Assembly: GCA_003024785.1 (NCBI GenBank)
Contig: PUQB01000512.1
Coordinates: 62,001 to 126,000, forward strand
DNA from: Selaginella tamariscina
Taxonomy: Eukaryota; Streptophyta; Lycopodiopsida; Selaginellales; Selaginellaceae
Direction of reading: 5' to 3'
DNA length: 64,000 bases
Made by a program: the position numbers and the translations under genes. Below are positions 1-64,000 of this stretch, piece after piece (the first letter of the stretch is position 1; the number at the start of each line of letters is the position of its first letter). Below the pieces are notes generated by a model. It did not search any database. It was not told the DNA's origin and saw only the letters and a list, made by a program, of their open reading frames with translations.

Positions 1-1121
1 TGTTCCTCGGTGCTCACACCTTCCTGTAAAATTAATCGGCCTACCTGTCTAAAGTTTTAAACCAAGTATTGAATTATAACTTGGGTACCTGATTAATTTG
101 CAACTTGTTTGTTGTCCTGCGTTGTTGAGATTGTACTCAAAGAACCTTTTGCTACATCGAGAGCATCCTGTAGGCTGTAGCAAACCTTGGGTTCAAACTC
201 AGACAGAGACATAGAGAGAGGAGGGCAGATTTATGGGCCATAACAGAGTCGAGGGCTCTCTGCAGATCATCCACACAAGAATCAATTGTTCTTGTTGGGT
301 CTCACCAATACAAATCATCCCTATTCTTGCCCTACATAACAAAAAAAAAAACCCACGGCTTAAGTAGTACGATTGTTCTCATAAATTAATTTAAGGTACA
401 TTTTCGTTTGGAATTTTTAAAAGCAACATTTTGGTAATTTTTTCTTTTTTTTTATGTAGATATATAAAATGTTAAGATAATTGATTAACTGTACACACAC
501 ACGCTCTACACTTAAATGGCCTCTGCACCAACATATATTATTACTTAATATATTAATTGGTTCCTTATATTGCTCTGTATATTTTACATAGTTTTATTTT
601 AATTTCTTTATTAGGTCTAATAATCTAACTCTCTTTCTCACTCACACGATACAACTATATACATACACATTCGTCTTTTTAACGCACATGAAACTCTAAG
701 GAATATTAAATATAAAAAAAAACAAACGTTCTAGCCCGTTTGATTTGAATATATTATCATTCTATTTCATTTTAATATGAATCAAATTTATATATGGAAA
801 TAAAATGGTCTTTGATAAACCTGTCTGTGAGTTTTTAATTTATCATTTTTATTTTTCGTTCTGTAACTATTATCTATATATTAGTTCATATAATCTCTTA
901 ATAAATTGTAAAATTTAGTAATTTGTTTGAAATCTTAGCAAAATTCTTACAAGTTCTTAGATTCAAATACTTCTATATATTAATAAAAATTGATATTAAG
1001 TTTTTATTAATTATTTGATATTACATAACGAGTAGAAGAAAAGTTATCCTTGAAATACACGTATAAATGGCTGTCGAAAGTATATGTGGAAGCACGCACA
1101 TGCATAGTGTCCTGAGAATAT
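1..1121. other. AT-rich intergenic sequence, no supported gene
   Basis: I see no convincing gene. The first 340 bases are less AT-rich than the rest and can be read on the minus strand as short protein-like stretches in more than one frame, so they may be the end of a host exon or a decayed repeat; nothing in them is recognisable. From about 360 the sequence is strongly AT-rich with short ATA/TAT runs. Confidence 0.5.
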
Positions 1122-1249
1122 ACAATATATGTTTTAATTACTCAATGCATTTATATTAATTACAAATGTATGTCTGTAACAAATTTATCTGCCAGACTTA
1201 TTATATTACATTTATAATTCAAAACAATTGTCTTATATTATATCTCTTT

Positions 1250-1293
<44 letters not shown>
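1250..1293. repeat. (TC)n(TA)n microsatellite
   Basis: A run of TC dinucleotides passes directly into a run of TA dinucleotides. It lies within the duplicated P450 upstream region and is absent from the second copy near 38.1 kb, so it expanded after the duplication or was lost there. Confidence 0.95.
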
Positions 1294-2007
1294 GCTCATG
1301 GATGTACATATGCAATACAATAGGTACTTGTACGCCGTTCATACACGTATGTACATATACACAGCACTTGAATTTTGGATAACTAAATAATGTGTGTTCA
1401 AATAGCGAACTTATTATTTATACACTTTTTGTCACACATATACACACTATCACATAAATTTAATACATAAGACATGCTTAATAATTATTTATATGCTTTA
1501 AGTATCATATAAGTGTATATATATTTGTTTCCATAAAATATAGTTGTAAGGATAAGAAAACTCGTTGATATAAATTTTATTTAAACTATTATCATTTAAA
1601 ACTATTTTCATTCTATCAGTACAACCTAAATAGTGTGGAATTACATGCCCACTGAAATATCTGATACAGACAGCAGACTCGTGTAACATATGGAACCGTT
1701 CCTGAGTTCGTGACGAACCAATAAGGATTTGCCACGAATCAGACGATGATTACGATGGATCGGCGACAGTTGACTGAGTTCGCAACACAATTGAGCTCGT
1801 TATTGAGATCCAAGTTTGTTTGAGGTGCCGCATGGATATCGTGGGCGAGACACCAGTCGCAAGGATATCTGTTTCTGTAACGATTAGTTTATTACCGACA
1901 CCGAATATTCTAATTCGAACAGCTGCCACCCATTTAAATCCCATATCCCACGCGGTTAAGTTCGAACGTAAGAGTTAACTGGGCTTTGGGAAGATAAGTC
2001 TATAACA

Positions 2008-2128
2008 ATGCTACTAGCAGCTCTTGCCACGGTGATATATGTGTTGTTTAGATTCAAGAAAGAGCAATCACTTCCTCCCCCACCATTCTCTTTACCAATC
2101 GTTGGTCCACCTCCATCTCGTTGGTTAC
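2008..2128 (+). pseudogene. Cytochrome P450 N-terminal fragment (truncated)
   Basis: An ATG at 2,008 opens a frame that begins MLLAALATVIYVLF and continues into a proline-rich hinge (SLPPPPFSLPIVG), i.e. the membrane anchor and hinge of a microsomal plant P450. It matches the start of the gene at 38,830 almost residue for residue but has lost three codons of the anchor, and identity ends after about 35 codons. Nothing of the catalytic domain follows, so this is a non-functional partial copy. Confidence 0.85.
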
Positions 2129-3191
2129 CACCCGAGGTATAATAAATAGACCCAAGACCTGTTGGGAGGCACTCGGTAGCATTAGTGTTTTTTGTTTTAT
2201 TTACAATTGAAGCTTGCATGGTATTAGATCCAGGTTCTTAAATTATTATTTTTTCTTTTTCTTTTTACGTTTTGATTTTTTACTTTGATTTCATTTTAGA
2301 ATCACTACGTTGCATTGGCCAAAATGAGAAATGATAAAAATAAAATTGAGAATCTGCATAGTGAGAACTCGCATCAATGGTTTATTCATGTGCGTGATAT
2401 CATGCAGCAGACAAAATGTTGGACAGTGATATCATGTGGCAGACAAAATGTGAACAATGGTACATGGGGAGGTCTCTTGTCCTGAGCTACAAGTTGATCG
2501 ATAGTGGACACTTGACAGCTCAACGATCTGCTGAAGAAAATTAATAAGTTTTATAGGAACATCATGATGTAATATGTCATGAAAGATGATATTCAGTGAA
2601 TGGAAGCATATGATTTAGTTAAAAATGCATATGCAAGTTATCTATAACAACAAAACATATGTAAGTGAATTGTTAACACTATCTAATGTAAGTTACAAAT
2701 TGATGAGTTTGGAGAGGAATACATTCACAAAATTAAGGGCATAAGGACTAAGTTAGAAGCATGTGAATAGGGATACAGAAATCTTTGCTTATTGTTGTGC
2801 TTTGAGGTCCTTAGATAATATTAAAGTTAATCTTGGAAAGCAAGAAGGGTGTCCAAATCTTAATGCATAAGTATTAACTATTAAAGAGGAGTTGGACATG
2901 ATAAAAGCTTGAGAGGAATGAAATTTAGCAAGTATAAGCAATGGTTTTAATTATTAGCTTTAAGAAATCAGGAATATAAGCTAAGATTGTTGGCTCTATG
3001 AGAACAATTAAAACATGTGCATCTCTTCGTCATATTAATAGGAAATGCATGTTGGGCAATGTGAACAAGAACATATATTGTAGGTGTTCTCAATGACAAG
3101 GATGCACTTATTGAAACTCTTGAAAAATGCACATGCTAACTTGGTTATTAAAGTTGAACATGCAAGTAATTTTTAGTGACATAATAGTGAA
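2129..3191. other. AT-rich DNA with decayed gag-like traces
   Basis: No intact gene. Around 2,690-2,760 a short stretch reads on the plus strand like a retrotransposon gag helix (EEYIHKIKGIRTKLEAC), and the surrounding 2,330-3,190 has the patchy stop-ridden look of an old Copia-type gag region. The evidence is too weak to name a family. It is the left flank of the gypsy insertion at 3,197. Confidence 0.3.
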
Positions 3192-3196
3192 GCCAT

Positions 3197-3697
3197 TGTC
3201 ATGACCCCATACAGGATGCACATACAAGATACGGGTTACAGAATATGCATATAGGATATACCTACAGGATATGCCTGCAGAATATGCCTACAAGATATAC
3301 TTACATGATATTTTTACAGGATATGCTTATAGAATATACCTACAAGATATGCTTATAAGATCCTACAAGATATATCTACAGGATATTCTTATAGGATATA
3401 CTACATGATATGCCTAGAGGATAAGGGTCACTATTTTTAGCTTATGACCAAATTAGACTCATGATTAGATTAGCTTGGAGTTGTGAGTATAAAAGCTCCG
3501 ACCTAATTGTTGTATAATCAGTTACTATCAACACCAGTCTTTCTACGATTAATCTTGTCTTGTCTTGTTCCTTGCCTCATGCTCTTGTCTTGTTCCTGAT
3601 TTTTAATTCCTGTCCTGCTCCCTGTCCTACTTCTGAGTCAAGCTTCCTTATTCTCGGAATCCTACTCACTTCCTTGTTCCTGGATTGTGGCTTGACA
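3197..3697 (+). repeat. 5' LTR of gypsy copy 1
   Basis: A 501-bp LTR bounded by TGTCA and TGACA. Its first 230 bases are a degenerate tandem array of about 13-bp units resembling ACAGGATATGCCT. The second half contains a run of CCTGTC/CTTGTC-type pyrimidine-rich motifs. It matches 22,892-23,082 plus 28,204-28,486 and also 57,970-58,493. Confidence 0.88.
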
Positions 3698-3789
3698 GTT
3701 TGATAATAACTGATTTCATAGCTTTCTGATTTTCAACTTTTTTTCCTTGATTTTTCTCCTTCGTTTTCCTCTTTTTTCTTTCATAAATC

Positions 3790-4790
3790 ATGACCAATTT
3801 TGAGCAATTTCAATACAAGCACCAAATATTGCTTCATGAGCTAGCCACTTTGTCCAAGTGGTCACAGATCTGCAAAGTTCCACCAATGCGGCACATGCAA
3901 TTGCTAATGCATCCTCCAAGGCTGCTACATGCTCTCTTAAGCATTGTGGTTTCCTCTCCATCGATCACTTCTTTGGAGCAGAAGATCAGCATGTCGAAAA
4001 AGTTCAATGGCAATCGTGCTAATTTCCAAGAGTTCCTAAATCAGATCAGGCTTTTGATCCGCATGTAACCACGCCGCTACTCGACTGATGCACAAAAGGT
4101 TGGCCTTTTGGCATCCCTACTAGTTGGATCTCCACGGGCTTGGGTTGCCCCTTTGCTAGAGCGTGATGACCCATTCATGGAAGACTTTAAAGGTTTTGTG
4201 ACTGCCTTTGAAGGTTTCGTGACTGCCTTTGAAGCTTACTTTGGAGATCCCAATAAGTACCGTTCTGCATGCACAAAGTTATGAAAGCTCACACAAGAAT
4301 CTCGATCAACTTCTGTCTATGCATCCGAATTTCAACAACTTTGCACAAACATTCCATGGGACGAGACTGCATTGATTGAACACTTCTGTTTTGGGTTGAG
4401 GGATGACGTGAAGGACCTTCTCCTTACATTACCGGATGCCTAAACATTAACGAAAATCATGCAATAGGCCGTTTGCTGTAACAACCGCTTGTTCGAGCGT
4501 TGTTAAGAAAAATCCCGTTAATAATTTTTGCAAACCAATCCTGTAGCTGTGGTACATACTCCTGCAACACCTTCTAGAGTAGTTCCTATGGAGGTTGAGA
4601 AATACAAGCGCAGCTCACTTTCCGCTGCTGAGAAGTAACATCGTCGTAGTGAGAATCTATGTTTGTATTGTGGTGAAGCAGGACACAAGGCGACAAAATG
4701 TCCTATTAAAGCCAGGAAGTTCAAATGCATAAAGTTGAAGTTGAAGTTCAGTTAGAAAACTTTAATGTTCACTTCGTCTAGGAGCCACGA
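3790..4790 (+). pseudogene. gag of gypsy copy 1 (broken)
   Basis: The reading frame opens at 3,790 with MTNFEQFQYKHQILLHELA and encodes a capsid/nucleocapsid polyprotein in several frames. A CCHC zinc knuckle (CLYCGEAGHKATKC) lies near 4,657-4,700. The counterpart at 58,593-59,567 is less damaged and guides the frame. Several stops and frame changes show that no full Gag can be made. A short internal duplication occurs around 4,185-4,235, where a GGTTTTGTGACTGCCTTTGA-like segment appears twice. Confidence 0.8.
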
Positions 4791-4802
4791 AGTTGGACGT
4801 AA

Positions 4803-7800
4803 GTGCAGGCTCCATTATTGCTACTTATACCATTTCATCACTCAAGTTTTGTACACATTCATCTCAATAATCGAGAGCTCAAGGAGTTTGCCCTGTTAGA
4901 CACTAGTGCAAATGCATGCTTCATGGATGACACTTTTGCAACTCAACATGGCATTCCAGTGGTGAAGTTGAAGCGTGCAGTTCCTGTAGAGGTGGCTGAT
5001 GTCATCTGATTGCTTCTGGCGCAGTTACCCATGCTACCAAACCTCTCTCTTGTAGTCATGGCGCATTCAACTGTTCGATTTCCTTCAACTTGATCAAGAC
5101 TCGGCCGACTCCCATCATTTTGGGCATGCCATGGTTCGTTGTTGCAAATCCTCAGATCAACTGGAGGTCTAGGACGCTCAGTTTTTTCCTCTGGCAACCA
5201 GGATCAATCTGTACTTACTATGTGCAGGATACATCCTTAGTGTCTGAGGCAGTACAAGCTACAGGATTGACCGTCTGTTCCTGTATCAGTGTTGAAGACT
5301 CTTCCTCGACAAGATTCACCTCATGTCAGTTCCTCAGCACATCCGCAGGCTCTCTCACTCTTATAATTCGCAGATTCTGTACAGTTCTTCCAATCCTGTA
5401 TCAGTGTCGAAGGTTCCTCCTCAACAGGATCCACCTCCTATTGGTTCATCAGCACACTCACAGGCTCTCCTCATTCCTGTGCATCCACGGACTTCTGTAC
5501 AGGATTCTTCCAATCCTGTACACTTGTTCAACATCCACACATGTTTCTCCCAATCCTCCTCTTTTCATTACTCTTCTTCTGTTCCACCCCCCAAGATCCT
5601 TCCTCTTTTTAATCACAGCTCCCTCCTTCTCCTCTAAGTTCTTACCACTACCATGCATGAACTTGCCACTGATCCTGCTCCTTTTCATCTTTTTGCCTTC
5701 CAAGTAACTCCTACGTCCTCTTCTACCTTTCCTGTATCTGACTCCCTGTTTTTAATCTTCTTCTCTGTTCCTTCTTCTTCTCCTCCTTCCCTGCCATCCA
5801 AGTATCACTCCTTTAAGAACGTTTTTGACAAGCACAAGGCTGCAATTCTTCTATTCACAGGTCCTATGACTGTCCTATCGATCTTGTGGAAGGAAAGACT
5901 CCACCGTTCAGACCGATTTATGCACTGTCACCTACAGAATTGAAGGTTCTTCGTAAGTACATCGAGGAAAACTTGGCATCCGGCTTCATTCGTCACTCAA
6001 AGTCCCTGCAGGAGCACCTATCTTCTTTATCAAGAAGAAAGATAAGAGTTTACGTTTGGTTGTGGACTACAGAGGTTTGAATCAAGTCACCATTCGTTGT
6101 CCATTGATCCCGGAACTTCTGATCGGCTGCAAGGAGCAAAGGTGTTCACGAAGATCAACTTACGAGGGGCTTACAATCTTGTATGGATTCGTCCAGGCGA
6201 TGAGTGGAAGACTGCCTTTCGTACAAGTATGGACACTTCGAGTACACGGTGATGCCTTTCGGACTTACCAATGCCCCAACCGTGTTCCAACACATGGTGA
6301 ACGATATCTTTCATGACTTCTTGGACCAGTTGTCATACCTCGATGACATTTTGATTTTCTCAAGGACCAGGCAGCTCATGACAAGCATGTACGACTAGTC
6401 CTATAGAGGCTTCACGAGCATGGCTGTATGAAGTTGGAGAAGTGTTTCTTGATAGGGATACTGTGGAGTTCTTGGGCTACATCGTCTCTCATGCTAGCGT
6501 TTCCATGGACATGCACAAGGTGAAGACTATCGCAGAGTGGGAGAGGCCCAAGTCTGTACGAGACATACAATGTTTCTTGGCTTTGCAAACTTCTACAGGC
6601 ATTTCATACAGGACTTCTCCAAGCGTGTACTTCCACTCACAAACTCACCAAGCGCACAGAGTTTCTCTTGGTCCGACAAGGGAACATGCATTACAACACT
6701 CAAGGACGCCTTCATGACAGCTCCGATTTTAGCACATTGATCCTTTCGTCCTTCTTCGTTGAAGCAAGATGCCTCGGATTTTGCAGTAGGATTGTTTTAT
6801 CACAAGTTGGAGAAAACAAGTTGCTTCATCCTGTAACTTTTCACACTCATAAGTTCCTTTCAGCGGAGATTCAATTACGAGATTCATGACAAGGAACTCA
6901 AGGCCATTGTGGATTGTTCGAGGAGTGGCGGCATTTCCTGGAAGGTGCTGGCATCCTGTACAAGTTCTTATGGATCACAAGAACTTGGAGTATTTTCAAA
7001 CAGCTCGGTTCTTAGTCGGTGACAGGCTAGGTGGGCAGAGTTCCTATCACGTTTTGATTTCATCATTATCTATAGGCCTGGTTTTTGAAATGGCAAGGCA
7101 GATGCATTGTCTAGGCGTTCTTACCTTGCACTGACCCCGAGCAATCCTGCATATGACTATCAAAAGCAAGTGTTGTTGGGTCTTGATTGACTTTGACTTG
7201 CAGCACTACAAGTTCATCAGGCTCCAGCAGATTCCACACTCTTATAGACATCCGTTTGCAGTTGGCTATAGATGACTTGGTAAGAATGTGTTTTCACACA
7301 TTAGTCCTGACATTGCAAATTCCTTTTCCTCCATTCCTATACAGACTACAAGTTGTTTATCATACAAGACGGACTCCTATACCGGGAAGGTCTCCTGTAC
7401 GTTCTTGTTGGTGTTTGCAAGACTCGTGTGGTACATGATTGTTATGATACCCCGGCTACAGGACATTTTGGTGTGGCTAAGATAGTTGAGTTGGTGACTC
7501 GTAACTATTGGTGGCGTAGGTTGTGAGGTTTTATGGACAAGTTTGTACGGAGTTTTGACACCTACAATAGGTCGAAGATGCCTCGTCATGCGCCCTTTGG
7601 TCTTTTTTGTCCTCTTCCTGTTCCTTCTGCTCCTTGGAGATCCATTTCTATGGATTTCCTCACATCTTCCTCCTTCTCGTGGATTTGATGCAGTTCTTGT
7701 GGTGGTTGACCATTTCACCAAACAAGCTCATTTCCTACATGTCACAAGACTGCTACAGGCCAGACAACCGCTGAGTTGGTGATCCGCGAAGTATTCGACA

Positions 7801-8581
7801 CCATGGTCTTCCTGAGAGCATTGTTTCTAATGAGGCCCACAATTCATGTCCAAGTTTTGGTGAGAACTTCTCCAGAGTCTACAGGTTAAAGCAGACCTTT
7901 CTTCAGGATACCATCCACAAACTGATGGGCAGTCAGAACGCACGATTCAGACCTTGGAGCAATATCTTTGCTGCTTCATTAGTTACCAATAGGACAACTA
8001 GTTGGACCTTCTTCCAATGGCGAATTTACCTACAACAACTCCGTTCACGCATCTACAGGCCAGACACCTTTCTTTGCTCTTACAGGCTACCATCCACGTT
8101 TTGACTTTGCTCCTCCTGTTTCCCCTTCTTCCGCTCCTGCAGTACAGGATCGTCTCCAGCATCTTTGTCAAGTACATGAGGATCTTCGGGTTCATCGTCA
8201 ACCGGCACTTGCATACAAGATTGGTGATCTCGTGTGACTTCTTCGTCGGCATATTCACACCAACAAGCCTTCTTTTAAGTTAGATTTTCAACGATTGAGC
8301 CCTTACAGGATTGCGGTTGAGGTCAATCCTATAGCTTTCCGACTCTCTACGGTGAAACTTCATCTGTGTTTCACACCTCTTTGTTGGAGCTGTATCATCC
8401 TTCTTCTCTTTTTGGTCGTGCTTCTTCTCCTCCTTCTCCTCCTATGGTCATTGACGGTGAACCTGAGTACAACGTTGCAGCCATCCTTGATTCTCGTCTT
8501 CATCGCTGCCAACTTCAATACTTGATGAATTGAAAGGTTATTTGCCTACCAATCGCACTTGGGAACTTGAACCTAAATGCA
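4803..8581 (+). pseudogene. pol of gypsy copy 1: protease, RT, RNase H, integrase, chromodomain (broken)
   Basis: Domains appear in the usual Ty3/gypsy order across changing frames. The protease has LLDTSANACF near 4,895 (DTSA in place of DTGA). Reverse transcriptase shows [13 protein letters not shown] near 6,060 and the catalytic [10 protein letters not shown] near 6,330. RNase H follows around 6,740-6,900. Integrase is at 7,430-8,000 with the HPQTDGQSE-type segment near 7,920. A C-terminal chromodomain-like end (PEYNVAAILDSRL, then TNRTWELEP) lies at 8,460-8,575. The order RT-RNase H-integrase-chromodomain places it among chromoviruses. The last codons lie beyond the nested 14.2-kb element, at 22,788-22,885. 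Multiple indels and stops make it inactive. Confidence 0.82.
8578..8581. repeat. Putative target site duplication (TGCA), left copy
   Basis: TGCA immediately left of the 14.2-kb element also occurs at 22,784-22,787 immediately right of it. Joining the flanks regenerates a plausible gypsy coding sequence (WELEPNASNLLHAS) after correcting one base, which supports this as the insertion point. The duplicated length is short and uncertain by one base because the outermost TIR base differs between ends. Confidence 0.5.
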
Positions 8582-8582
8582 A

Positions 8583-8603
8583 GTTGTAACTAAAATGGGC
8601 ATG
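8583..8603 (+). repeat. Left terminal inverted repeat of the 14.2-kb element
   Basis: Reads GTTGTAACTAAAATGG and continues GCATG. The inverse complement at 22,762-22,782 matches at 20 of 21 positions. Beyond 21 bases the ends diverge into AT-rich sequence. Confidence 0.8.
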
Positions 8604-9179
8604 GCTATAGTCCCATTTCCTAATAATTAGCAATTTTAGCTATTTAATTAGCATTTTCTAATATTAAAGGAATATTCTTTAGAATATATGTTTGAAAAAG
8701 AATATTCTTTAGAATATTCTATTTTGTATTCTACCCTTTAATAAATTATAGCATTCATTGAAAAAAATTAATAACATTATAAAAGTAGAAGTATTAAATT
8801 ATATAATATATTGCCTAATATAACAATTAAGGAAGAGCATAAGAGGTACATTATATAAATATTGATGTTGTTATTAAAATATTAATATTTAAATATAACA
8901 TTATTAATTAAAAATTTGTAATAGTAATAATAATATATAAAATCCTATAATAATATAGTCAATCTTCCATATCATTTTTTAAATTTATATAGTTAAGTAT
9001 ACAATTTGGTACTATTATTAAAGAGTTTATAATAATTATGAATATTAAATATATGATATTTTATAATTTTATAATTGCTTTAAGCTTCAGAAAACATACA
9101 TTCCCTTGCAGTTTTGTTAATCGTGACTTTATCAACGCTTCTTGACATCCACCCATATCGAATGGATTTAACATTTATA
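8604..9179. other. Left subterminal region with GAATATTC palindromes
   Basis: No gene. AT-rich, with GAATATTC repeated (8,667, 8,700, 8,716) and TTTAGAATAT variants. Similar motifs stand near the right end (22,590-22,620), so they may be subterminal binding sites for the transposase. The segment 9,090-9,180 may still contain the 3' end or UTR of the leftward gene. Confidence 0.5.
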
Positions 9180-12100
9180 AAACATGCTGGGTCTTTTTGA
9201 TTGGGAGACCATGTTTTCTCTAGCATCCATTATATCTTTCGCTCTCCTTCTCGTGTCGCCTTTTTTGTGGTTTGAACCATGCAACCTTAACAATACTATT
9301 TTTTGTGATTACTTCAGGTGTGTCGATAATTTGACCCATCCAAATAGGCTGATTATAACGCATCTGGAGTAATGAGAACCATCATTAGTTTTTGAAGATC
9401 CTGGCAACAATCAAAGTATGCTTTAGGTTTTTGGTTCCTTTGTCCAACAAAGTGTGGGGTTTGCACTTCCACATCACTACTGGCTTCTATGTCGTCTATG
9501 CTCAGTGATGTCATTTCAATCTCCTCTCGCCACCTTGTTTTAGGCCAGAAAGGGTGTTGCAATTCTGTACTTGTGACAGTAGGCCCTTCCAACTCTCGAA
9601 CAAACAGTCTCCCAATAGTCGACCACATGCTTATATAGTTCTGAGTAACCAGTTGCCTTATCAGAATTCTTTGGCATCGATTTTTGAACCCATGCCACAT
9701 TTTTTTGATGCCATCAATAATAACCTCTTGTTCCTTGAGCTGGGCACTCAATGGAATAGGGTCTGGTTGTCCTTCTGGGAGAAGTGGCTTTCCATCCTTC
9801 CACTTTTGAAGAGCATTAAGCCCTCTTTCGGTAACCACTCCTGCTCTGATGGCCGTAACTTGTACTGCATAATAGGTATACCATCTCGTATGGAGAAAAA
9901 GAATTGTAGCGGCACAAGGTGACCAACTAAAGAATCACTCCCTTCTTTTATATATTCCTTGAGAAATTTTTTGAAGTCTAGCACCTCAGTCACAAGCAAA
10001 GCACAACTTTTTTTGGAGATGCAATTTTCAAAAAGATTCATCATATGCGGTAAGGTAAGTGCACTTGTCCTTTTTGTAGAGTTGGAGACCTTGCTGAAGA
10101 ACGCATCAATATCTTCATGAGTGTGACCAACCATAAGGAAACTGAGCGTGATTGTTTCAAACACACCTTTGGCAACAAGCATTGACAAGTATGCTAGCAC
10201 ATATCTAGAAAATAAAAGTAAGTATGAGCTTGAGAAACCCTTAAGTAAAATGATTTACCTATTTTTGTTCTCGCCTGCACAATTATCCATCTGTAAAAGC
10301 AAATGACGAGGAAGCTTATTTGATGTTGAGGACACATGTACACTATTTGAGCTAGATCCCTCCACTGAACCAGAACTCTCAACAGGGCCATCTATTTCTG
10401 TGCAGGCTGTTGACAATGCCTCTCATATTCCCAAGTAGCCTCAAGTGCAGATGTGTTCATGAGAGCATTATGTAAAGGTTGAAGGTGTTGTTTCTTCACT
10501 TTGAGATCACTGATAGGACTTGTCTGTGCGTGGGCTTCAAGGTTTCTGAAACACATGGCTAACGACCCAATAGTGAAATTGGAGTCGCTAGACCAATGTG
10601 GAAGTGAAAAGTGTCCATATGACTCACAACCGTGTCCATGTGTTAGCACACCTGTCAATGAAATCGGAAGTTTCATGACATTTCCAAGGCACTTTGGTGT
10701 TGCAAAGAGCTTTGGAATGCTGGTCTTTGAATGATCCATCTTGTCATGGATCAAGCACAGGTACTCTGATGGGCGTGACACAGAAAGCATGCGGTGTGCA
10801 TAGTACTGAGACCGGCAAGTTTGTTGTGCAATCATGTGGGCCTCCATCTTCTTTTGAATGGTAGTGATCTCCACCAAGGTTTTTGCACAAGCCTCTGCAG
10901 CCTTCAATGATGTACAAGTGTCACACTTGGAAAAGCTAGAGTGTTTTGCAATCTCCACATCCTTAAAATGAGTATTCCATATGTTGTTGAAGGTACCAGT
11001 GCAGATTGCTTGGAGCCCCATCAAACTGAGGCACTTGTTCACATGTTCACACAGCTTCAATTGAGTGTAGATTGAAGGCAAAACCTTGAGATTTTCCCTG
11101 ACCCCTGCATTTGTGGTTCGGCATTTGTGAGGCATCCTGTCTGCATTTGCTTCCACAAAAGCCTTGAGTATCTCTATGGCTGCCATGATGTGAGAGCGGG
11201 TTTTGACCAAGCGAGTGTTCCCATGAACTGAGGTTCGCGCTCCATCTAGCCACTCATCCCTCCGACGGTAGAACGTGGTCTTTGGGATCCGTATATACTG
11301 TACCAAGCTTTGAAGCAGATGGCCACCTTATTAAATACCATGGATGTACTCTGATAACCTGTGTCCGAGGCCATTCCATCAATACACCCAGTTAGTGCAG
11401 CATATACAAACTCATGCCTTTGCTTTTGGGTGAGCATACGAAAGACATGTCTACATTGGGTAATTTCATTCCGGTCTGCCATCTGACAACACTTCTTCTT
11501 GCAACAGTCAATCGTGGAAATGCTCGTAACACTTTCGAAGATGTAGGATCCATCTTTACCCTCTTGCTGAAACTTGCAGGGGAAGATCTACAACCCATGA
11601 ATCGCCTTTTTCTTACAATAGGACCAATGCAAGGAACCTCTTCAAATATGAGTTGTTCTTCCGGGTTGTTATTATTGAAATCCAACCCAGAATATGTTGA
11701 ACCATCTTGCCGTCTTAATTCAGATGTTCGCCACCTCACGAGGGATCCAGGATACAATGTGCCATTAGGTGAAACCTCTGTCACAACTACACCCACGAAG
11801 TCGGACCCTAGTTTCTCTTCTGACACTGCTTCCATTGGATTTATAGCTGTGATGATGCCTCTTCCGACTTCAATCTCACGAAGAAAGAGAATCACCTCAT
11901 CCATCACAGCAGGCAAGCCATCATCTGGTAAACTCGTGCTACTATTTGTTTGTGACTCTGCATATTCTGTGTCAGCCTTGACTTCATCCAAATTCCACAA
12001 TACAGGAGAACCCTCCTCAAATTCCATTCCCAGAACCTCAACATGCTTGTAAATGGTGTTCACCCATACGTACACACAAGATCCTTGGGCAATATTGTGA

Positions 12101-12204
12101 CATGATGCATTATTATCTCGAACTTCCACAGTTCCAGTGCCAACTATCTCGTTGTTCCGAAGAAGACATACTTTATCTCCAGTATTAAACATATTGTCCT
12201 GCAC
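9180..12204 (-). CDS. DUF7869-type transposase-like protein, frame-broken
   Basis: A large leftward gene starting at ATG 12,204. N-terminal 200 residues (frame open to 11,392) hold a DUF8039-like beta module (NTGDKVCLLR...VEVLGMEF). Next come CCKKKCC and a helical region with FYRRRDEWLDGA, then CDTCTSLKA near 10,900. The core reads LLQMDNCAGENKNR, an intron (10,205-10,258, GT-AG), then YVLAYLSMLVAKGVF and VGHTHEDIDAFF near 10,100. DN...GHTHEDID is the signature I associate with DUF7869 proteins, which recur in transposon-like loci and probably have an RNase H-like fold. The C-terminus is BAH-like (PIWMGQIIDTPE...VKVAWFKP, about 9,250-9,350). At least four single-base frame changes occur (near 11,535, 11,270, 10,430, 9,840). 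The role as the element's transposase is inferred from position and family. Confidence 0.72.
10205..10258 (-). other. 54-bp intron in the DUF7869-type gene
   Basis: On the minus strand the intron begins GTAAATC and ends TTCTAG. Splicing joins GENKN-R to YVLAYL, exactly between the catalytic-looking DN motif and the downstream helix, giving the continuous family signature. Introns in the ParB-like gene are of the same size class. Confidence 0.8.
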
Positions 12205-12339
12205 ATAAATAATTGTATTATTTATGATATCTGTTTATGCAATATTTTCTAAGAAATTGAATTACGGTTACTTAATAATATGCATATGCAATAATACATA
12301 ATTATGTTTAGAGATAATATCTCATGTTTGATTAATACA

Positions 12340-12835
12340 ACTGATGGGCGGGATTAATCCCGCCCATGAATCCCTCCGACGAGGAACGGTCGGCGGGATT
12401 AATCCCGCCCACAATTCTTACGACGGGGAATGGGTGGCGGGATTAAACCCGCACATAATTCTCTCCAAAACTATGATTTCAAAGAGATCTCGGATAAATC
12501 CTGTCCCCAAATTCTTAAAACAGGGATGTGGTGGCGAGATTAATCCCGCCACCCCTTCCCTGCCTTTTAAAATGGTTGCGGGATTAATCCCGCCGACAAC
12601 TCTTTCTAATAAATTCTGGTAACTCTTCATCAGTTGAGAAGGTTATTGGCGGGATTAATCCCGCCACTCTTTTTCAGTGGCGGAGAAGCATTGCCCGAGA
12701 GATGGTGGCGGGATAATCCCGCCACTCTTTTTCAGTGGCGGAGAAGCATTGCCCGAAAGATGGTGGCCGGATTAATCCCGCCACCTCTTCGAAGAGGCGA
12801 AAAAAGAAATGGCCGAATTAATCCCGCCGCCCCGG
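12340..12835. repeat. Palindrome array L (about 10 copies of GGCGGGATTAATCCCGCC)
   Basis: Copies and variants stand near 12,347, 12,393, 12,437, 12,494, 12,534, 12,577, 12,649, 12,706, 12,766 and 12,812, spaced about 40-70 bp. The first extends to a 24-bp perfect palindrome (12,344-12,367). Two neighbouring units share a 60-bp spacer containing TTTTTCAGTGGCGGAGAAG, so local tandem duplication contributes. The array begins about 140 bp upstream of the start of the leftward DUF7869-type gene. Confidence 0.92.
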
Positions 12836-13380
12836 TTAACTAGAATATTAAGTTAAAAGGATATTTAAATGGGATAAATCCCTAACGGAAATATATTATA
12901 ATCCTAATGCATTCCTAAACCCCTAAATTGTAATTTTAAGAGAGAATGTAAGAGAGTGAATCTTTATAAGTATTTTAAAATTTATTTATAATACTTACTT
13001 GTAAACAGCACTGAAGGCGCCGTGCTTTCCTATAAAGAATAGCACTCAGTTTAATCTCGCTCCTGAGATGATCACTATGAAGAAAAAAGAAGATTTAAAG
13101 AGTGAAAAATACAGAAATGAAGAAACCCTTGCCGGAGAAAGAACCAGATCTGAATTTGAGTGGAAATTAAATGCATTTTCAAATTTACATGTCAGACAAA
13201 TAATACATAGTCAGAAATTCAAATTTTTTAAAAAGAACAGAAAAATAAATTTAAGATGAGTTGACACAAATATCTGACACTCTGACATATATTACTCTCC
13301 AGTTCCAATGAGTATTTTAAAATTGCATTTAATGTTATTCAAGTGATTCAAGCTGTTTAATATTATGAAATTTTAGACTA
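12836..13380. other. AT-rich spacer, no supported gene
   Basis: The region carries no recognisable coding sequence. A 192-bp open frame at 13,068-13,259 is lysine-rich and has no features of a known family. GC content drops sharply compared with the adjacent palindrome array. Confidence 0.5.
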
Positions 13381-14170
13381 TATTCTACATTCTTAGTATT
13401 CAAGTATATTTATATTATATATATATATATAAATATACTTATACAATAAATAAATTGATATATTATTATGTATCATTTAAAATATATTCATAGTCTGTTT
13501 ATTATTATTATTTTCTTAATTACTCGAGTATTTAGTTTTCATTTCCTAGTATCAATGGGATATTCTTTATATTTTATAATATTTGAAGAATATTCTAATA
13601 TTACATTAATATATACAAATGTAGAATAATTACTGCAATAATTAAGAACAAGACTAATTTAATTATGATATTTTCTCAATTAATTTGTTATTATTTCAAG
13701 AATATCATGTGTTAAACCTTATTATCAATATTAATTAATATATTATTAAAACTATATATGACTATATATTAGATAAAATGATGTATTATTATGTATAATT
13801 TAAAATATGTTCATAGTGTGTATATTAATATCATTTCCTTAATTACTTGAGTAATTAATCTTCTTTATATTAATGGGATATTCTTTATTATTTTCTTATT
13901 ATTCCAAGAATATTCCAATATTAAACATGATTATGATAATTAATTTAGTTAATTATTTGAGTACTTAATTTACATTTGTATATTAATGGGATTTTCTCAA
14001 TTAATTTCTTATTATTTCAAGAATTTTCAATGTTAAACCTTTTTATCAATATTAAATTAATATATATTATAAAACTATATAGGCTATATATTAGATAAAT
14101 CATATATTATTATGTATATTTAAAATATGTTCATAGTGTGTTTATTAATATTATTTTCTTAATTATTCGA
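13381..14170. repeat. Three tandem copies of a ~322-bp AT-rich unit
   Basis: TATTATTATGTAT followed by a TTTAAAATAT-type segment and TTCATAGT starts at 13,461, 13,784 and 14,105, i.e. periods of 323 and 321 bp. Each unit also contains an ATTACT(C/T)GAGTA motif, ATGGGATATTCTTTAT and a GAATATTC-like palindrome. Copies differ by scattered substitutions and short gaps. Confidence 0.8.
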
Positions 14171-15240
14171 TGTTTGTTTTGCAACACATAAAAACACAAT
14201 CATAAATTTACACACGCATTACGAACACATATGCACACACATGTACAACCCTAAACCAAACTGAAGAAATATGTTGCTTCTTTATTGAAAACATCATGTT
14301 CAACGCATGTATGATATATGTACTCAATCTGTGTGTATGTAACACATTGAATTTACATGTGTAATATTTAATTAAGCTTGTTGGGAGCAAACCCTAAACC
14401 CTAATATGTAACACAATGAATTTACTCATGTAATATGTATGTCTGTGTGTATACACGTGTGTATGTATATAGTGTACTCTGTATGTATCCATGTTAATAT
14501 GTACTGCTCTCTTCTCTCAAACATACACACCATGCATGATCTATAATATGTACTCGGTCTCTCTAATATTACTAATAGTATGTATGTCTGTGTGTATAAT
14601 ACACACCATGCATGATCCATAATATGTACTGTCTCTCTTCTCTCATATACTATGTATGTATATCTATGTATAATATGTGTAAGTATATATGTGTACTAAT
14701 ATATGCAATGTATACAAAAATAATTTTTCAACACTCTCTCTTCTCTCATACATACACACCATGCATGATCCATCCTAAATCCAAAACCCTAAACCCTAAA
14801 CCCTAAACCCATGTAATATGTATGTATGTCTGTGTGTATACACGTGTGTATGTATATTATGTGTATTAATATATGCAATGTGTATGTATGTATTGATATA
14901 CATGAAACTTTAACACTCTCATGGACACACATATGTTAAATCCCTGCATGATTTATATTTTGGGGTGTATGTGATACACCCACGCACACGCACGCACACG
15001 CGCTAATAATATAATGAAAGAATATTCGTTTAGGGCGAATCTATATTTTATTCTTTTAGGGTTTAAGTATATTCTCAGAAGGAATATTCTATTAAGGTTA
15101 ATATATATATTTAATTCCTTTAGGGTTTAGGTATATTCTTAGGGTTGCAAGAGGCGGCGGCTGTGAAATCGGCGGCGGCGGCTATGCACACAGGTGAGAT
15201 CTGTGTGTGTGTATATGTATGTATGTATATATAGGGTGTG
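14171..15240. other. TATG/TGTA-rich region with interstitial telomere motifs and GAATATTC motifs
   Basis: No gene. ACACACCATGCATGATC occurs three times (about 14,525, 14,597, 14,754) in variable TG/CA-rich context. Telomere-like CCCTAAA runs occur at 14,390-14,404 and 14,784-14,810, and TTTAGGGTTTA at 15,055 and 15,122 in the opposite orientation. A GGC-trinucleotide stretch lies at 15,149-15,181. GAATATTC occurs near 15,020 and 15,081. Confidence 0.75.
14784..14810 (-). repeat. Interstitial telomere-like repeat (CCCTAAA)n
   Basis: Three complete CCCTAAA units plus a partial fourth, matching the plant-type telomere repeat TTTAGGG on the opposite strand. Shorter one- to two-unit relatives lie at 14,226, 14,394, 15,055 and 15,122. 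Confidence 0.9.
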
Positions 15241-16082
15241 CATAATTTTATGTGTACCAGTATCTATAAATTTGTTTTTATTGATCTATCTCTCCCACAC
15301 ACACGCACACTGCTTTACATATATATATATATATATAATCAATGCATATTAACAAATAGTATACAACACTAGTTTATATATATGCTTATATATTCATATG
15401 GGTTATATATCTATATACACATATATATATGTGTGTGTTTATCTGTATAATTTTATTTATTTATTAGTTTTATCTCTCGCACACACACGCACACTCCTGT
15501 GTATATATATGTGTGTGTGTTGTTTGTTTATCTGTATGATTTTATTTGTTTCGCTCACACACGCATACACACAATATATATATACACATATATATATACC
15601 TATATACATATATACATACATATATTATGTGTACCAGTATCTATATAATTTTTTTTATTGATCTATCTCTCCCACACATACACACACTGCTTTACATATA
15701 TAATATATAATATATATAATCAATGCATATTAACAAATAGTATACAACACTAGTTTATATATATGCTTATATATTCATAGACTCTCTCTCTTTCTCTATG
15801 GGTTATATATCTATATACACACATATATATGTGTGTGTTTATCTGTATAATTTTATTTATTTATTAGTTTTATTTTCGCACACACACGCACACTCCTGTG
15901 TATATATATGTGTGTGTGTGTGTTTGTTTATCTGTATGATTTTATTTGTTTCGCTCACACGCATACACACGATATACATATACACACATATATATACCTA
16001 TGTACACACATATATATGTCCAGTACTATAAATTTTATTTATTTATCTATCTCTTGCACACACACGTACACTCATATACTAC

Positions 16083-16125
<43 letters not shown>

Positions 16126-16192
16126 TATATATGTGTGTGTTTTATCTGTATAATTTTTTATTTATTATTTTTTCTCGCACACACGCTAAGCC
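15241..16192. repeat. ~2.5 tandem copies of a ~377-bp microsatellite-rich unit
   Basis: TGTGTACCAGTATCTATA starts at 15,251 and again at 15,628 (period 377), and a decayed third start (CCAGTACTATAAATTTTATT) occurs near 16,020. Each unit contains (CA)n, (TA)n and (TG)n tracts plus a conserved ATCAATGCATATTAACAAAT segment. All long open frames here are runs of Tyr/Ile/His/Thr from these dinucleotides. Confidence 0.85.
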
Positions 16193-16195
16193 CCT

Positions 16196-17648
16196 CGAGC
16201 GGCGGGATTAATCGCCGCTATAGGTTTATGGCCTCGGCGGCGGATTAATCCCGCCTATAGGTTTATGGCCTTGGCAACGGGATTAATCCCGCCGCTCACC
16301 CATGCCCTGCGCGAATGCAGCGGGATTTATCTCGCCGGCAATGGCCTGTGTGAAGACCCTAATGGGCGGGATTAATCCCGGTGGATTCCGCGCAGGCATT
16401 TACAGGGATGGGCGGCGGGATTAATCCCGCCGCTCATGAGGCTAACCGAAGAGCCTGCATGAAAGATCCTGCACGGAAGGCTAACCGAAGAGCCTACATG
16501 ACATGTCCTGCGCGTAAGGCGGCGGGATTAATCCCGCCGCCCAGGAATTCACGCAGGACATGAACGGCGGGATTAATCCCGCCCCACGCTCATGCCCTTC
16601 GCGGAGGGGGCGGGATTAATCCCGCGCTCAGGCACTTCTGCAGGATATAAGTGGCGGGATTAATCCCACCCCCATCCCTGTTCAAAATGCCGCAGAATAT
16701 ATATGTGTGAGCGCATGATTTACAGAGGGCGGCGGGATCTCTCCGAACCTTCATTGCCCGGTGGCGGGATTAATCCCGCCACCCTTTTTTCCTCCATTGA
16801 TATGTTGAATCAATCCCGAACTAACTCTGTCTGAGACGGAGAAGGTTTACAAAATACCAATGGAGGGAACTGAGAAGGGTGGTGGGATTAATTTCACCAT
16901 CCCTTACATGTGGGCGGATTAATCCCGCCGCGTACGCATGCCCTGCACGGAATCGGGCGGGATTTATCCCGCCGCCATTGGCCTTGCCTGAAGGGCCTAG
17001 GCGGCGGGATTAATCCCGCAAGATTTCGCACAGGGCGTTGGCGTTCGGCGGGATTAATCCCGCCGACTAAGGCCCGAGTGAAGGGCCTGGGAGGCGGGAT
17101 TAATCCGCGCATACGCATGCCCTGCGCGAAATCGGGGATTTATCCCGCCATTGGCCTGCCTGAAGTGCCTAGGCGGCGGGATTAATCCCGCCGATTCCGC
17201 GCAGGGAATTGGCGTCCGGCGGGATTAATCCCGCCGCATAGGGACCGAGTGAAGGCCCTGGGCGGCGGGATTAATCCCGCCGAGTCTTCAATGCGTTGGA
17301 GAAATGAATCCGCCACCCTTCCCTTTTTCTCCATTGGTGAGTCGGACCAATCCCAAACGTTTCTGTCTGAAGACGTAGAAGGTTTACAACATACCAATGG
17401 AGGAATGGGAAGGGTGGCGAATTCATTTAACCATCCCTTACATGGTGGGCGAGATTAATCCCGCCTCCTTTCTGGAGTCACTGAAGGGTGTGTGAGAAAT
17501 AAATCCTGCCCAGTTCTCTCTGAGACCAAAAGGGTGGCAAGATTAATTCCGCACTCCCGTTCAAGGCCTCCAAAAGGTGGCGAGATTAATCCCGCCCACT
17601 CTTTCAGGAGGCATTGAAGGGGTGGCGAGATTAATCCCGCCGCACCTT
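16196..17648. repeat. Palindrome array R (about 25 copies of GGCGGGATTAATCCCGCC)
   Basis: Copies recur about every 40-48 bp from 16,199 to 17,640, with gaps near 16,430-16,515 and 17,285-17,440. The copy at 16,518-16,541 is a 24-bp perfect palindrome. Common changes are single transitions (GATTTATC, GAGATTAATC). Spacers are also related: ACGCATGCCCTGC starts at 16,934 and 17,113 (179-bp, four-unit higher-order repeat), and a CTCCATTG...CCAATGGAGG segment recurs at 16,792 and 17,320 (about 528 bp apart). The array ends about 300 bp before the first exon of the ParB-like gene. Confidence 0.93.
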
Positions 17649-17983
17649 CCATGTGAATATATATGTGTATTAGTATATATAAGTTGCATATCTCATTTTA
17701 TTTACTTTTATCATCTTATCATAATATTTCGAATAAAAGCTAGGAATCTATGTAAAACTGTCCAGAGCTCACATTTGTGGTGATTCTAAAACGAAATGTT
17801 ATCTTTCTTTTGCACTAGCACAAATGTGAGCTTCGGACAGTTAATTACGTTACTTCTCTCTGTGTATTATTTTTGTATATTCGGGTTTATACAAGTGTGT
17901 GTGCGTTTTTATATGATTTGTATTCATAGTGTATTATTTTGCAGAAGGACGATTTGATCAAACAAGGAGATCGAGTCATTAGT
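17649..17983 (+). promoter_or_regulatory. Upstream region of the ParB-like gene with a 22-bp stem-loop
   Basis: Between array R and the first ATG. Arms at 17,758-17,779 and 17,819-17,840 (CACAAATGTGAGCTTCGGACAG on the right) pair at 20 of 22 positions around a 39-base loop. A 3' splice-like TTTTGCAG at 17,937-17,944 precedes the first recognisable exon, so the transcript may begin upstream and the hairpin could be in the 5' UTR or an intron. Confidence 0.55.
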
Positions 17984-20900
17984 ATGGAGTCGTCGTCAAA
18001 TTCTGGGTAAGAATTAAAATAAAATCTGTTATACTCGGATATTGAACTAATATTTTGTATTCAGATGTGGAATTGAGGACATTAAAGACAAGAGCAGGAG
18101 AAGAGATGGGCAGGGGGATTCTGGAATCAACTTAGCCATTTTTTAAGATAAATGGGAAGCGCATTGGAGCAACCATGGTCTGTCAAATTAACCTCTATCA
18201 CATCTCATGGACAAGCAAAACAATGGAAAGTAGATTCGCTAGTCAAGCACCCGAAAGTAGGCTGCGAACCCAGATTGGACGATTCTCGACAGATATGCCT
18301 GTTCCATCCAATGTCACGTTCTCGGATCCAGAGGTCGTCAGTTACAACATTAATTTCGGGTGGTTTTGTTCGACTTGTGGATAATGACGTTCACGTGTTC
18401 ACTAATGATGTTGACCTTGGAGTTCTTCTTAAACTCAACGAAAGCCCATCTATGGAGGGGATTCCATCTGGAAGTCTCTTCGAAGACTCATCGAGTAGGT
18501 GTATTGTCAGGAGATATTGCTTCACAATACAGAAAATCAGCAAGTGGAGCAATCTTCCCTCTTCACATTGAAGAAGAACACAGCGACATCATAATGGAGA
18601 TTGAGAGGTGGCTCGGTCTCAGGTTCTCTACAGATCACGTTCAATTTGCTTAGGAAGCTTCGGGAGCTGGAAGAGTGTGCCGAGAACACTAGAACAGCTG
18701 CAGTCGGGGATCACACATGTTGATTCGGATCGCAAAAGAAAATCATCAATCGTTTTGTCAGCTGCACCTGTGGCATCTCATGCTGCAATAAGTCACAAGG
18801 AAATGATGTTGGATGATAAGATTTATCCTTGTAGGGTTAAATATTGCAGCGTCAACCCAAACTTCAATTACAGGCCACTCAACCAGGAACGTGTAGCTGA
18901 GCTCATGGAGAAGATGAAGGACGACAATTCTTATACCGTTCCACATAATGCTGTTTTGTGTCCATACTATGAAAGAAGGAAGGGCGCTGACAAAGTCTGG
19001 ATCACAACACCAGAACAACTCATGAAGATTCAGACGGAGAATAAAAATCTATCAAGTACTACATCATTAGTGGCCAGCACACAATAACGGCAGCCCAACG
19101 ACTTCTCGATGAACACAACAAAGGAACGATGGCAACAAAACTTTCCGAGCATACCCGTGAGAAGCTGACAAAAAGATCGGCGTTTTTAGCTAAGCCGAAT
19201 CTCACAATCGAGCAGTACCATAAGTTATCGGCGGAATGGGACGCTGCCGACACCAACCACTACAACAGCAAAATATGGGAGAAGTTTAAACACACGCGAG
19301 CCGTGTGGGAATCTCTTCAGCGACCACAAAGAGCTACCGCAGGGAATACACAATCTGCGGAATACCGGGTAAGCAAATTGTTTGGGCGGGATTTATCTCG
19401 CCGGTATATTAATCTGTCTTTTTCCTCAGAGAGTTGAAGAAATTGCAGCAGTTGATTTTGCCCAGGTGGGCGGGAAGGAAACATCCTTTCTGATGATGTT
19501 GATTTCTTGCCCCGAAGATAGGATCTTTGCCAAATGGTTGGGGATTATGGAATCCTTTTCAAAAGGAACACTGAAGAAGAAGCAGACAAGTGAAGGGGAG
19601 CCCTCAGAAAAGTCTGCAAAGAAACCCAGTAAGACGCCGAAGGCTAAGTCTGTTCAATCTACAAAGGATGTAGACAACGATTTCAAGCTCACATGGTTGA
19701 AGCCTTTAAATGGAACAACGATGGAGGAGATGGAAGTCTTGGCTGATTTGGTGATCGATGGCAAACTACAAATTAATAACAGCAGCCCAACCTCTCCTTT
19801 TCATCTCAAGGCAATGGAGTTGAAGACGGTCAGGCATTTCAAGGAGTGGTTGGGAATACACTGCCACAAACTGGGTTGGACCTCGACTTCAACATATGAA
19901 GAGGTCAGCAAATATTTGCATGTGACGAACGATGATATGCTTGTCGAATGGGTGAACCAATCGGAAGATCTAGGCAAGAATCTATTGCACGCCAACGCCA
20001 AAAAGGAGAACATTGGGATGACGCCTTCTCTTATGGCAGTCCTTCAGCAGCGGAGAACCGAATTGAACCTTATAAAGGAGGATGCTACGAATCACGACAA
20101 GCCCTACAGATGTTTGTTGTTAGATTCGGAGACTTTATGGGGTAACATCACTGCTTGTAGGAAACCGTTTCAATTGTTCGTGATGGATCGGCGGGTGTCA
20201 AAAAATCTTTCGACAGATAGGGCACTAGAGGATCTGGTGGAGAAACTTAGCCGTGCAAGCATATACATAGAAGGTATTTATTATTGAATTCATGCTTGCG
20301 CTCTTCACTGATACCTACTTTTTCAGGTATTTATTTCTTGATTCTTGCTCATGTCACCGATACTTTTGCCTTCGCCTTCGCCAAGAAGAATAGACATCGT
20401 TGGACAGGATTTTATATGAACGATGCTAATCCCAAGTGCATTGATACCGTTGTTCACTTGGTTGTTAGGAATGCGCCAAACAATTTCAAGCTTCCAAATG
20501 ACTGGCCAGGCATCTGTTTGCACTCCAACGGCCCTGAACCTCCATCCGATACACCGATAGGTATGAGTGACGTATTCGGCAATGTACGTTATCCAAACAT
20601 TACAAGTCAAGCGGCACGGAGCATCGTCAACTTGATAGGGGTCCACAGTGATGCGTGGGTTTTTGACTACTGCACTAGGGGGTCCGTCTTGAAGGAGTGT
20701 TACCTTCGGCATACATGTGTGTTTGCCGTTGAAAAGGATAAGACCATGGTTGAGGACCTGAACAAGTGGATAGATTGGGTCTCAACTGAGTACCCCAACG
20801 ATCCATAAAGGCGTATTTGAGAAAGTTCCCTCCAGATAAGTGCGATAGCTCTGAAGGTGAATCTGGTTCAATCTCGGAGTCTGAGAACGAACTTCAATCA

Positions 20901-21068
20901 GATATTAGACCGGAAGTTATCTCGAGGAGTACAGAACATTCGCACACTCCAGGACCCATGGAAACATCAATAGAAGATGCAGAAGATCTTGAACCATCTC
21001 ACAAGCGGCTTAGACCTTCTTCGCCTCACTCAGAAGGTAATAGCGAAGAAGAATTGATAATGAATTGA
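17984..21068 (+). CDS. ParB-like / methyltransferase-like fusion protein, frame-broken
   Basis: Exons are separated by GT-AG introns at 18,007-18,064, 19,369-19,429 and 20,274-20,326. The start is the ATG at 17,984 (MESSSNSG). The first 600 bases after exon 2 switch frame several times. A ParB/Srx-like domain is clear at 18,820-19,110: PCRVKYCSVNPNFNYRPLN, RVAELMEKM, then IISGQHTITAAQRLL after a one-base shift in an A-run at 19,042. A Lys/Ser-rich linker (19,560-19,680) and helical region follow. The C-terminal half resembles a permuted (class beta) DNA N4/N6 methyltransferase: PFQLFVMDRR (20,165) stands where DPPY is expected, and WVFDYCTRGSVL (20,656) where the SAM-binding FxGxG motif is expected. 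Key catalytic residues are missing. The tail is acidic with HKRLRPSSP (possible NLS), reached by another shift near 20,806. ParB identification is firm; the methylase fold is inference. Confidence 0.68.
19384..19402. repeat. Single palindrome copy inside an intron of the ParB-like gene
   Basis: GGGCGGGATTTATCTCGCC occupies the middle of the 61-bp intron 19,369-19,429. It is the same unit as in arrays L and R (the GATTTATCTCGCC variant also occurs at about 16,319) and is the only copy seen in the gene body. Confidence 0.85.
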
Positions 21069-21371
21069 TAGAGTGATGAATAGTTGTAAATGAGTGTAAC
21101 ATAAGGCATTTTTGTATATTTCTTTTATATTTGTACAGAAAATAAATTCTCAAGGATTAATGAAGCTTTTAGTTCAAACATGGGTCACACATTAACAAGG
21201 TAAATAATATACCTTGATAATTTTAAGGTCAGCTAATTATCATTTTGCAGATGTAATGAAATAATTGAGAACATGGATTTTCAGCATTGCATGAGGTAAG
21301 AGAGGGGTTTGGCGACAATTTCTTGTGCCACATGTCAGAATGACAGAGTTCATGCAGGAAATGGATAATAA
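21069..21371 (+). other. Intergenic/5' exon region between ParB-like and HAD-like genes
   Basis: Two exon-like segments bounded by splice signals are visible: 21,137-21,200 (after TTTGTACAG, before GTAAATAA) and 21,251-21,294 (after TTTTGCAG, before GTAAGAGA). They have no long frame, so they could be untranslated leader exons of the HAD-like gene or 3' UTR exons of the ParB-like gene. Confidence 0.4.
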
Positions 21372-22518
21372 TGCAGCTCAAAACATCGTTACCATGGGGG
21401 CCACTTCATCATCATTTTTATTGGCTTCATTCCGAAATCAATTTCTTCAGCGCATGCAATATCTGAATCTTGTAAGGATGATGTACAATTAAATGATGAA
21501 GGGATAGGCAACGAGATAGTGGCAACGGATAAATGTGAAAGGGAGCAAACAAGTGATTTGCAAAGTATTCAAGAGGCAACGCTATCTCATGTTACTCATG
21601 GCCATATTGTGTTGTTGGATGTCAATGGTGTTCTGCTTCATCGACAAAGGCCCAGGATAGAAAAAAGAAATCAAACAAGGAGATTTCATTCCTTGTCATG
21701 GTAAATTTCGATATGATATTATTTTTCGTCCAGGGTTGGATCGTCTCTTTCAAAAGCTTAAGGAGATGGGTGCGCTTGTGGGGATTTGGTCATGCATGCA
21801 GATTCATAACTTAACACCGCTGTTGAATTTACTTAAGAAACATTGTAGTGTTGCAGAAGAGGTGATTCGTAAAGATTGGATTTTTGACCAGCGAATATGT
21901 TATAAACCTCTCGAATTTCACAATATAAGAAAGGAAAGCAAGCCATACTTCTTCAAGAATGAAAGAATAATTGGGACTCATGGGGAGATCAGTCGCTTAA
22001 GGATAATGAAGAACGCACAGATGTTAGTAGTAGACGACTCTCCTCAGAAGGCTATGCTCAACCAAAACATTGCTTGTATTCATCCAATCACTTTCGATCC
22101 ATATTCTGATACCGATATCATGGATGAGCTAGTGAACTACTTGGATACGTGCCTCAGAAAGAAGAATCTCGAAAATTTTTGTGAGCAGTATCCACCGTAT
22201 CATACATTTCCTGAAGCTTTTCTTTCTCGTGATATTGAATTTTATAAAATGAAGGATAGCAACCGGGCGCTTTATAATATTATTCTTAAGGAACGTCAGT
22301 TTTTAGATGAGCCTTTATGCAGACCTTCTCTTATCACATCTTATGTATTAACAAGGATGGCAACTCCCAATTGCATTCGTGAGAGTGTTAAGTGGTGGCA
22401 ACAACATCAAGATATTGACCAAAATGATTTGATTAATCCGGAGAGTGATGATTTAGACAAAATGAAGATTTCTTTGTATGATAGAAAGAAAGTATTTATA
22501 AAAAAATTAACATGTTGA
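21372..22518 (+). CDS. HAD-superfamily (FCP1/NIF-type) phosphatase-like protein, one frame break
   Basis: The frame is open from 21,372; no good ATG is evident, so the true start is probably in an upstream exon. Motif I is VLLDVNGVLLHR near 21,610, motif II GALVGIWSCM near 21,766, and motif IV MLVVDDSPQKAM near 22,021, followed by ITFDPYSDTD. This is the FCP1-type HAD layout (FRPGLDRLFQKLKE sits between motifs I and II). The second Asp of the DxD motif is Asn, as in some plant DLNG-type HAD proteins, so catalysis is uncertain. One extra A in an A-run near 21,660 shifts the frame; removing it joins both halves. The C-terminal 120 residues are not recognised. It ends 265 bp inside the right TIR, so it is a passenger of the element. 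Confidence 0.72.
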
Positions 22519-22761
22519 TAAGAAAATGATTTCATTTGTAATTATGTTTGATAGTATTTCTTCATTATTGTAAACTATTTTTAATAATATGAATATTCTA
22601 AGATATTTTAGGAATATTCCTTACTAAGTAAGGTTATTGAAGGATTAATTAATTAATTAATTAATATTTAAGGCTTAATTACATATTAATTAAATGATTA
22701 ATTAATAATTAAAACTTAAGTATTAATTAGTAATTTATTTTATATTCCCATTTTCACGTAT
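22519..22761. other. Right subterminal region with GAATATTC motifs
   Basis: AT-rich tail of the 14.2-kb element, including GAATATTC at 22,591, GGAATATTCC at 22,612 and an ATTA tetranucleotide run at 22,643-22,665. The motif mirrors those near the left TIR. Confidence 0.55.
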
Positions 22762-22782
22762 CATGCCCACTTTAGTTACAAC
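22762..22782 (-). repeat. Right terminal inverted repeat of the 14.2-kb element
   Basis: Inverse complement of 8,583-8,603 at 20 of 21 positions, followed one base later by TGCA, the putative target duplication. Confidence 0.8.
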
Positions 22783-22787
22783 GTGCA

Positions 22788-22891
22788 TCTAACTTACTCC
22801 ATGCTTCTTCCAAAGTTGTTGCTTTTCATCAGTGTTATCTTACTAAACCAGGTCCCAAGACTCGTGGAACTTGTCCTTAGGGAGGACATGC
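22788..22891 (+). pseudogene. C-terminal end of gypsy copy 1 pol and polypurine tract
   Basis: Resumes the gypsy frame after the nested element: SNLLHASSKVVAFHQCYLTK, then PGPKTRGTCP and a stop. The purine-rich GGGAGGACATGC directly precedes the 3' LTR and serves as the polypurine tract. Confidence 0.75.
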
Positions 22892-23082
22892 TGTCACGAC
22901 CCAATACAAGATGCATGATACAGGATACGGGTTACAGAATATACCTATAGAATATACCTACAGTATATGCTTACATGATATTCCTATAGGATATTCTTAC
23001 ATGATATGCCTATAGGATATGCCTGCAGGATATTCCTACATGATATACCTACAGGATATACTACAAGATATGCCTATAGGAT
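22892..23082 (+). repeat. 3' LTR of gypsy copy 1, first part
   Basis: Begins TGTCACGACCC and contains the same approximately 13-bp ACAGGATATGCCT-like tandem units as the 5' LTR. It is interrupted at TATAGGAT by the 5.1-kb element and continues at 28,204. Confidence 0.9.
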
Positions 23083-23263
23083 CACGGGGAGTGCACTTAG
23101 TGTAATTTATCCTGGACACGTACGTTCATGGGGTGTAGCTTTTATCCCTAAGTATACCATAAAAGTTCTACTTTAAACCCTTAGTATACCAGAAAATTAC
23201 ACAAGATAAATCTTACTCCTAAAGGTGAAAATACCCAAATAAATAAGGGAAATAAATAACCCT

Positions 23264-23370
23264 TTAAGTAGATCCACCTCTACTTCTCCCACGTCCGCGG
23301 CGTCCTATTCCTCTGCCTTTGCCTCTACCTTGAGCTCTCCCAGCAGTTGAATTGGTAGCAACTTGTGGAA
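23264..23370 (-). other. Final exon with RG/RGG-rich tail
   Basis: After the 50-bp intron (23,371-23,420) the last exon reads VPQVATNSTAGRAQGRGKGR, then further Gly-Ile-Gly-Arg-Arg-Gly-Arg and Ser-Arg-Gly-Gly repeats before TAA. RG-rich tails commonly bind nucleic acid, which suits a transposase. Confidence 0.7.
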
Positions 23371-26300
23371 CTATACAAGTTAAAGTTACATGTCAAATGT
23401 ACATGGGCCAAGAAGCTTACCAGTTAATCTCTTGTCATCAATAAAGTTTCTGCAGAATAATTCAACTTGTTGTGCATCATCATGGTTCAAAGTGTATTTT
23501 CCAGTTTGTGGTTGAAACGTCAAGTTGACAATTGATATGACATTGTCAAGTAAAACAGTTGCATGATCTATTAAGTCATATGTCCACTCTCCAGATTGTT
23601 CATCCTTTTGATACCATCGAAGATTGAGACGGATTGGATATGATGGCCTATCACTCAAATCCACAAGCTCTCTAGTCTCCCTCCAAGAGTTCCTAGCTTT
23701 CCTAGACATCTTTAAAATCCTCCCAATATACCAGTTCCTACCCTCGTAAAACACTGCAATATCTGTACCATATGAAACTGAAGTTTGTGTTTTAATCCTC
23801 TCCATTTGGCCACTATCGTACACACTTGCTTTCACTTTTGTCAACCTATCTTTTGAAAAGAAAGGACTGCCGTTGAGGTGAGAAACAAGAGTGCTCTTAG
23901 CAATTTTCTTTGAATCAAGTTCAACGTATTGTGTAGCCTTTTGAACTTGTCCTGTTTTCTCTTCTTGATCTAGCATCATATCAAACGTATGCCTTAACTC
24001 CAATGTCGATGCTAAAGTCTCATCCTCGTCTTGATTTGTTATAGCTGGCTCACTTTCCATCTCAGGATCATCTGCTTTCACCAATAAAAGTTTGTAAACT
24101 AGTTGTAAAGTTAGTCTTGTAAAAGTCTTCAAAGGCCCATGGACATTCCCACCAGTCTTTATCAGTTGACACTCCAACTATTGCAAGCATTTTTTGTGCC
24201 TCTGCCAATCCATCTTTGAGAACTGCTACTAGCTGATCATCTGTTTCTAGACCTTGGAAATTTGCTAAATCCACAACAACATTACTATCTTTTGTCTCTA
24301 AATGTGACCAAATAGCTTCCTGTTTCTTATGTGCAATAGGAAAGTTTAACGTACCAGAACTTTTGATCTCACTCAACCGGTTCATACATCCAGCTGTGTC
24401 AAGTAAATCAACACCATCATACGCACGCTCATTTCGCACCATGCCTCCTACTTTGCTGAAGAAATTTTCACAGCAATCTGATCCTGATAGCCAAAGAGGT
24501 ACTGGAACTCTTGGAAGTTTTTCCCTGAAAAAGCTTGATCAAGAGAACAACGTAATGACAAGAGATCTCGATATCCAAAAAGGCCTCATTACTTATGAAG
24601 TTTTCCTTCAACTGAAGGTTGTAGAGTGAACAATCCAAAGGCGCCAAAGTCTAACTAAAAGAGTTAAAATTATAAAGAAAAAAATTATGAACTTTAAAAG
24701 TACCTGAAAAAGAAACTGACTGTGCTTGCAGCTTTTACTCGCTCTGCTAAACTTTTTGTTGGAGAAAGAAAAATGTCAAAGTAAAGAGATGCTGCAGAGA
24801 GATACACTTCTGTGCCTTGTGTGGCTTCTCGCTTACAATCTTCACGTTCTCGAGCTGCTCGCAAAACAACATTGAACTTTACGTGAGCATAAATGTTGTG
24901 CTGCAGCCCAATTTTGTCTATCCTTTCTCTCTACATCACCCTTTTGCAGTTCATGTTCTTGTCGAGGGAAAACTTCATGCACTAGCCATATGTGGTTCAA
25001 CGTCACTAAGAAATCTCCAATGACCAATCTCTTAGCAGCAGAATCCAAAGGGTTGACTAATTTCTTTCCATTATGTGGAAAATCTTGGTCATGCAAGCCT
25101 TCTACCCAACCATCTGCCCTCCGCGTCGCTGTAAAAACCCAACCACTCCAATCAACCTTGAATGGATTAGCTTTCACCTTACTATAGTCCTCCAGCATGA
25201 TTTTTCTACGTCGACCATCTCCGTCAGAGGCATGTCCAACCACTGGTCCAAGAGCACCTTCCAATCTTGTTTTCCACATGTCTTCTAGCATTTGCCATTG
25301 TTGTCAACCTCTCTATGTGTAAACCGGTTGCATGTCAACTGAATCATCAAAGTTAAGCGAGGCACATTTTCCACTAGTGGATTAATCATGAGAACTCTTG
25401 CATAGCTTGCCATCTGACATGTCTCAAAAGCCTACACATAAATATGTAAATTTATTACAATAAACTATATTAAACCAAAAATAACAACTTACATGTGTAA
25501 TAGTGTTGAAGCCTTCTTCACCACTGCCTACCACCACTTTAAAATCTGGTTGGCAAACATGATTTTCAAGCTTGCCACAAAAACCGACCAATGCATCTTA
25601 ATGTGGAATCCAGCGGACACATCTTTTAATTTGAGTTTCATCTTCAGATATCTGAACAGGAACTCCTCCCATAAGATGAATCTTTTTAGTGTAGACCCTG
25701 TAAATATCGGCAAGCTGGCTAAAAAGCTCCTCACTAAAACCAACAACATATCGCAATGTCTTACGCATGGATCTTTTTGTTTGTATCCATGGATAGACTG
25801 CCAAAGTTCAAAGCTAAAAAGTTGTGCATCCGAGCACCTCCAAAAATCCTCACAGCCTCAAACATATCCTTAGTCTCTACACTCCAACATTTACCACTGT
25901 TTGGACGCCTAATATTCTGAGCAATATCTGTCAAGAAAGCCCATAGAGCTGGAAGACCTTCAAATTTTCCATGATCATGTGCCTCTACTATATCCCTACA
26001 AAACTTGCGAACATCACCTCTACACAAGTTCTCTCCCAAAGCATCTGTAATATTTCTTGATGTCATTGAAAGAGCAGTAATCCGCATCCTTTGATAAAGC
26101 ACTAGCTTTTTGTATCGTCGAAGCTCACTAGCACCAAACTTGCATTGGTTCAATAACTCTCGACTTGAAAGCCAACTAAGCCTAGTTCCTTCTCCAGATG
26201 TCCTGCTACCTCGACCAAGTCTTCCTGAAGTTACTGCAAGTTCATGCCTATAAACCCGCATTCTAAAGTCATTTTCCTTTGTATATTCACACAGTAACTA

Positions 26301-28015
26301 CATTGAAGGTTTTCAAACACTCCTGTTGAGATCCGAATGCATTTTTGTGCGAAATGTGCCTTCTATCTTCACCTCTTGTCCTCTATATGTGACTATGTCT
26401 ACAACATATGGCTCAGGAAACCAATTCAACCCGCTCTTGCTGTCATGAAGGAAGCCCTTCAAATCCACAAGCTTTTTATTATATCTATAATGAGTTTGCC
26501 AATAACCCCAGCATAGGTTCTTCACTAACTCACACCCTGAAATATAGAAATAAGAATCATATGTATATATACATACATAGATATTTACATGCCATCATAC
26601 AAAATGCTGTTTTAAAATTTAAGCAGAATTAAAATAATTTATAGGTCTCATCATTCAGTACAATGATTTGAGCAAGCTAGCAAGTGATATAATGTATAGA
26701 AAGTAAATGTGAGTGAAGCGTATCACTTACTGCTTGAATCACTCTCAACATTGGGCACACCATCTGTAATATTAAAATGTATAGCAGTTACATATAAATT
26801 TATAAACAAGTTAACATTAAAGTAGTAGCCATATATAAACTTTAAAAGAAACTTACTTATTATAGGAAAATAATGGTTAAGGCCTCGCTGGTTTCCATCA
26901 GTACAAACCAGTTTTGAAGGCTGACCAACTAAAGCAAGATCTGCTTTACGTTTTCCCCTCCGACCACTATTTTCATTCTCTTTTCTACAACAGCATTGAC
27001 ATGCATACGACTAACAATGTGTTCTTTGATATTGTTTGCACATGAACATGCAAATTATAAACATATTACACATTTATAATAAATCAAAAATAATGTTTAT
27101 AATAAAAAAATAAAATTTACCTTTATATGGATATAATGAAATGAGGCTATTATCAGATGTGCACCGAATCTTCACTTTCTCAAGTCGTTCAAAATCACTG
27201 CTCTCCCAAAGAACAAATTCACAATATAATTGCTCACAAAGATCTGTCACTTCTTTCATTGAGTCTTCAACCAACTTCCTATTTATTTCACTCGAAGATG
27301 CTCAGAAGAGTTCATGCAATCAGACATAGGAACATTGGTTCTTGAGCTCTTTGCCAAGCATTTCATATGTTGTTTTGACTTGAGATGTGAGGATATGAAA
27401 TTCTTTAATGTATCTCGAGTGGATTCTGCCTCAGTAGATCCTAGTAACTTTTGGCACTTACACACCATATGAAAAACTTGCATTTACCGTTAACATCCTT
27501 ACTTGCAGGCTCAAACCTGTCCATGCGTTGTTGCAATGCTAACTTGCTCTTTGCTGCTAAAACATCTCTAATCCAGCGTTTCCTAAAGCACCAGCATTCT
27601 TGCTCCACATTCTAGGCCAAGAATTCTCAATATGCTCAACCTAAGAAAAGAAAAAATAAATTATTTAAAATTCAATTATTTTATGGAAACATACCTCAAC
27701 GATGGGCTCAATTTCATTGTGATCTTCATCTTCATCTTCTATTGGGTTTATATCATCACTTGGCTTCTCAAGTTTCTCAAGAATGGCTTTGATACAAACA
27801 TCTTTCCCTGTAAATTCCCATTTTTGCCTCTTGTTTGTTTCTAATTTCTATGCCTTCAGCTACATTTATAAACACCCATTTCTTGGAAGAATGTCCTCCA
27901 AATCATCTTCTTTCCTTCCGTAACTCAAATGTCAATGTGGTAATACCTTGAGCATTCCAATTTTCTTTTGGCTCCCATTCTCTTGTAGGAAAACCACAAT
28001 GTCTTTTGTAGCCAT
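23264..28015 (-). CDS. Large multi-exon transposase-like protein of the 5.1-kb element
   Basis: Coding starts somewhere near 28,015 and ends at TAA 23,264. An N-terminal segment near 27,300-27,480 looks like a zinc-binding module (CQKLL...HLKSKQHMKC). Conserved blocks then follow: FSQLADIYRVYTKK and ISEDETQIKRCVRWIPH (25,600-25,720), GHASDGDGRRRK (25,215), LHDQDFPHNGKKLVNPLDS (25,040-25,100), and GSDCCENFFSKVGG (24,450). This EDET/HASDGD/LHDQD/GSDCCE set recurs in uncharacterised transposon proteins of plants and invertebrates, and its acidic residues are candidates for a DDE/D site. The C-terminal part has a BAH-like module (DIAVFYEGRNWYIGRILKM, 23,690-23,770), then an intron at 23,371-23,420, and an Arg-Gly-rich tail. 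Several frame changes and unresolved introns remain. Confidence 0.7.
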
Positions 28016-28203
28016 GCGGTCTAGCCCCACCCTAACAGTAGATCCCCTACTCTAAGATCCACAGTAACCCTAAGTATACTTAATATCTTTACACACAAAT
28101 CCTAGCGTATATGTACGCGTATCTTACCAAGGTTTTTTAACCCCTTGAGTGCACGTACCCTAGAAAAATAGTTTACACTAAGTGCACTCCCCGTGTATAG
28201 GAT

Positions 28204-28486
28204 AAGGGTCACTATTTTTAGCTCATGACCAGATTAGACTCATGACCAGATTAGCTTGGAATTGTGAGTATAAAAGCTCTGACTTAATTGTTGTATAATT
28301 AATTACTATCAACACTAATCTTTCTACGATCAATCTTGTCTGTCTTGCTCCTTGCCTCCTGCTCTGTCTTGTTTCTTGGTCTTAATTCATGTCCTGCTCC
28401 ATGTCTTGTTCCTTGTCCTGCTTCTGAATCAAGCTTCTTGTTCTCGAAATCTTGCTCACTTCTTTGTTCTAGATCGTGGCTTGACA
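28204..28486 (+). repeat. 3' LTR of gypsy copy 1, second part
   Basis: Continues the LTR after the nested element (AAGGGTCACTATTTTTAGC) and ends in CTTGACA, followed by GCCAC. Including the first part the LTR is about 474 bp, close to the 501 bp of the 5' LTR. Confidence 0.9.
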
Positions 28487-30274
28487 GCCACACACCAATA
28501 TGATGAAAGATTGGTTTGTTTAATTACGTAAGCATAAATTTGTATGTAGTACAAACAACAAATAATGGCAATTAAATCCAATTAACGTATGGTATAAAAG
28601 ATATATTTATAAATAACTAAAATAATTGAGGATGTATTTAACTAGCTCATAGTTTACTTTCAATATTTAAGTTGTCTGATGCTGGTTTTCATATAAATTT
28701 TATTAAGTTTTCAATAAATTTTCATTAAATAAAAGCATTAATGTACACACATAAAACAAATCATATTAATTATATGTACGAGTTTGTTGAGGAAGGATTT
28801 CAAAAATGATCACGTTGCTTTGATAGTGGCAATAAGGAAGCAAGATCTAACTATTTTGAAACATCAATTGGGACATGTTAGTGAGGATTGTATTTATTAA
28901 TTAATTAAGTTGGTTGAAAGATTTAAGGTACCTCATACGGACGATTGTGTATTGGATAAAGATGATGCATTTACCTTTGCTAAGTAATTTAGGAGAATGA
29001 GTTAGTGAGATTTTTAAATTAATTCACATAGAAATATTTAAAGAAAATATTTTTTAATCATTTTTGATCTCCTGTACTTCTATTAGCTTACATAACTTCC
29101 ATCAATAATTGAGATTAGGATTACATATTATGTTAAAGAAATCATACTAGAGATCTTAATCAATATAACTTAGTTTAAATTTTTCATTCACACTTTTTAA
29201 TCTAATTAGTTCATTAATTGAGATTAAAACCTACATATTACATAGAAGGATGGAGATGAAGTAAAAACCTCATATCATTTTATGTAATTTGCATTATCTA
29301 TGTAGCATAAAATATGTTATGCCACAAATTAATTCAATGCGCATTTAATATTAATCATTAAAAGGGTGTGAACACATATTACAATATTTAAAGGGAACAT
29401 ATCGGATCTCAATATCACCCAATAAGAAAGGTTAACACATCTTATAACATAAGAGGCACCTAATCTCAAAATCATCTTTTTTTTGATAGGGCAATGCACT
29501 GATACATCTTAATAAGTTACCGATGGTTTCATTTTAAAATTTAAAATTATACCATCCTCTCTTAAATAAAGAAAATTTAACTATTCATTTGTAAGTAAAA
29601 CACTTATATTAAAAACAACATGATTATTACATTAGAAAATTTATAAACTGTGTATTAGCAAATTGGTTAATAACGGATGTCACTATCCCCATAAATGTTT
29701 TTTTCTTTTGGAGGACTAGTAGCTCTCACAGAGAGGGCTGCCGACCCATCAAGGGATACTAATGCACCAATGTAGGATATTTATTGAAGAGAGAGCCCCC
29801 CGCTATGATGATGCTAGTGTTGTGTGATTTACACACCAATTGGATCAATAAAGTCATTATGGAAGAAACAATATGACTTTGTAATTTGATTAAGGATATC
29901 ATATGTGAGTAACAAGAATGGTTTTTCATGGCGAATTAAGTAACATCTTAGTTTAGTTTTATTATGTTTAAGAAAGTGGAGTAAAATATTGTAAAGGTGA
30001 TTATGTGCCTACATAACAAATAGTGGTTGACATCTTAATAAACCTTGGTTGAGAAAGTTTCTTGCTTTTAGTGCATCTGATCCTAGTGCATAAATTTTTT
30101 TGCAAAAAAGCAGATTGAATATACGTATTTGGTGACACATATTCATCATCCAACTAATGTGTTTCAGTCGTGCACTTCCACACCAGTGTAGCCATTGCCT
30201 GAAAAGATTCAATTCTTTGATAAGAGTCTTTCAAAGATGGTGAAAATGACATGTTGACATAGTTTCTCACTTTA
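28487..30274. other. AT-rich intergenic DNA with an inverted fragment of the 43-kb locus
   Basis: Mostly AT-rich without a gene. The segment about 29,800-30,270 matches the inverse complement of 43,190-43,640; for example the words around GCCTGAAAAGA and GACATGTTGACATAGTTTCT. On the minus strand it encodes a fragment (ARNFLNQGLLRCQP) shared with 43,400. It is therefore a relic of the BAHD-containing host locus, later hit by the gypsy insertion at 30,275. Confidence 0.6.
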
Positions 30275-30435
30275 TGTTACATTCGAACACTGGTCCATGG
30301 TCTTGGTCAAAGATTGATCATGATTAATCTCATACTTAAGCTAATCACATTTTAGGGAGGCCCGCATTAAAGAGTACTCTAAGGTTAGGTGATGAGTTAA
30401 GCAGCATCCAGGTAAGGTGTCGTAAGAGTGTAATA
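30275..30435 (+). repeat. 5' LTR of the 30-kb gypsy element
   Basis: 161 bp, TGTTACATTCGAAC to GTGTAATA; slightly shorter than the 3' copy because of internal deletions. Flanked on the left by CTTTA. Confidence 0.85.
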
Positions 30436-30476
30436 GTTTGGTATTGGAGCTTGAATTGAGATAACCTTGCTTTACC

Positions 30477-31640
30477 ATGTTGAGTGGATATCATGTTGAA
30501 TTATGTGTTGAATCCAAAGTATTGATGGGAACTCATGGAGCTGATGAGGATGCACCTGTTGTGGGACCAGGCATCTCTCACAAAGGGAATTGCAAACCCC
30601 AAGTGGACTACGATGCTAAGTACCAAGAAGAATTCACGAGGATTGAAGATAGTTTATATGCTTTGAGAGATGAGTTAAGAAAGATTAAGGAGCTCTTTAA
30701 GCATGGAAGGAGTTGAGAGTGAAGCTCAGATGGAACATGACGCTCTAGGAGTAATGATCGTCATCATGTGAGTAGAGTTGAGTGACAGTTCTTTTGAGAA
30801 AAAACCTCTTCCTAAGTTTGATGGCCGTGGCATGGAAAATTAACACATCTCATGGTTAAACAAACTGAACAAATTACGGACTACTCATCAAAGTGATGAG
30901 AATAAGTTTTTAACTACATCCTTAGCATTGAAAGGAGAGACGACTCATGGTGGAATGATGTGAAGGAATCTTTCACTACTTAGACTCACTTCATGGATGC
31001 TTTCAAGAAAGAGTATGCACCTACATACGACGCACATGATGCTGTTTCAAGCTTAGAGATTTCAAGCAAGGGAATCTCTCACTTGGTGATTACATTAGTA
31101 AGATGAGAGCATTGATTCACTCGCAACCCTAAGATGTCATTCACTTTCTAGTGTGACTACTTCATTAATGGACTCAGGAGTGCATAATTGATGAATGCAT
31201 TGGAGAGTTGTAAGAAAGAGTTTAAGATTTTTAATGAGGTAGTGGAGGAGGCATGTGTGGCTACTATGTGAATAGAAAGGAGTGCATTGGCAGCTGGAAA
31301 GTAAAAGGTTTGGGAGGACTTTAAGACTGAGGAGTCTCGAACCAAGTTCCAAAAGAGGTATGACAATGATGCTAAGATTCCAAGCATCCCAGAAGGATAA
31401 AGACCGTAAAGGAGCTTGTTAGAGTCTTGGGCAATTGTGGATCCTTTGAGTGTATTGATTCAAATTATTACATTAAAGATTGTCCTATCTTCAAGGTTAG
31501 AAAAGTAAAAAAATGAGAAGCATGTGAAGGCAATGGAACGAAAGGAAGCAACATCAAAGGATTAGAAAACTTCAAACTCCAAGGTGTTATGGAGAGATTG
31601 AACTTGCCAACTAAGCCATACACAATGGAAGGAGCTACTA
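30477..31640 (+). pseudogene. gag of the 30-kb gypsy element (decayed)
   Basis: The first frame (30,477-30,716) encodes an acidic N-terminus with a coiled-coil-like segment (FTRIEDSLYALRDELRKIKE). Downstream sequence to about 31,500 reads as capsid in several frames, with a degraded zinc knuckle around 31,435-31,480 (CGSFEC...KDC). Multiple stops are present. Confidence 0.65.
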
Positions 31641-31671
31641 CCTCATCACAAAAGCAAAGTGCATTAAAAAT

Positions 31672-34560
31672 GTGTTTTTTAAAGAGCAATTCTTTTTAAA
31701 TTGGTCTCATTATGATTTCATCCTTGGGATGACTTGGATGAAGAAGTACAATCCACGTACTAAGAAGGAGGTAAAGATGACTCTGAGTTTGAAGAAGCCA
31801 TGTCCTCAATGGAGTTGGTTACACTTCTGCTTCAAAACTTCTGTCAACTACCGCTTTGAAGAATTCAATGCATGTTTAAGGTCATTGGGTGATGAATTTT
31901 ATTACATCCACTTCAAAAAGTTAATGCTACCAATGTGAATGAGGAGTTGACTACTGGGTTATTGTTCACGATTATCGATACACATCCTCATCGATTTGTC
32001 CTTCTTCTACATAAGGAGCATTGAAGCTCCATAAGGTGACATGCTAAGTTGAATAAATTCTTGTGCCAATAAATCCCCTACTTACTCTTCACCTCTCGCT
32101 CCTCTAAGAAGCTCAAATAATATGGATTCCTTGAAATCAACTTAACACCATGATCAAGCTCAATCTCATGGTCCACTTTGCAAAATAGTGGCACTCATAC
32201 ATGTAGATGAGAGGAAAGACATTTTTGAATTCCCTTAGCACCTCCTAAACAAGAGTTGACTAGACGTTCATCTTGGTCAAATTGTTAATCGGTGCCTTAA
32301 ACAAGGTGATTGTGAAAGAATAAGTTTCTTATATTAAGAGTTGACAATATATTTGATCAGCAATGTAGTTTATCAAAATTGATTGACGGAGCAAGTACTA
32401 TCAAACTATTGTGAGATATTAAGACATTGTTAAGGACAACATTCAAAACCTAGCATGGTCATTTGAGTTTCTTATTATGACGTTTGGCATGACAAATACC
32501 CTTGCAACATTTATGCAGTTAATAAATCCCATTTTTGCTGATTATATCAATTTTTTAAAGTCTTCTTAGATATTCTCATCTATAATAGAACTTTAGAGGA
32601 ACATGTAAAACATTTACGTCTACTCTAAGAAGAAGAAACTATATGCTAAGCTCTTAAAGTGTGAGTTTTCTAAGGAGGAAGTGGAGTATCCTCGGGCATA
32701 TTGTTTTTAAGGATGGAGTTGTTCATGATCCTAAGAAGGTAGATGCAATAAGGCATTGTCATGTGCATAAGGACGTGCAAGAGCTCAGGAATTCTATAGG
32801 TTTGGTTAATTACTATTGTGTGATTTATTCAAGGCTTTAGTCGTTTAACTCTTCCTTAACATTGTTAATGAGGAAGAATATTATATTTGAGTGGTCTACA
32901 AGGCAGGTGCAGCATTTGAAGCTTTAAAGACTTCATTGACAACAGCGTGAGTGTTAGTTATTGCTAATGAGAATGAGTCTTATGAGGTACACAGATGCGT
33001 GTGGCTATGCTATTGGAGGAGTTCTTATGTAAGTTGGTCATATCATTACTTTTAAGAGTCAAAAAGCTAAATGATATGGAGTGTCAGTACTCGACTTATG
33101 ATTAGGAATTGATGGCTATCATGCATGCCATGTGCACCTGGAGACACTATCTACATAATGAACGTCCCTTCAAAGTGTTACTGATCACAACCTTGAGGCA
33201 TTTCTTAGATCATAAGAATCTAAATGCTAGGCAAGCTCATTGGATGGTGTTTTTATATGAGTTTTTTAGGACTTATGACTGTCCATTATAGGGAGAGGAA
33301 GAAGAATGTGGTTGTAAATGCTCTCTTTCATATCAAACAATTGAATGTTATTGGAAGGATCAAAGTAGGTTTGGTTTCTTTGATTTACAAAGCACAAGCT
33401 AAAGATCTAGCTTGTCAGCAATGTCTCAATAGTTTAATGTAGACTTATGCTAAGCAAAATGGTTTACTATTGTACAAGTAACACTTAGTAGTGCCTAAGA
33501 CAACGGAGCTTGTAGCAACAATTATGCAAAAGATGCATGATAGTCCATTTGTTATACATGGAAGAAGGACAAAACGTATGACTTGGTAAAACGTTTATTC
33601 TTCTAGCCTAACATAAAGGAGGACATTATGGAATAGGCTCACACTTGTGCTAAGTGCCAGTCAATTAAGGCCGAAGAAGAGGGCTCAGTCAGAATGCCTC
33701 AAGGAAGATGGGAAAGTATCTCTATGATTTTTATTATGCATCTTCCAAGGACATGAACATATATGGGTCATTGAGCAAGTATGTTAAGTTCATTCCTTTG
33801 AAGAAGAATGTAACAGCAAAGGAACTTGCATTTGTGTATTTGATCTAAGTGTATACTGAACATGAGATGCCAGAGAACATTGTTAGTGATTGAAACAACA
33901 AGTTCACTTTGGCATTTTAGGTGAAGTTCTGTAGAGGACTCGGTACTAAGGTGAACTTTAGTAATGAAGATCACCCGCAATCAAATGGCCAAATTGAGTG
34001 TGTGAACCAGGTTCTAGAGGATATATTGAGAACATGTGTGGCTGAGAAGTAAGGACAATGGGACAAGTTCTTGCATTTGGGTTAATAGTAAGCATATCTC
34101 TTTGAAATGTAGTATATTCTATGCTTACAAAGGCAAACATCCTTAGTCTCCAACAGATGTTGGAATACGCTAGGAAGTGGTGAGAGAGGATGTTGAAGCC
34201 CGTAACTTGGCTATGGAGATGAACAAAATACTTCTAATGTGTCGAAAGAATTTGTTTAAGGCAAGGACTGAACTAGAACTAGTTAATGAGAAGTGCACTT
34301 ACAACAGTTCAATGTACAAGACAAAGAGTTTGTGCGAGTCATCTTTGTTTCTTTATTGAAACGTAATTCTCTACGATTGTTGCAGACTGGGGAGTGTGAG
34401 AAGCAAGTCTGGTATGTTAATTCATACGAGATCATTGAGAAGATCAATGTTGTGGCTTACAAGTTGAAGTTGCCTGAGGGAGTGCAACTACATCCTATGT
34501 GAGTCAACTAAAAAGGGCCCTTATATGTGGAAAAGTATTAGTACACTCACTTTAAGAGTG
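31672..34560 (+). pseudogene. pol of the 30-kb gypsy element (decayed)
   Basis: A protease-end segment (HYDFILGMTWMKKYNP) is near 31,700. Reverse transcriptase is almost unrecognisable between 32,300 and 32,950. RNase H is clear at 33,100-33,320 (LMAIMHAMCTWRHYLHNERP, then KKNVVVNALF). Integrase remnants run 33,540-34,140 (QSNGQIECVNQVLED region near 33,990), and the C-terminal domain near 34,440 reads VVAYKLKLPEGVQLHP. Stops are frequent in every frame. Confidence 0.75.
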
Positions 34561-34682
34561 AAAAGAGTCTGACTAGGAGGATGTTTAAATAACTTGTTCT
34601 AAAGAAAAATTGTTAACATAAATCCTTACAAAGTGCACACAATTTGTCCTTGAGGGCAAGGACTTCTTCCAGAGGAAAGGAA

Positions 34683-34867
34683 TGTTACATCCGAATGTTG
34701 ATACACAATTTATCTCGGTCGGAGACCTTAATTTTGAAGAGCCAAAGCAGTGTATTAATTTTTTAGAGTGGAGTTCAACTTGTTATATCTTGAGAGTGAG
34801 CTAGAGTGCTTTAAGGTTGGATGGTGAGTTAAGCAGCATCCATGTACGGTGCCGTAGTAGTGTAACA
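34683..34867 (+). repeat. 3' LTR of the 30-kb gypsy element
   Basis: 185 bp with perfect TGTTAC/GTAACA ends, preceded by a purine tract and followed by CTTTA. Confidence 0.88.
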
Positions 34868-34872
34868 CTTTA

Positions 34873-35085
34873 TAATTGCCCAACCCCGGAAACGTTGCCA
34901 TACAATGGTTGTAAACGTATCTAGGTAAACGCTTCTCTATATTTGGGCTTATTGTATTAGAAAAGCTAATGTCACATACTGCTCAACTATAAAAGATGAC
35001 AAGGGTTTGCCTGTGGATCCATTTCACTCGGTTACTCTGTTTCAGAAACTATGGTGGATGGTCACTCTGTACACCGACATTATAA
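34873..35085 (+). pseudogene. BAHD acyltransferase fragment, copy A
   Basis: The sequence from about 34,909 to 35,077 matches 42,892-43,050 in the same orientation and breaks off directly after the codons for SETMVDGHS, the region of the BAHD HxxxDG motif. It is a truncated duplicate with no downstream coding sequence. The catalytic His position is Glu, as in the other copy. Confidence 0.6.
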
Positions 35086-35120
35086 AATTTTAGCCTTTTA
35101 CGAAGGTTCAATTTTCAATT

Positions 35121-35189
35121 TTGAAAATGCCTAGAAATGCAAAATTGAGACCAGCTGAGCTTCAATTTCGCATTACTAGGCATTTTCAA
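35121..35189. repeat. 28-bp hairpin
   Basis: Arms at 35,121-35,148 (TTGAAAATGCCTAGAAATGC and on) and 35,162-35,189 are inverse complements at 26 of 28 positions around a 13-base loop. No gene surrounds it. Confidence 0.85.
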
Positions 35190-35716
35190 GCCTGACAAGA
35201 ATGAAACCATCAATAAGCAGGTAAAGGTACATATTTCAAGCCTGAGAGATTATACTGGTGGAGCCGTGGTAGCTATGTGAAGCGGGATTCCTTGGTCTTT
35301 GCAGTTGACCTGATTTTTTAAGAGCATCTACAACGAACGTCTTTGAAATCAGTAGGGGAAATGCTGGACTTGTAGTAGTAGGCTTGCTTGGCGTACGTAT
35401 TTCCAATCAAGGAAAGCAACCACAAGCAAGGCTGGGCAGTTGGAACTGCTGGTACAACGGTGGTACTTGTCTGTACTTGCACTTTGAACAACCGTATTTG
35501 CAATAATACAAGCTGAATGGCTGAGTGTTGAATATATTCACTCGAATGGAACGGTTTTCTCGTGGGGGATATCGATAAGTATAAGCGACATTTAGACGGT
35601 TGGTCGATTAAACCGTAGTGTAGCTGTGTAAACGGAACAGACCGACACACTACATTATCTCCATAGAACTCTGTAAATTTTTTTGTTGGCACGTTCAGTG
35701 TTTATAACTTATAAAC
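35190..35716. other. Unassigned sequence with an uncharacterised 124-codon minus-strand frame
   Basis: The minus strand at 35,318-35,692 is open for 124 codons, but the product matches nothing I know and there is no sign of codon bias or domain structure. It may be chance or a fragment of the rearranged BAHD locus. Confidence 0.3.
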
Positions 35717-35905
35717 TTAAGCTTAGATATATAATAGTGTGACTGCATTGACTTGAATGCAACAATGAGCTGGTTTGAGTTTATCCACGGAAATTCATAA
35801 AGAATTCCTGTTAAGTTTAGATATATAATAGTGTGACTGCATTGACTTGAATGCAACAATGAGCTGGTTTGAGTTTATCCACGGAAACTCATAAAGAGTT
35901 CCTGA
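35717..35905. repeat. Tandem duplication, 94-bp period
   Basis: Two nearly identical copies starting at the words AGATATATAATAGTGTGACT (35,725 and 35,819), each ending with TCCACGGAAA(T/C)TCATAAAGA. Few differences suggest a recent duplication. The end of the unit resembles 42,838-42,855 in inverse orientation. Confidence 0.9.
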
Positions 35906-36610
35906 TTTTGAAATGAACCATGCATTGACATTAAAAACATAAACATTGTTTAAAGTCTGCAGCTCCTGACCTTGATGTATGATGCAAGTCTTCCAGCACC
36001 AGCTACCGCTACTGCATAATAATGCCAATGCATGTATGATTCAATTAAGCATAAAGTAAAGTCCACGTTCTACTTCATCGCTGGAAACAATAATACAAGC
36101 TGTAAAGAAAATTTCTATATTATATATATAATTACAATATAATATTCAATAAATCTTAATCACATAATTAACTTAAACAATAGTGTGTGTGTGTGTGTCT
36201 TAAGCAGTATAAACAAACAGTAACACAAAATGTATAAGAAAAAAATTATAAATTACAAAATATATATTAATAATGATAGCTAGTTATAAACATCTCTTTG
36301 TTTGTATCTAATCCGGAACTCAGTAACCTAATACATAATTATTAGTTTTCTTCCGTTCCGCATTGCCTTTTGCCACCTATTTGTTGCTGAAATTAGCTTG
36401 ATAAAGACTCCTGCAGGATCTGAACAAGCGATAAGGAAGCATTTAAAATGGCAGCAAGCAGCATCTACACGAACCAATGAAGTGAGGCTGATACATCGAC
36501 ATAGTGCTTTGACCATCTCCCACTTGTAAACTCATGGTGGATGGTGGGGTCGAGGTTGACATGAAGAGTTTAGTGTGAAGAGCAGAGTGGCTGCCATAGC
36601 ATAAGTTTTA
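35880..36610 (-). repeat. Inverted arm matching 41,815-42,860 (BAHD-locus fragments)
   Basis: 35,905-35,975 is the inverse complement of 42,760-42,835 (TTAAAAACATAAACATTGTTTAAAG). 36,380-36,600 is the inverse complement of 41,830-42,310, including GCTGCTTGCTGCCATTTTAAATGC and the GGGAGATGGTCAAAG word. Read on the minus strand, 36,600-36,540 gives AMAATLLFTLN, resembling the GNxxxxAxxxxxxxxL segment near the C-terminus of BAHD acyltransferases. The arms face each other across the P450 gene. Confidence 0.6.
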
Positions 36611-38007
36611 GGGTTTAGTACACATGCTCACGGATCGTAATTTATTAATTAATGAATTCTTAACTTGATTGTTATTTTTAATTTAATGAATTTATTTTTA
36701 AATTCTCAATTGTTATTCTTAACTTAGTGAGTTTATTTTTAAAATTAGATTCTTAATATAGTTTATATTTAAACTTTTAGCTATTTAATTAGTTGTTAGT
36801 GAGTTTGATTTTTAATTTAATTTATCTTCAAACTCCTAAACTAACTATTTAATGATTCTTAAACTTAGTTATTATCTTTAATTTAATAAGTTTATTTTTA
36901 AATTGGAGTTGTTATTCTTAATCTTATGAGTTTATTTTTTTAACCCAATTATTATTCTTAATTTAAATAATTTATCTCTAAATTAAATCCTTAACTTAAT
37001 TGTTATCTTTAATCTAGTGAGCTTAAGCTAACATAATTATTATCTTTCGTTTGTTTTTAAACCTTGTTATATATCTTTAATATAAAATTTTTAATTTAAT
37101 TATTATCTTAACTTAGTGAGTTTATCCTTAACCCATGCGATATATTTTATACACGATTGTAATGACTCATGCATAATCTAGTGGCTCATACTACCGCGTT
37201 AATATTTAGAATAGCAGTTGATGAAGTGATAGTGCATATGATTAATTGATTAATTTAATTGTGTAGATTTAAGATTTAAAATGGCTATTTAATGGTTTAA
37301 TAATGCACATAAATTTAAAATTTTAAGATGGCAGTTCATGAGGTTCAACAGTGGTTTGATAGTGTTATGTGCATTTAAAATTTATGTCAATGAGACTTAA
37401 CGACTTTGATAATGCTATATGAGTTTAAGATTTAAAATGATTGTTGATGGAGTGTTAATGATAATAAAACACATCTACATAAATAATAATAAACTTATTA
37501 TATAAGATATTATTCTTATATTTTATATTATTTACAAATCAAATTTAGGTTATCATATAACAACTCTATTAACTTTCAAAATATATCATGGTTCATCTTC
37601 TATATTTATTTAACTACTTCACATTATCTCTCCTAAAAAAACTATTAATCTCATTATATTAACAATCAAAATGATGTCTTAATCCTCAACACCATGTTTA
37701 ATATACTCAAGGCTCAACTTACTAAAAAACTTTGTAACAACTTATTCATTTTAAAAAAACCTTATAATGAGTTTTTTTATTTATTAAAGTTCCAAAAAAT
37801 ACATAAGGACCATGTTATTAACATTGAAATAATTGAGAATTATACTCAACTTATGAAATGTTTCTTATTAAGGTGACCATGTAATAAAAAAAAATTCTTA
37901 GTCCAAGTAAGTTATTCAATATCAAGTTTTTGCTATGTTAGTGAAAAGCCAAACCAACATTGAAATGCATTCATAATCTCAATCATAAAGACACACAGGG
38001 TGGAATA
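36611..38007. other. AT-rich intergenic DNA with imperfect tandem units
   Basis: No gene. From 36,640 to 37,130 a degenerate 45-60-bp unit, roughly TTAATTGTTATTCTTAA then GTGAGTTTATTTTTAAA, is repeated about eight times. Inverse-complement relatives occur at 56,100-56,350. The rest is unstructured AT-rich sequence. Confidence 0.6.
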
Positions 38008-38829
38008 TACAATATATATTTTAATTTTGTTTAGTCAATGCATATATAATTAATTACAAATGTATGTCTGTAATGCCATACTTATTATATTACATTTAGT
38101 GTATGTATATTCTTTGTCTGTGTATATACGCTCATGATGTACATATGTAATACATGCATATAGGTACTTGCATGCCGTTCGTACACCGTAAGTACATAGA
38201 CACAGCACTTGAAATTTGGATAACTAAATTAATGTGTGTTCAAATAGCTAACATATTTATTTATCACTTTTGTCACTAACACATATTTTAATACCTAAAA
38301 CAGCTTAATGTATATATATTTGTTTCCATAAAAATATAGTTGTAAGGATAAGAAAATTCGTTGGTATAAAAAATTTATTTAAACTATTAATGTAGTATAA
38401 CTGTATAACTTATATCTCATTTAAAACTATTTCATTTCTCAGTACAGCTCACAAAGAGCGTGGAATTACATGCCCACTGAAATATCTGATACATACAGCA
38501 GACTTGCTGACGTGCAACATAGGGAACCGTTCTTGAGTTCATGACGAACCAATAGGATTTGCTACGAATCAGAGTGTTGACTTTCTCAAAGTGAATTGCT
38601 GACGATTGGACTGGGTTCGCAACCCAATTGAGTTCGTTATTGAGATCCAAGTTTGTTTGAGGTGCCGCATGGATATCGTGGGCGAGACACCAGTTGTTTC
38701 TGTTTATTACCGACACCGAATATTCTAATTCAAACAACTGCCACCCATTTAAATCCATATCCCACGCGACTTCGTGGTTAAGTTCGAACATAAGAGTTAA
38801 CTAGTCTTCGGAAAGATAAGTCTATAACA
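38008..38829 (+). promoter_or_regulatory. Upstream region of the P450 gene (duplicated at 1,122-2,007)
   Basis: This stretch is shared with the truncated copy at the left of the window, with scattered indels, up to the ATG at 38,830. Conservation of the whole upstream segment shows that the duplication included the promoter. I see no reliable TATA position. Confidence 0.7.
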
Positions 38830-40324
38830 ATGCTACTAGCAGCTCTGATATTGTTTGCCACAGTGATATATGTGTTGTTTGGATTCCGGAAAGATCAATC
38901 TCTTCCTCCTTCCCCGCCATTCACTTTACCAATCGTTGGTCACCTTCATCTCCTTGGGAAAGCCCCCACGAATCCCTCCAACAGCTCACCAGCAAGTACG
39001 GCTCTAACGGATTTCTCTTTCTGAAGCTGGGATACATCAACACGCTGATAGTCGGATCCCCACATGCTGCAAGCCAAGTCCTGAAGACACACGATGCGAT
39101 ATTTGCATCTCGACCAATCGCAACTGGGGCATCATCTTCGGCTACAACAGCATCAGCCTTACTTACACTCCATACAATGAACACTTCAAGCAACTCCGCA
39201 AGTTCTGCAACCTGGAACTCTTCGTACAGACCCGCTTCAACATGTTCTTCCCAATTAGAAGGCAGGAGATGACCAAGTTGCTTGTGGAGATCTCTCGCTC
39301 CACTGCCCCGTTCCATGTGCTGGATCGAGTCATGGGTCTCACCTTCGACGTAGTGCTGAGGATGCTGCTGAGCAAGAACACTTCTGAGGCCGGAGACATA
39401 CGAAGGATCAAAAATTTCATCCTAGACATCTTTGTTATAGCCACTGATATGGGAATTGGGACTTTGTACCATATCTCAAGTGGATGGACACCGGCCGTTC
39501 AAAATCCCAGGCTATCATAGACGAGCTTGACCCACTGGTTCAGAAAGAGGTGGACGAGCATCGCAAGCTTCTCAATGCTGGAGGTGCTACTAAGGATTTC
39601 ATTGACATCATGTTGTCCAAGGGGTTCGATGACACATTGATCAAGTCTGAAGTTTTGGTACGTTCTTAACTAAGTTTTACTGCAAAAACATATACATATG
39701 TGTGTATACACAGGACATACTTGGAGCGGGAACTGAAAGCATCGCCGTGACGGTGGAATGGGGCTTAGCACAACTGCTCAAGAACGGCCTCGTTGGCAAG
39801 GTGCAAGCAGAACTCGACAGTGTCATCGGGAAGAACAGGATCATGGAGGAGTCCGACATCCCAAGCTAAAGTTCTCGATACAGTCGTCAAGGAGACATTC
39901 CGCCTGCATCCGTCGGTGCCAATATTCAACCACGAGACAACAGAGGCTGTAAAGTCGACAACTTTATCATTCCTAAGGGCACCAGAGTTATGGTAAATGC
40001 ATATGCCATTGGAAGGGATCCCAGTGCTTGGGAGTCTCCTGACACATTCAATCCCAGTAGGTTTCAGGACTCCCAGATGGATATTCGAGGGCAGCACTTT
40101 GAGTGCTTCCGTTTGGTTCCGGCAGACGCAGCTGTCCTGCGATACAAATGGGGCTCCTTATGGTTCAGTTCACTCTTGGAAGCTTGCTGCATACTTTCGA
40201 CTGGGAACTTGCGGATGGGAGTAATCCAAGGGAGCTTAACATGACGGCCAAGTTCGGTGCCACACTCCCAATAGGCTCCTCCTTGAAACTGATTCCATCT
40301 TTCCGTTTAGACTGCCCCATTTGA
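38830..40324 (+). CDS. Plant A-type cytochrome P450 (one 56-bp intron; several single-base frame breaks)
   Basis: A membrane-anchored, ER-located haem monooxygenase. The start ATG opens MLLAALILFATVIYVLFGF, a single anchor helix, then a proline hinge (LPPSPPFTLPIVGHLHLLGK). Further landmarks: LKTHDAIFASRP, YTPYNEHFKQLRKFC (C helix, haem contact), KWMDTGRSKSQAI, I-helix AGTESIAVTVEW (39,724), KETFRLHP (ExxR, 39,890), FNPSRF (PERF), and FGSGRRSCPA around the haem cysteine (40,105). The intron is 39,658-39,713, at the usual A-type position before DILGAGT. About seven one-base gaps (near 38,958, 39,130, 39,443, 39,866, 39,875, 39,948, 40,097) break the frame although every motif survives. Family and substrate cannot be assigned. 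The pattern suits either a very young pseudogene or indel errors. Confidence 0.88.
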
Positions 40325-41800
40325 AATGTAAAAATGTACTGATAATAAAGTGGAGTTTTTATCGTTTAAAATACAAGCTCCCTCATGTTTCACACATAAT
40401 TTAAAATATTTAGTTATGTTATATTTAAATAGTCACCAAGTCTGGTGAAAAAAATAAATAACTATTAAGTTAATTAAGTTTTAATTTAAATTAAATTAAA
40501 TTAAAAAAATAAAGAATTAAATTAAGAATTTTCTTAAAATGTGGATTCCCTCGACAGAAAATCAGGTTGACCAAGAAAATAATAATATAAATAACATGTT
40601 AATAAATGAAAATATAAATGAAATTTTTTAAATTAAAAATTAATAATTAAAGAATTAAATTTTAGTGTTACCATTAATTTCTTGATTAAGGATATAGATG
40701 TAACATTGTTAGAAAAGTTTAGTAAAAAGTAATGCATTTAAATATGAAGTTAATAAAGTTAAACCGTTGACTATAAATTAAATATAAAATAAGCATGTTT
40801 AATTTTATAATTTTCTAAAATTCAAATCGAATTAATTTGTAGTTTTTTTTTAGTTTCACTGGTTTAATGATAAATTATTTTTTTAAAGTTAGAAGAAGTC
40901 GAATATACCAAATAATTAATATTTAAAATAAAATTATTGTTGGTAATGTCTTGGATGCAATTATTAAAGTTGATATATAACTACAATTAACATATAATAA
41001 ACACATATAAAACGTATAAGCCAATTCACAGCCGCAGTCGTGGTTACTTTATAAAATAAACCCTAAACGTAATTGTTTAAAACAGAGAATATGGGTTTAT
41101 TAAATCTTTTAATGATGTAGTACATCAAGATATATATTAGTTACATTTAAACTGTGAATTATATTTGACTTGAAATTTCAAATTTAAAAAGAAATTATAT
41201 TTTTTATTTATAAATTATATATAGTATGATTTTTATTTCTATGTTATAAATTTTATATATATTCATTAATCTATTATATTAATTAATATTATATACATGC
41301 ATAAACACACTTACATTGTGTACACTTTTAAATATTTATTTAAAATTATATATCAAACATACATTATCGACTTTAAAAATAAAATCTAAAAGTTTACAGT
41401 GAGATTTTTTATTATAAATTTCATGATTAAAATTAAAAAAATTATGAGCTTACATTTTAAACTTGAAATTATCATTAATTTCATAATAAATTTATTGCTA
41501 GTAATTTCATTCTTAAATGAATTTGTTAGTTTCCACTTCTCTAACTATTCTTATTTATTAACTTTCATTCATATATATATATGTATGTATGTATGTATGT
41601 ATAGTAAATTAAATTTTATATTAATGATATTTTAAAAGAGCATCTAGTACACTCCCCTAACAATGTTTAGTTAAGTTTGGTTTTGAAGGAAGAGTCGGAT
41701 TAAACCTTCGAATCTGTTGTAACTTGCAACATTATATTTGATAACGAGCAAATTGCATTTCTTAAAGCCAGCACAAAATCCTGGTGCTGCTGACAGGAGC
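40325..41800. other. AT-rich intergenic DNA, (TATG)n at 41,574-41,602
   Basis: No gene is visible downstream of the P450. The sequence is over three-quarters A/T by eye. A short TATG microsatellite lies at about 41,574-41,602. Confidence 0.6.
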
Positions 41801-42350
41801 TTCCACAGCATTACATTCCCGTGATCGGCAACTTTGCTACGGCAGCCACTTCCTCTCTTCTCACCAAACCCTTATGTCAACCTCTACCCGACCCTCCACG
41901 GTGAGTCTACAAGTTGGGAGATGGTCAAAGTGCTACATCTCCTGCCGATGCAGCCCATCGCCTCACTGTTTTTCCTCTACCACGTCACCTCTTCGGCTTC
42001 CTGATGCAAATTTTGCACATTGTTAGCATGCAACCACATCTCTATATGCTTCTTCCAGGTCCGAAATCACTTATGAATGCTTCACTGCATCGGTTTCATT
42101 GTTGTTAGCATGCACCCACCCCTCTGCCATGATCTGAAATCACCCCCTGAAAGATGAATGGCTTCACTGCATTGGTTTCCATTGCGTCGATGGTTGGTGC
42201 TGCTGCTTGCTGCCATTTTAAATGCTTCCTTGTCACTTGTTCAGGCTGCCATTTTAAATGCTTTTTTTGTCACTTGTTCAGATCTCGCATGAGTCTTTAT
42301 CAAGCTTCCCATTCCGGATTATATACAAACAGGAGAGCGCTTAGAGATAT
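41801..42350 (+). pseudogene. BAHD-like C-terminal fragment and duplicated words
   Basis: VIGNFATAATSSLL (41,820-41,865) resembles the GNxxxxA motif region of BAHD acyltransferases, followed by a segment (SWEMVK near 41,915) also present in inverse orientation at 36,530. A GCTGCCATTTTAAATGCTT word occurs twice (42,210 and 42,244), a small local duplication. Frames change repeatedly, so it is a relic. Confidence in the family is modest. Confidence 0.35.
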
Positions 42351-42885
42351 TAAGTAAATCTTGTTTTATCTTATACTATAATATATATTTTATAGTTTTG
42401 TAATGTTTACTTACACATTTTATATTACTGTTGTTTATAATGCTTACACACATTAAGACACACACATACTATTGTTTATGTTAATTATGTGAGTAAGATT
42501 TATTGAATATTATATTGTAGTTTATATATAATATAGAAATTTTCTTTATACGGCCTCTATTATTGTCTCGAACGATGGAGTAGAACGTGGCCTTTTACTA
42601 GTAGCTGTTAACTTTGTAACTGGTGCTGGCATACACAGGCCCTGTATTCGCCATTTTACCCTGCAAAAGCGATAAAAACACTCCCTTTCGTTTTGAAAAT
42701 CAAACCCTACCTTGCAAATTTATGCCCTGAGATTCATACACCAAGGTCAGCAGCTGCCATACTAGACTTTAAACAATGTTTATGTTTTTAATGTCAATGC
42801 TGCAGTTGCATGGTTCATTTCTAAATCAGGAAGTCTTTATGAGTTTCCGTGGAGGTTCCACAGGATAAATTCGTAATTGCTGATG
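42351..42885. other. AT-rich spacer, right part is the inverted partner of 35,900-35,980
   Basis: No gene. From 42,720 to 42,860 the sequence is the inverse complement of the arm near 35.9 kb, containing ACTTTAAACAATGTTTATG and the TTTATGAGTTTCCGTGG word. Confidence 0.55.
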
Positions 42886-43450
42886 GTGGGTGTAACCATA
42901 TCTAGGTAAAGCTTCTCTATATTTGCGCTTCTTGATTAGAAAAGCTAATGTCAGATACTGTTCGACTATAAAAGTTGACAAGGTTTGCCTGTGAATCCAT
43001 TCCACTCGGTTACTCGGTTTCAGAAAGTATGGTGGATGGTCACTCTGCATTCCAGTTCATGCAGTCGTGGTCTGAAGTCCATAGAGGATTGGCTCTCTCA
43101 AAATCCACCTATCTTCAACTTTGGTGTAGTAGACTTCCCAAGTGAATGTTCCAGGAGAGACTATGTTGCTGCCGACCTTCCCAGGAGGACAATTATCAAT
43201 TACAAAAAGATAAGTAAGAAACTATGTCAACATGTCGTCTTCGCAGTCTTTAAAGACTCTTGTCAAAGAAGTTGAAGACGGTAACTTCTTTTCAGGCAAT
43301 GACTGCACTGGTGTGGAAATGCACGACCGAAACACGTTAGCTGTATGATGAATCTGCGTAATTCAATCTGCTTCCGCAAAACTTCTACGCATTGGGATCG
43401 GATGCACCGAAAGCAAGAAACTTTCTCAACCAAGGTTTATTAAGATGTCG
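42886..43450 (+). pseudogene. BAHD acyltransferase central fragment, copy B
   Basis: From about 42,976 the frame reads LTRFACESIPLGYSVSESMV then DGHSAFQFMQSWSEVHRG, the typical BAHD strand-HxxxDG-helix region, with the catalytic His replaced by Glu. After a frame change comes PPIFNFGVVDFPSE, and further on FQAMTALVWKCTTETR (43,292-43,340), matching the SSFEALxxxVWRC segment. The stops and shifts rule out a functional acyl-CoA-dependent acyltransferase. A short tail (ARNFLNQGLLRC) is shared with the inverted relic at 30.1 kb. BAHD enzymes acylate phenolic or terpenoid acceptors; the substrate is unknowable here. Confidence 0.6.
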
Positions 43451-46188
43451 GCCATTATTTATTCTGTAGGCACATTCACAATACTTAAGATGTACCTAAT
43501 TCGCCAAGATATCCTTAATCAAATTACAAAGCTATATTGTTTCCTCCGTAATGAGTATTTTTTTATTGATCCAATTGATTATGCAATCACATACTACTAA
43601 GCATGGGACTCTCTCTTCCATGAACATCCTTGTGACACCCTTTATTAGCTCACATCTATTTAACATGTGAGTTGACTGTGAGTTGACTGTAAATATGCAG
43701 ATATAAGTTTTCTAATGCAGTAAACATGTTTTTTATATAAGTGTCTCTACGCTAATAAATTAATGATTAAATGTTCTTTATGTAAAATGAGCAGATCAGA
43801 TTTTTTGACTTAAAATGAATGGTATAGATTTTAAATTTTAAAATGAACATATCTAAAGTTATTTCATTTTAATTGAATTAAGTCACTCCATTTCAATTGA
43901 TTCAAAATTACTATGGAATAACATATTTTGAGTTACATAAACAATGCCAACTTGCCATTGCCAAGTATATCTAAATTTTAATAGAAATATTTGAATCAAT
44001 TTATGAAGGAACGTGAGAATCATAAATAATATTTTTTAGAATTTTTTAAATCAATTTGTGATTTATATATATATTTTAAAACCCTAAATAAGAATATAAG
44101 AATCATGTTTATATTATGTTATAAAAGCTTCAAGATTATAATAAATAAAATTAAATTATATGCTAATTAATAATTTTAAACATGGACATGGTCATAATGT
44201 GAATTTTAAGATATTAATTTTTCCAAAAGAATTTTTTAAATTCAATTAAGATTACATTATTTTTATATTAAATTATGAATATTAGAACCAATATGAAATA
44301 TAATTTTTACAAAAGAAACTTTAATATCACAAAAAAGAATAAGTTAATCACATAAATATTAAAAGACTTATGTTATATCCATTATTTAAGAAAAACATAT
44401 AGTACTTAATTTTATTTATACAATTCACATATGATTAAAGTTGATACATTAAATATTTATTTTTTTTAAATTTTTATTTTAATTCATAACTTTTTATAAG
44501 TGAATTAATGTACATATACTTTTCCTTTTTAATATGATTTTTATTCATTTTGATCTTAATAAACCTTTTATGATCAAAATTATAATATCAATTACAAAGA
44601 AAAATTAATGCATTACTTTTAAATATAATTATAAATTCATTTAAACAGTGGTAAATAATTCTCAACATCAAATTGCATACAATTATTATATATAAGAATC
44701 TTTATGTATTTTCATCATAATAAATTTAAATAGACACATAACATAAAATCAATGTTAATGCATTATCTTAATGTTTTATTTCTGTCCTCAATTAAAAAAT
44801 CTTATAATTAAATAATCATTATAAATTTTTAAGTCTTAATGTTTTACCACCACCATTAATTCAAGTTAATTATACTTAAATAAGAATTATTCATTATTTT
44901 GGATGCACATGGAAAATTTATCAATATTCTCATTTATTTTCTTAAATGATATCTTAATAAGTTTTGTTGTAGAACTTATTGTTCAAATGGATATGATATG
45001 TAAATCACAAGAAATAAATTAATATTTCTATTTCCAATTTTAACTTTGACATAACAATTACCTTGTGACCCTCTTTATCAACATATTAAGATAACAAAAG
45101 ATGCTAATGCAGCATAATTAGATTTTTTATTCATTTTTAAGTGTTGCTAAGGACAACATTCGTTAATTTAATCTTTTACACTCCATGTGTCATCGTTAGC
45201 ATTTGAGTTATAACATTGTAAGTGCCACTCTTAAGTTGCATCGTAAGTGCTGACAACACCAGTCTTAAGCATGTCCTTGGTATGAAGGACATTAAGTCTT
45301 CAATATTAGCATGGTCTAATTCGTCATCTTCTACATTTTAAATAATGACATAAGATTTATCGGACATTCGTCACTCACTTCTAATAGATTTTGCATTTGT
45401 TTGGATCATAATTAATTTTTATACTGTCGTTGTTAACGGGGATATGTATTAAAAATGACAGTTATTATTTATGTCTTTAGAAGGTCATGGCTGCCTGCTC
45501 CTCGAACTTACATATGCTTCAAGTTCTTTGACCTATTAAGAGTGATTTGTGGCATATAGTCGTGGATCACCGGATTGGAACCGACAGTTCCCGGTCCGCA
45601 CGGAAACGCTGGTGGAAACCGCATTCCAGGCTCATATGTAAATCAACGAGTCCAGCTTCATTTGAAATCTCATTTCAACTTGTTCTAGCTCCATGAGATT
45701 CTGTTTACTTTGTTAAATCGGCTCAGTAATAGCCCATTCAGGTTTGATTGTTAATGAATAACTGACGAAGCCACCCACGAGAAAAATGTTGGGGTTGTTT
45801 ATTTGTTGCATTAACTGCACCATGCATCCTATCCTGTGTTATCTTCCGGTTTCCTATATATACAATTTTAATCCAACGGTCTTAAATTTGAAAAAGCTAA
45901 TTCAATGTTGCCTGAGTAGATAGATGTTGCTGCCGCAAACATACAGCTGGGAACTAATAATAAAATAACTAAATAAATTAAATAAAATTATAGAAATTAT
46001 ATTTTCTTTTCTTTTATTATTTTATTTCACTGTTTGAAAACCAGATAGGCATATTTACCTGGTCTATGAGTGGCGTTGAAACAGTTATGGATCGTAATTG
46101 AATAATTCAAAAAATATTCTAGTTTTGGACCAGGCATTTCCTGGCTCCAAAAAAAACATTAATTCGCATAGTGTGCTAAATTGAGAAA
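43451..46188. other. AT-rich intergenic DNA, no supported gene
   Basis: The first 190 bases continue the similarity to 29.8-30.0 kb (inverted). The rest, about 2.5 kb, is AT-rich with no open frame of interest, apart from a more balanced stretch at 45,480-45,700 in which I recognise nothing. Confidence 0.6.
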
Positions 46189-46620
46189 ATGAAGCTGGAG
46201 ACGTCCAAATGCCTGTTGAAGCCAAACACAAGGGTGATTCTAGCACCAAAATGAATGAGCTCTACCCTCCGAGCCATGGGGTAACGATGCTAGCATTTAG
46301 AAAATCAAAAGCGGTGCCTTCTGCCAAACAAGGCTAGTCTTTGTGAGATTCTAAAGGAATATCGCGAGTTTGCAGGCAGTTTCGTGTTTGACGAGGCTTC
46401 AGGTTCTCTTGCAATTGAGCTGAATGATAGAGGAGTACCATTTGAAGATTCGGGAGGAGATTGATTTATGTGAGTTTTTTAAAGAGGAAACATGTCCCCA
46501 TGTTTTCTCTCCTGCAGTAGACTTATTGTACAAGTGTGACTTTGGGGAGGAGATCCTGCACTCGCTTCCATTTCTCATGAGCTCCACGATCGCTCTTTGT
46601 TCATTCAGCCAGCTCCTCCG
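46189..46620 (+). pseudogene. BAHD acyltransferase N-terminal fragment, copy C
   Basis: ATG at 46,189 opens MKLETSKCLLKPNTRVILAP, the usual BAHD start. After stops and shifts, SLCEILKEYREFAGSF and ASGSLAIELNDRGVPF (46,336-46,445) match the LxxxLxxxYPLAGR...GVxF region. Then REEIDLCEFFKEETCPHVF continues in another frame. The His-motif domain is missing downstream. The open frame at 46,424-46,861 continues past this point without recognisable family content. Confidence 0.6.
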
Positions 46621-48096
46621 TGCCAGGGAGAGGGCTGGAAGTGTTCATTTGTCTGGAAGAGCATGTTCTGAATGCTGTTGTCAATGCTTTCAAGAAGGAA
46701 CTCCTCTCAGATTGTTAATTGAACCAGTTATATCCTCAAAGGCATTTGCTTTCATCCAACAGTGGTTTAGGATTGTTAATATGTTGTTTAGTGTTTACCC
46801 TCTGATGTGCGCTAGCACTACAAGGAACGTTCAGCTGCTTGACACACGTATATTATTTTAGAGCAGACATAAGGATTTCCCACGTGTCTTGAACGTAGTA
46901 TTTATTTATTTTTTATTTAAGTTCGAAACAGGTATAGAGTACTTAGGTGCATTTTGTCACGTATATCCAAAAGATTAAGAGTAAATGAGTCAGCTCAGGT
47001 GTATAAATTTCGATTTAATTGACAGCAACACCAGTTGAATCCGATTATGTGACATGTGTACCCCAAAGATTAAGATTAAGAGTACGTGAGTCAACAATGC
47101 ATTTTGGGAGTCGGTACCTGCAGTCAACGTTTTATTAAATTTGCAATGGATCACGATCAGTAACCGGTGCTTCCAGCATGTGTTTTACAGGGGTTCTGAG
47201 TGGTGAGTTTAGCGTAAACAACTTACATGTAGTCAATGTAATTAAAATATCTAGAGAAAAGACTCCACTACCCGATCTTTGGCTTCTAATGCCTACCTAG
47301 TAAAGGTCAACCTCCTGAGCCGCTAACATGCCGAAAGAGTTTAAAATCTTTTGAGTCCAATTCATGGTGCAAGCCACGAGCAGAAGAGCTATGGGGTTTG
47401 CGTTAGACACCCAGAGAACAAGCAGAACAAAATAATTAAAAAAAAAGAAAAATCTGATTTAAACCTCTTTTGTAGGAATGCAACTCGCAAATTGCCATAG
47501 TAAGGCTTACGTGAGTCAATAGTTTTGTGAGTCTTTTGTCTAGATATTTATAATTACATTAACTACATGTATGTTGTTACACTAAGCTCACCACTCAGAA
47601 CCTCCACACCTGTAAAACGCACATGCTGAAAGCACCGGTTATCGATCGTGATCCATTGCACACTTAATAAAACGTTGACTGCAGGTAAAGGTCAACCTCC
47701 TGAGTTAGACACGCAGAGAACAAGCAGAGCGAAATAATTAAAAAGAAAAAAAAATCTAATTTAAATGGTAATCTAACAAATACAAGAAAGTGAAACCTCT
47801 TTGTAGGAATGCAACTGGCAAACTGAATACCATAGTAAGCGTGCAGTAGTTTACTGTTACGTTAGGTCACAAACCGGAGACGATGTAACACTTTGGCCAT
47901 GCGTTTGTAAACAGTGATTCTGTCTGACAGAAAAAAATCTTCCACCGTTATCAGAATTGATTTTTTTGCTTAGTACAATTCAGCTGACAAAAAATATTTT
48001 GTTATCTCTCCTGTCAAACTCATTTTTTACATTTTTCAAATTTTTTTATATTTATTTAATATAGTGAAAGTGAAGCTCGTGAGTGAGACTTTAAGA
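46621..48096. other. Intergenic DNA with a long inverted repeat and direct repeats
   Basis: No gene is supported. It contains the inverted repeat at 47,118-47,690 described separately and AT-rich flanks. 47,886-47,960 (GGCCATGCGTTTGTAAACAG) has the look of a plant hAT or MITE terminus, but no inverse partner was found to the right. Confidence 0.5.
47118..47790. repeat. ~150-bp inverted repeat plus ~100-bp direct repeat
   Basis: 47,119-47,270 (CTGCAGTCAACGTTTTATTAA...) is the inverse complement of 47,530-47,684 with about 85-90 percent identity by eye. In addition GTAAAGGTCAACCTCCTGAG (47,302 and 47,683) and GAGAACAAGCAGA...AAATAATTAAAAA (47,411 and 47,715) are direct repeats, continuing into TAGGAATGCAACT (47,475 and 47,805). 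The structure suggests a fold-back element or a duplicated-inverted MITE. Confidence 0.8.
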
Positions 48097-51000
48097 ATGG
48101 CGGACAGTGACATTGATGTGAGACAATATTGTGTATTCAGGAACAATGTTTACTATTGCAAACATTGTGATCACTACTATAGTAAACATTTTAGCCTCAA
48201 CAAGTGATCAAACACATCATGAAAACTCACCCATCTCTTAGAAAGAAATGTAAAGCTTCAGGAGTTGAAAAGAAGCTCGTTGTAGTGGTTTTAGCACCAA
48301 AGGAATATAACTCTTACATAAATGAGAAAAGGGGAACGGATTGCACGGCAAGAGGCATTGGCCCATTCTAGGGTTTCAAGAGCTGGACAAGAAGCCACAG
48401 CAATAGCGCTGATGCAGCAAGGGCGGTGGTGGCCAGGGAGGGAGTAGCAGCGTCTAAGGGTAGTGGCGGAAGAGAGGGAGATCCAGCAGCAATGGCGACG
48501 ACAGGCGGAACAAGGGCAGCGACAGGCAGGACATCGGCAGCAGCTCGACATGAGTAGCAGCGGCGGCAGGGGGACCAAGCTTGGCGGCTAGCAGGGCAGG
48601 GGTAGCTAGCGAAGCAGCCGTAGCCAGAACAGGTCAAGCTGTAGAGGGTCTAGCGATGCCTCTGGCGGAGCATAGGTGGTGGCTCCCAAAGGAGGGGCTA
48701 GAAGGAGTGGACGCCGGGAAACAAGAGGTAGGGGGGGGTCGAGCATCATCAGGAGAAGAGATGATAGGGGTAGGGATTGAAGGGCGAGGCGGCTCAGCTG
48801 GGTCTTCATCCTCGAGACCACCAACTCCAATTTTTGATGGGAGTGAGCTTCTAGGGTCCAGCTCCACGAGCCCACCAAGCAGCCCAAGACGAGGATCAAT
48901 CCATTTCTAAGTGCCTGACTGGAGCGACCGAGATGCATGGCAATTTATGGATCTCCTTGATGATCAGGAGCTTCGCCAGAAGTTCCAGGTTATTCGAGAG
49001 GAGCAGGCCCAGCCGGTTTGGATGATCTCTCTGAGATCTTCAACCGCTTCCAAGGGTTCAACCGAGTCACCCAGCAAAACCAAGTCATTGACAACCGGGT
49101 CTAACTTCAATGTTGGTGCATCATCCTCTCCAACTCACAGACGGAGAAACTCGCCTGGAGCTGCTGCCACATCATATCGGGCTGGTTTGACCCCCGCGCA
49201 TGCACCACCTTGGTAAAGCTTTTAGAAAAAAGCTGGCAGAGTGGGCCTTTCGTACAGGTGTTCCTTTCAATGTTTTCAGTGATCCCCTACTCCAGGAGGC
49301 TCAAGACTTAACAATCATACCCGGCTTCCCCGGCTACAAGGTTCCAACCGTCAACATGCTTTGCAATGAACTGCTGGAGGAAGTGTATAGTGATGCGATG
49401 CATGAGCTGGAAGCTGCTATCACTGAGGCTAGAAGCTCCTCTTTTCCTCGACCTCTGTCTGTTGTTACAGACGGTTGGAAAAATGTGAACTCCGAGCATG
49501 TGGTTAACATCATGCTTGTTGATGCATCTCAGTCTCGGATTTTTTCTACACTAGCATTAACACGGAGAACACAACAAGTAAGCTTTATTTTATCTTTTCA
49601 GCTCAGCTAAGCTTTGTTTTATGTCATGAGGTGAAGCTCTTGTAGAGCTTCTCTCGAAAGAGATCGATGCCGTGTGTAACCGGTTTTCTGGAGAGCGATC
49701 TACCCCCGCTGAAGGTCCTTTCAATAATCATGGACAACGCAGCGAATATGAGGAAGTGTGGAGCCTTGTTGGAGAACTTGTATCGCAGCCAGGGGCAGCT
49801 GTTCTGGAGCATTGGCTGTCAATGCCATGCATTCAACCTCATTCTCACCTCCTGGTGTAAGTTGAAGTTCATCCAGAAGTGGTTGGTGCAAGCAAGTATT
49901 GTGATGTTTGTGAGGAATCATGGACGGGTGTTGAGGCTTTTCCGGACCGGAACCTTGCGAAAGGTTGCAGGAAGGAGTTGATTCGGCCATGTACAACAAG
50001 GTAAATAAGCTCCTGCTTTAATAGTTATTATTTACTTATTATTATTTATTATTATTAACTCATTATTCATTATTTATTATTATTTATTTTATTATTAATA
50101 GTGATTTATTTTTAAGGTTTGCCACGAACTTCTTGATGCTTTGAACGGTTGTTGGAGGTTAAGGAAACGGTTCTGGGGATTTTTGAGGAACCGGAGTACA
50201 AGAGTGGCTGTGTACTCAAAGCTCAACGTTGAAGCAACAAGCAAAGGAGCTTGAAGAGGCTGTTTTTGGAGCTGAATTCTGGACATGGATTGCACAGATC
50301 AGGAGCTTCTAAAACCAGTCTTCTTCACCATACGTGAGTTCGATAGAATTTGGAGTTCCATAGGGTTTGTTTGGCAAGCCTGGAGCAACATCAGAGCAGC
50401 AACCCAAGCAGCAGCAGGTTTTAGCTCCAGACAACAAGAGGTTCTTCTCCAAATTGTAGAGGAACGGGAGAGAGACTTCAAGGGCTGCAGCTTGTTTGCA
50501 GCAGCTCACTGTCTCAATCCTTGCATGCGACCGAGTAAGCCAGCTTTCAGGAGATGAGAATCTCGAGATGTTATACGAGCAACTGTATGAGGTCGCTGAG
50601 CAGTTCTGCAAGCCTGGAACAGAGGATCATTTCACCTTCACAACTCAGTTCAGGGACTATGTCGATTCACCAATGCTTTTAAAGGGAAGCGTGGCCGACA
50701 TAGAGCTTTCCAGTGCTGCCAGGTGCGATGTGAATCCTTTCAACGTGTGGTCAACCTCTGGAGCAATTTGCAAACATGCAAGACAGCTGCGAGATGTTGC
50801 CTGCTCGATTCTGGGATGGCAGCTTCAAATTCCTCAGCTGAAAGAAACTTCAGCGCAATAAAGAACGTCCAGACTGTTAAACAAAAGTAATATTTGTTTT
50901 TTTTTTTATTTTATATTTCAGAGCTGCTTAGCTGATTTTTTATATGGATTTATATAGGTTGACGGAAGATCGCGTGAAGAAGTTAGTTTATATCTACTAC

Positions 51001-51480
51001 AATAGCCGCATGAAGAGGCCAGCAACTTCTGTGGATCATGGAACCGTGAAGCAATTGTTCCCATCGAGCACATCATCGTCTCAGGCTCAGCAGGTAGATC
51101 CAGATGCGGATCAAGTTGAAGCTCAACTTGATGAAGAAGCGGATGATGAAGAGAATAGTGGCTACACTCGCTTGTAAGTTTGCTAAAATTCCAGGTTACT
51201 TGTATTGATATGTTCTTCTTTTTCTTTTCAGCGGGGAAGATGATGCTTTGATCCCTGAGGAGTGGGAGGAAAGCGATTTTGAAGGTGATGATTTATCAAG
51301 GAACAGGAAGTACAAGTCACTTTCTAAGATTTGGAGCCGGAGCCTCGACCAGAGGAGCAACTATTGAAGAACTTGAGCCAGAGCTGCCTCATGCAATAGT
51401 AGAACCTGAAGCTCCATAGGAACAACCTAAACAAAACCCGAGGTTGAGACGGTCCACAAGGCCATCTAGAAAACGTAGGC
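48097..51480 (+). CDS. hAT-family transposase gene, multi-exon and frame-broken
   Basis: ATG 48,097 opens MADSDIDVRQYCVFRNNVYY and a BED-type zinc finger (CKHCDHYYSKHF, then IKHIMKTH after a one-base shift). A Gly/Ser/Ala-rich low-complexity segment spans 48,360-49,190. The DUF659-like domain follows: AEWAFRTGVPFNVFSDPLL (49,235), YKVPTVNMLCNELLEEVY, VVTDGWKNVNSEHVV (49,465). The core continues with SIIMDNAANMRKCGALLENL and CQCHAFNLIL (49,720-49,850), and LYEQLYEVAEQFC (50,570). The C-terminal dimerisation region has NPFNVWSTSGAIC (50,735) and SSAERNFSAIKNVQ (50,840). RVKKLVYIYYNSR (50,975) and an acidic tail end the protein. At least one intron carries an ATT microsatellite (49,998-50,117). 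Terminal repeats were not located. Transposition by the hAT DDE-fold mechanism is family knowledge. Confidence 0.82.
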
Positions 51481-52137
51481 TTTCCTAACATGTTTTAATT
51501 TCATTTATAATTTAATTATTAAAACTTTATTCAATTATCCTTTACAGAATATAATAAAAAATCTAATATAAATAAAATATTCTATAATAGATTAATGCTA
51601 ATATGATATCAAATTTACTTTCAGACCACTGTACAACAGCAAATTTAATTACAACTTGCTGGTCCAGAAAAAGCAAGCGTCAATAACCTGGTGATGTCCA
51701 CCAATTCCCAATGCAAATCCTCCGTAGCTGAGAGAAGGCATTAGGAAAATGCAAACCTAACGTTTGTAGAGAGGTGCATCAGGGTTTGCTCAAATGGTAC
51801 TCTTCTATCACAAAGACTGCCTTGATTTTGGGCCGCGTATGATTTTCTTTTGTAAATTATCTTCTAATGTTTTGTTTATTTAGTTTAGGAAGCAGAGGGA
51901 AGATTTTATATATAAATAATAAAGCAATCACATGGTTCCTTAAAAACCAAAAAACCGATGGTTGGAGTGTAGCCAGCACGAGACGTGTTGACAAAAATAG
52001 CTGGATTTTTGTTGGAAAAATGCATGATACCACAACAAGCTGAAATCAGACTATGCAGACACGGCTGCCCTAAGAGCATGCATGGGCATTTTGAAAGACA
52101 TTATTATGAAAAGGGAAACTTGTTCAACAGCTATGTA
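51481..52137. other. AT-rich intergenic DNA between hAT and UGT genes
   Basis: No gene. Contains A/T runs at 51,500-51,620 and a more mixed segment at 51,650-51,840. It includes the 3' flank of the minus-strand UGT. Confidence 0.6.
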
Positions 52138-53590
52138 TTACTTAAGGATGAAAGCTTCAAGTTCGTTGTAGCTTGCCTTGAAAGACTCCCTTGCATGTTC
52201 CTTGAGCTCCTTGGCTCGAAGCCTCACCTCAGCATCTTCCATCACCGCCTTGACAGCCTTCTCAATATGCTCCTTGGATACATTTTCAAAATCAGTGCCT
52301 ACTTTGAGCCTGTCAACGACCATCCTACGTATCATCCTTTGGTCAGACCAGAATGGCATGCATACCAATGGTATCCCAGAACTAATGCTCTCCAATGTAG
52401 AGTTCCATCCTGCATGTGTGAAGAAGGCGGCAGTGGCAGAGTGAGAAAGAATGCGCAACTGTGGGGCAAATCTCTTTGTCACAAAGCCTTTTTGCCTTTG
52501 AACGCGCTCCAAATATCCCTGTGGTAAGGCCTCAAAAGGGTCTGTAGTTCCTTCCCCATCTAATGCATGCAGAACCCAGAGAAAACCGTATCCACTGGCA
52601 TCCATTCCCAGTGCAATTTCCCTCACTTGTGCAGCACTGGGTTTGGCAAAGCTACCAAAGGAAATGTACACAACCGATTTTTCTGGCTGCCTGTTCAACC
52701 ACAAGATGCATTCCTCTTCTCCTCCTTGTGGGTTCATCTTCTGCAGCAAGTCGGCGTCGTCTGCAAAGTATGAATCCACCAGCAAGGGACCCACAGGCAG
52801 GAAGGGCACTCCGTTGGGATTCACCTCCTTGCAAACAGCCGCAGCACATGCCTCAGGCTCCAGAGCTTGGAAAGTGTTGCACACAATGCCTGCAGACTCG
52901 TGGTTTCGCACAATGTTGCTCACAATCACATCCACAACACTTGAATCCGTGGTGTCTTGCAGGAGGCTGTTGACGTCGTCTGGGTGGATTGGATGCATCC
53001 CTGGAATGCAGATTGGCTCAAGGTCCTCTGGCTTGATGCCATTTTCTGGTTTGAGAGAAGTGCGTATTGGAAGTGCACCTTGTGCGTGTATAACTTTGAG
53101 GTACAGGTCCAACACCAGATTCTCAGCTGGTCCCGGATACATGGTCACTCTTGGAAATCCCCAGCTCATTAGCAACATCTTGCACCCATGAGCACCCGTC
53201 ACTCACAATGCAAACTTTCCCACTCCCAGTCCCACTCCCTTGTTGCATCATACCAGATAGTAGCATCTTCAGCTCTTGCCTTGCTCCTGCACCATCTTTA
53301 TGCCCCAAGTGCTCACCACCCAATCCATAAGCTCATAAGAATCATGACCAGAGTTACATAGCAAATGTGATGGAGGGGAGCATTGAGTTGAGAGCTGCAA
53401 GATTGATCTTGCTGGTGCAGCCACGGAGTCGAACCTGGTTGCGAATTTGCTGCATCCTGTGCTCAAACACAACCATGGTAACTAGGAATTTTGTTTTCTT
53501 CAGTGTTGCTAGCTTATGTGCCAGCATCAAGATGGTATGAGATGCCCTTGGGCATTGAAAGAGAAACAAAACCACATGGTCCATGACCAC
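52138..53590 (-). CDS. Plant family-1 UDP-glycosyltransferase (C-terminal 354 codons intact, N-terminus frame-broken)
   Basis: A cytosolic enzyme transferring sugar from UDP-sugar to a small acceptor. The C-terminal frame 53,202-52,138 is uninterrupted. KSVVYISFGSFAKPSAAQ (about 52,640) is followed by the PSPG box from RFAPQLRILSHSATAAFFTH to GWNSTLESISSGIPLVCMPF and WSDQ (52,350-52,480). The terminal Gln of the box is the residue commonly linked to UDP-glucose use, and HAGWNS contains the catalytic-loop His equivalent. The first residue of the box is not Trp (RFAPQ), which is unusual. The N-terminus starts near 53,584 (MDHVVLFLF, then NAQGHLIP and MLAHKLATLKK) but needs at least three frame changes to join GKVCIVSDGCSWVQDVANEL. 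A length of about 460-480 residues would be normal. Whether it is a pseudogene or mis-assembled is unclear. Confidence 0.87.
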
Positions 53591-56500
53591 ACCAGAAATT
53601 CTAGGCTACTTAAATTAGTATCAATGCACATGCGCTTATATAGAAATGCCTCTACTCTGTGAAATCTGTGATAGGCTGAATACATTTCCATGGAAACGTT
53701 TTTCTCGTGAGCCTGTTGCTTGAGCACGCTGTCACCTGGCAAAATATGCTGTCCAACCTGGCGGCCAATAAGGTGCAAGTATACTAAGTTATGTTGGTGC
53801 CTTAAGTGTACATTTCTTAGTTTCTTTTACAAATAATACTTTTGTGAATCATATGTGATTGAGACTATTTCATTTTTAAATAAACATGCCAGGCCTCATC
53901 CCAATTGATTAACATGGTATAAGAACAGGTTAATTAAGGCACATATTATTGAATTTTTATTTATTGGGCGTAGTGTTGGCCGATTAAGTAGATCGTACGA
54001 GAGAGATGCTCTCATCATCTTCTTTGATTAACGAATTAAAGGTTTTTAACGACAATAGTTTTTTTAAATGGAATGAGTGTGTAATATTTTAATTTATGAG
54101 ATGGGATTGTGATTTATTGTATTAGAAAAAAGAAATAACCTTTTAATACAACATATTATTTTAAAAACAACCAAATAATGATGGTTATAAGAGTGGATGA
54201 CTTAAATTTAAAAGTTATAGATGCTTTCATGTTGATGTTGAGAAAGATGTTGTAATGAATTGGACAAATATGTGTGAAATAATAGGTACTCAAGTTACAT
54301 AGGAAGTTACTATTATTTATCAAAAAGAAAGAGTTGTATATCATGGAGCAACAATAAAATGATATGGTAGAATAATTTGTTACATCTTTGAAGTATAAAG
54401 TTACAAAGATTCAATAATCTCAATACAGAAATTACATAGGATGAGTTTACAATTGAAATATCATTTGTGTATGTTACGGAATAACATTTGAAACATAAAA
54501 AGCTATTGAATGAACTTTAATAATTTGAAAAGTCAATGAGTATATCTTGTTTAGTACTGAGTGTGGTTTGTCAATGATGACTTGAAACTCACAAGGAATA
54601 CAGGAGCATCTTGAATATAAGGATGTTTACAATCAACATGGCCAACTTCACATGATGATGAATGCAAGTAATTAGTTTAAAGGTCGTGAATTTAACTTGT
54701 GTTGTAAAACTTGTAAGAATGTGAGATACATAAATAAGAATTATCGTATAAAGCAACAATGAAGAAAGGTTCGTTAATTAGACTTTTCAATATGCTTCTT
54801 TTTTAAAATAAAAATTATATAGACGTCAAACTCGTGTTTTATGCTCTCTTATTAGATTATGTTGCAAGTAACCATCCAACTTACATAAGTTAATAGTTAT
54901 AAGTTGCACATAATATTTTAATAATTTATTCATTATTAAAATATTATGTGCATATGATTTCATAGGGATCAAACATGGGTTAACAAATGTCAATTGACTA
55001 GATTTATTTAAATAAGTTTTAAATATACTCATTTACATTTTAAATATGCTATAACATTAATAATACTTTAATATATATATGTATATATACTTATATATAA
55101 ACAGTATTAGAATTTAAAACATACCATCTAGGTATATATATTACATGTTATATATACGTAGCAATAGTGACATATAATCATATTAAAATATGAATTTGTA
55201 ATTAATGATAACATAACGTATTAAGATACATCTAAATAGTGATATACATAAATAATAATCATTATTTTTACTTAGTGATACGCATATAGTCTTGAAGTAC
55301 ATTTAAATAATGATATACAACCATATATTATCAAATTATTAATTTTTAAATAATGTTACACATATATGAAGATACATCTAAATAATGAGAATACAATATA
55401 TTAATTTATTAAATAATGATATATAAATATAGTCTTAAGAAATAATGACCTTGAGATACATCAAAATAGTGCGATATAACCATATAAAATTATTAAATTT
55501 TGAAATAGTACACATCCAAAAAGGTGATATACATGTATAATTTACATGAAAATAATAAGGTACAAACTTAAAGATACACAATTGGACCTTACATTTCTAA
55601 CATACAGGAAAAAGTATATCTTAGTTGAGAAAATACGTCAAAAACCTATGTCTTATCTCCGACAATACGTTCCTTATATATTCTCAACAAACCAGGTTCT
55701 TGTGTTAGCTCGGGATATCAATAACGTGGGAAAGGTTAGAGCATCTTCAACAGCAGTACACGATGAGTTTGGAATAAGCCAAGTGGGGCGATGGCTGTGA
55801 TCAGCAACACCTCGAAAGGACAGAAGAGCAGATTTTGCGAACAAAGACAGAAACATTGAAAACACTTTGTCAAAGACTATTCGACATTAGGTAGGGCTAT
55901 GTTGGTAGAGTTAAAAGAATGCAACTTAAAAAACAAGGATCATTAGTCTCATGGTATTATACAAGAGGAGATAACAAATGTTGGAAATAATAAGTCCGAC
56001 ATCTATCGGGTGGAACGAATGTAAGGAGTAAATATAATATAATACATTCTTATTATGCTTATAATAAGTTTATTTTGTGTGTCCTGTGTACGTAGTTTAT
56101 GATTAAATTAAGTTAGTTCAAAAACTCATTAGGTTAAGAATAATAATGAATAAACTGGATTAAGAATTCAACTAAAGAAAAATTGACTAAGTTAATGATA
56201 ATAATTGAGGGTTAAACTCATCAAATTGAATTAAATTTAAGCATAAGTAAGTTTAAGAGTAAATTCATTAAGTTAAAATCATTTAAAAAATGTTATTAAT
56301 ATATTATTATTTAAAAAATAAATTTACTAAGTTAAAAATAACATTTAAATAATAAATTTTAAATTGTATATATTATGTGTGTCATGGACGTCCTCTTGTC
56401 AACAATTATCCTAAACTTACTTTATCTAATGGTTCGTTTTTAAAGGTGATATTTTAAGAATAACAATTGGGTTAAGTATATAACTTCAAAAATAAATTTA

Positions 56501-56890
56501 TTAGTTAAATTAATAATTAAATTATTAGTTATTAATAATTAAGCACAAACATGATTTTGTAAGATCTATGTGTACGGCTGCATGTGCACATATTATTATT
56601 AGTATAGTGGATTTTAATAGCCGTTGGATTGGATTCAATATGGCTGCATGTGCACATAATTTATTAGCATAGTGGAATTTTGATAACTGTCGGATTGGAT
56701 TCAATATGGACTATTCGCTTTGTATATAAGTTAGGGTTTCTGAACTATGGAGATACACATTTATATATTCCGAGCTCTCAAATTGGTGGAGGTGAGGGGC
56801 ACCTCTAATTGTCCCTACAGAGTGTGTCTTTTTATCAATTTTTTTATCTTCTTAGGTCTAGCTTTTCCATGTTTAAATTTATTCCTTTTT
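53591..56890. other. AT-rich intergenic DNA, no supported gene
   Basis: More than 3 kb of AT-rich sequence. A decayed protein-like stretch at 54,190-54,640 is not recognised. An 84-codon open frame at 55,546-55,800 has no family resemblance. 56,100-56,350 contains inverse-complement relatives of the AT tandem units at 36.6-37.1 kb. Confidence 0.55.
56576..56708. repeat. Tandem duplication, ~66-bp period
   Basis: Two adjacent copies of GGCTGCATGTGCACATA...GGATTGGATTCAATATGG, starting near 56,576 and 56,641, with a few substitutions and a short gap. Confidence 0.85.
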
Positions 56891-56919
56891 TATAAATTTT
56901 ATCTTTTTCTTTGTTCATG

Positions 56920-57830
56920 AATCCACAACATGCAAATTCCTTGTCTATGGAGCAGTTACTCATGTAGTTATTGGATGCCATGAGTATGCAACTGAACAAT
57001 TATTCTCAGCTAATGGCAACATTCATAGTCCAGGGTACTCCTCCTACTCATGTTGCAACCCCTGTGTCGACCGGATTTCTTTTGCGGAAATCCTGGAGAT
57101 GATGTGTACCACATTAGTTTGACCACTTCACTGTGGTTGCCACATATCATTCGTGGGATGGTGCTCAGTGTTTGAGCGAGTTTTCCTACTTGTCTTTAAG
57201 GGACGGCGTTGCAGTGGTACAATGGTCTGGATGTTGCAACTCGTGGAGATTAAAATATTCTTCCAGAGATTTTCAAACGTGCATTTGGGCATGCGGACGA
57301 CTGTGATGATGCTTTTTAGCAGTTGCATTGTATTTGTCAGGAGCCATCTGAGTCGGTGATGTAATTTGGTATTCGCTTCGAAGCCTTTTGTTACGTGCAA
57401 AACCTAACATGCTGGAACGCATCAAGTTAGGTATGTTGTGGCCAACACTTCTTCAAGACCTTGTGTGGCTTGTGCAGCACTAGCTCCAGTGACTCTTGAC
57501 GATGCTTTGAGGCTGACACAACGATATGAGTCGTCACCTCTCCCACTTGCGCCTTCACCTGCTCTCGTTCCACTTCATGTTGGGGATGGACCTACTCCAA
57601 TGGAGGTTGAGGCTATTGCTGCTTGTGTACCAGCACAAGGTGGGACTCGTGGACGAAGATGTGGACGTGTAGTTCGTTGTTGGGCGTGTGATGAAGTTGG
57701 ACATACATATCGGCGCTATTAACGGTTTCCTGATTGGCGTCCCCCATTTATAGGATAGAGGCCATGGCGTCAACAACATCTGATTGGTTTGCTGCAGTGA
57801 AAGGTTGTGATGCAGTGGATCTTTCGTGCG
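56920..57830 (+). pseudogene. Decayed retrotransposon gag fragment
   Basis: Starts near 56,920 with MNPQHANSLSMEQLL and, after many stops, reaches an open frame at 57,438-57,722. That frame contains LDDALRLTQRYESS and PMEVEAIAA, followed by CWACDEVGHTYRRY, a CCHC zinc knuckle whose last Cys is Tyr. This is the capsid-to-nucleocapsid part of a Ty3/gypsy gag, different from the two chromovirus copies. It lies immediately left of gypsy copy 2 and is probably truncated by it. Confidence 0.6.
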
Positions 57831-57969
57831 AATAAATTAGTGACCCCTCCGTCTTTCTTTTGGGAGTATCATCAAGGGGTTCACTCAGCACCAAATTATC
57901 CGGTTTTTACTTTTTAAGCTTGATTTAATCACACGCCATGTCCTGTTTCCTTTTAGTGTTGGTAGATAC

Positions 57970-58493
57970 TGTCACAACCCGATACAAGATACAGGATGCA
58001 TGATGCAGAATACAGGATATGGGTTACAGGATATGCCTGCAGGATATTCCTACAAGATATACCTACAGGATATTCCTACAGGATATGCCTATAGGATATG
58101 CCTAGAGGATAAGGGTCACTATTCTTAGCTCATGACTAGATTAGACTCATGACTAGATTAGCTTGGAGTTGTGAACATAAAAGCTCCGACCTAATTATTG
58201 TACAATCAGTTACTATCAACACCAGTCTTTCTATGATCATTCTTGTTCTTGTCTTGTTCGTGTCTTGCTCCTTGCCTCCTGCTCTTGTCTTGCTCTTGGA
58301 TCCTGTCTAGTTCCTATCTTGTTCCTGGATCTTGTCCTGCGCTTTCCTGTCTTGCTCCCGGATCCTGTCCTGCTCCTGGATCCGTCCTGTTCCTGTTCCT
58401 AGTTCCTGTCCTGCTCTCGGTTCTGTTCCTGAGTCAAGCCTTCCTGTTCTCGGAATCCTACTCGTTTTCTGGTTCCTGGATCATGGCTTAACA
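57970..58493 (+). repeat. 5' LTR of gypsy copy 2
   Basis: 524 bp from TGTCACAACCC to CTTAACA, with the same ACAGGATATGCCT-like tandem units and pyrimidine-rich CCTGTCTTGCTCC-type repeats in its second half. GTTTGATAGTAACTG follows and should contain the primer site, but it does not match the initiator-Met tRNA. Confidence 0.9.
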
Positions 58494-58592
58494 GTTTGAT
58501 AGTAACTGCTTTCATAGCTCTCCGTTTCCCAGCTACTTTTTTTTCCTTGATTCTTTTCCTTCATTTTTCTCCTTTCTTTCTTTCATAAAATC

Positions 58593-59567
58593 ATGACTGA
58601 TTTTGAGCACTTTCAATGCGAGCACCAAATGTTGCTTCATGAGCTGGCCACTTTGCGCCAAGTGGTCACCGATCTGCAAGGCTCCACCCATGCGGCACAT
58701 GCAGCTGCTGATGCATCCTCCAAGGTTGCTGCGCAGGCTCTCTCTCAGGCATCGGTGGTTCCTTCTTCATCGAACGTTTCTCTGGAGCCGAAGATCAGCA
58801 TGCCAGAAAAGTTCAGTGGCAACCGTGCCGATTTCCAAGGTTTTCTAAATTAGATCTGGCTCTTGATCCGCATGCAACTATGCCGCTACTCGACTGATGC
58901 ATAAAAAGTTGGCCTTTGACATCCTTGCTAAGTGGATCTCCCCGGGCTTGGGTTGCCCCTTTGCTGGAACGTGACGACCCATTGATGGAAGATTTTGAGG
59001 GATTCGTGGCTGCCTTTGAAGCCTACTTTGGAGATCCTAAAAGTACCGTTCTGCATGCACAAAGTTACGGAGGCTCACACAAGGATCCAGACCAGCTTCA
59101 GTTTATGCATCCGAATCCAGCAATTGTGCACGAACATTCCATGGTATGAGACTGCATTGATCGAACACTTTCGTTTTGGGCTGAGGGATGATGTGAAGGA
59201 CCTTCTCCTTACGTTACCGGATGCTCAAACGTTAGTGGAGATCATGCAACAGGCCGTTCGTTGCGACAACCGTTTGTTTGAGCGCCGTCAGGAAAAATCC
59301 CGTCAGCAATTCCTGCCAGCCAATCCTGTAGCCGTAGCATATGTTCCTACGACACCTTCTGGAGCAGTTCCTATGGAGGTTAATAAATTCAAGCGTGGCC
59401 CACTTTCAACTGCTAAGAAGCAACGTCATCAGGGTGAGAACCTATGCTTGTATTGTGGTGAAGCAGGACATAAGGTGGCGGAATGTCCTAATAAAGCCAG
59501 AAAGTTCAAGACGCGTGAAGCCGAAACTGAAGTTCAGTCGGAAAACTTCAATGTCCACTTCGTCTAG
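58593..59567 (+). pseudogene. gag of gypsy copy 2
   Basis: ATG 58,593 opens MTDFEHFQCEHQMLLHELAT. Two frame changes (near 58,850 and 59,130) separate the parts. The C-terminal part has FGLRDDVKDLLLTLPDAQTL, a PMEVNKFKRG motif and an intact CCHC knuckle CLYCGEAGHKVAEC (59,449). It ends with SENFNVHFV and a stop at 59,567. It forms the virus-like capsid and binds RNA in related elements. Confidence 0.8.
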
Positions 59568-59579
59568 GAGCCGCGAAGT

Positions 59580-62315
59580 TGGACGTAGGTGCAGGCTCCA
59601 TTGGTGCTGCTCATACCATTCCATCACTTAAGCTTCTTGTACACATTCACCTCAATAACCGAGAGCTCAAGGAGTTTGCCCTGTTAGACACTGGTGCAAA
59701 TGCATGTTTCATGAATGACACTTTTGCAGCTCAGCATGGCATTCCGGGGTGAAGTTGAAGCGTGCAGTTCCTGTAGAGGTGGCCGATGGTCGTTTGATTG
59801 CTTCTGACGCAGTTACCCACGTTACCACACCTCTCTCTGCAGTCATGGCGCATTCAACTGTTCGATTTCCTTCAACTTGATCAAGACTCGGTCGATTCCC
59901 ATCATTTTTGGCATGCCATGGTTCGTTGTTGCAAATCTGCAGATCGACTGGAGGTCTAGGACGCTCACGTTTTCCTCTTTAACAGCCAGGATCAATCCTG
60001 TATCTTCCTGCGTGCAGGATACATCCTTGGTGTCTGAGGCAGTACAAGCTACAGGATTGACCATGCCTGTTCCTGTACCAGTGTTGAAGACTTCCTCCTC
60101 AATAGGATCCACCTCCTGTTGGTTCAGCACACTCACAGGCTTCCCTCACTCCTGTGCAACCACGGACTTCTGTACAGGATTCTTCCAATCCTGTACACTC
60201 GTCAACATCCACACAGGTTTCTCCCAATCCTGCCTCCTTTTGTTACTCTGCTTCTGTTCCACCCCCAAGATCCTTCCTCTTTTTCAGTCACAGCTCCCTC
60301 CTTCTCCTCTCCGAGTTCTTACCACTACCATGCATGAACTTACCACTGATCCTGCTCCTTTCCACCTTTTTGCCTTTCAAGTAACTCCTACGTCCTCTTC
60401 TACCTTTCCTGTGTCTGACTCTCCTGTTTTTCAATCTCCTTCGCCTACTCCTTTTCCTTCTCCTCCTTCTTCTCTACCATCCAAGTACCACGACTTTAAG
60501 GACGTTTTTGACAAGCACAAGGCTACAGTTCTTCCTGTTCACAGGTCCTACGACTGTCCTATTGATCTTGCAGAAGGAAAGACTCCACCGTTCGGACCGA
60601 TTTACGCATTGTCACCCACAGAGTTGGAGGTTCTTCGCCAGTACATCGAGGACAACTTGGCATCCGGCTTCATTCGTCACTCAAAGTCCCCTGCAGGAGC
60701 GCCTATCTTCTTTGTCAAGAAGAAGGATGGGAGTTTACGTTTGGTTGTGGACTACAGGGGTTTGAATCAAGTTACCATTCGGAATCGGTACCCGTTGCCA
60801 TTGATCCCGGAACTTCTCGATCGGCTGCGAGGAGCAAAGGTGTTCACGAAGATCGACTTACGAGGGGTACAACCTTGTACGGATTCGTCCAGGCGATGAG
60901 TGGAAGACTGCTTTTGTACAAGGTATGGACACTTCGAGTACACGGTAATGCCTTCGGCCTTACCAATGCCCCAGCCGTGTTCCAACACATGGTGAACGAC
61001 AACTTTCGTGACTTCTTACCAGTTTGTGGTGATCTACCTCGACGACATTTTGATTTTCTCCAAGGACCAGGCGGCACATGACAAGCATGTACGATTGGTT
61101 CTACAGTGGCTTCGCGAGCATGGCCTATGCGAAGTTGGAGAAGTGTTTTTTCGATAGGGATTCTGTGGAGTTCTTGGGCTACATCGTCTCTCCTGCTGGC
61201 GTTTCCATGGACATGCACAAGGTGAAGACCATCGTGGAGTGGGAGAGGCCCAAGTCTGTACGAGATGTACAATGTTTCCTTGGCTTTGCAAACTTCTACA
61301 GGCGGTTCATACAGGACTTCTCCAAGCGTGTACTTCCACTCACGGAACTCACCAAGCGCACAGAGGTTTTCTCTTGGTCCGACAAGGCGGAACATGCATT
61401 CACAACACTCAAGGACACCTTCACGACAGCTCCGATTTTAGCACATCCTGATCCTTCTCGTCCTTTCTTCGTTGAAGCAGATGCCTTGGATTTTGCAATA
61501 GGATCTGTCCTATCACAAGTTGGAGAAGACAAGTTGCTTCATCCTATAGCTTTTCACTCTCGTAAGTTCCTTCGGCGGAATCAATTACGAGATTCATGAC
61601 AAGGAACTCAAGGCCATTGTGGATTCGTTCGAGGAGTGGCGGCATTTCCTGGAAGGTGCTGCACATCCTGTACAAGTTCTTACGGATCACAAGAACCTGA
61701 GTATTTTCAAACGGCTCGAGTTCTCAGTCGACGATAGGCTAGGTGGGCGGAGTTCCTACACGTTTTGATTTCGTCATTGTCTACAGGCCCGGTTTTCGGA
61801 ATGGCAAGGCGGACGCATTGTCTAGGCGCTCTTACCTTGCACCGGTCCCAGGATCCTGCATATGACTATCAAAGACAAGTGCTGTTGGGTCCTGATCGAT
61901 TCCGGCTTGCGGCACTACAAGTTCATCAGGCTCCAGCAATTCAACACTTCTACAGGACATCCGTTCGCAGTTGGCTACAGACGACTTGGCAAGGAATGTG
62001 TTCTCACACATTAGTCCTGACATTGCAAGCTCCTCTTCCTCCAGTTCCCATTCAGACTACACGCTGTTTGCCATACAGGACGGACTCCTGTACCAAGAAG
62101 GTCTCCTGTACGTTCTGTTGGTGTTTGCAGGACTCGTATGGTACAGGATTGTTGATACCCCGGCTACAGGACATTTTGGTGTGGCCAAGACAATTGAGTT
62201 GGTGACTCGCAACTATTGATGGCCTGGGTTGCGAGGTTTTGTGGAAAGGTTTGTACGGAGTTGTGACACCTGCAACAGGTCGAAGATGCCTCGTCATGCA
62301 CCCTCTGGTCTTCTT
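59580..62315 (+). pseudogene. pol of gypsy copy 2 (protease to partial integrase)
   Basis: The protease motif LLDTGANACF (59,683) is intact. A 340-codon frame (59,877-60,899) covers a proline/serine-rich spacer and the start of reverse transcriptase ([20 protein letters not shown] then [15 protein letters not shown]). The YLDD core near 61,035 is split by a frame change. RNase H (FFVEADALDFAIGSVLSQVG, 61,465) and the RNase H/integrase linker follow. Integrase begins near 62,130 (GHFGVAKTIELVTRNY, then the CNRSKMPRHAPSG segment) and stops at 62,315 where the minus-strand LTR begins. Confidence 0.82.
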
Positions 62316-63553
62316 TGTCATAGTTTTTACTATGACTCGACCCTTTACTTTGGACGTTGACTGTTGTTACCTACTGTACTATGTTAATAAGCCCTAGGTG
62401 TAAAAGAAACAAGCCCGCTTAGTGCACTTGGATATCTAGTGATGGTCCGGCCGGGTGTCATTAGGTATTTGCAAGAAACTCTGGGCGAAGCTAGCACTTC
62501 CATCTAGAAAACTCTTACCTTGGTTTTCCGTGTCTCGGTTGGGTTAATGGCTAGTTCTAGTGAGTTCGGCATGTTGAATATGCTTAGAAATACCCCTAGG
62601 TTTGACAGGTTAGGGTTTAGGGGTCGATGGATAACTCATCAAGTATATTTCCTCTGGGAATGAGATTTCAGTGCTAGCCCACTTATGTAAACAGGAAAAC
62701 AGGGGGGGGGGCCTTTGTCACATAAATAAGGTAGTATATAGGAGTGAGGGTTCCTGGGTTCATGACTGAGCTCGTTACTCTTCTCCCGGTGCAAGCTCTA
62801 GCTTGTGTCGTTAAGGCACAACCCTCTGTTGTGCCGCCCTAACTTCCAGATGCCAGGGGTACGTCCCACCTTCGGGGTAGCCTACCCTTAACGTTGGCGA
62901 ATCCATGCTTGGGAGGTCTTGTCGGAATGCACGTTTCAAGAGGCAGAGGTTGAGGCTTGTCTCCAGCCTCCTCTTCCACGTCAAGATAAGAGCAACACTC
63001 ACAGCTGTTAAACAGGAAAAGGGCTCTCTGCCTCACCTTTTCCTATTTAACCTGTTTCCTTCACGCAGACAGGAAACCTTTCATACAACATACAGGAAAG
63101 GCTACACCCTTTCCTTCTCAACTCTCAATATATCTTTATATATATCAGACTTCTCCCAGTGCCACTATGACTGGTCTCCAAAGTCAAGGGCAAGAACGGA
63201 TTTTGGCTATTGCCTTGTTAGATCCATTCATTGAGAGTACATAAACACACACAAGATTCTCTAATATGCATCTTTCATTACTAACATGAACACAAAAGAC
63301 AAAGTGTAGAGAACCTTTATCTCCTGCTAAAACTTCAAATGGAGACCCCTCCTTCGTTGCCCTAACTTCCCTTAACTACTCTTTCTCTCGCCACGTCATC
63401 CTTTTCCCTTTTCCTTTTCCTTTTCCTTACCTTTTCCTCTCGGTAAGGATTTTCCTCTTCCAAAGCCTTCCTTCCATACTTACTTACGGACCTTCCTACC
63501 CTTATTCTCTCTACAGTAGGACGTCCTATGCTCCTAATATTTTACCTTTAACA
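62316..63553 (-). repeat. 3' LTR (1.24 kb) of a minus-strand LTR retrotransposon
   Basis: On the minus strand it runs from TGTTAAAGGTAAAATATT (63,553) to AAAAACTATGACA (62,316), i.e. TG...CA ends. Directly upstream on that strand is the purine tract AAGGAGGGGGCAG. The plus-strand left edge cuts gypsy copy 2 integrase in mid-codon context. A TATATAAAG box near 63,130 on the minus strand could serve its promoter. A G-run of ten or more lies at about 62,703-62,712. Confidence 0.75.
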
Positions 63554-64000
63554 CTGCCCCCTCCTTATTGTTGCTGTGTCCTCACGGCAACACATCCTGC
63601 GCATCATCCTGATATTCCACCTCCTCCTGATCCTTATACTTCTGAAACTCCGCCTTTTCCTTATCGAGCTCCTGCTGCACCATTGCTACTTGAAGACGAA
63701 ACGCCTACGCCTCCTTCCTAAGCTGCTCGTTCTCGTCCTGAAAGACGCTGGAACTCGTCCACCACCACCGACAATATCGTGGCAGTCTGCTGGGTTTCAT
63801 CTCTTGCTCGCACTAACCTCTGGAACAATGTCATGGCTCTTGTGACGTCACCGTGGGCTTAAGCTCCACCACCGGACTTGGAGTCCTCTGCTTAATCGGT
63901 CGCTGAATCCCCTTACTCACAAGTCCCTGGAGTGCCGTCATCTTCGGCGCCATCACGCTCTCCACTGCTTGTACAATGAGCCGCTGAATGTCTGCCCTAT
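63554..64000 (-). pseudogene. 3' coding end of the minus-strand LTR retrotransposon (partial)
   Basis: On the minus strand a helical, coiled-coil-like reading (FRLQVAMVQQELDKEKAEFQ, then KYKDQEEVEYQDDAQ) ends in a stop about 30 bases before the polypurine tract. Further upstream, VMAPKMTALQGLVSKGIQRP is in the same strand but separated by stops. The element continues beyond the window. The class (Copia, gypsy or non-autonomous) cannot be judged from this piece. Confidence 0.5.

Follow-up and report, generated by a model that had tools for sequence, protein, structure and literature searches.

The stretch of DNA analyzed here (the window) is 64,000 nucleotides long and comes from contig PUQB01000512.1 of Selaginella tamariscina. 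Within it lies an element bounded by terminal inverted repeats (TIRs), carrying three genes, two arrays of short palindromes, and a repeat resembling plant telomeres (Table 1). The leftmost gene is transcribed away from the other two, and each of the two arrays lies immediately upstream of one of the divergent genes.

Table 1. Features of the element and its flanks, in window coordinates
Feature	Position	Strand	Basis or remark
Target site duplication, left, CTAA	8573..8576	.	Flank comparison across copies
Left TIR, 27 bp (ATGCAAGTTGTAACTAAAATGGGCATG)	8577..8603	+	Terminal comparison, window and other copies
DUF7869 gene, putative transposase	9085..12192	-	Pfam match; end (about 9085) from other copies
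DUF7869 gene, exon 1	12192-10259	-	
DUF7869 gene, proposed intron, 54 nt	10258-10205	-	
DUF7869 gene, exon 2	10204 to about 9085	-	
Palindrome array 1 (GGCGGGATTAATCCCGCC units)	12346..12829	.	Immediately upstream of DUF7869 gene
(CCCTAAA)n plant-telomere-like repeat	14774..14810	.	Inside element
Palindrome array 2	16200..17648	.	Immediately upstream of ParB-like gene
ParB/Srx-like plus methylase-like gene	17940..21065	+	Start uncertain; end from other copies
ParB-like gene, exons of ParB-like part	up to 18994, 19057-19368	+	
ParB-like gene, further exons	19430-20273; last from 20327	+	
ParB-like gene, proposed introns	18995-19056 (62 nt), 19369-19429 (61 nt), 20274-20326 (53 nt)	+	
Single further palindrome	19385..19402	.	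Within 61-nt proposed intron of ParB-like gene
HAD-superfamily gene, NIF/FCP type	21430..22518	+	Start uncertain; reading frame of window copy broken near 21660
Right TIR, 27 bp	22762..22788	-	Terminal comparison, window and other copies
Target site duplication, right, CTAA	22789..22792	.	Flank comparison across copies

Genes and palindrome arrays of the element

The assignment of the leftmost gene to the DUF7869 family, made in an earlier note on this DNA, was borne out by Pfam (PF25273, E=5e-28, 98 bits; cut-off 26 bits), with the match divided between two exons. Long open exons occur in other copies of the element, where stop-to-stop lengths are 660 amino acids in C529, 640 in C455, and about 390 in C1026 and C724; none of eight long copies individually carries a fully open DUF7869 gene. 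In the window copy, frame breaks occur in the DUF7869 gene, the ParB-like gene (in its upstream part and its last exon), and the HAD gene. Because many small indels separate the copies, assembly error and decay are indistinguishable as causes of such breaks. A literature search returned no publication on DUF7869, and among the matches listed for the GHTHED motif, no title indicated related work.

The gene nearest the right end, previously noted as HAD-like, is of the NIF/FCP type (PF03031, E=3.7e-9, 36.9 bits against a cut-off of 21.8). HAD phosphatases of this type share the motifs D-x-[ND]-G and DDSP, and both DVNG and DDSP could be read in the translation. A dullard-like domain in NCBIfam matched the same gene weakly (E=0.013).

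The gene between these two is present as the earlier note described, and its reading as a ParB-like and methylase-like protein held only in part. Marginal profile matches hint at a ParB/Srx-type segment: the best matches were phrog_1033 in PHROGs (E=0.0037), SerK in NCBIfam (E=0.0061), and, for a 199-amino-acid query in Pfam, GmrSD_N (E=0.1). These matches cover the region of a GQH hairpin. The methylase reading, made by eye, gained no profile match: the pieces of the gene did not match N4/N6 DNA methylase profiles, and D-R-R-V appears, by eye, to occupy the position where DPPY would be expected. No DNA-binding helix-turn-helix was recognized by eye in the ParB-like protein, and the predicted folds of two window open reading frames (ORFs) from the gene were uninformative (pLDDT of 32.5 and 41.4).

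That the gene is not of ParB/Srx type, with the weak matches arising by chance, is in our view unlikely, if far from negligible. All of the matches are marginal, and they came from trying several queries. The Pfam ParB family matched none of the queries from this gene, and an 88-amino-acid piece instead drew DUF1262 (0.044) and DUF6681 (0.063) in Pfam and also CitR (0.097) in NCBIfam. Relatives were likewise absent from the phages and plasmids searched by tblastn, from one prokaryote genome scan, from PDB, and from PADLOC; weak PDB matches and phage matches (E=7) were taken as chance. Against coincidence, the best matches from PHROGs, NCBIfam, and the 199-amino-acid Pfam query belong to families that we place together in a single ParB/Srx fold group. 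The first two of these matches fall on the same segment, with GmrSD_N overlapping part of it, and the ParB and SerK matches emerge only once the proposed 62-nt intron is removed, a removal that keeps the frame open in four of six copies. The likeness to the ParB/Srx superfamily, which includes ParB partition proteins as well as SerK and GmrSD_N, is one of weak profile matches, and the host here is a plant.

The palindromes (CGGCGGGATTAATCCCGCCG) are spaced about 44 bp apart and, within the window, are found only inside the element, consistent with the earlier description of the arrays as the element's own. In a comparison of 34 units without gaps, the 18-nt palindromes were 86% alike pairwise versus 28% for the flanking 18 nt, a figure that understates the likeness of the spacers. 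The palindrome consensus was drawn from 129 units; copy C529 entered the spacing count and was left out of the consensus. The number of units in array 1 varies between copies. A CRISPR-like interpretation was dropped, as most short array-1 spacers in C1026, C455, and C529 are alike within the copy, with best values up to 0.88. When the window and C1026 were compared with shuffled sequence, spacer likeness exceeded the shuffled level in C1026, and did not clearly do so for the five filtered spacers of the window. Parts of array 2 are duplicated; together with the alike spacers, this suggests that the arrays grow by duplication. The telomere-like (CCCTAAA)n repeat has at least two tandem units in seven of eight long copies, the exception being C1248.

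Termini, target duplication, and copies

Comparison of junctions across copies placed the limits of the element at 8577 and 22788, a length of 14,212 bp, rather than the 8582..22783 first proposed. The difference arises from the sequence TGCA, which the earlier note placed in the flanks, its boundaries implying a target duplication, and which the wider comparison assigned to the element itself. Of 25 copies examined, the window's included, both ends were found in 24; C361, for which a right end was missing, was omitted from the junction table. The base preceding TGCA is A in 22 of 23 readable copies at unrelated sites (one further copy has N), the base following it is T in 24 of 24, and a 4-bp duplication of variable sequence lies further out. 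The ends reported previously as 21 bp long with 20 matches do match each other, as 27-bp TIRs agreeing at 25 positions and beginning ATGCA. No sequence elsewhere in the window matched the TIR with up to 6 mismatches in 27, and copies at unrelated sites have these same ends. The similarity of the two termini is not a matter of chance.

Exact 4-bp duplications flank 13 of the 24 copies with both ends found. By comparison, 2,000 shuffles of the pairing of ends gave a mean of 0.93 exact 4-bp duplications and a maximum of 5, and the duplication matches at other lengths numbered one at 2 bp and none at 3 or at 5 to 8 bp. An exact duplication is absent from the other 11 copies. Six of these (C233, C488, C113, C1, C724, and C455) have what resemble mutated or one-base-shifted matches, in three (C47, C91a, and C91b) no duplication was seen, C102 has an N at its left flank, and C450 aligns poorly on the left. 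Two copies allowed comparison with an unoccupied site. C324b is a nested insertion inside the palindrome-array sequence of another copy, and subtracting the element plus one GGGA restores the junction sequence of unoccupied copies, a clean empty site; the same comparison for C488 leaves one extra base.

These junctions also bear on whether insertion is confined to TGCA (or ATGCAT) sites and TGCA is the target duplication. Such a preference would explain why TGCA stands at 19 of the 21 distinct left junctions first inspected and at nearly all in the later set. It is nevertheless very improbable, given that the A before and the T after TGCA are near invariant as well, that the variable duplication sits outside them, and that neither empty site contains TGCA. 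A search of the window for the joined gypsy flank with a single TGCA, a query that assumed the rejected duplication, gave no match. The left flank up to 7611 is related to a gypsy copy at 58 to 62 kb of the window, and the in-window gypsy similarity ends at 7611.

The element is present in many copies and has recently been amplified. Among the matches listed, each of the 40 left ends shows about 99% identity across no fewer than 611 of 619 bases, and each of the 40 right ends about 99% across 334 of 334 bases. One exon of the ParB-like gene is 100% identical over 282 amino acids in 138 of the 138 matches listed, which argues for recent spread. The expectation that the three genes co-occur between the TIRs was borne out in five of eight copies read over long spans (the window, C1026, C724, C455, and C1248, the last missing about 4.5 kb between genes). 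Of the other three, C1183 has both ends but little of its ParB-like gene left, a second is interrupted by an N gap, and a third has undergone rearrangement. At least 18 pairs of DUF7869 and ParB-like matches share the same divergent layout, 9.6 to 11.0 kb apart. Pairing used 106 of about 150 listed DUF7869 matches, the lower-scoring ones being omitted, and all 138 listed ParB-like matches; coming from the matches listed, the count of at least 18 gives no fraction. On contigs with a listed DUF7869 match, 22 of 40 ParB-like matches had no partner among the matches listed.

Relation to known elements and possible roles of the genes

TIRs common to copies at unrelated sites, a target duplication whose length is fixed while its sequence varies, and empty sites are among the features by which a TIR transposon is recognized, and all three were observed here; another is an encoded DDE/D transposase, for which the DUF7869 protein is the candidate. 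The element is very probably a cut-and-paste DNA transposon, apparently autonomous, that was active recently and has reached high copy number; its TIRs measure 27 bp and its target duplications 4 bp. Its transposase is most likely the DUF7869 protein, which would bind the TIRs, excise the element, and insert it into target DNA by way of a 4-bp stagger. Pfam gives no function for the DUF7869 family. Here the family is tied to a mobile unit whose ends and 4-bp target duplication are known and which has undergone a very recent burst, so that its activity can be addressed directly. Literature searches, which were limited, found no published description of the element, in line with the earlier impression that it was undescribed.

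Eukaryotic DNA transposons of the Sola superfamily also generate 4-bp duplications, and share with this element the presence of TIRs and the duplication length. Ginger1 likewise has 4-bp duplications (PMC10045372), but its retroviral-type integrase domain found no Pfam match among the element ORFs and pieces scanned. An integrated viral or giant-virus-derived element, which the large size, several genes, and ParB/methylase-like content might suggest, is extremely improbable. Four ORF pieces found no relative in IMG/VR, where scans reach close relatives only, Pfam recognized no virus gene among the ORFs scanned, and short TIRs, 4-bp duplications, and forms with internal deletions suit a transposon. 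A sub-threshold Pfam match to a rhabdovirus domain (E=0.047) was taken as chance.

As a transposon, the element would carry two further proteins, one ParB/Srx-plus-methylase-like and the other resembling an FCP-type phosphatase. The likeliest single role of the first, put forward tentatively, is to regulate the element by way of the arrays upstream of both divergent genes. Such regulation may resemble that of the VANDAL transposons of Arabidopsis and their VANC proteins, described in PMC5735166 as anti-silencing transposons with arrays of a short motif in their non-coding parts. VANDAL elements share with this one an extra gene and upstream or intronic motif arrays that vary between copies, but the motif named there differs from the palindrome, and the likeness is one of layout. 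In a more specific form, which is more speculative still, a ParB/Srx-plus-degenerate-methylase protein would be a self-encoded regulator recognizing the CpG-bearing 18- to 20-bp palindrome in both promoter-proximal arrays, keeping the transposon expressed or unsilenced, or else limiting its copy number. If so, it would be a ParB-derived, independently evolved counterpart of VANC in the DUF7869 transposon class, for which limited literature searches found no description. For plant DNA transposons, the element adds a cargo gene plausibly of ParB/Srx type and a palindrome array of the element's own, and a link between the two would make a new case of transposon self-regulation.

It is quite possible that the ParB-like and HAD genes play no part in the life of the element, having been acquired a single time from the host or from bacteria and then spread as passengers of the burst. 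The burst is too young for selection to show, and C1183, without most of its ParB-like gene, still has its two TIRs and is flanked by an exact 4-bp duplication. An older relative, 85 to 87% identical over two stretches of the ParB-like gene, has also lost part of that gene, its ParB/Srx exon being unmatched, together with most of the DUF7869 gene. Two observations speak against this passenger reading: one array immediately precedes the ParB-like gene, and that same older relative, which has the same left TIR, already shows the same order, with two arrays followed by part of the ParB-like gene and then the beginning of the HAD region.

Ends, target duplications and limits of the element

The 21-bp inverted termini claimed by the earlier note are present at both ends of the element in the window, and further copies with the same ends were found in the host assembly (24 of 25 copies tried show both). 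The adjoining TGCA, which that note had taken for a flank, recurs at 19 of 21 distinct left junctions at unrelated sites (loci L001 and L009 to L028). As a target duplication it was rejected, because unoccupied sites, represented by the joined flanks of copies inside repeats, are without TGCA, and a variable 4-bp duplication lies further out. In the junction table of the 24 copies with both ends, 22 of 23 readable copies have A ahead of TGCA, and all 24 have T after it. Exact 4-bp duplications whose sequence varies stand outside this A/T-flanked TGCA in 13 of 24 copies, versus a mean of 0.93 and a maximum of 5 exact matches over 2000 shuffles of end pairing. Other lengths yielded one copy at 2 bp and none at 3 or 5 to 8 bp. 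The remaining 11 copies lack an exact duplication (six resembling mutated or shifted matches, three with none, one with N, and one with a poor left alignment). Because of the near-invariant A/T beside TGCA and the exact duplications beyond it, the limits were moved outward from 8582 and 22783; the resulting TIRs are 27 bp and match at 25 of 27 positions.

Two insertions could be compared with unoccupied sequence. Copy C324b lies in the palindrome array of another copy; the unoccupied site reads ...GAACGGGAGTGCGG..., whereas the occupied site has GAACGGGA, then the element, then GGGAGTGCGG. Copy C488 is inserted in a gypsy element with unoccupied relatives within the window at 5029-5131 and 59817-59918, a comparison consistent with ATTT plus one extra base. 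At L105-L106 and L089-L090, two copies with a GTAT duplication lie in similar sequence resembling the element's own microsatellite region, a possible nested or self-insertion.

The ends, the fixed 4-bp duplications, the empty sites, and the internal-deletion forms fit cut-and-paste transposition, which the DUF7869 protein encoded in the element would drive. The element is filed as a TIR DNA transposon, superfamily left open. Sola transposons have 4-bp duplications, and the element agrees with them in this length. PMC10045372 gives 4 bp for Ginger1 as well, again in agreement, but no integrase domain was found among the element's scanned ORFs, a difference from Ginger1.

Copy number, structure and age

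The host assembly (300.7 Mb, 1391 contigs) contains many nearly identical copies. All 40 scored left ends (best 40 of 1733 first-look candidates) match at ~99% across 611 or more of 619 bases; the 40 scored right ends (best 40 of 1358) do so across all 334. Among the matches listed, 138 of 138 scored matches to the ParB-gene exon are 100% identical over 282 aa. A DUF7869 family search reported 300 matches in this assembly and none in 14 control genomes; the eight loci fetched from it, including the window's own, appear to be the same element family. Over the left 3.8 to 4.2 kb, gap positions relative to the window copy outnumber mismatches in six of seven other long copies (the exception is C529), and assembly base errors are therefore inseparable from young mutations.

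Eight copies were read at length (table). The three genes lie together between both TIRs in five of them, the exceptions being C1183, C529, and C617. At least 18 DUF/ParB pairs have a common divergent layout, 9.6 to 11.0 kb apart; among the matches listed, 22 of 40 ParB matches on contigs with a DUF match had no listed partner, figures from which no rate is derivable.

Contig C1008 holds a copy nested within an older relative whose 27-bp left TIR is identical. This relative retains sequence akin to both arrays (about 80 to 85% identity), two segments from the region of the ParB-like gene (85 to 87%), and the first part of the HAD region; its DUF7869 gene is mostly lost, and no match was obtained there for the second gene's ParB/Srx part. 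We infer from the shared order that the general layout, the ParB/Srx part itself excluded, is older than the present burst. Adjoining this relative in opposite orientation is sequence nearer the young family (90 to 94% in the longest stretches).

Features of the element, its copies, and the surrounding window
Feature	Location	Strand	Length	Description or basis
Element	8577-22788			junction table, 4-bp duplications
Target duplication, window copy				CTAA; junction table
Array 1	12346-12829
Array 2	16200-17648
Proposed intron, ParB-like gene	18995-19056		62 nt
Window, C1026, C724, C455			14.1-14.7 kb	both TIRs, all three genes
C1248			9.7 kb	both TIRs, all three genes; ~4.5 kb between genes missing; exact 4-bp duplication
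C1183			9.8 kb	both TIRs; most of ParB-like gene missing; exact 4-bp duplication
C529				runs into N
C617				rearranged
Older relative	L117-L118 (C1008), about 7629	reverse, joined stretch
Gypsy-like elements	3361-7611; 58048-62319
Three open frames	23386-25303	-	153-263 aa
UDP-glycosyltransferase gene	52138-53202	-		PF00201, 93 bits

Genes and palindrome arrays

Pfam scores for DUF7869 were 98 bits for exon 2 of the window copy, 47 bits for exon 1 of C529, and 25.2 bits, slightly below cut-off, for the window exon-1 piece alone. Exon 1 is open from stop to stop for 660 aa in C529 and 640 in C455, and exon 2 for ~390 aa in C1026 and C724; in no single copy among those read are both open together. 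The motifs DNC..NKN and GHTHEDID, found by eye, look like a putative DDE/D-type core. The HAD gene is of the NIF/FCP type by Pfam, over cut-off, with DVNG and DDSP motifs.

All six copies holding the ParB-like gene change frame at one common site, which the proposed intron would explain. Introns this short are a feature of Selaginella, and those proposed in the element span 53 to 62 nt. Removing the segment leaves the ParB-like part open in four of six copies, and the following 844-bp exon is open in six of six. Among several queries tried, the spliced protein weakly matches phrog_1033 'ParB-like partition protein' (E=0.0037) and NCBIfam SerK (E=0.0061), whereas the unspliced one does not. Pfam gave GmrSD_N weakly at 0.1, and a shorter piece drew other weak matches, DUF1262 and DUF6681. 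We take phrog_1033, SerK, and GmrSD_N to be ParB/Srx-fold families. The second gene is probably of the ParB/Srx type, a grading held down by the weak matches, the several queries, and the competing DUF1262 and DUF6681. A methylase-like reading, based on the pattern D-x-C-x-x-G...E-K-D seen by eye in both analyses, found no profile match in any library searched; D-R-R-V stands at the expected DPPY position, so an active methylase is unlikely.

All 31 palindromes in the window (at most 3 mismatches) lie within the element, with arrays 1 and 2 directly upstream of DUF7869 and the ParB-like gene, respectively; one extra unit sits in another proposed intron of the ParB-like gene (19369-19429). The consensus from 129 units in four copies is CGGCGGGATTAATCCCGCCG. 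Units are spaced 43 to 46 bp apart in 75 of 106 spacings under 70 bp (five copies), and array 1 holds 6 to 15 units among five copies by a stricter count. Units are 86% alike versus 28% for ungapped flanks; with gaps, many spacers are derived from each other. Related spacers and conserved units suggest that the arrays grow by duplication while the palindrome is retained.

The most interesting reading is a putative regulation of the element through these arrays, perhaps by its ParB-like protein. The half-site of GGCGGGATTAATCCCGCC is similar to the E2F-type core CCCGCC; the binder may instead come from the host. The arrays have a parallel, in layout alone, in the VANC targets of Arabidopsis VANDAL transposons; Hosaka et al. 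2017 (PMC5735166) describe these as tandemly repeated motifs, located upstream and within introns, that differ from copy to copy.

Beside the insertion, the three open frames had no confident Pfam match and are perhaps another mobile element. The window contains a (CCCTAAA)n repeat, located within the element at 14774-14810, and of the scanned ORFs the one most clearly a host gene encodes a UDP-glycosyltransferase. Together with the short proposed introns, this repeat and this gene indicate a land plant as host. The two gypsy-like elements are related (84 to 91% identity in three aligned stretches), and arrays of 13-bp TACAGGATATGCC-type repeats lie near them.
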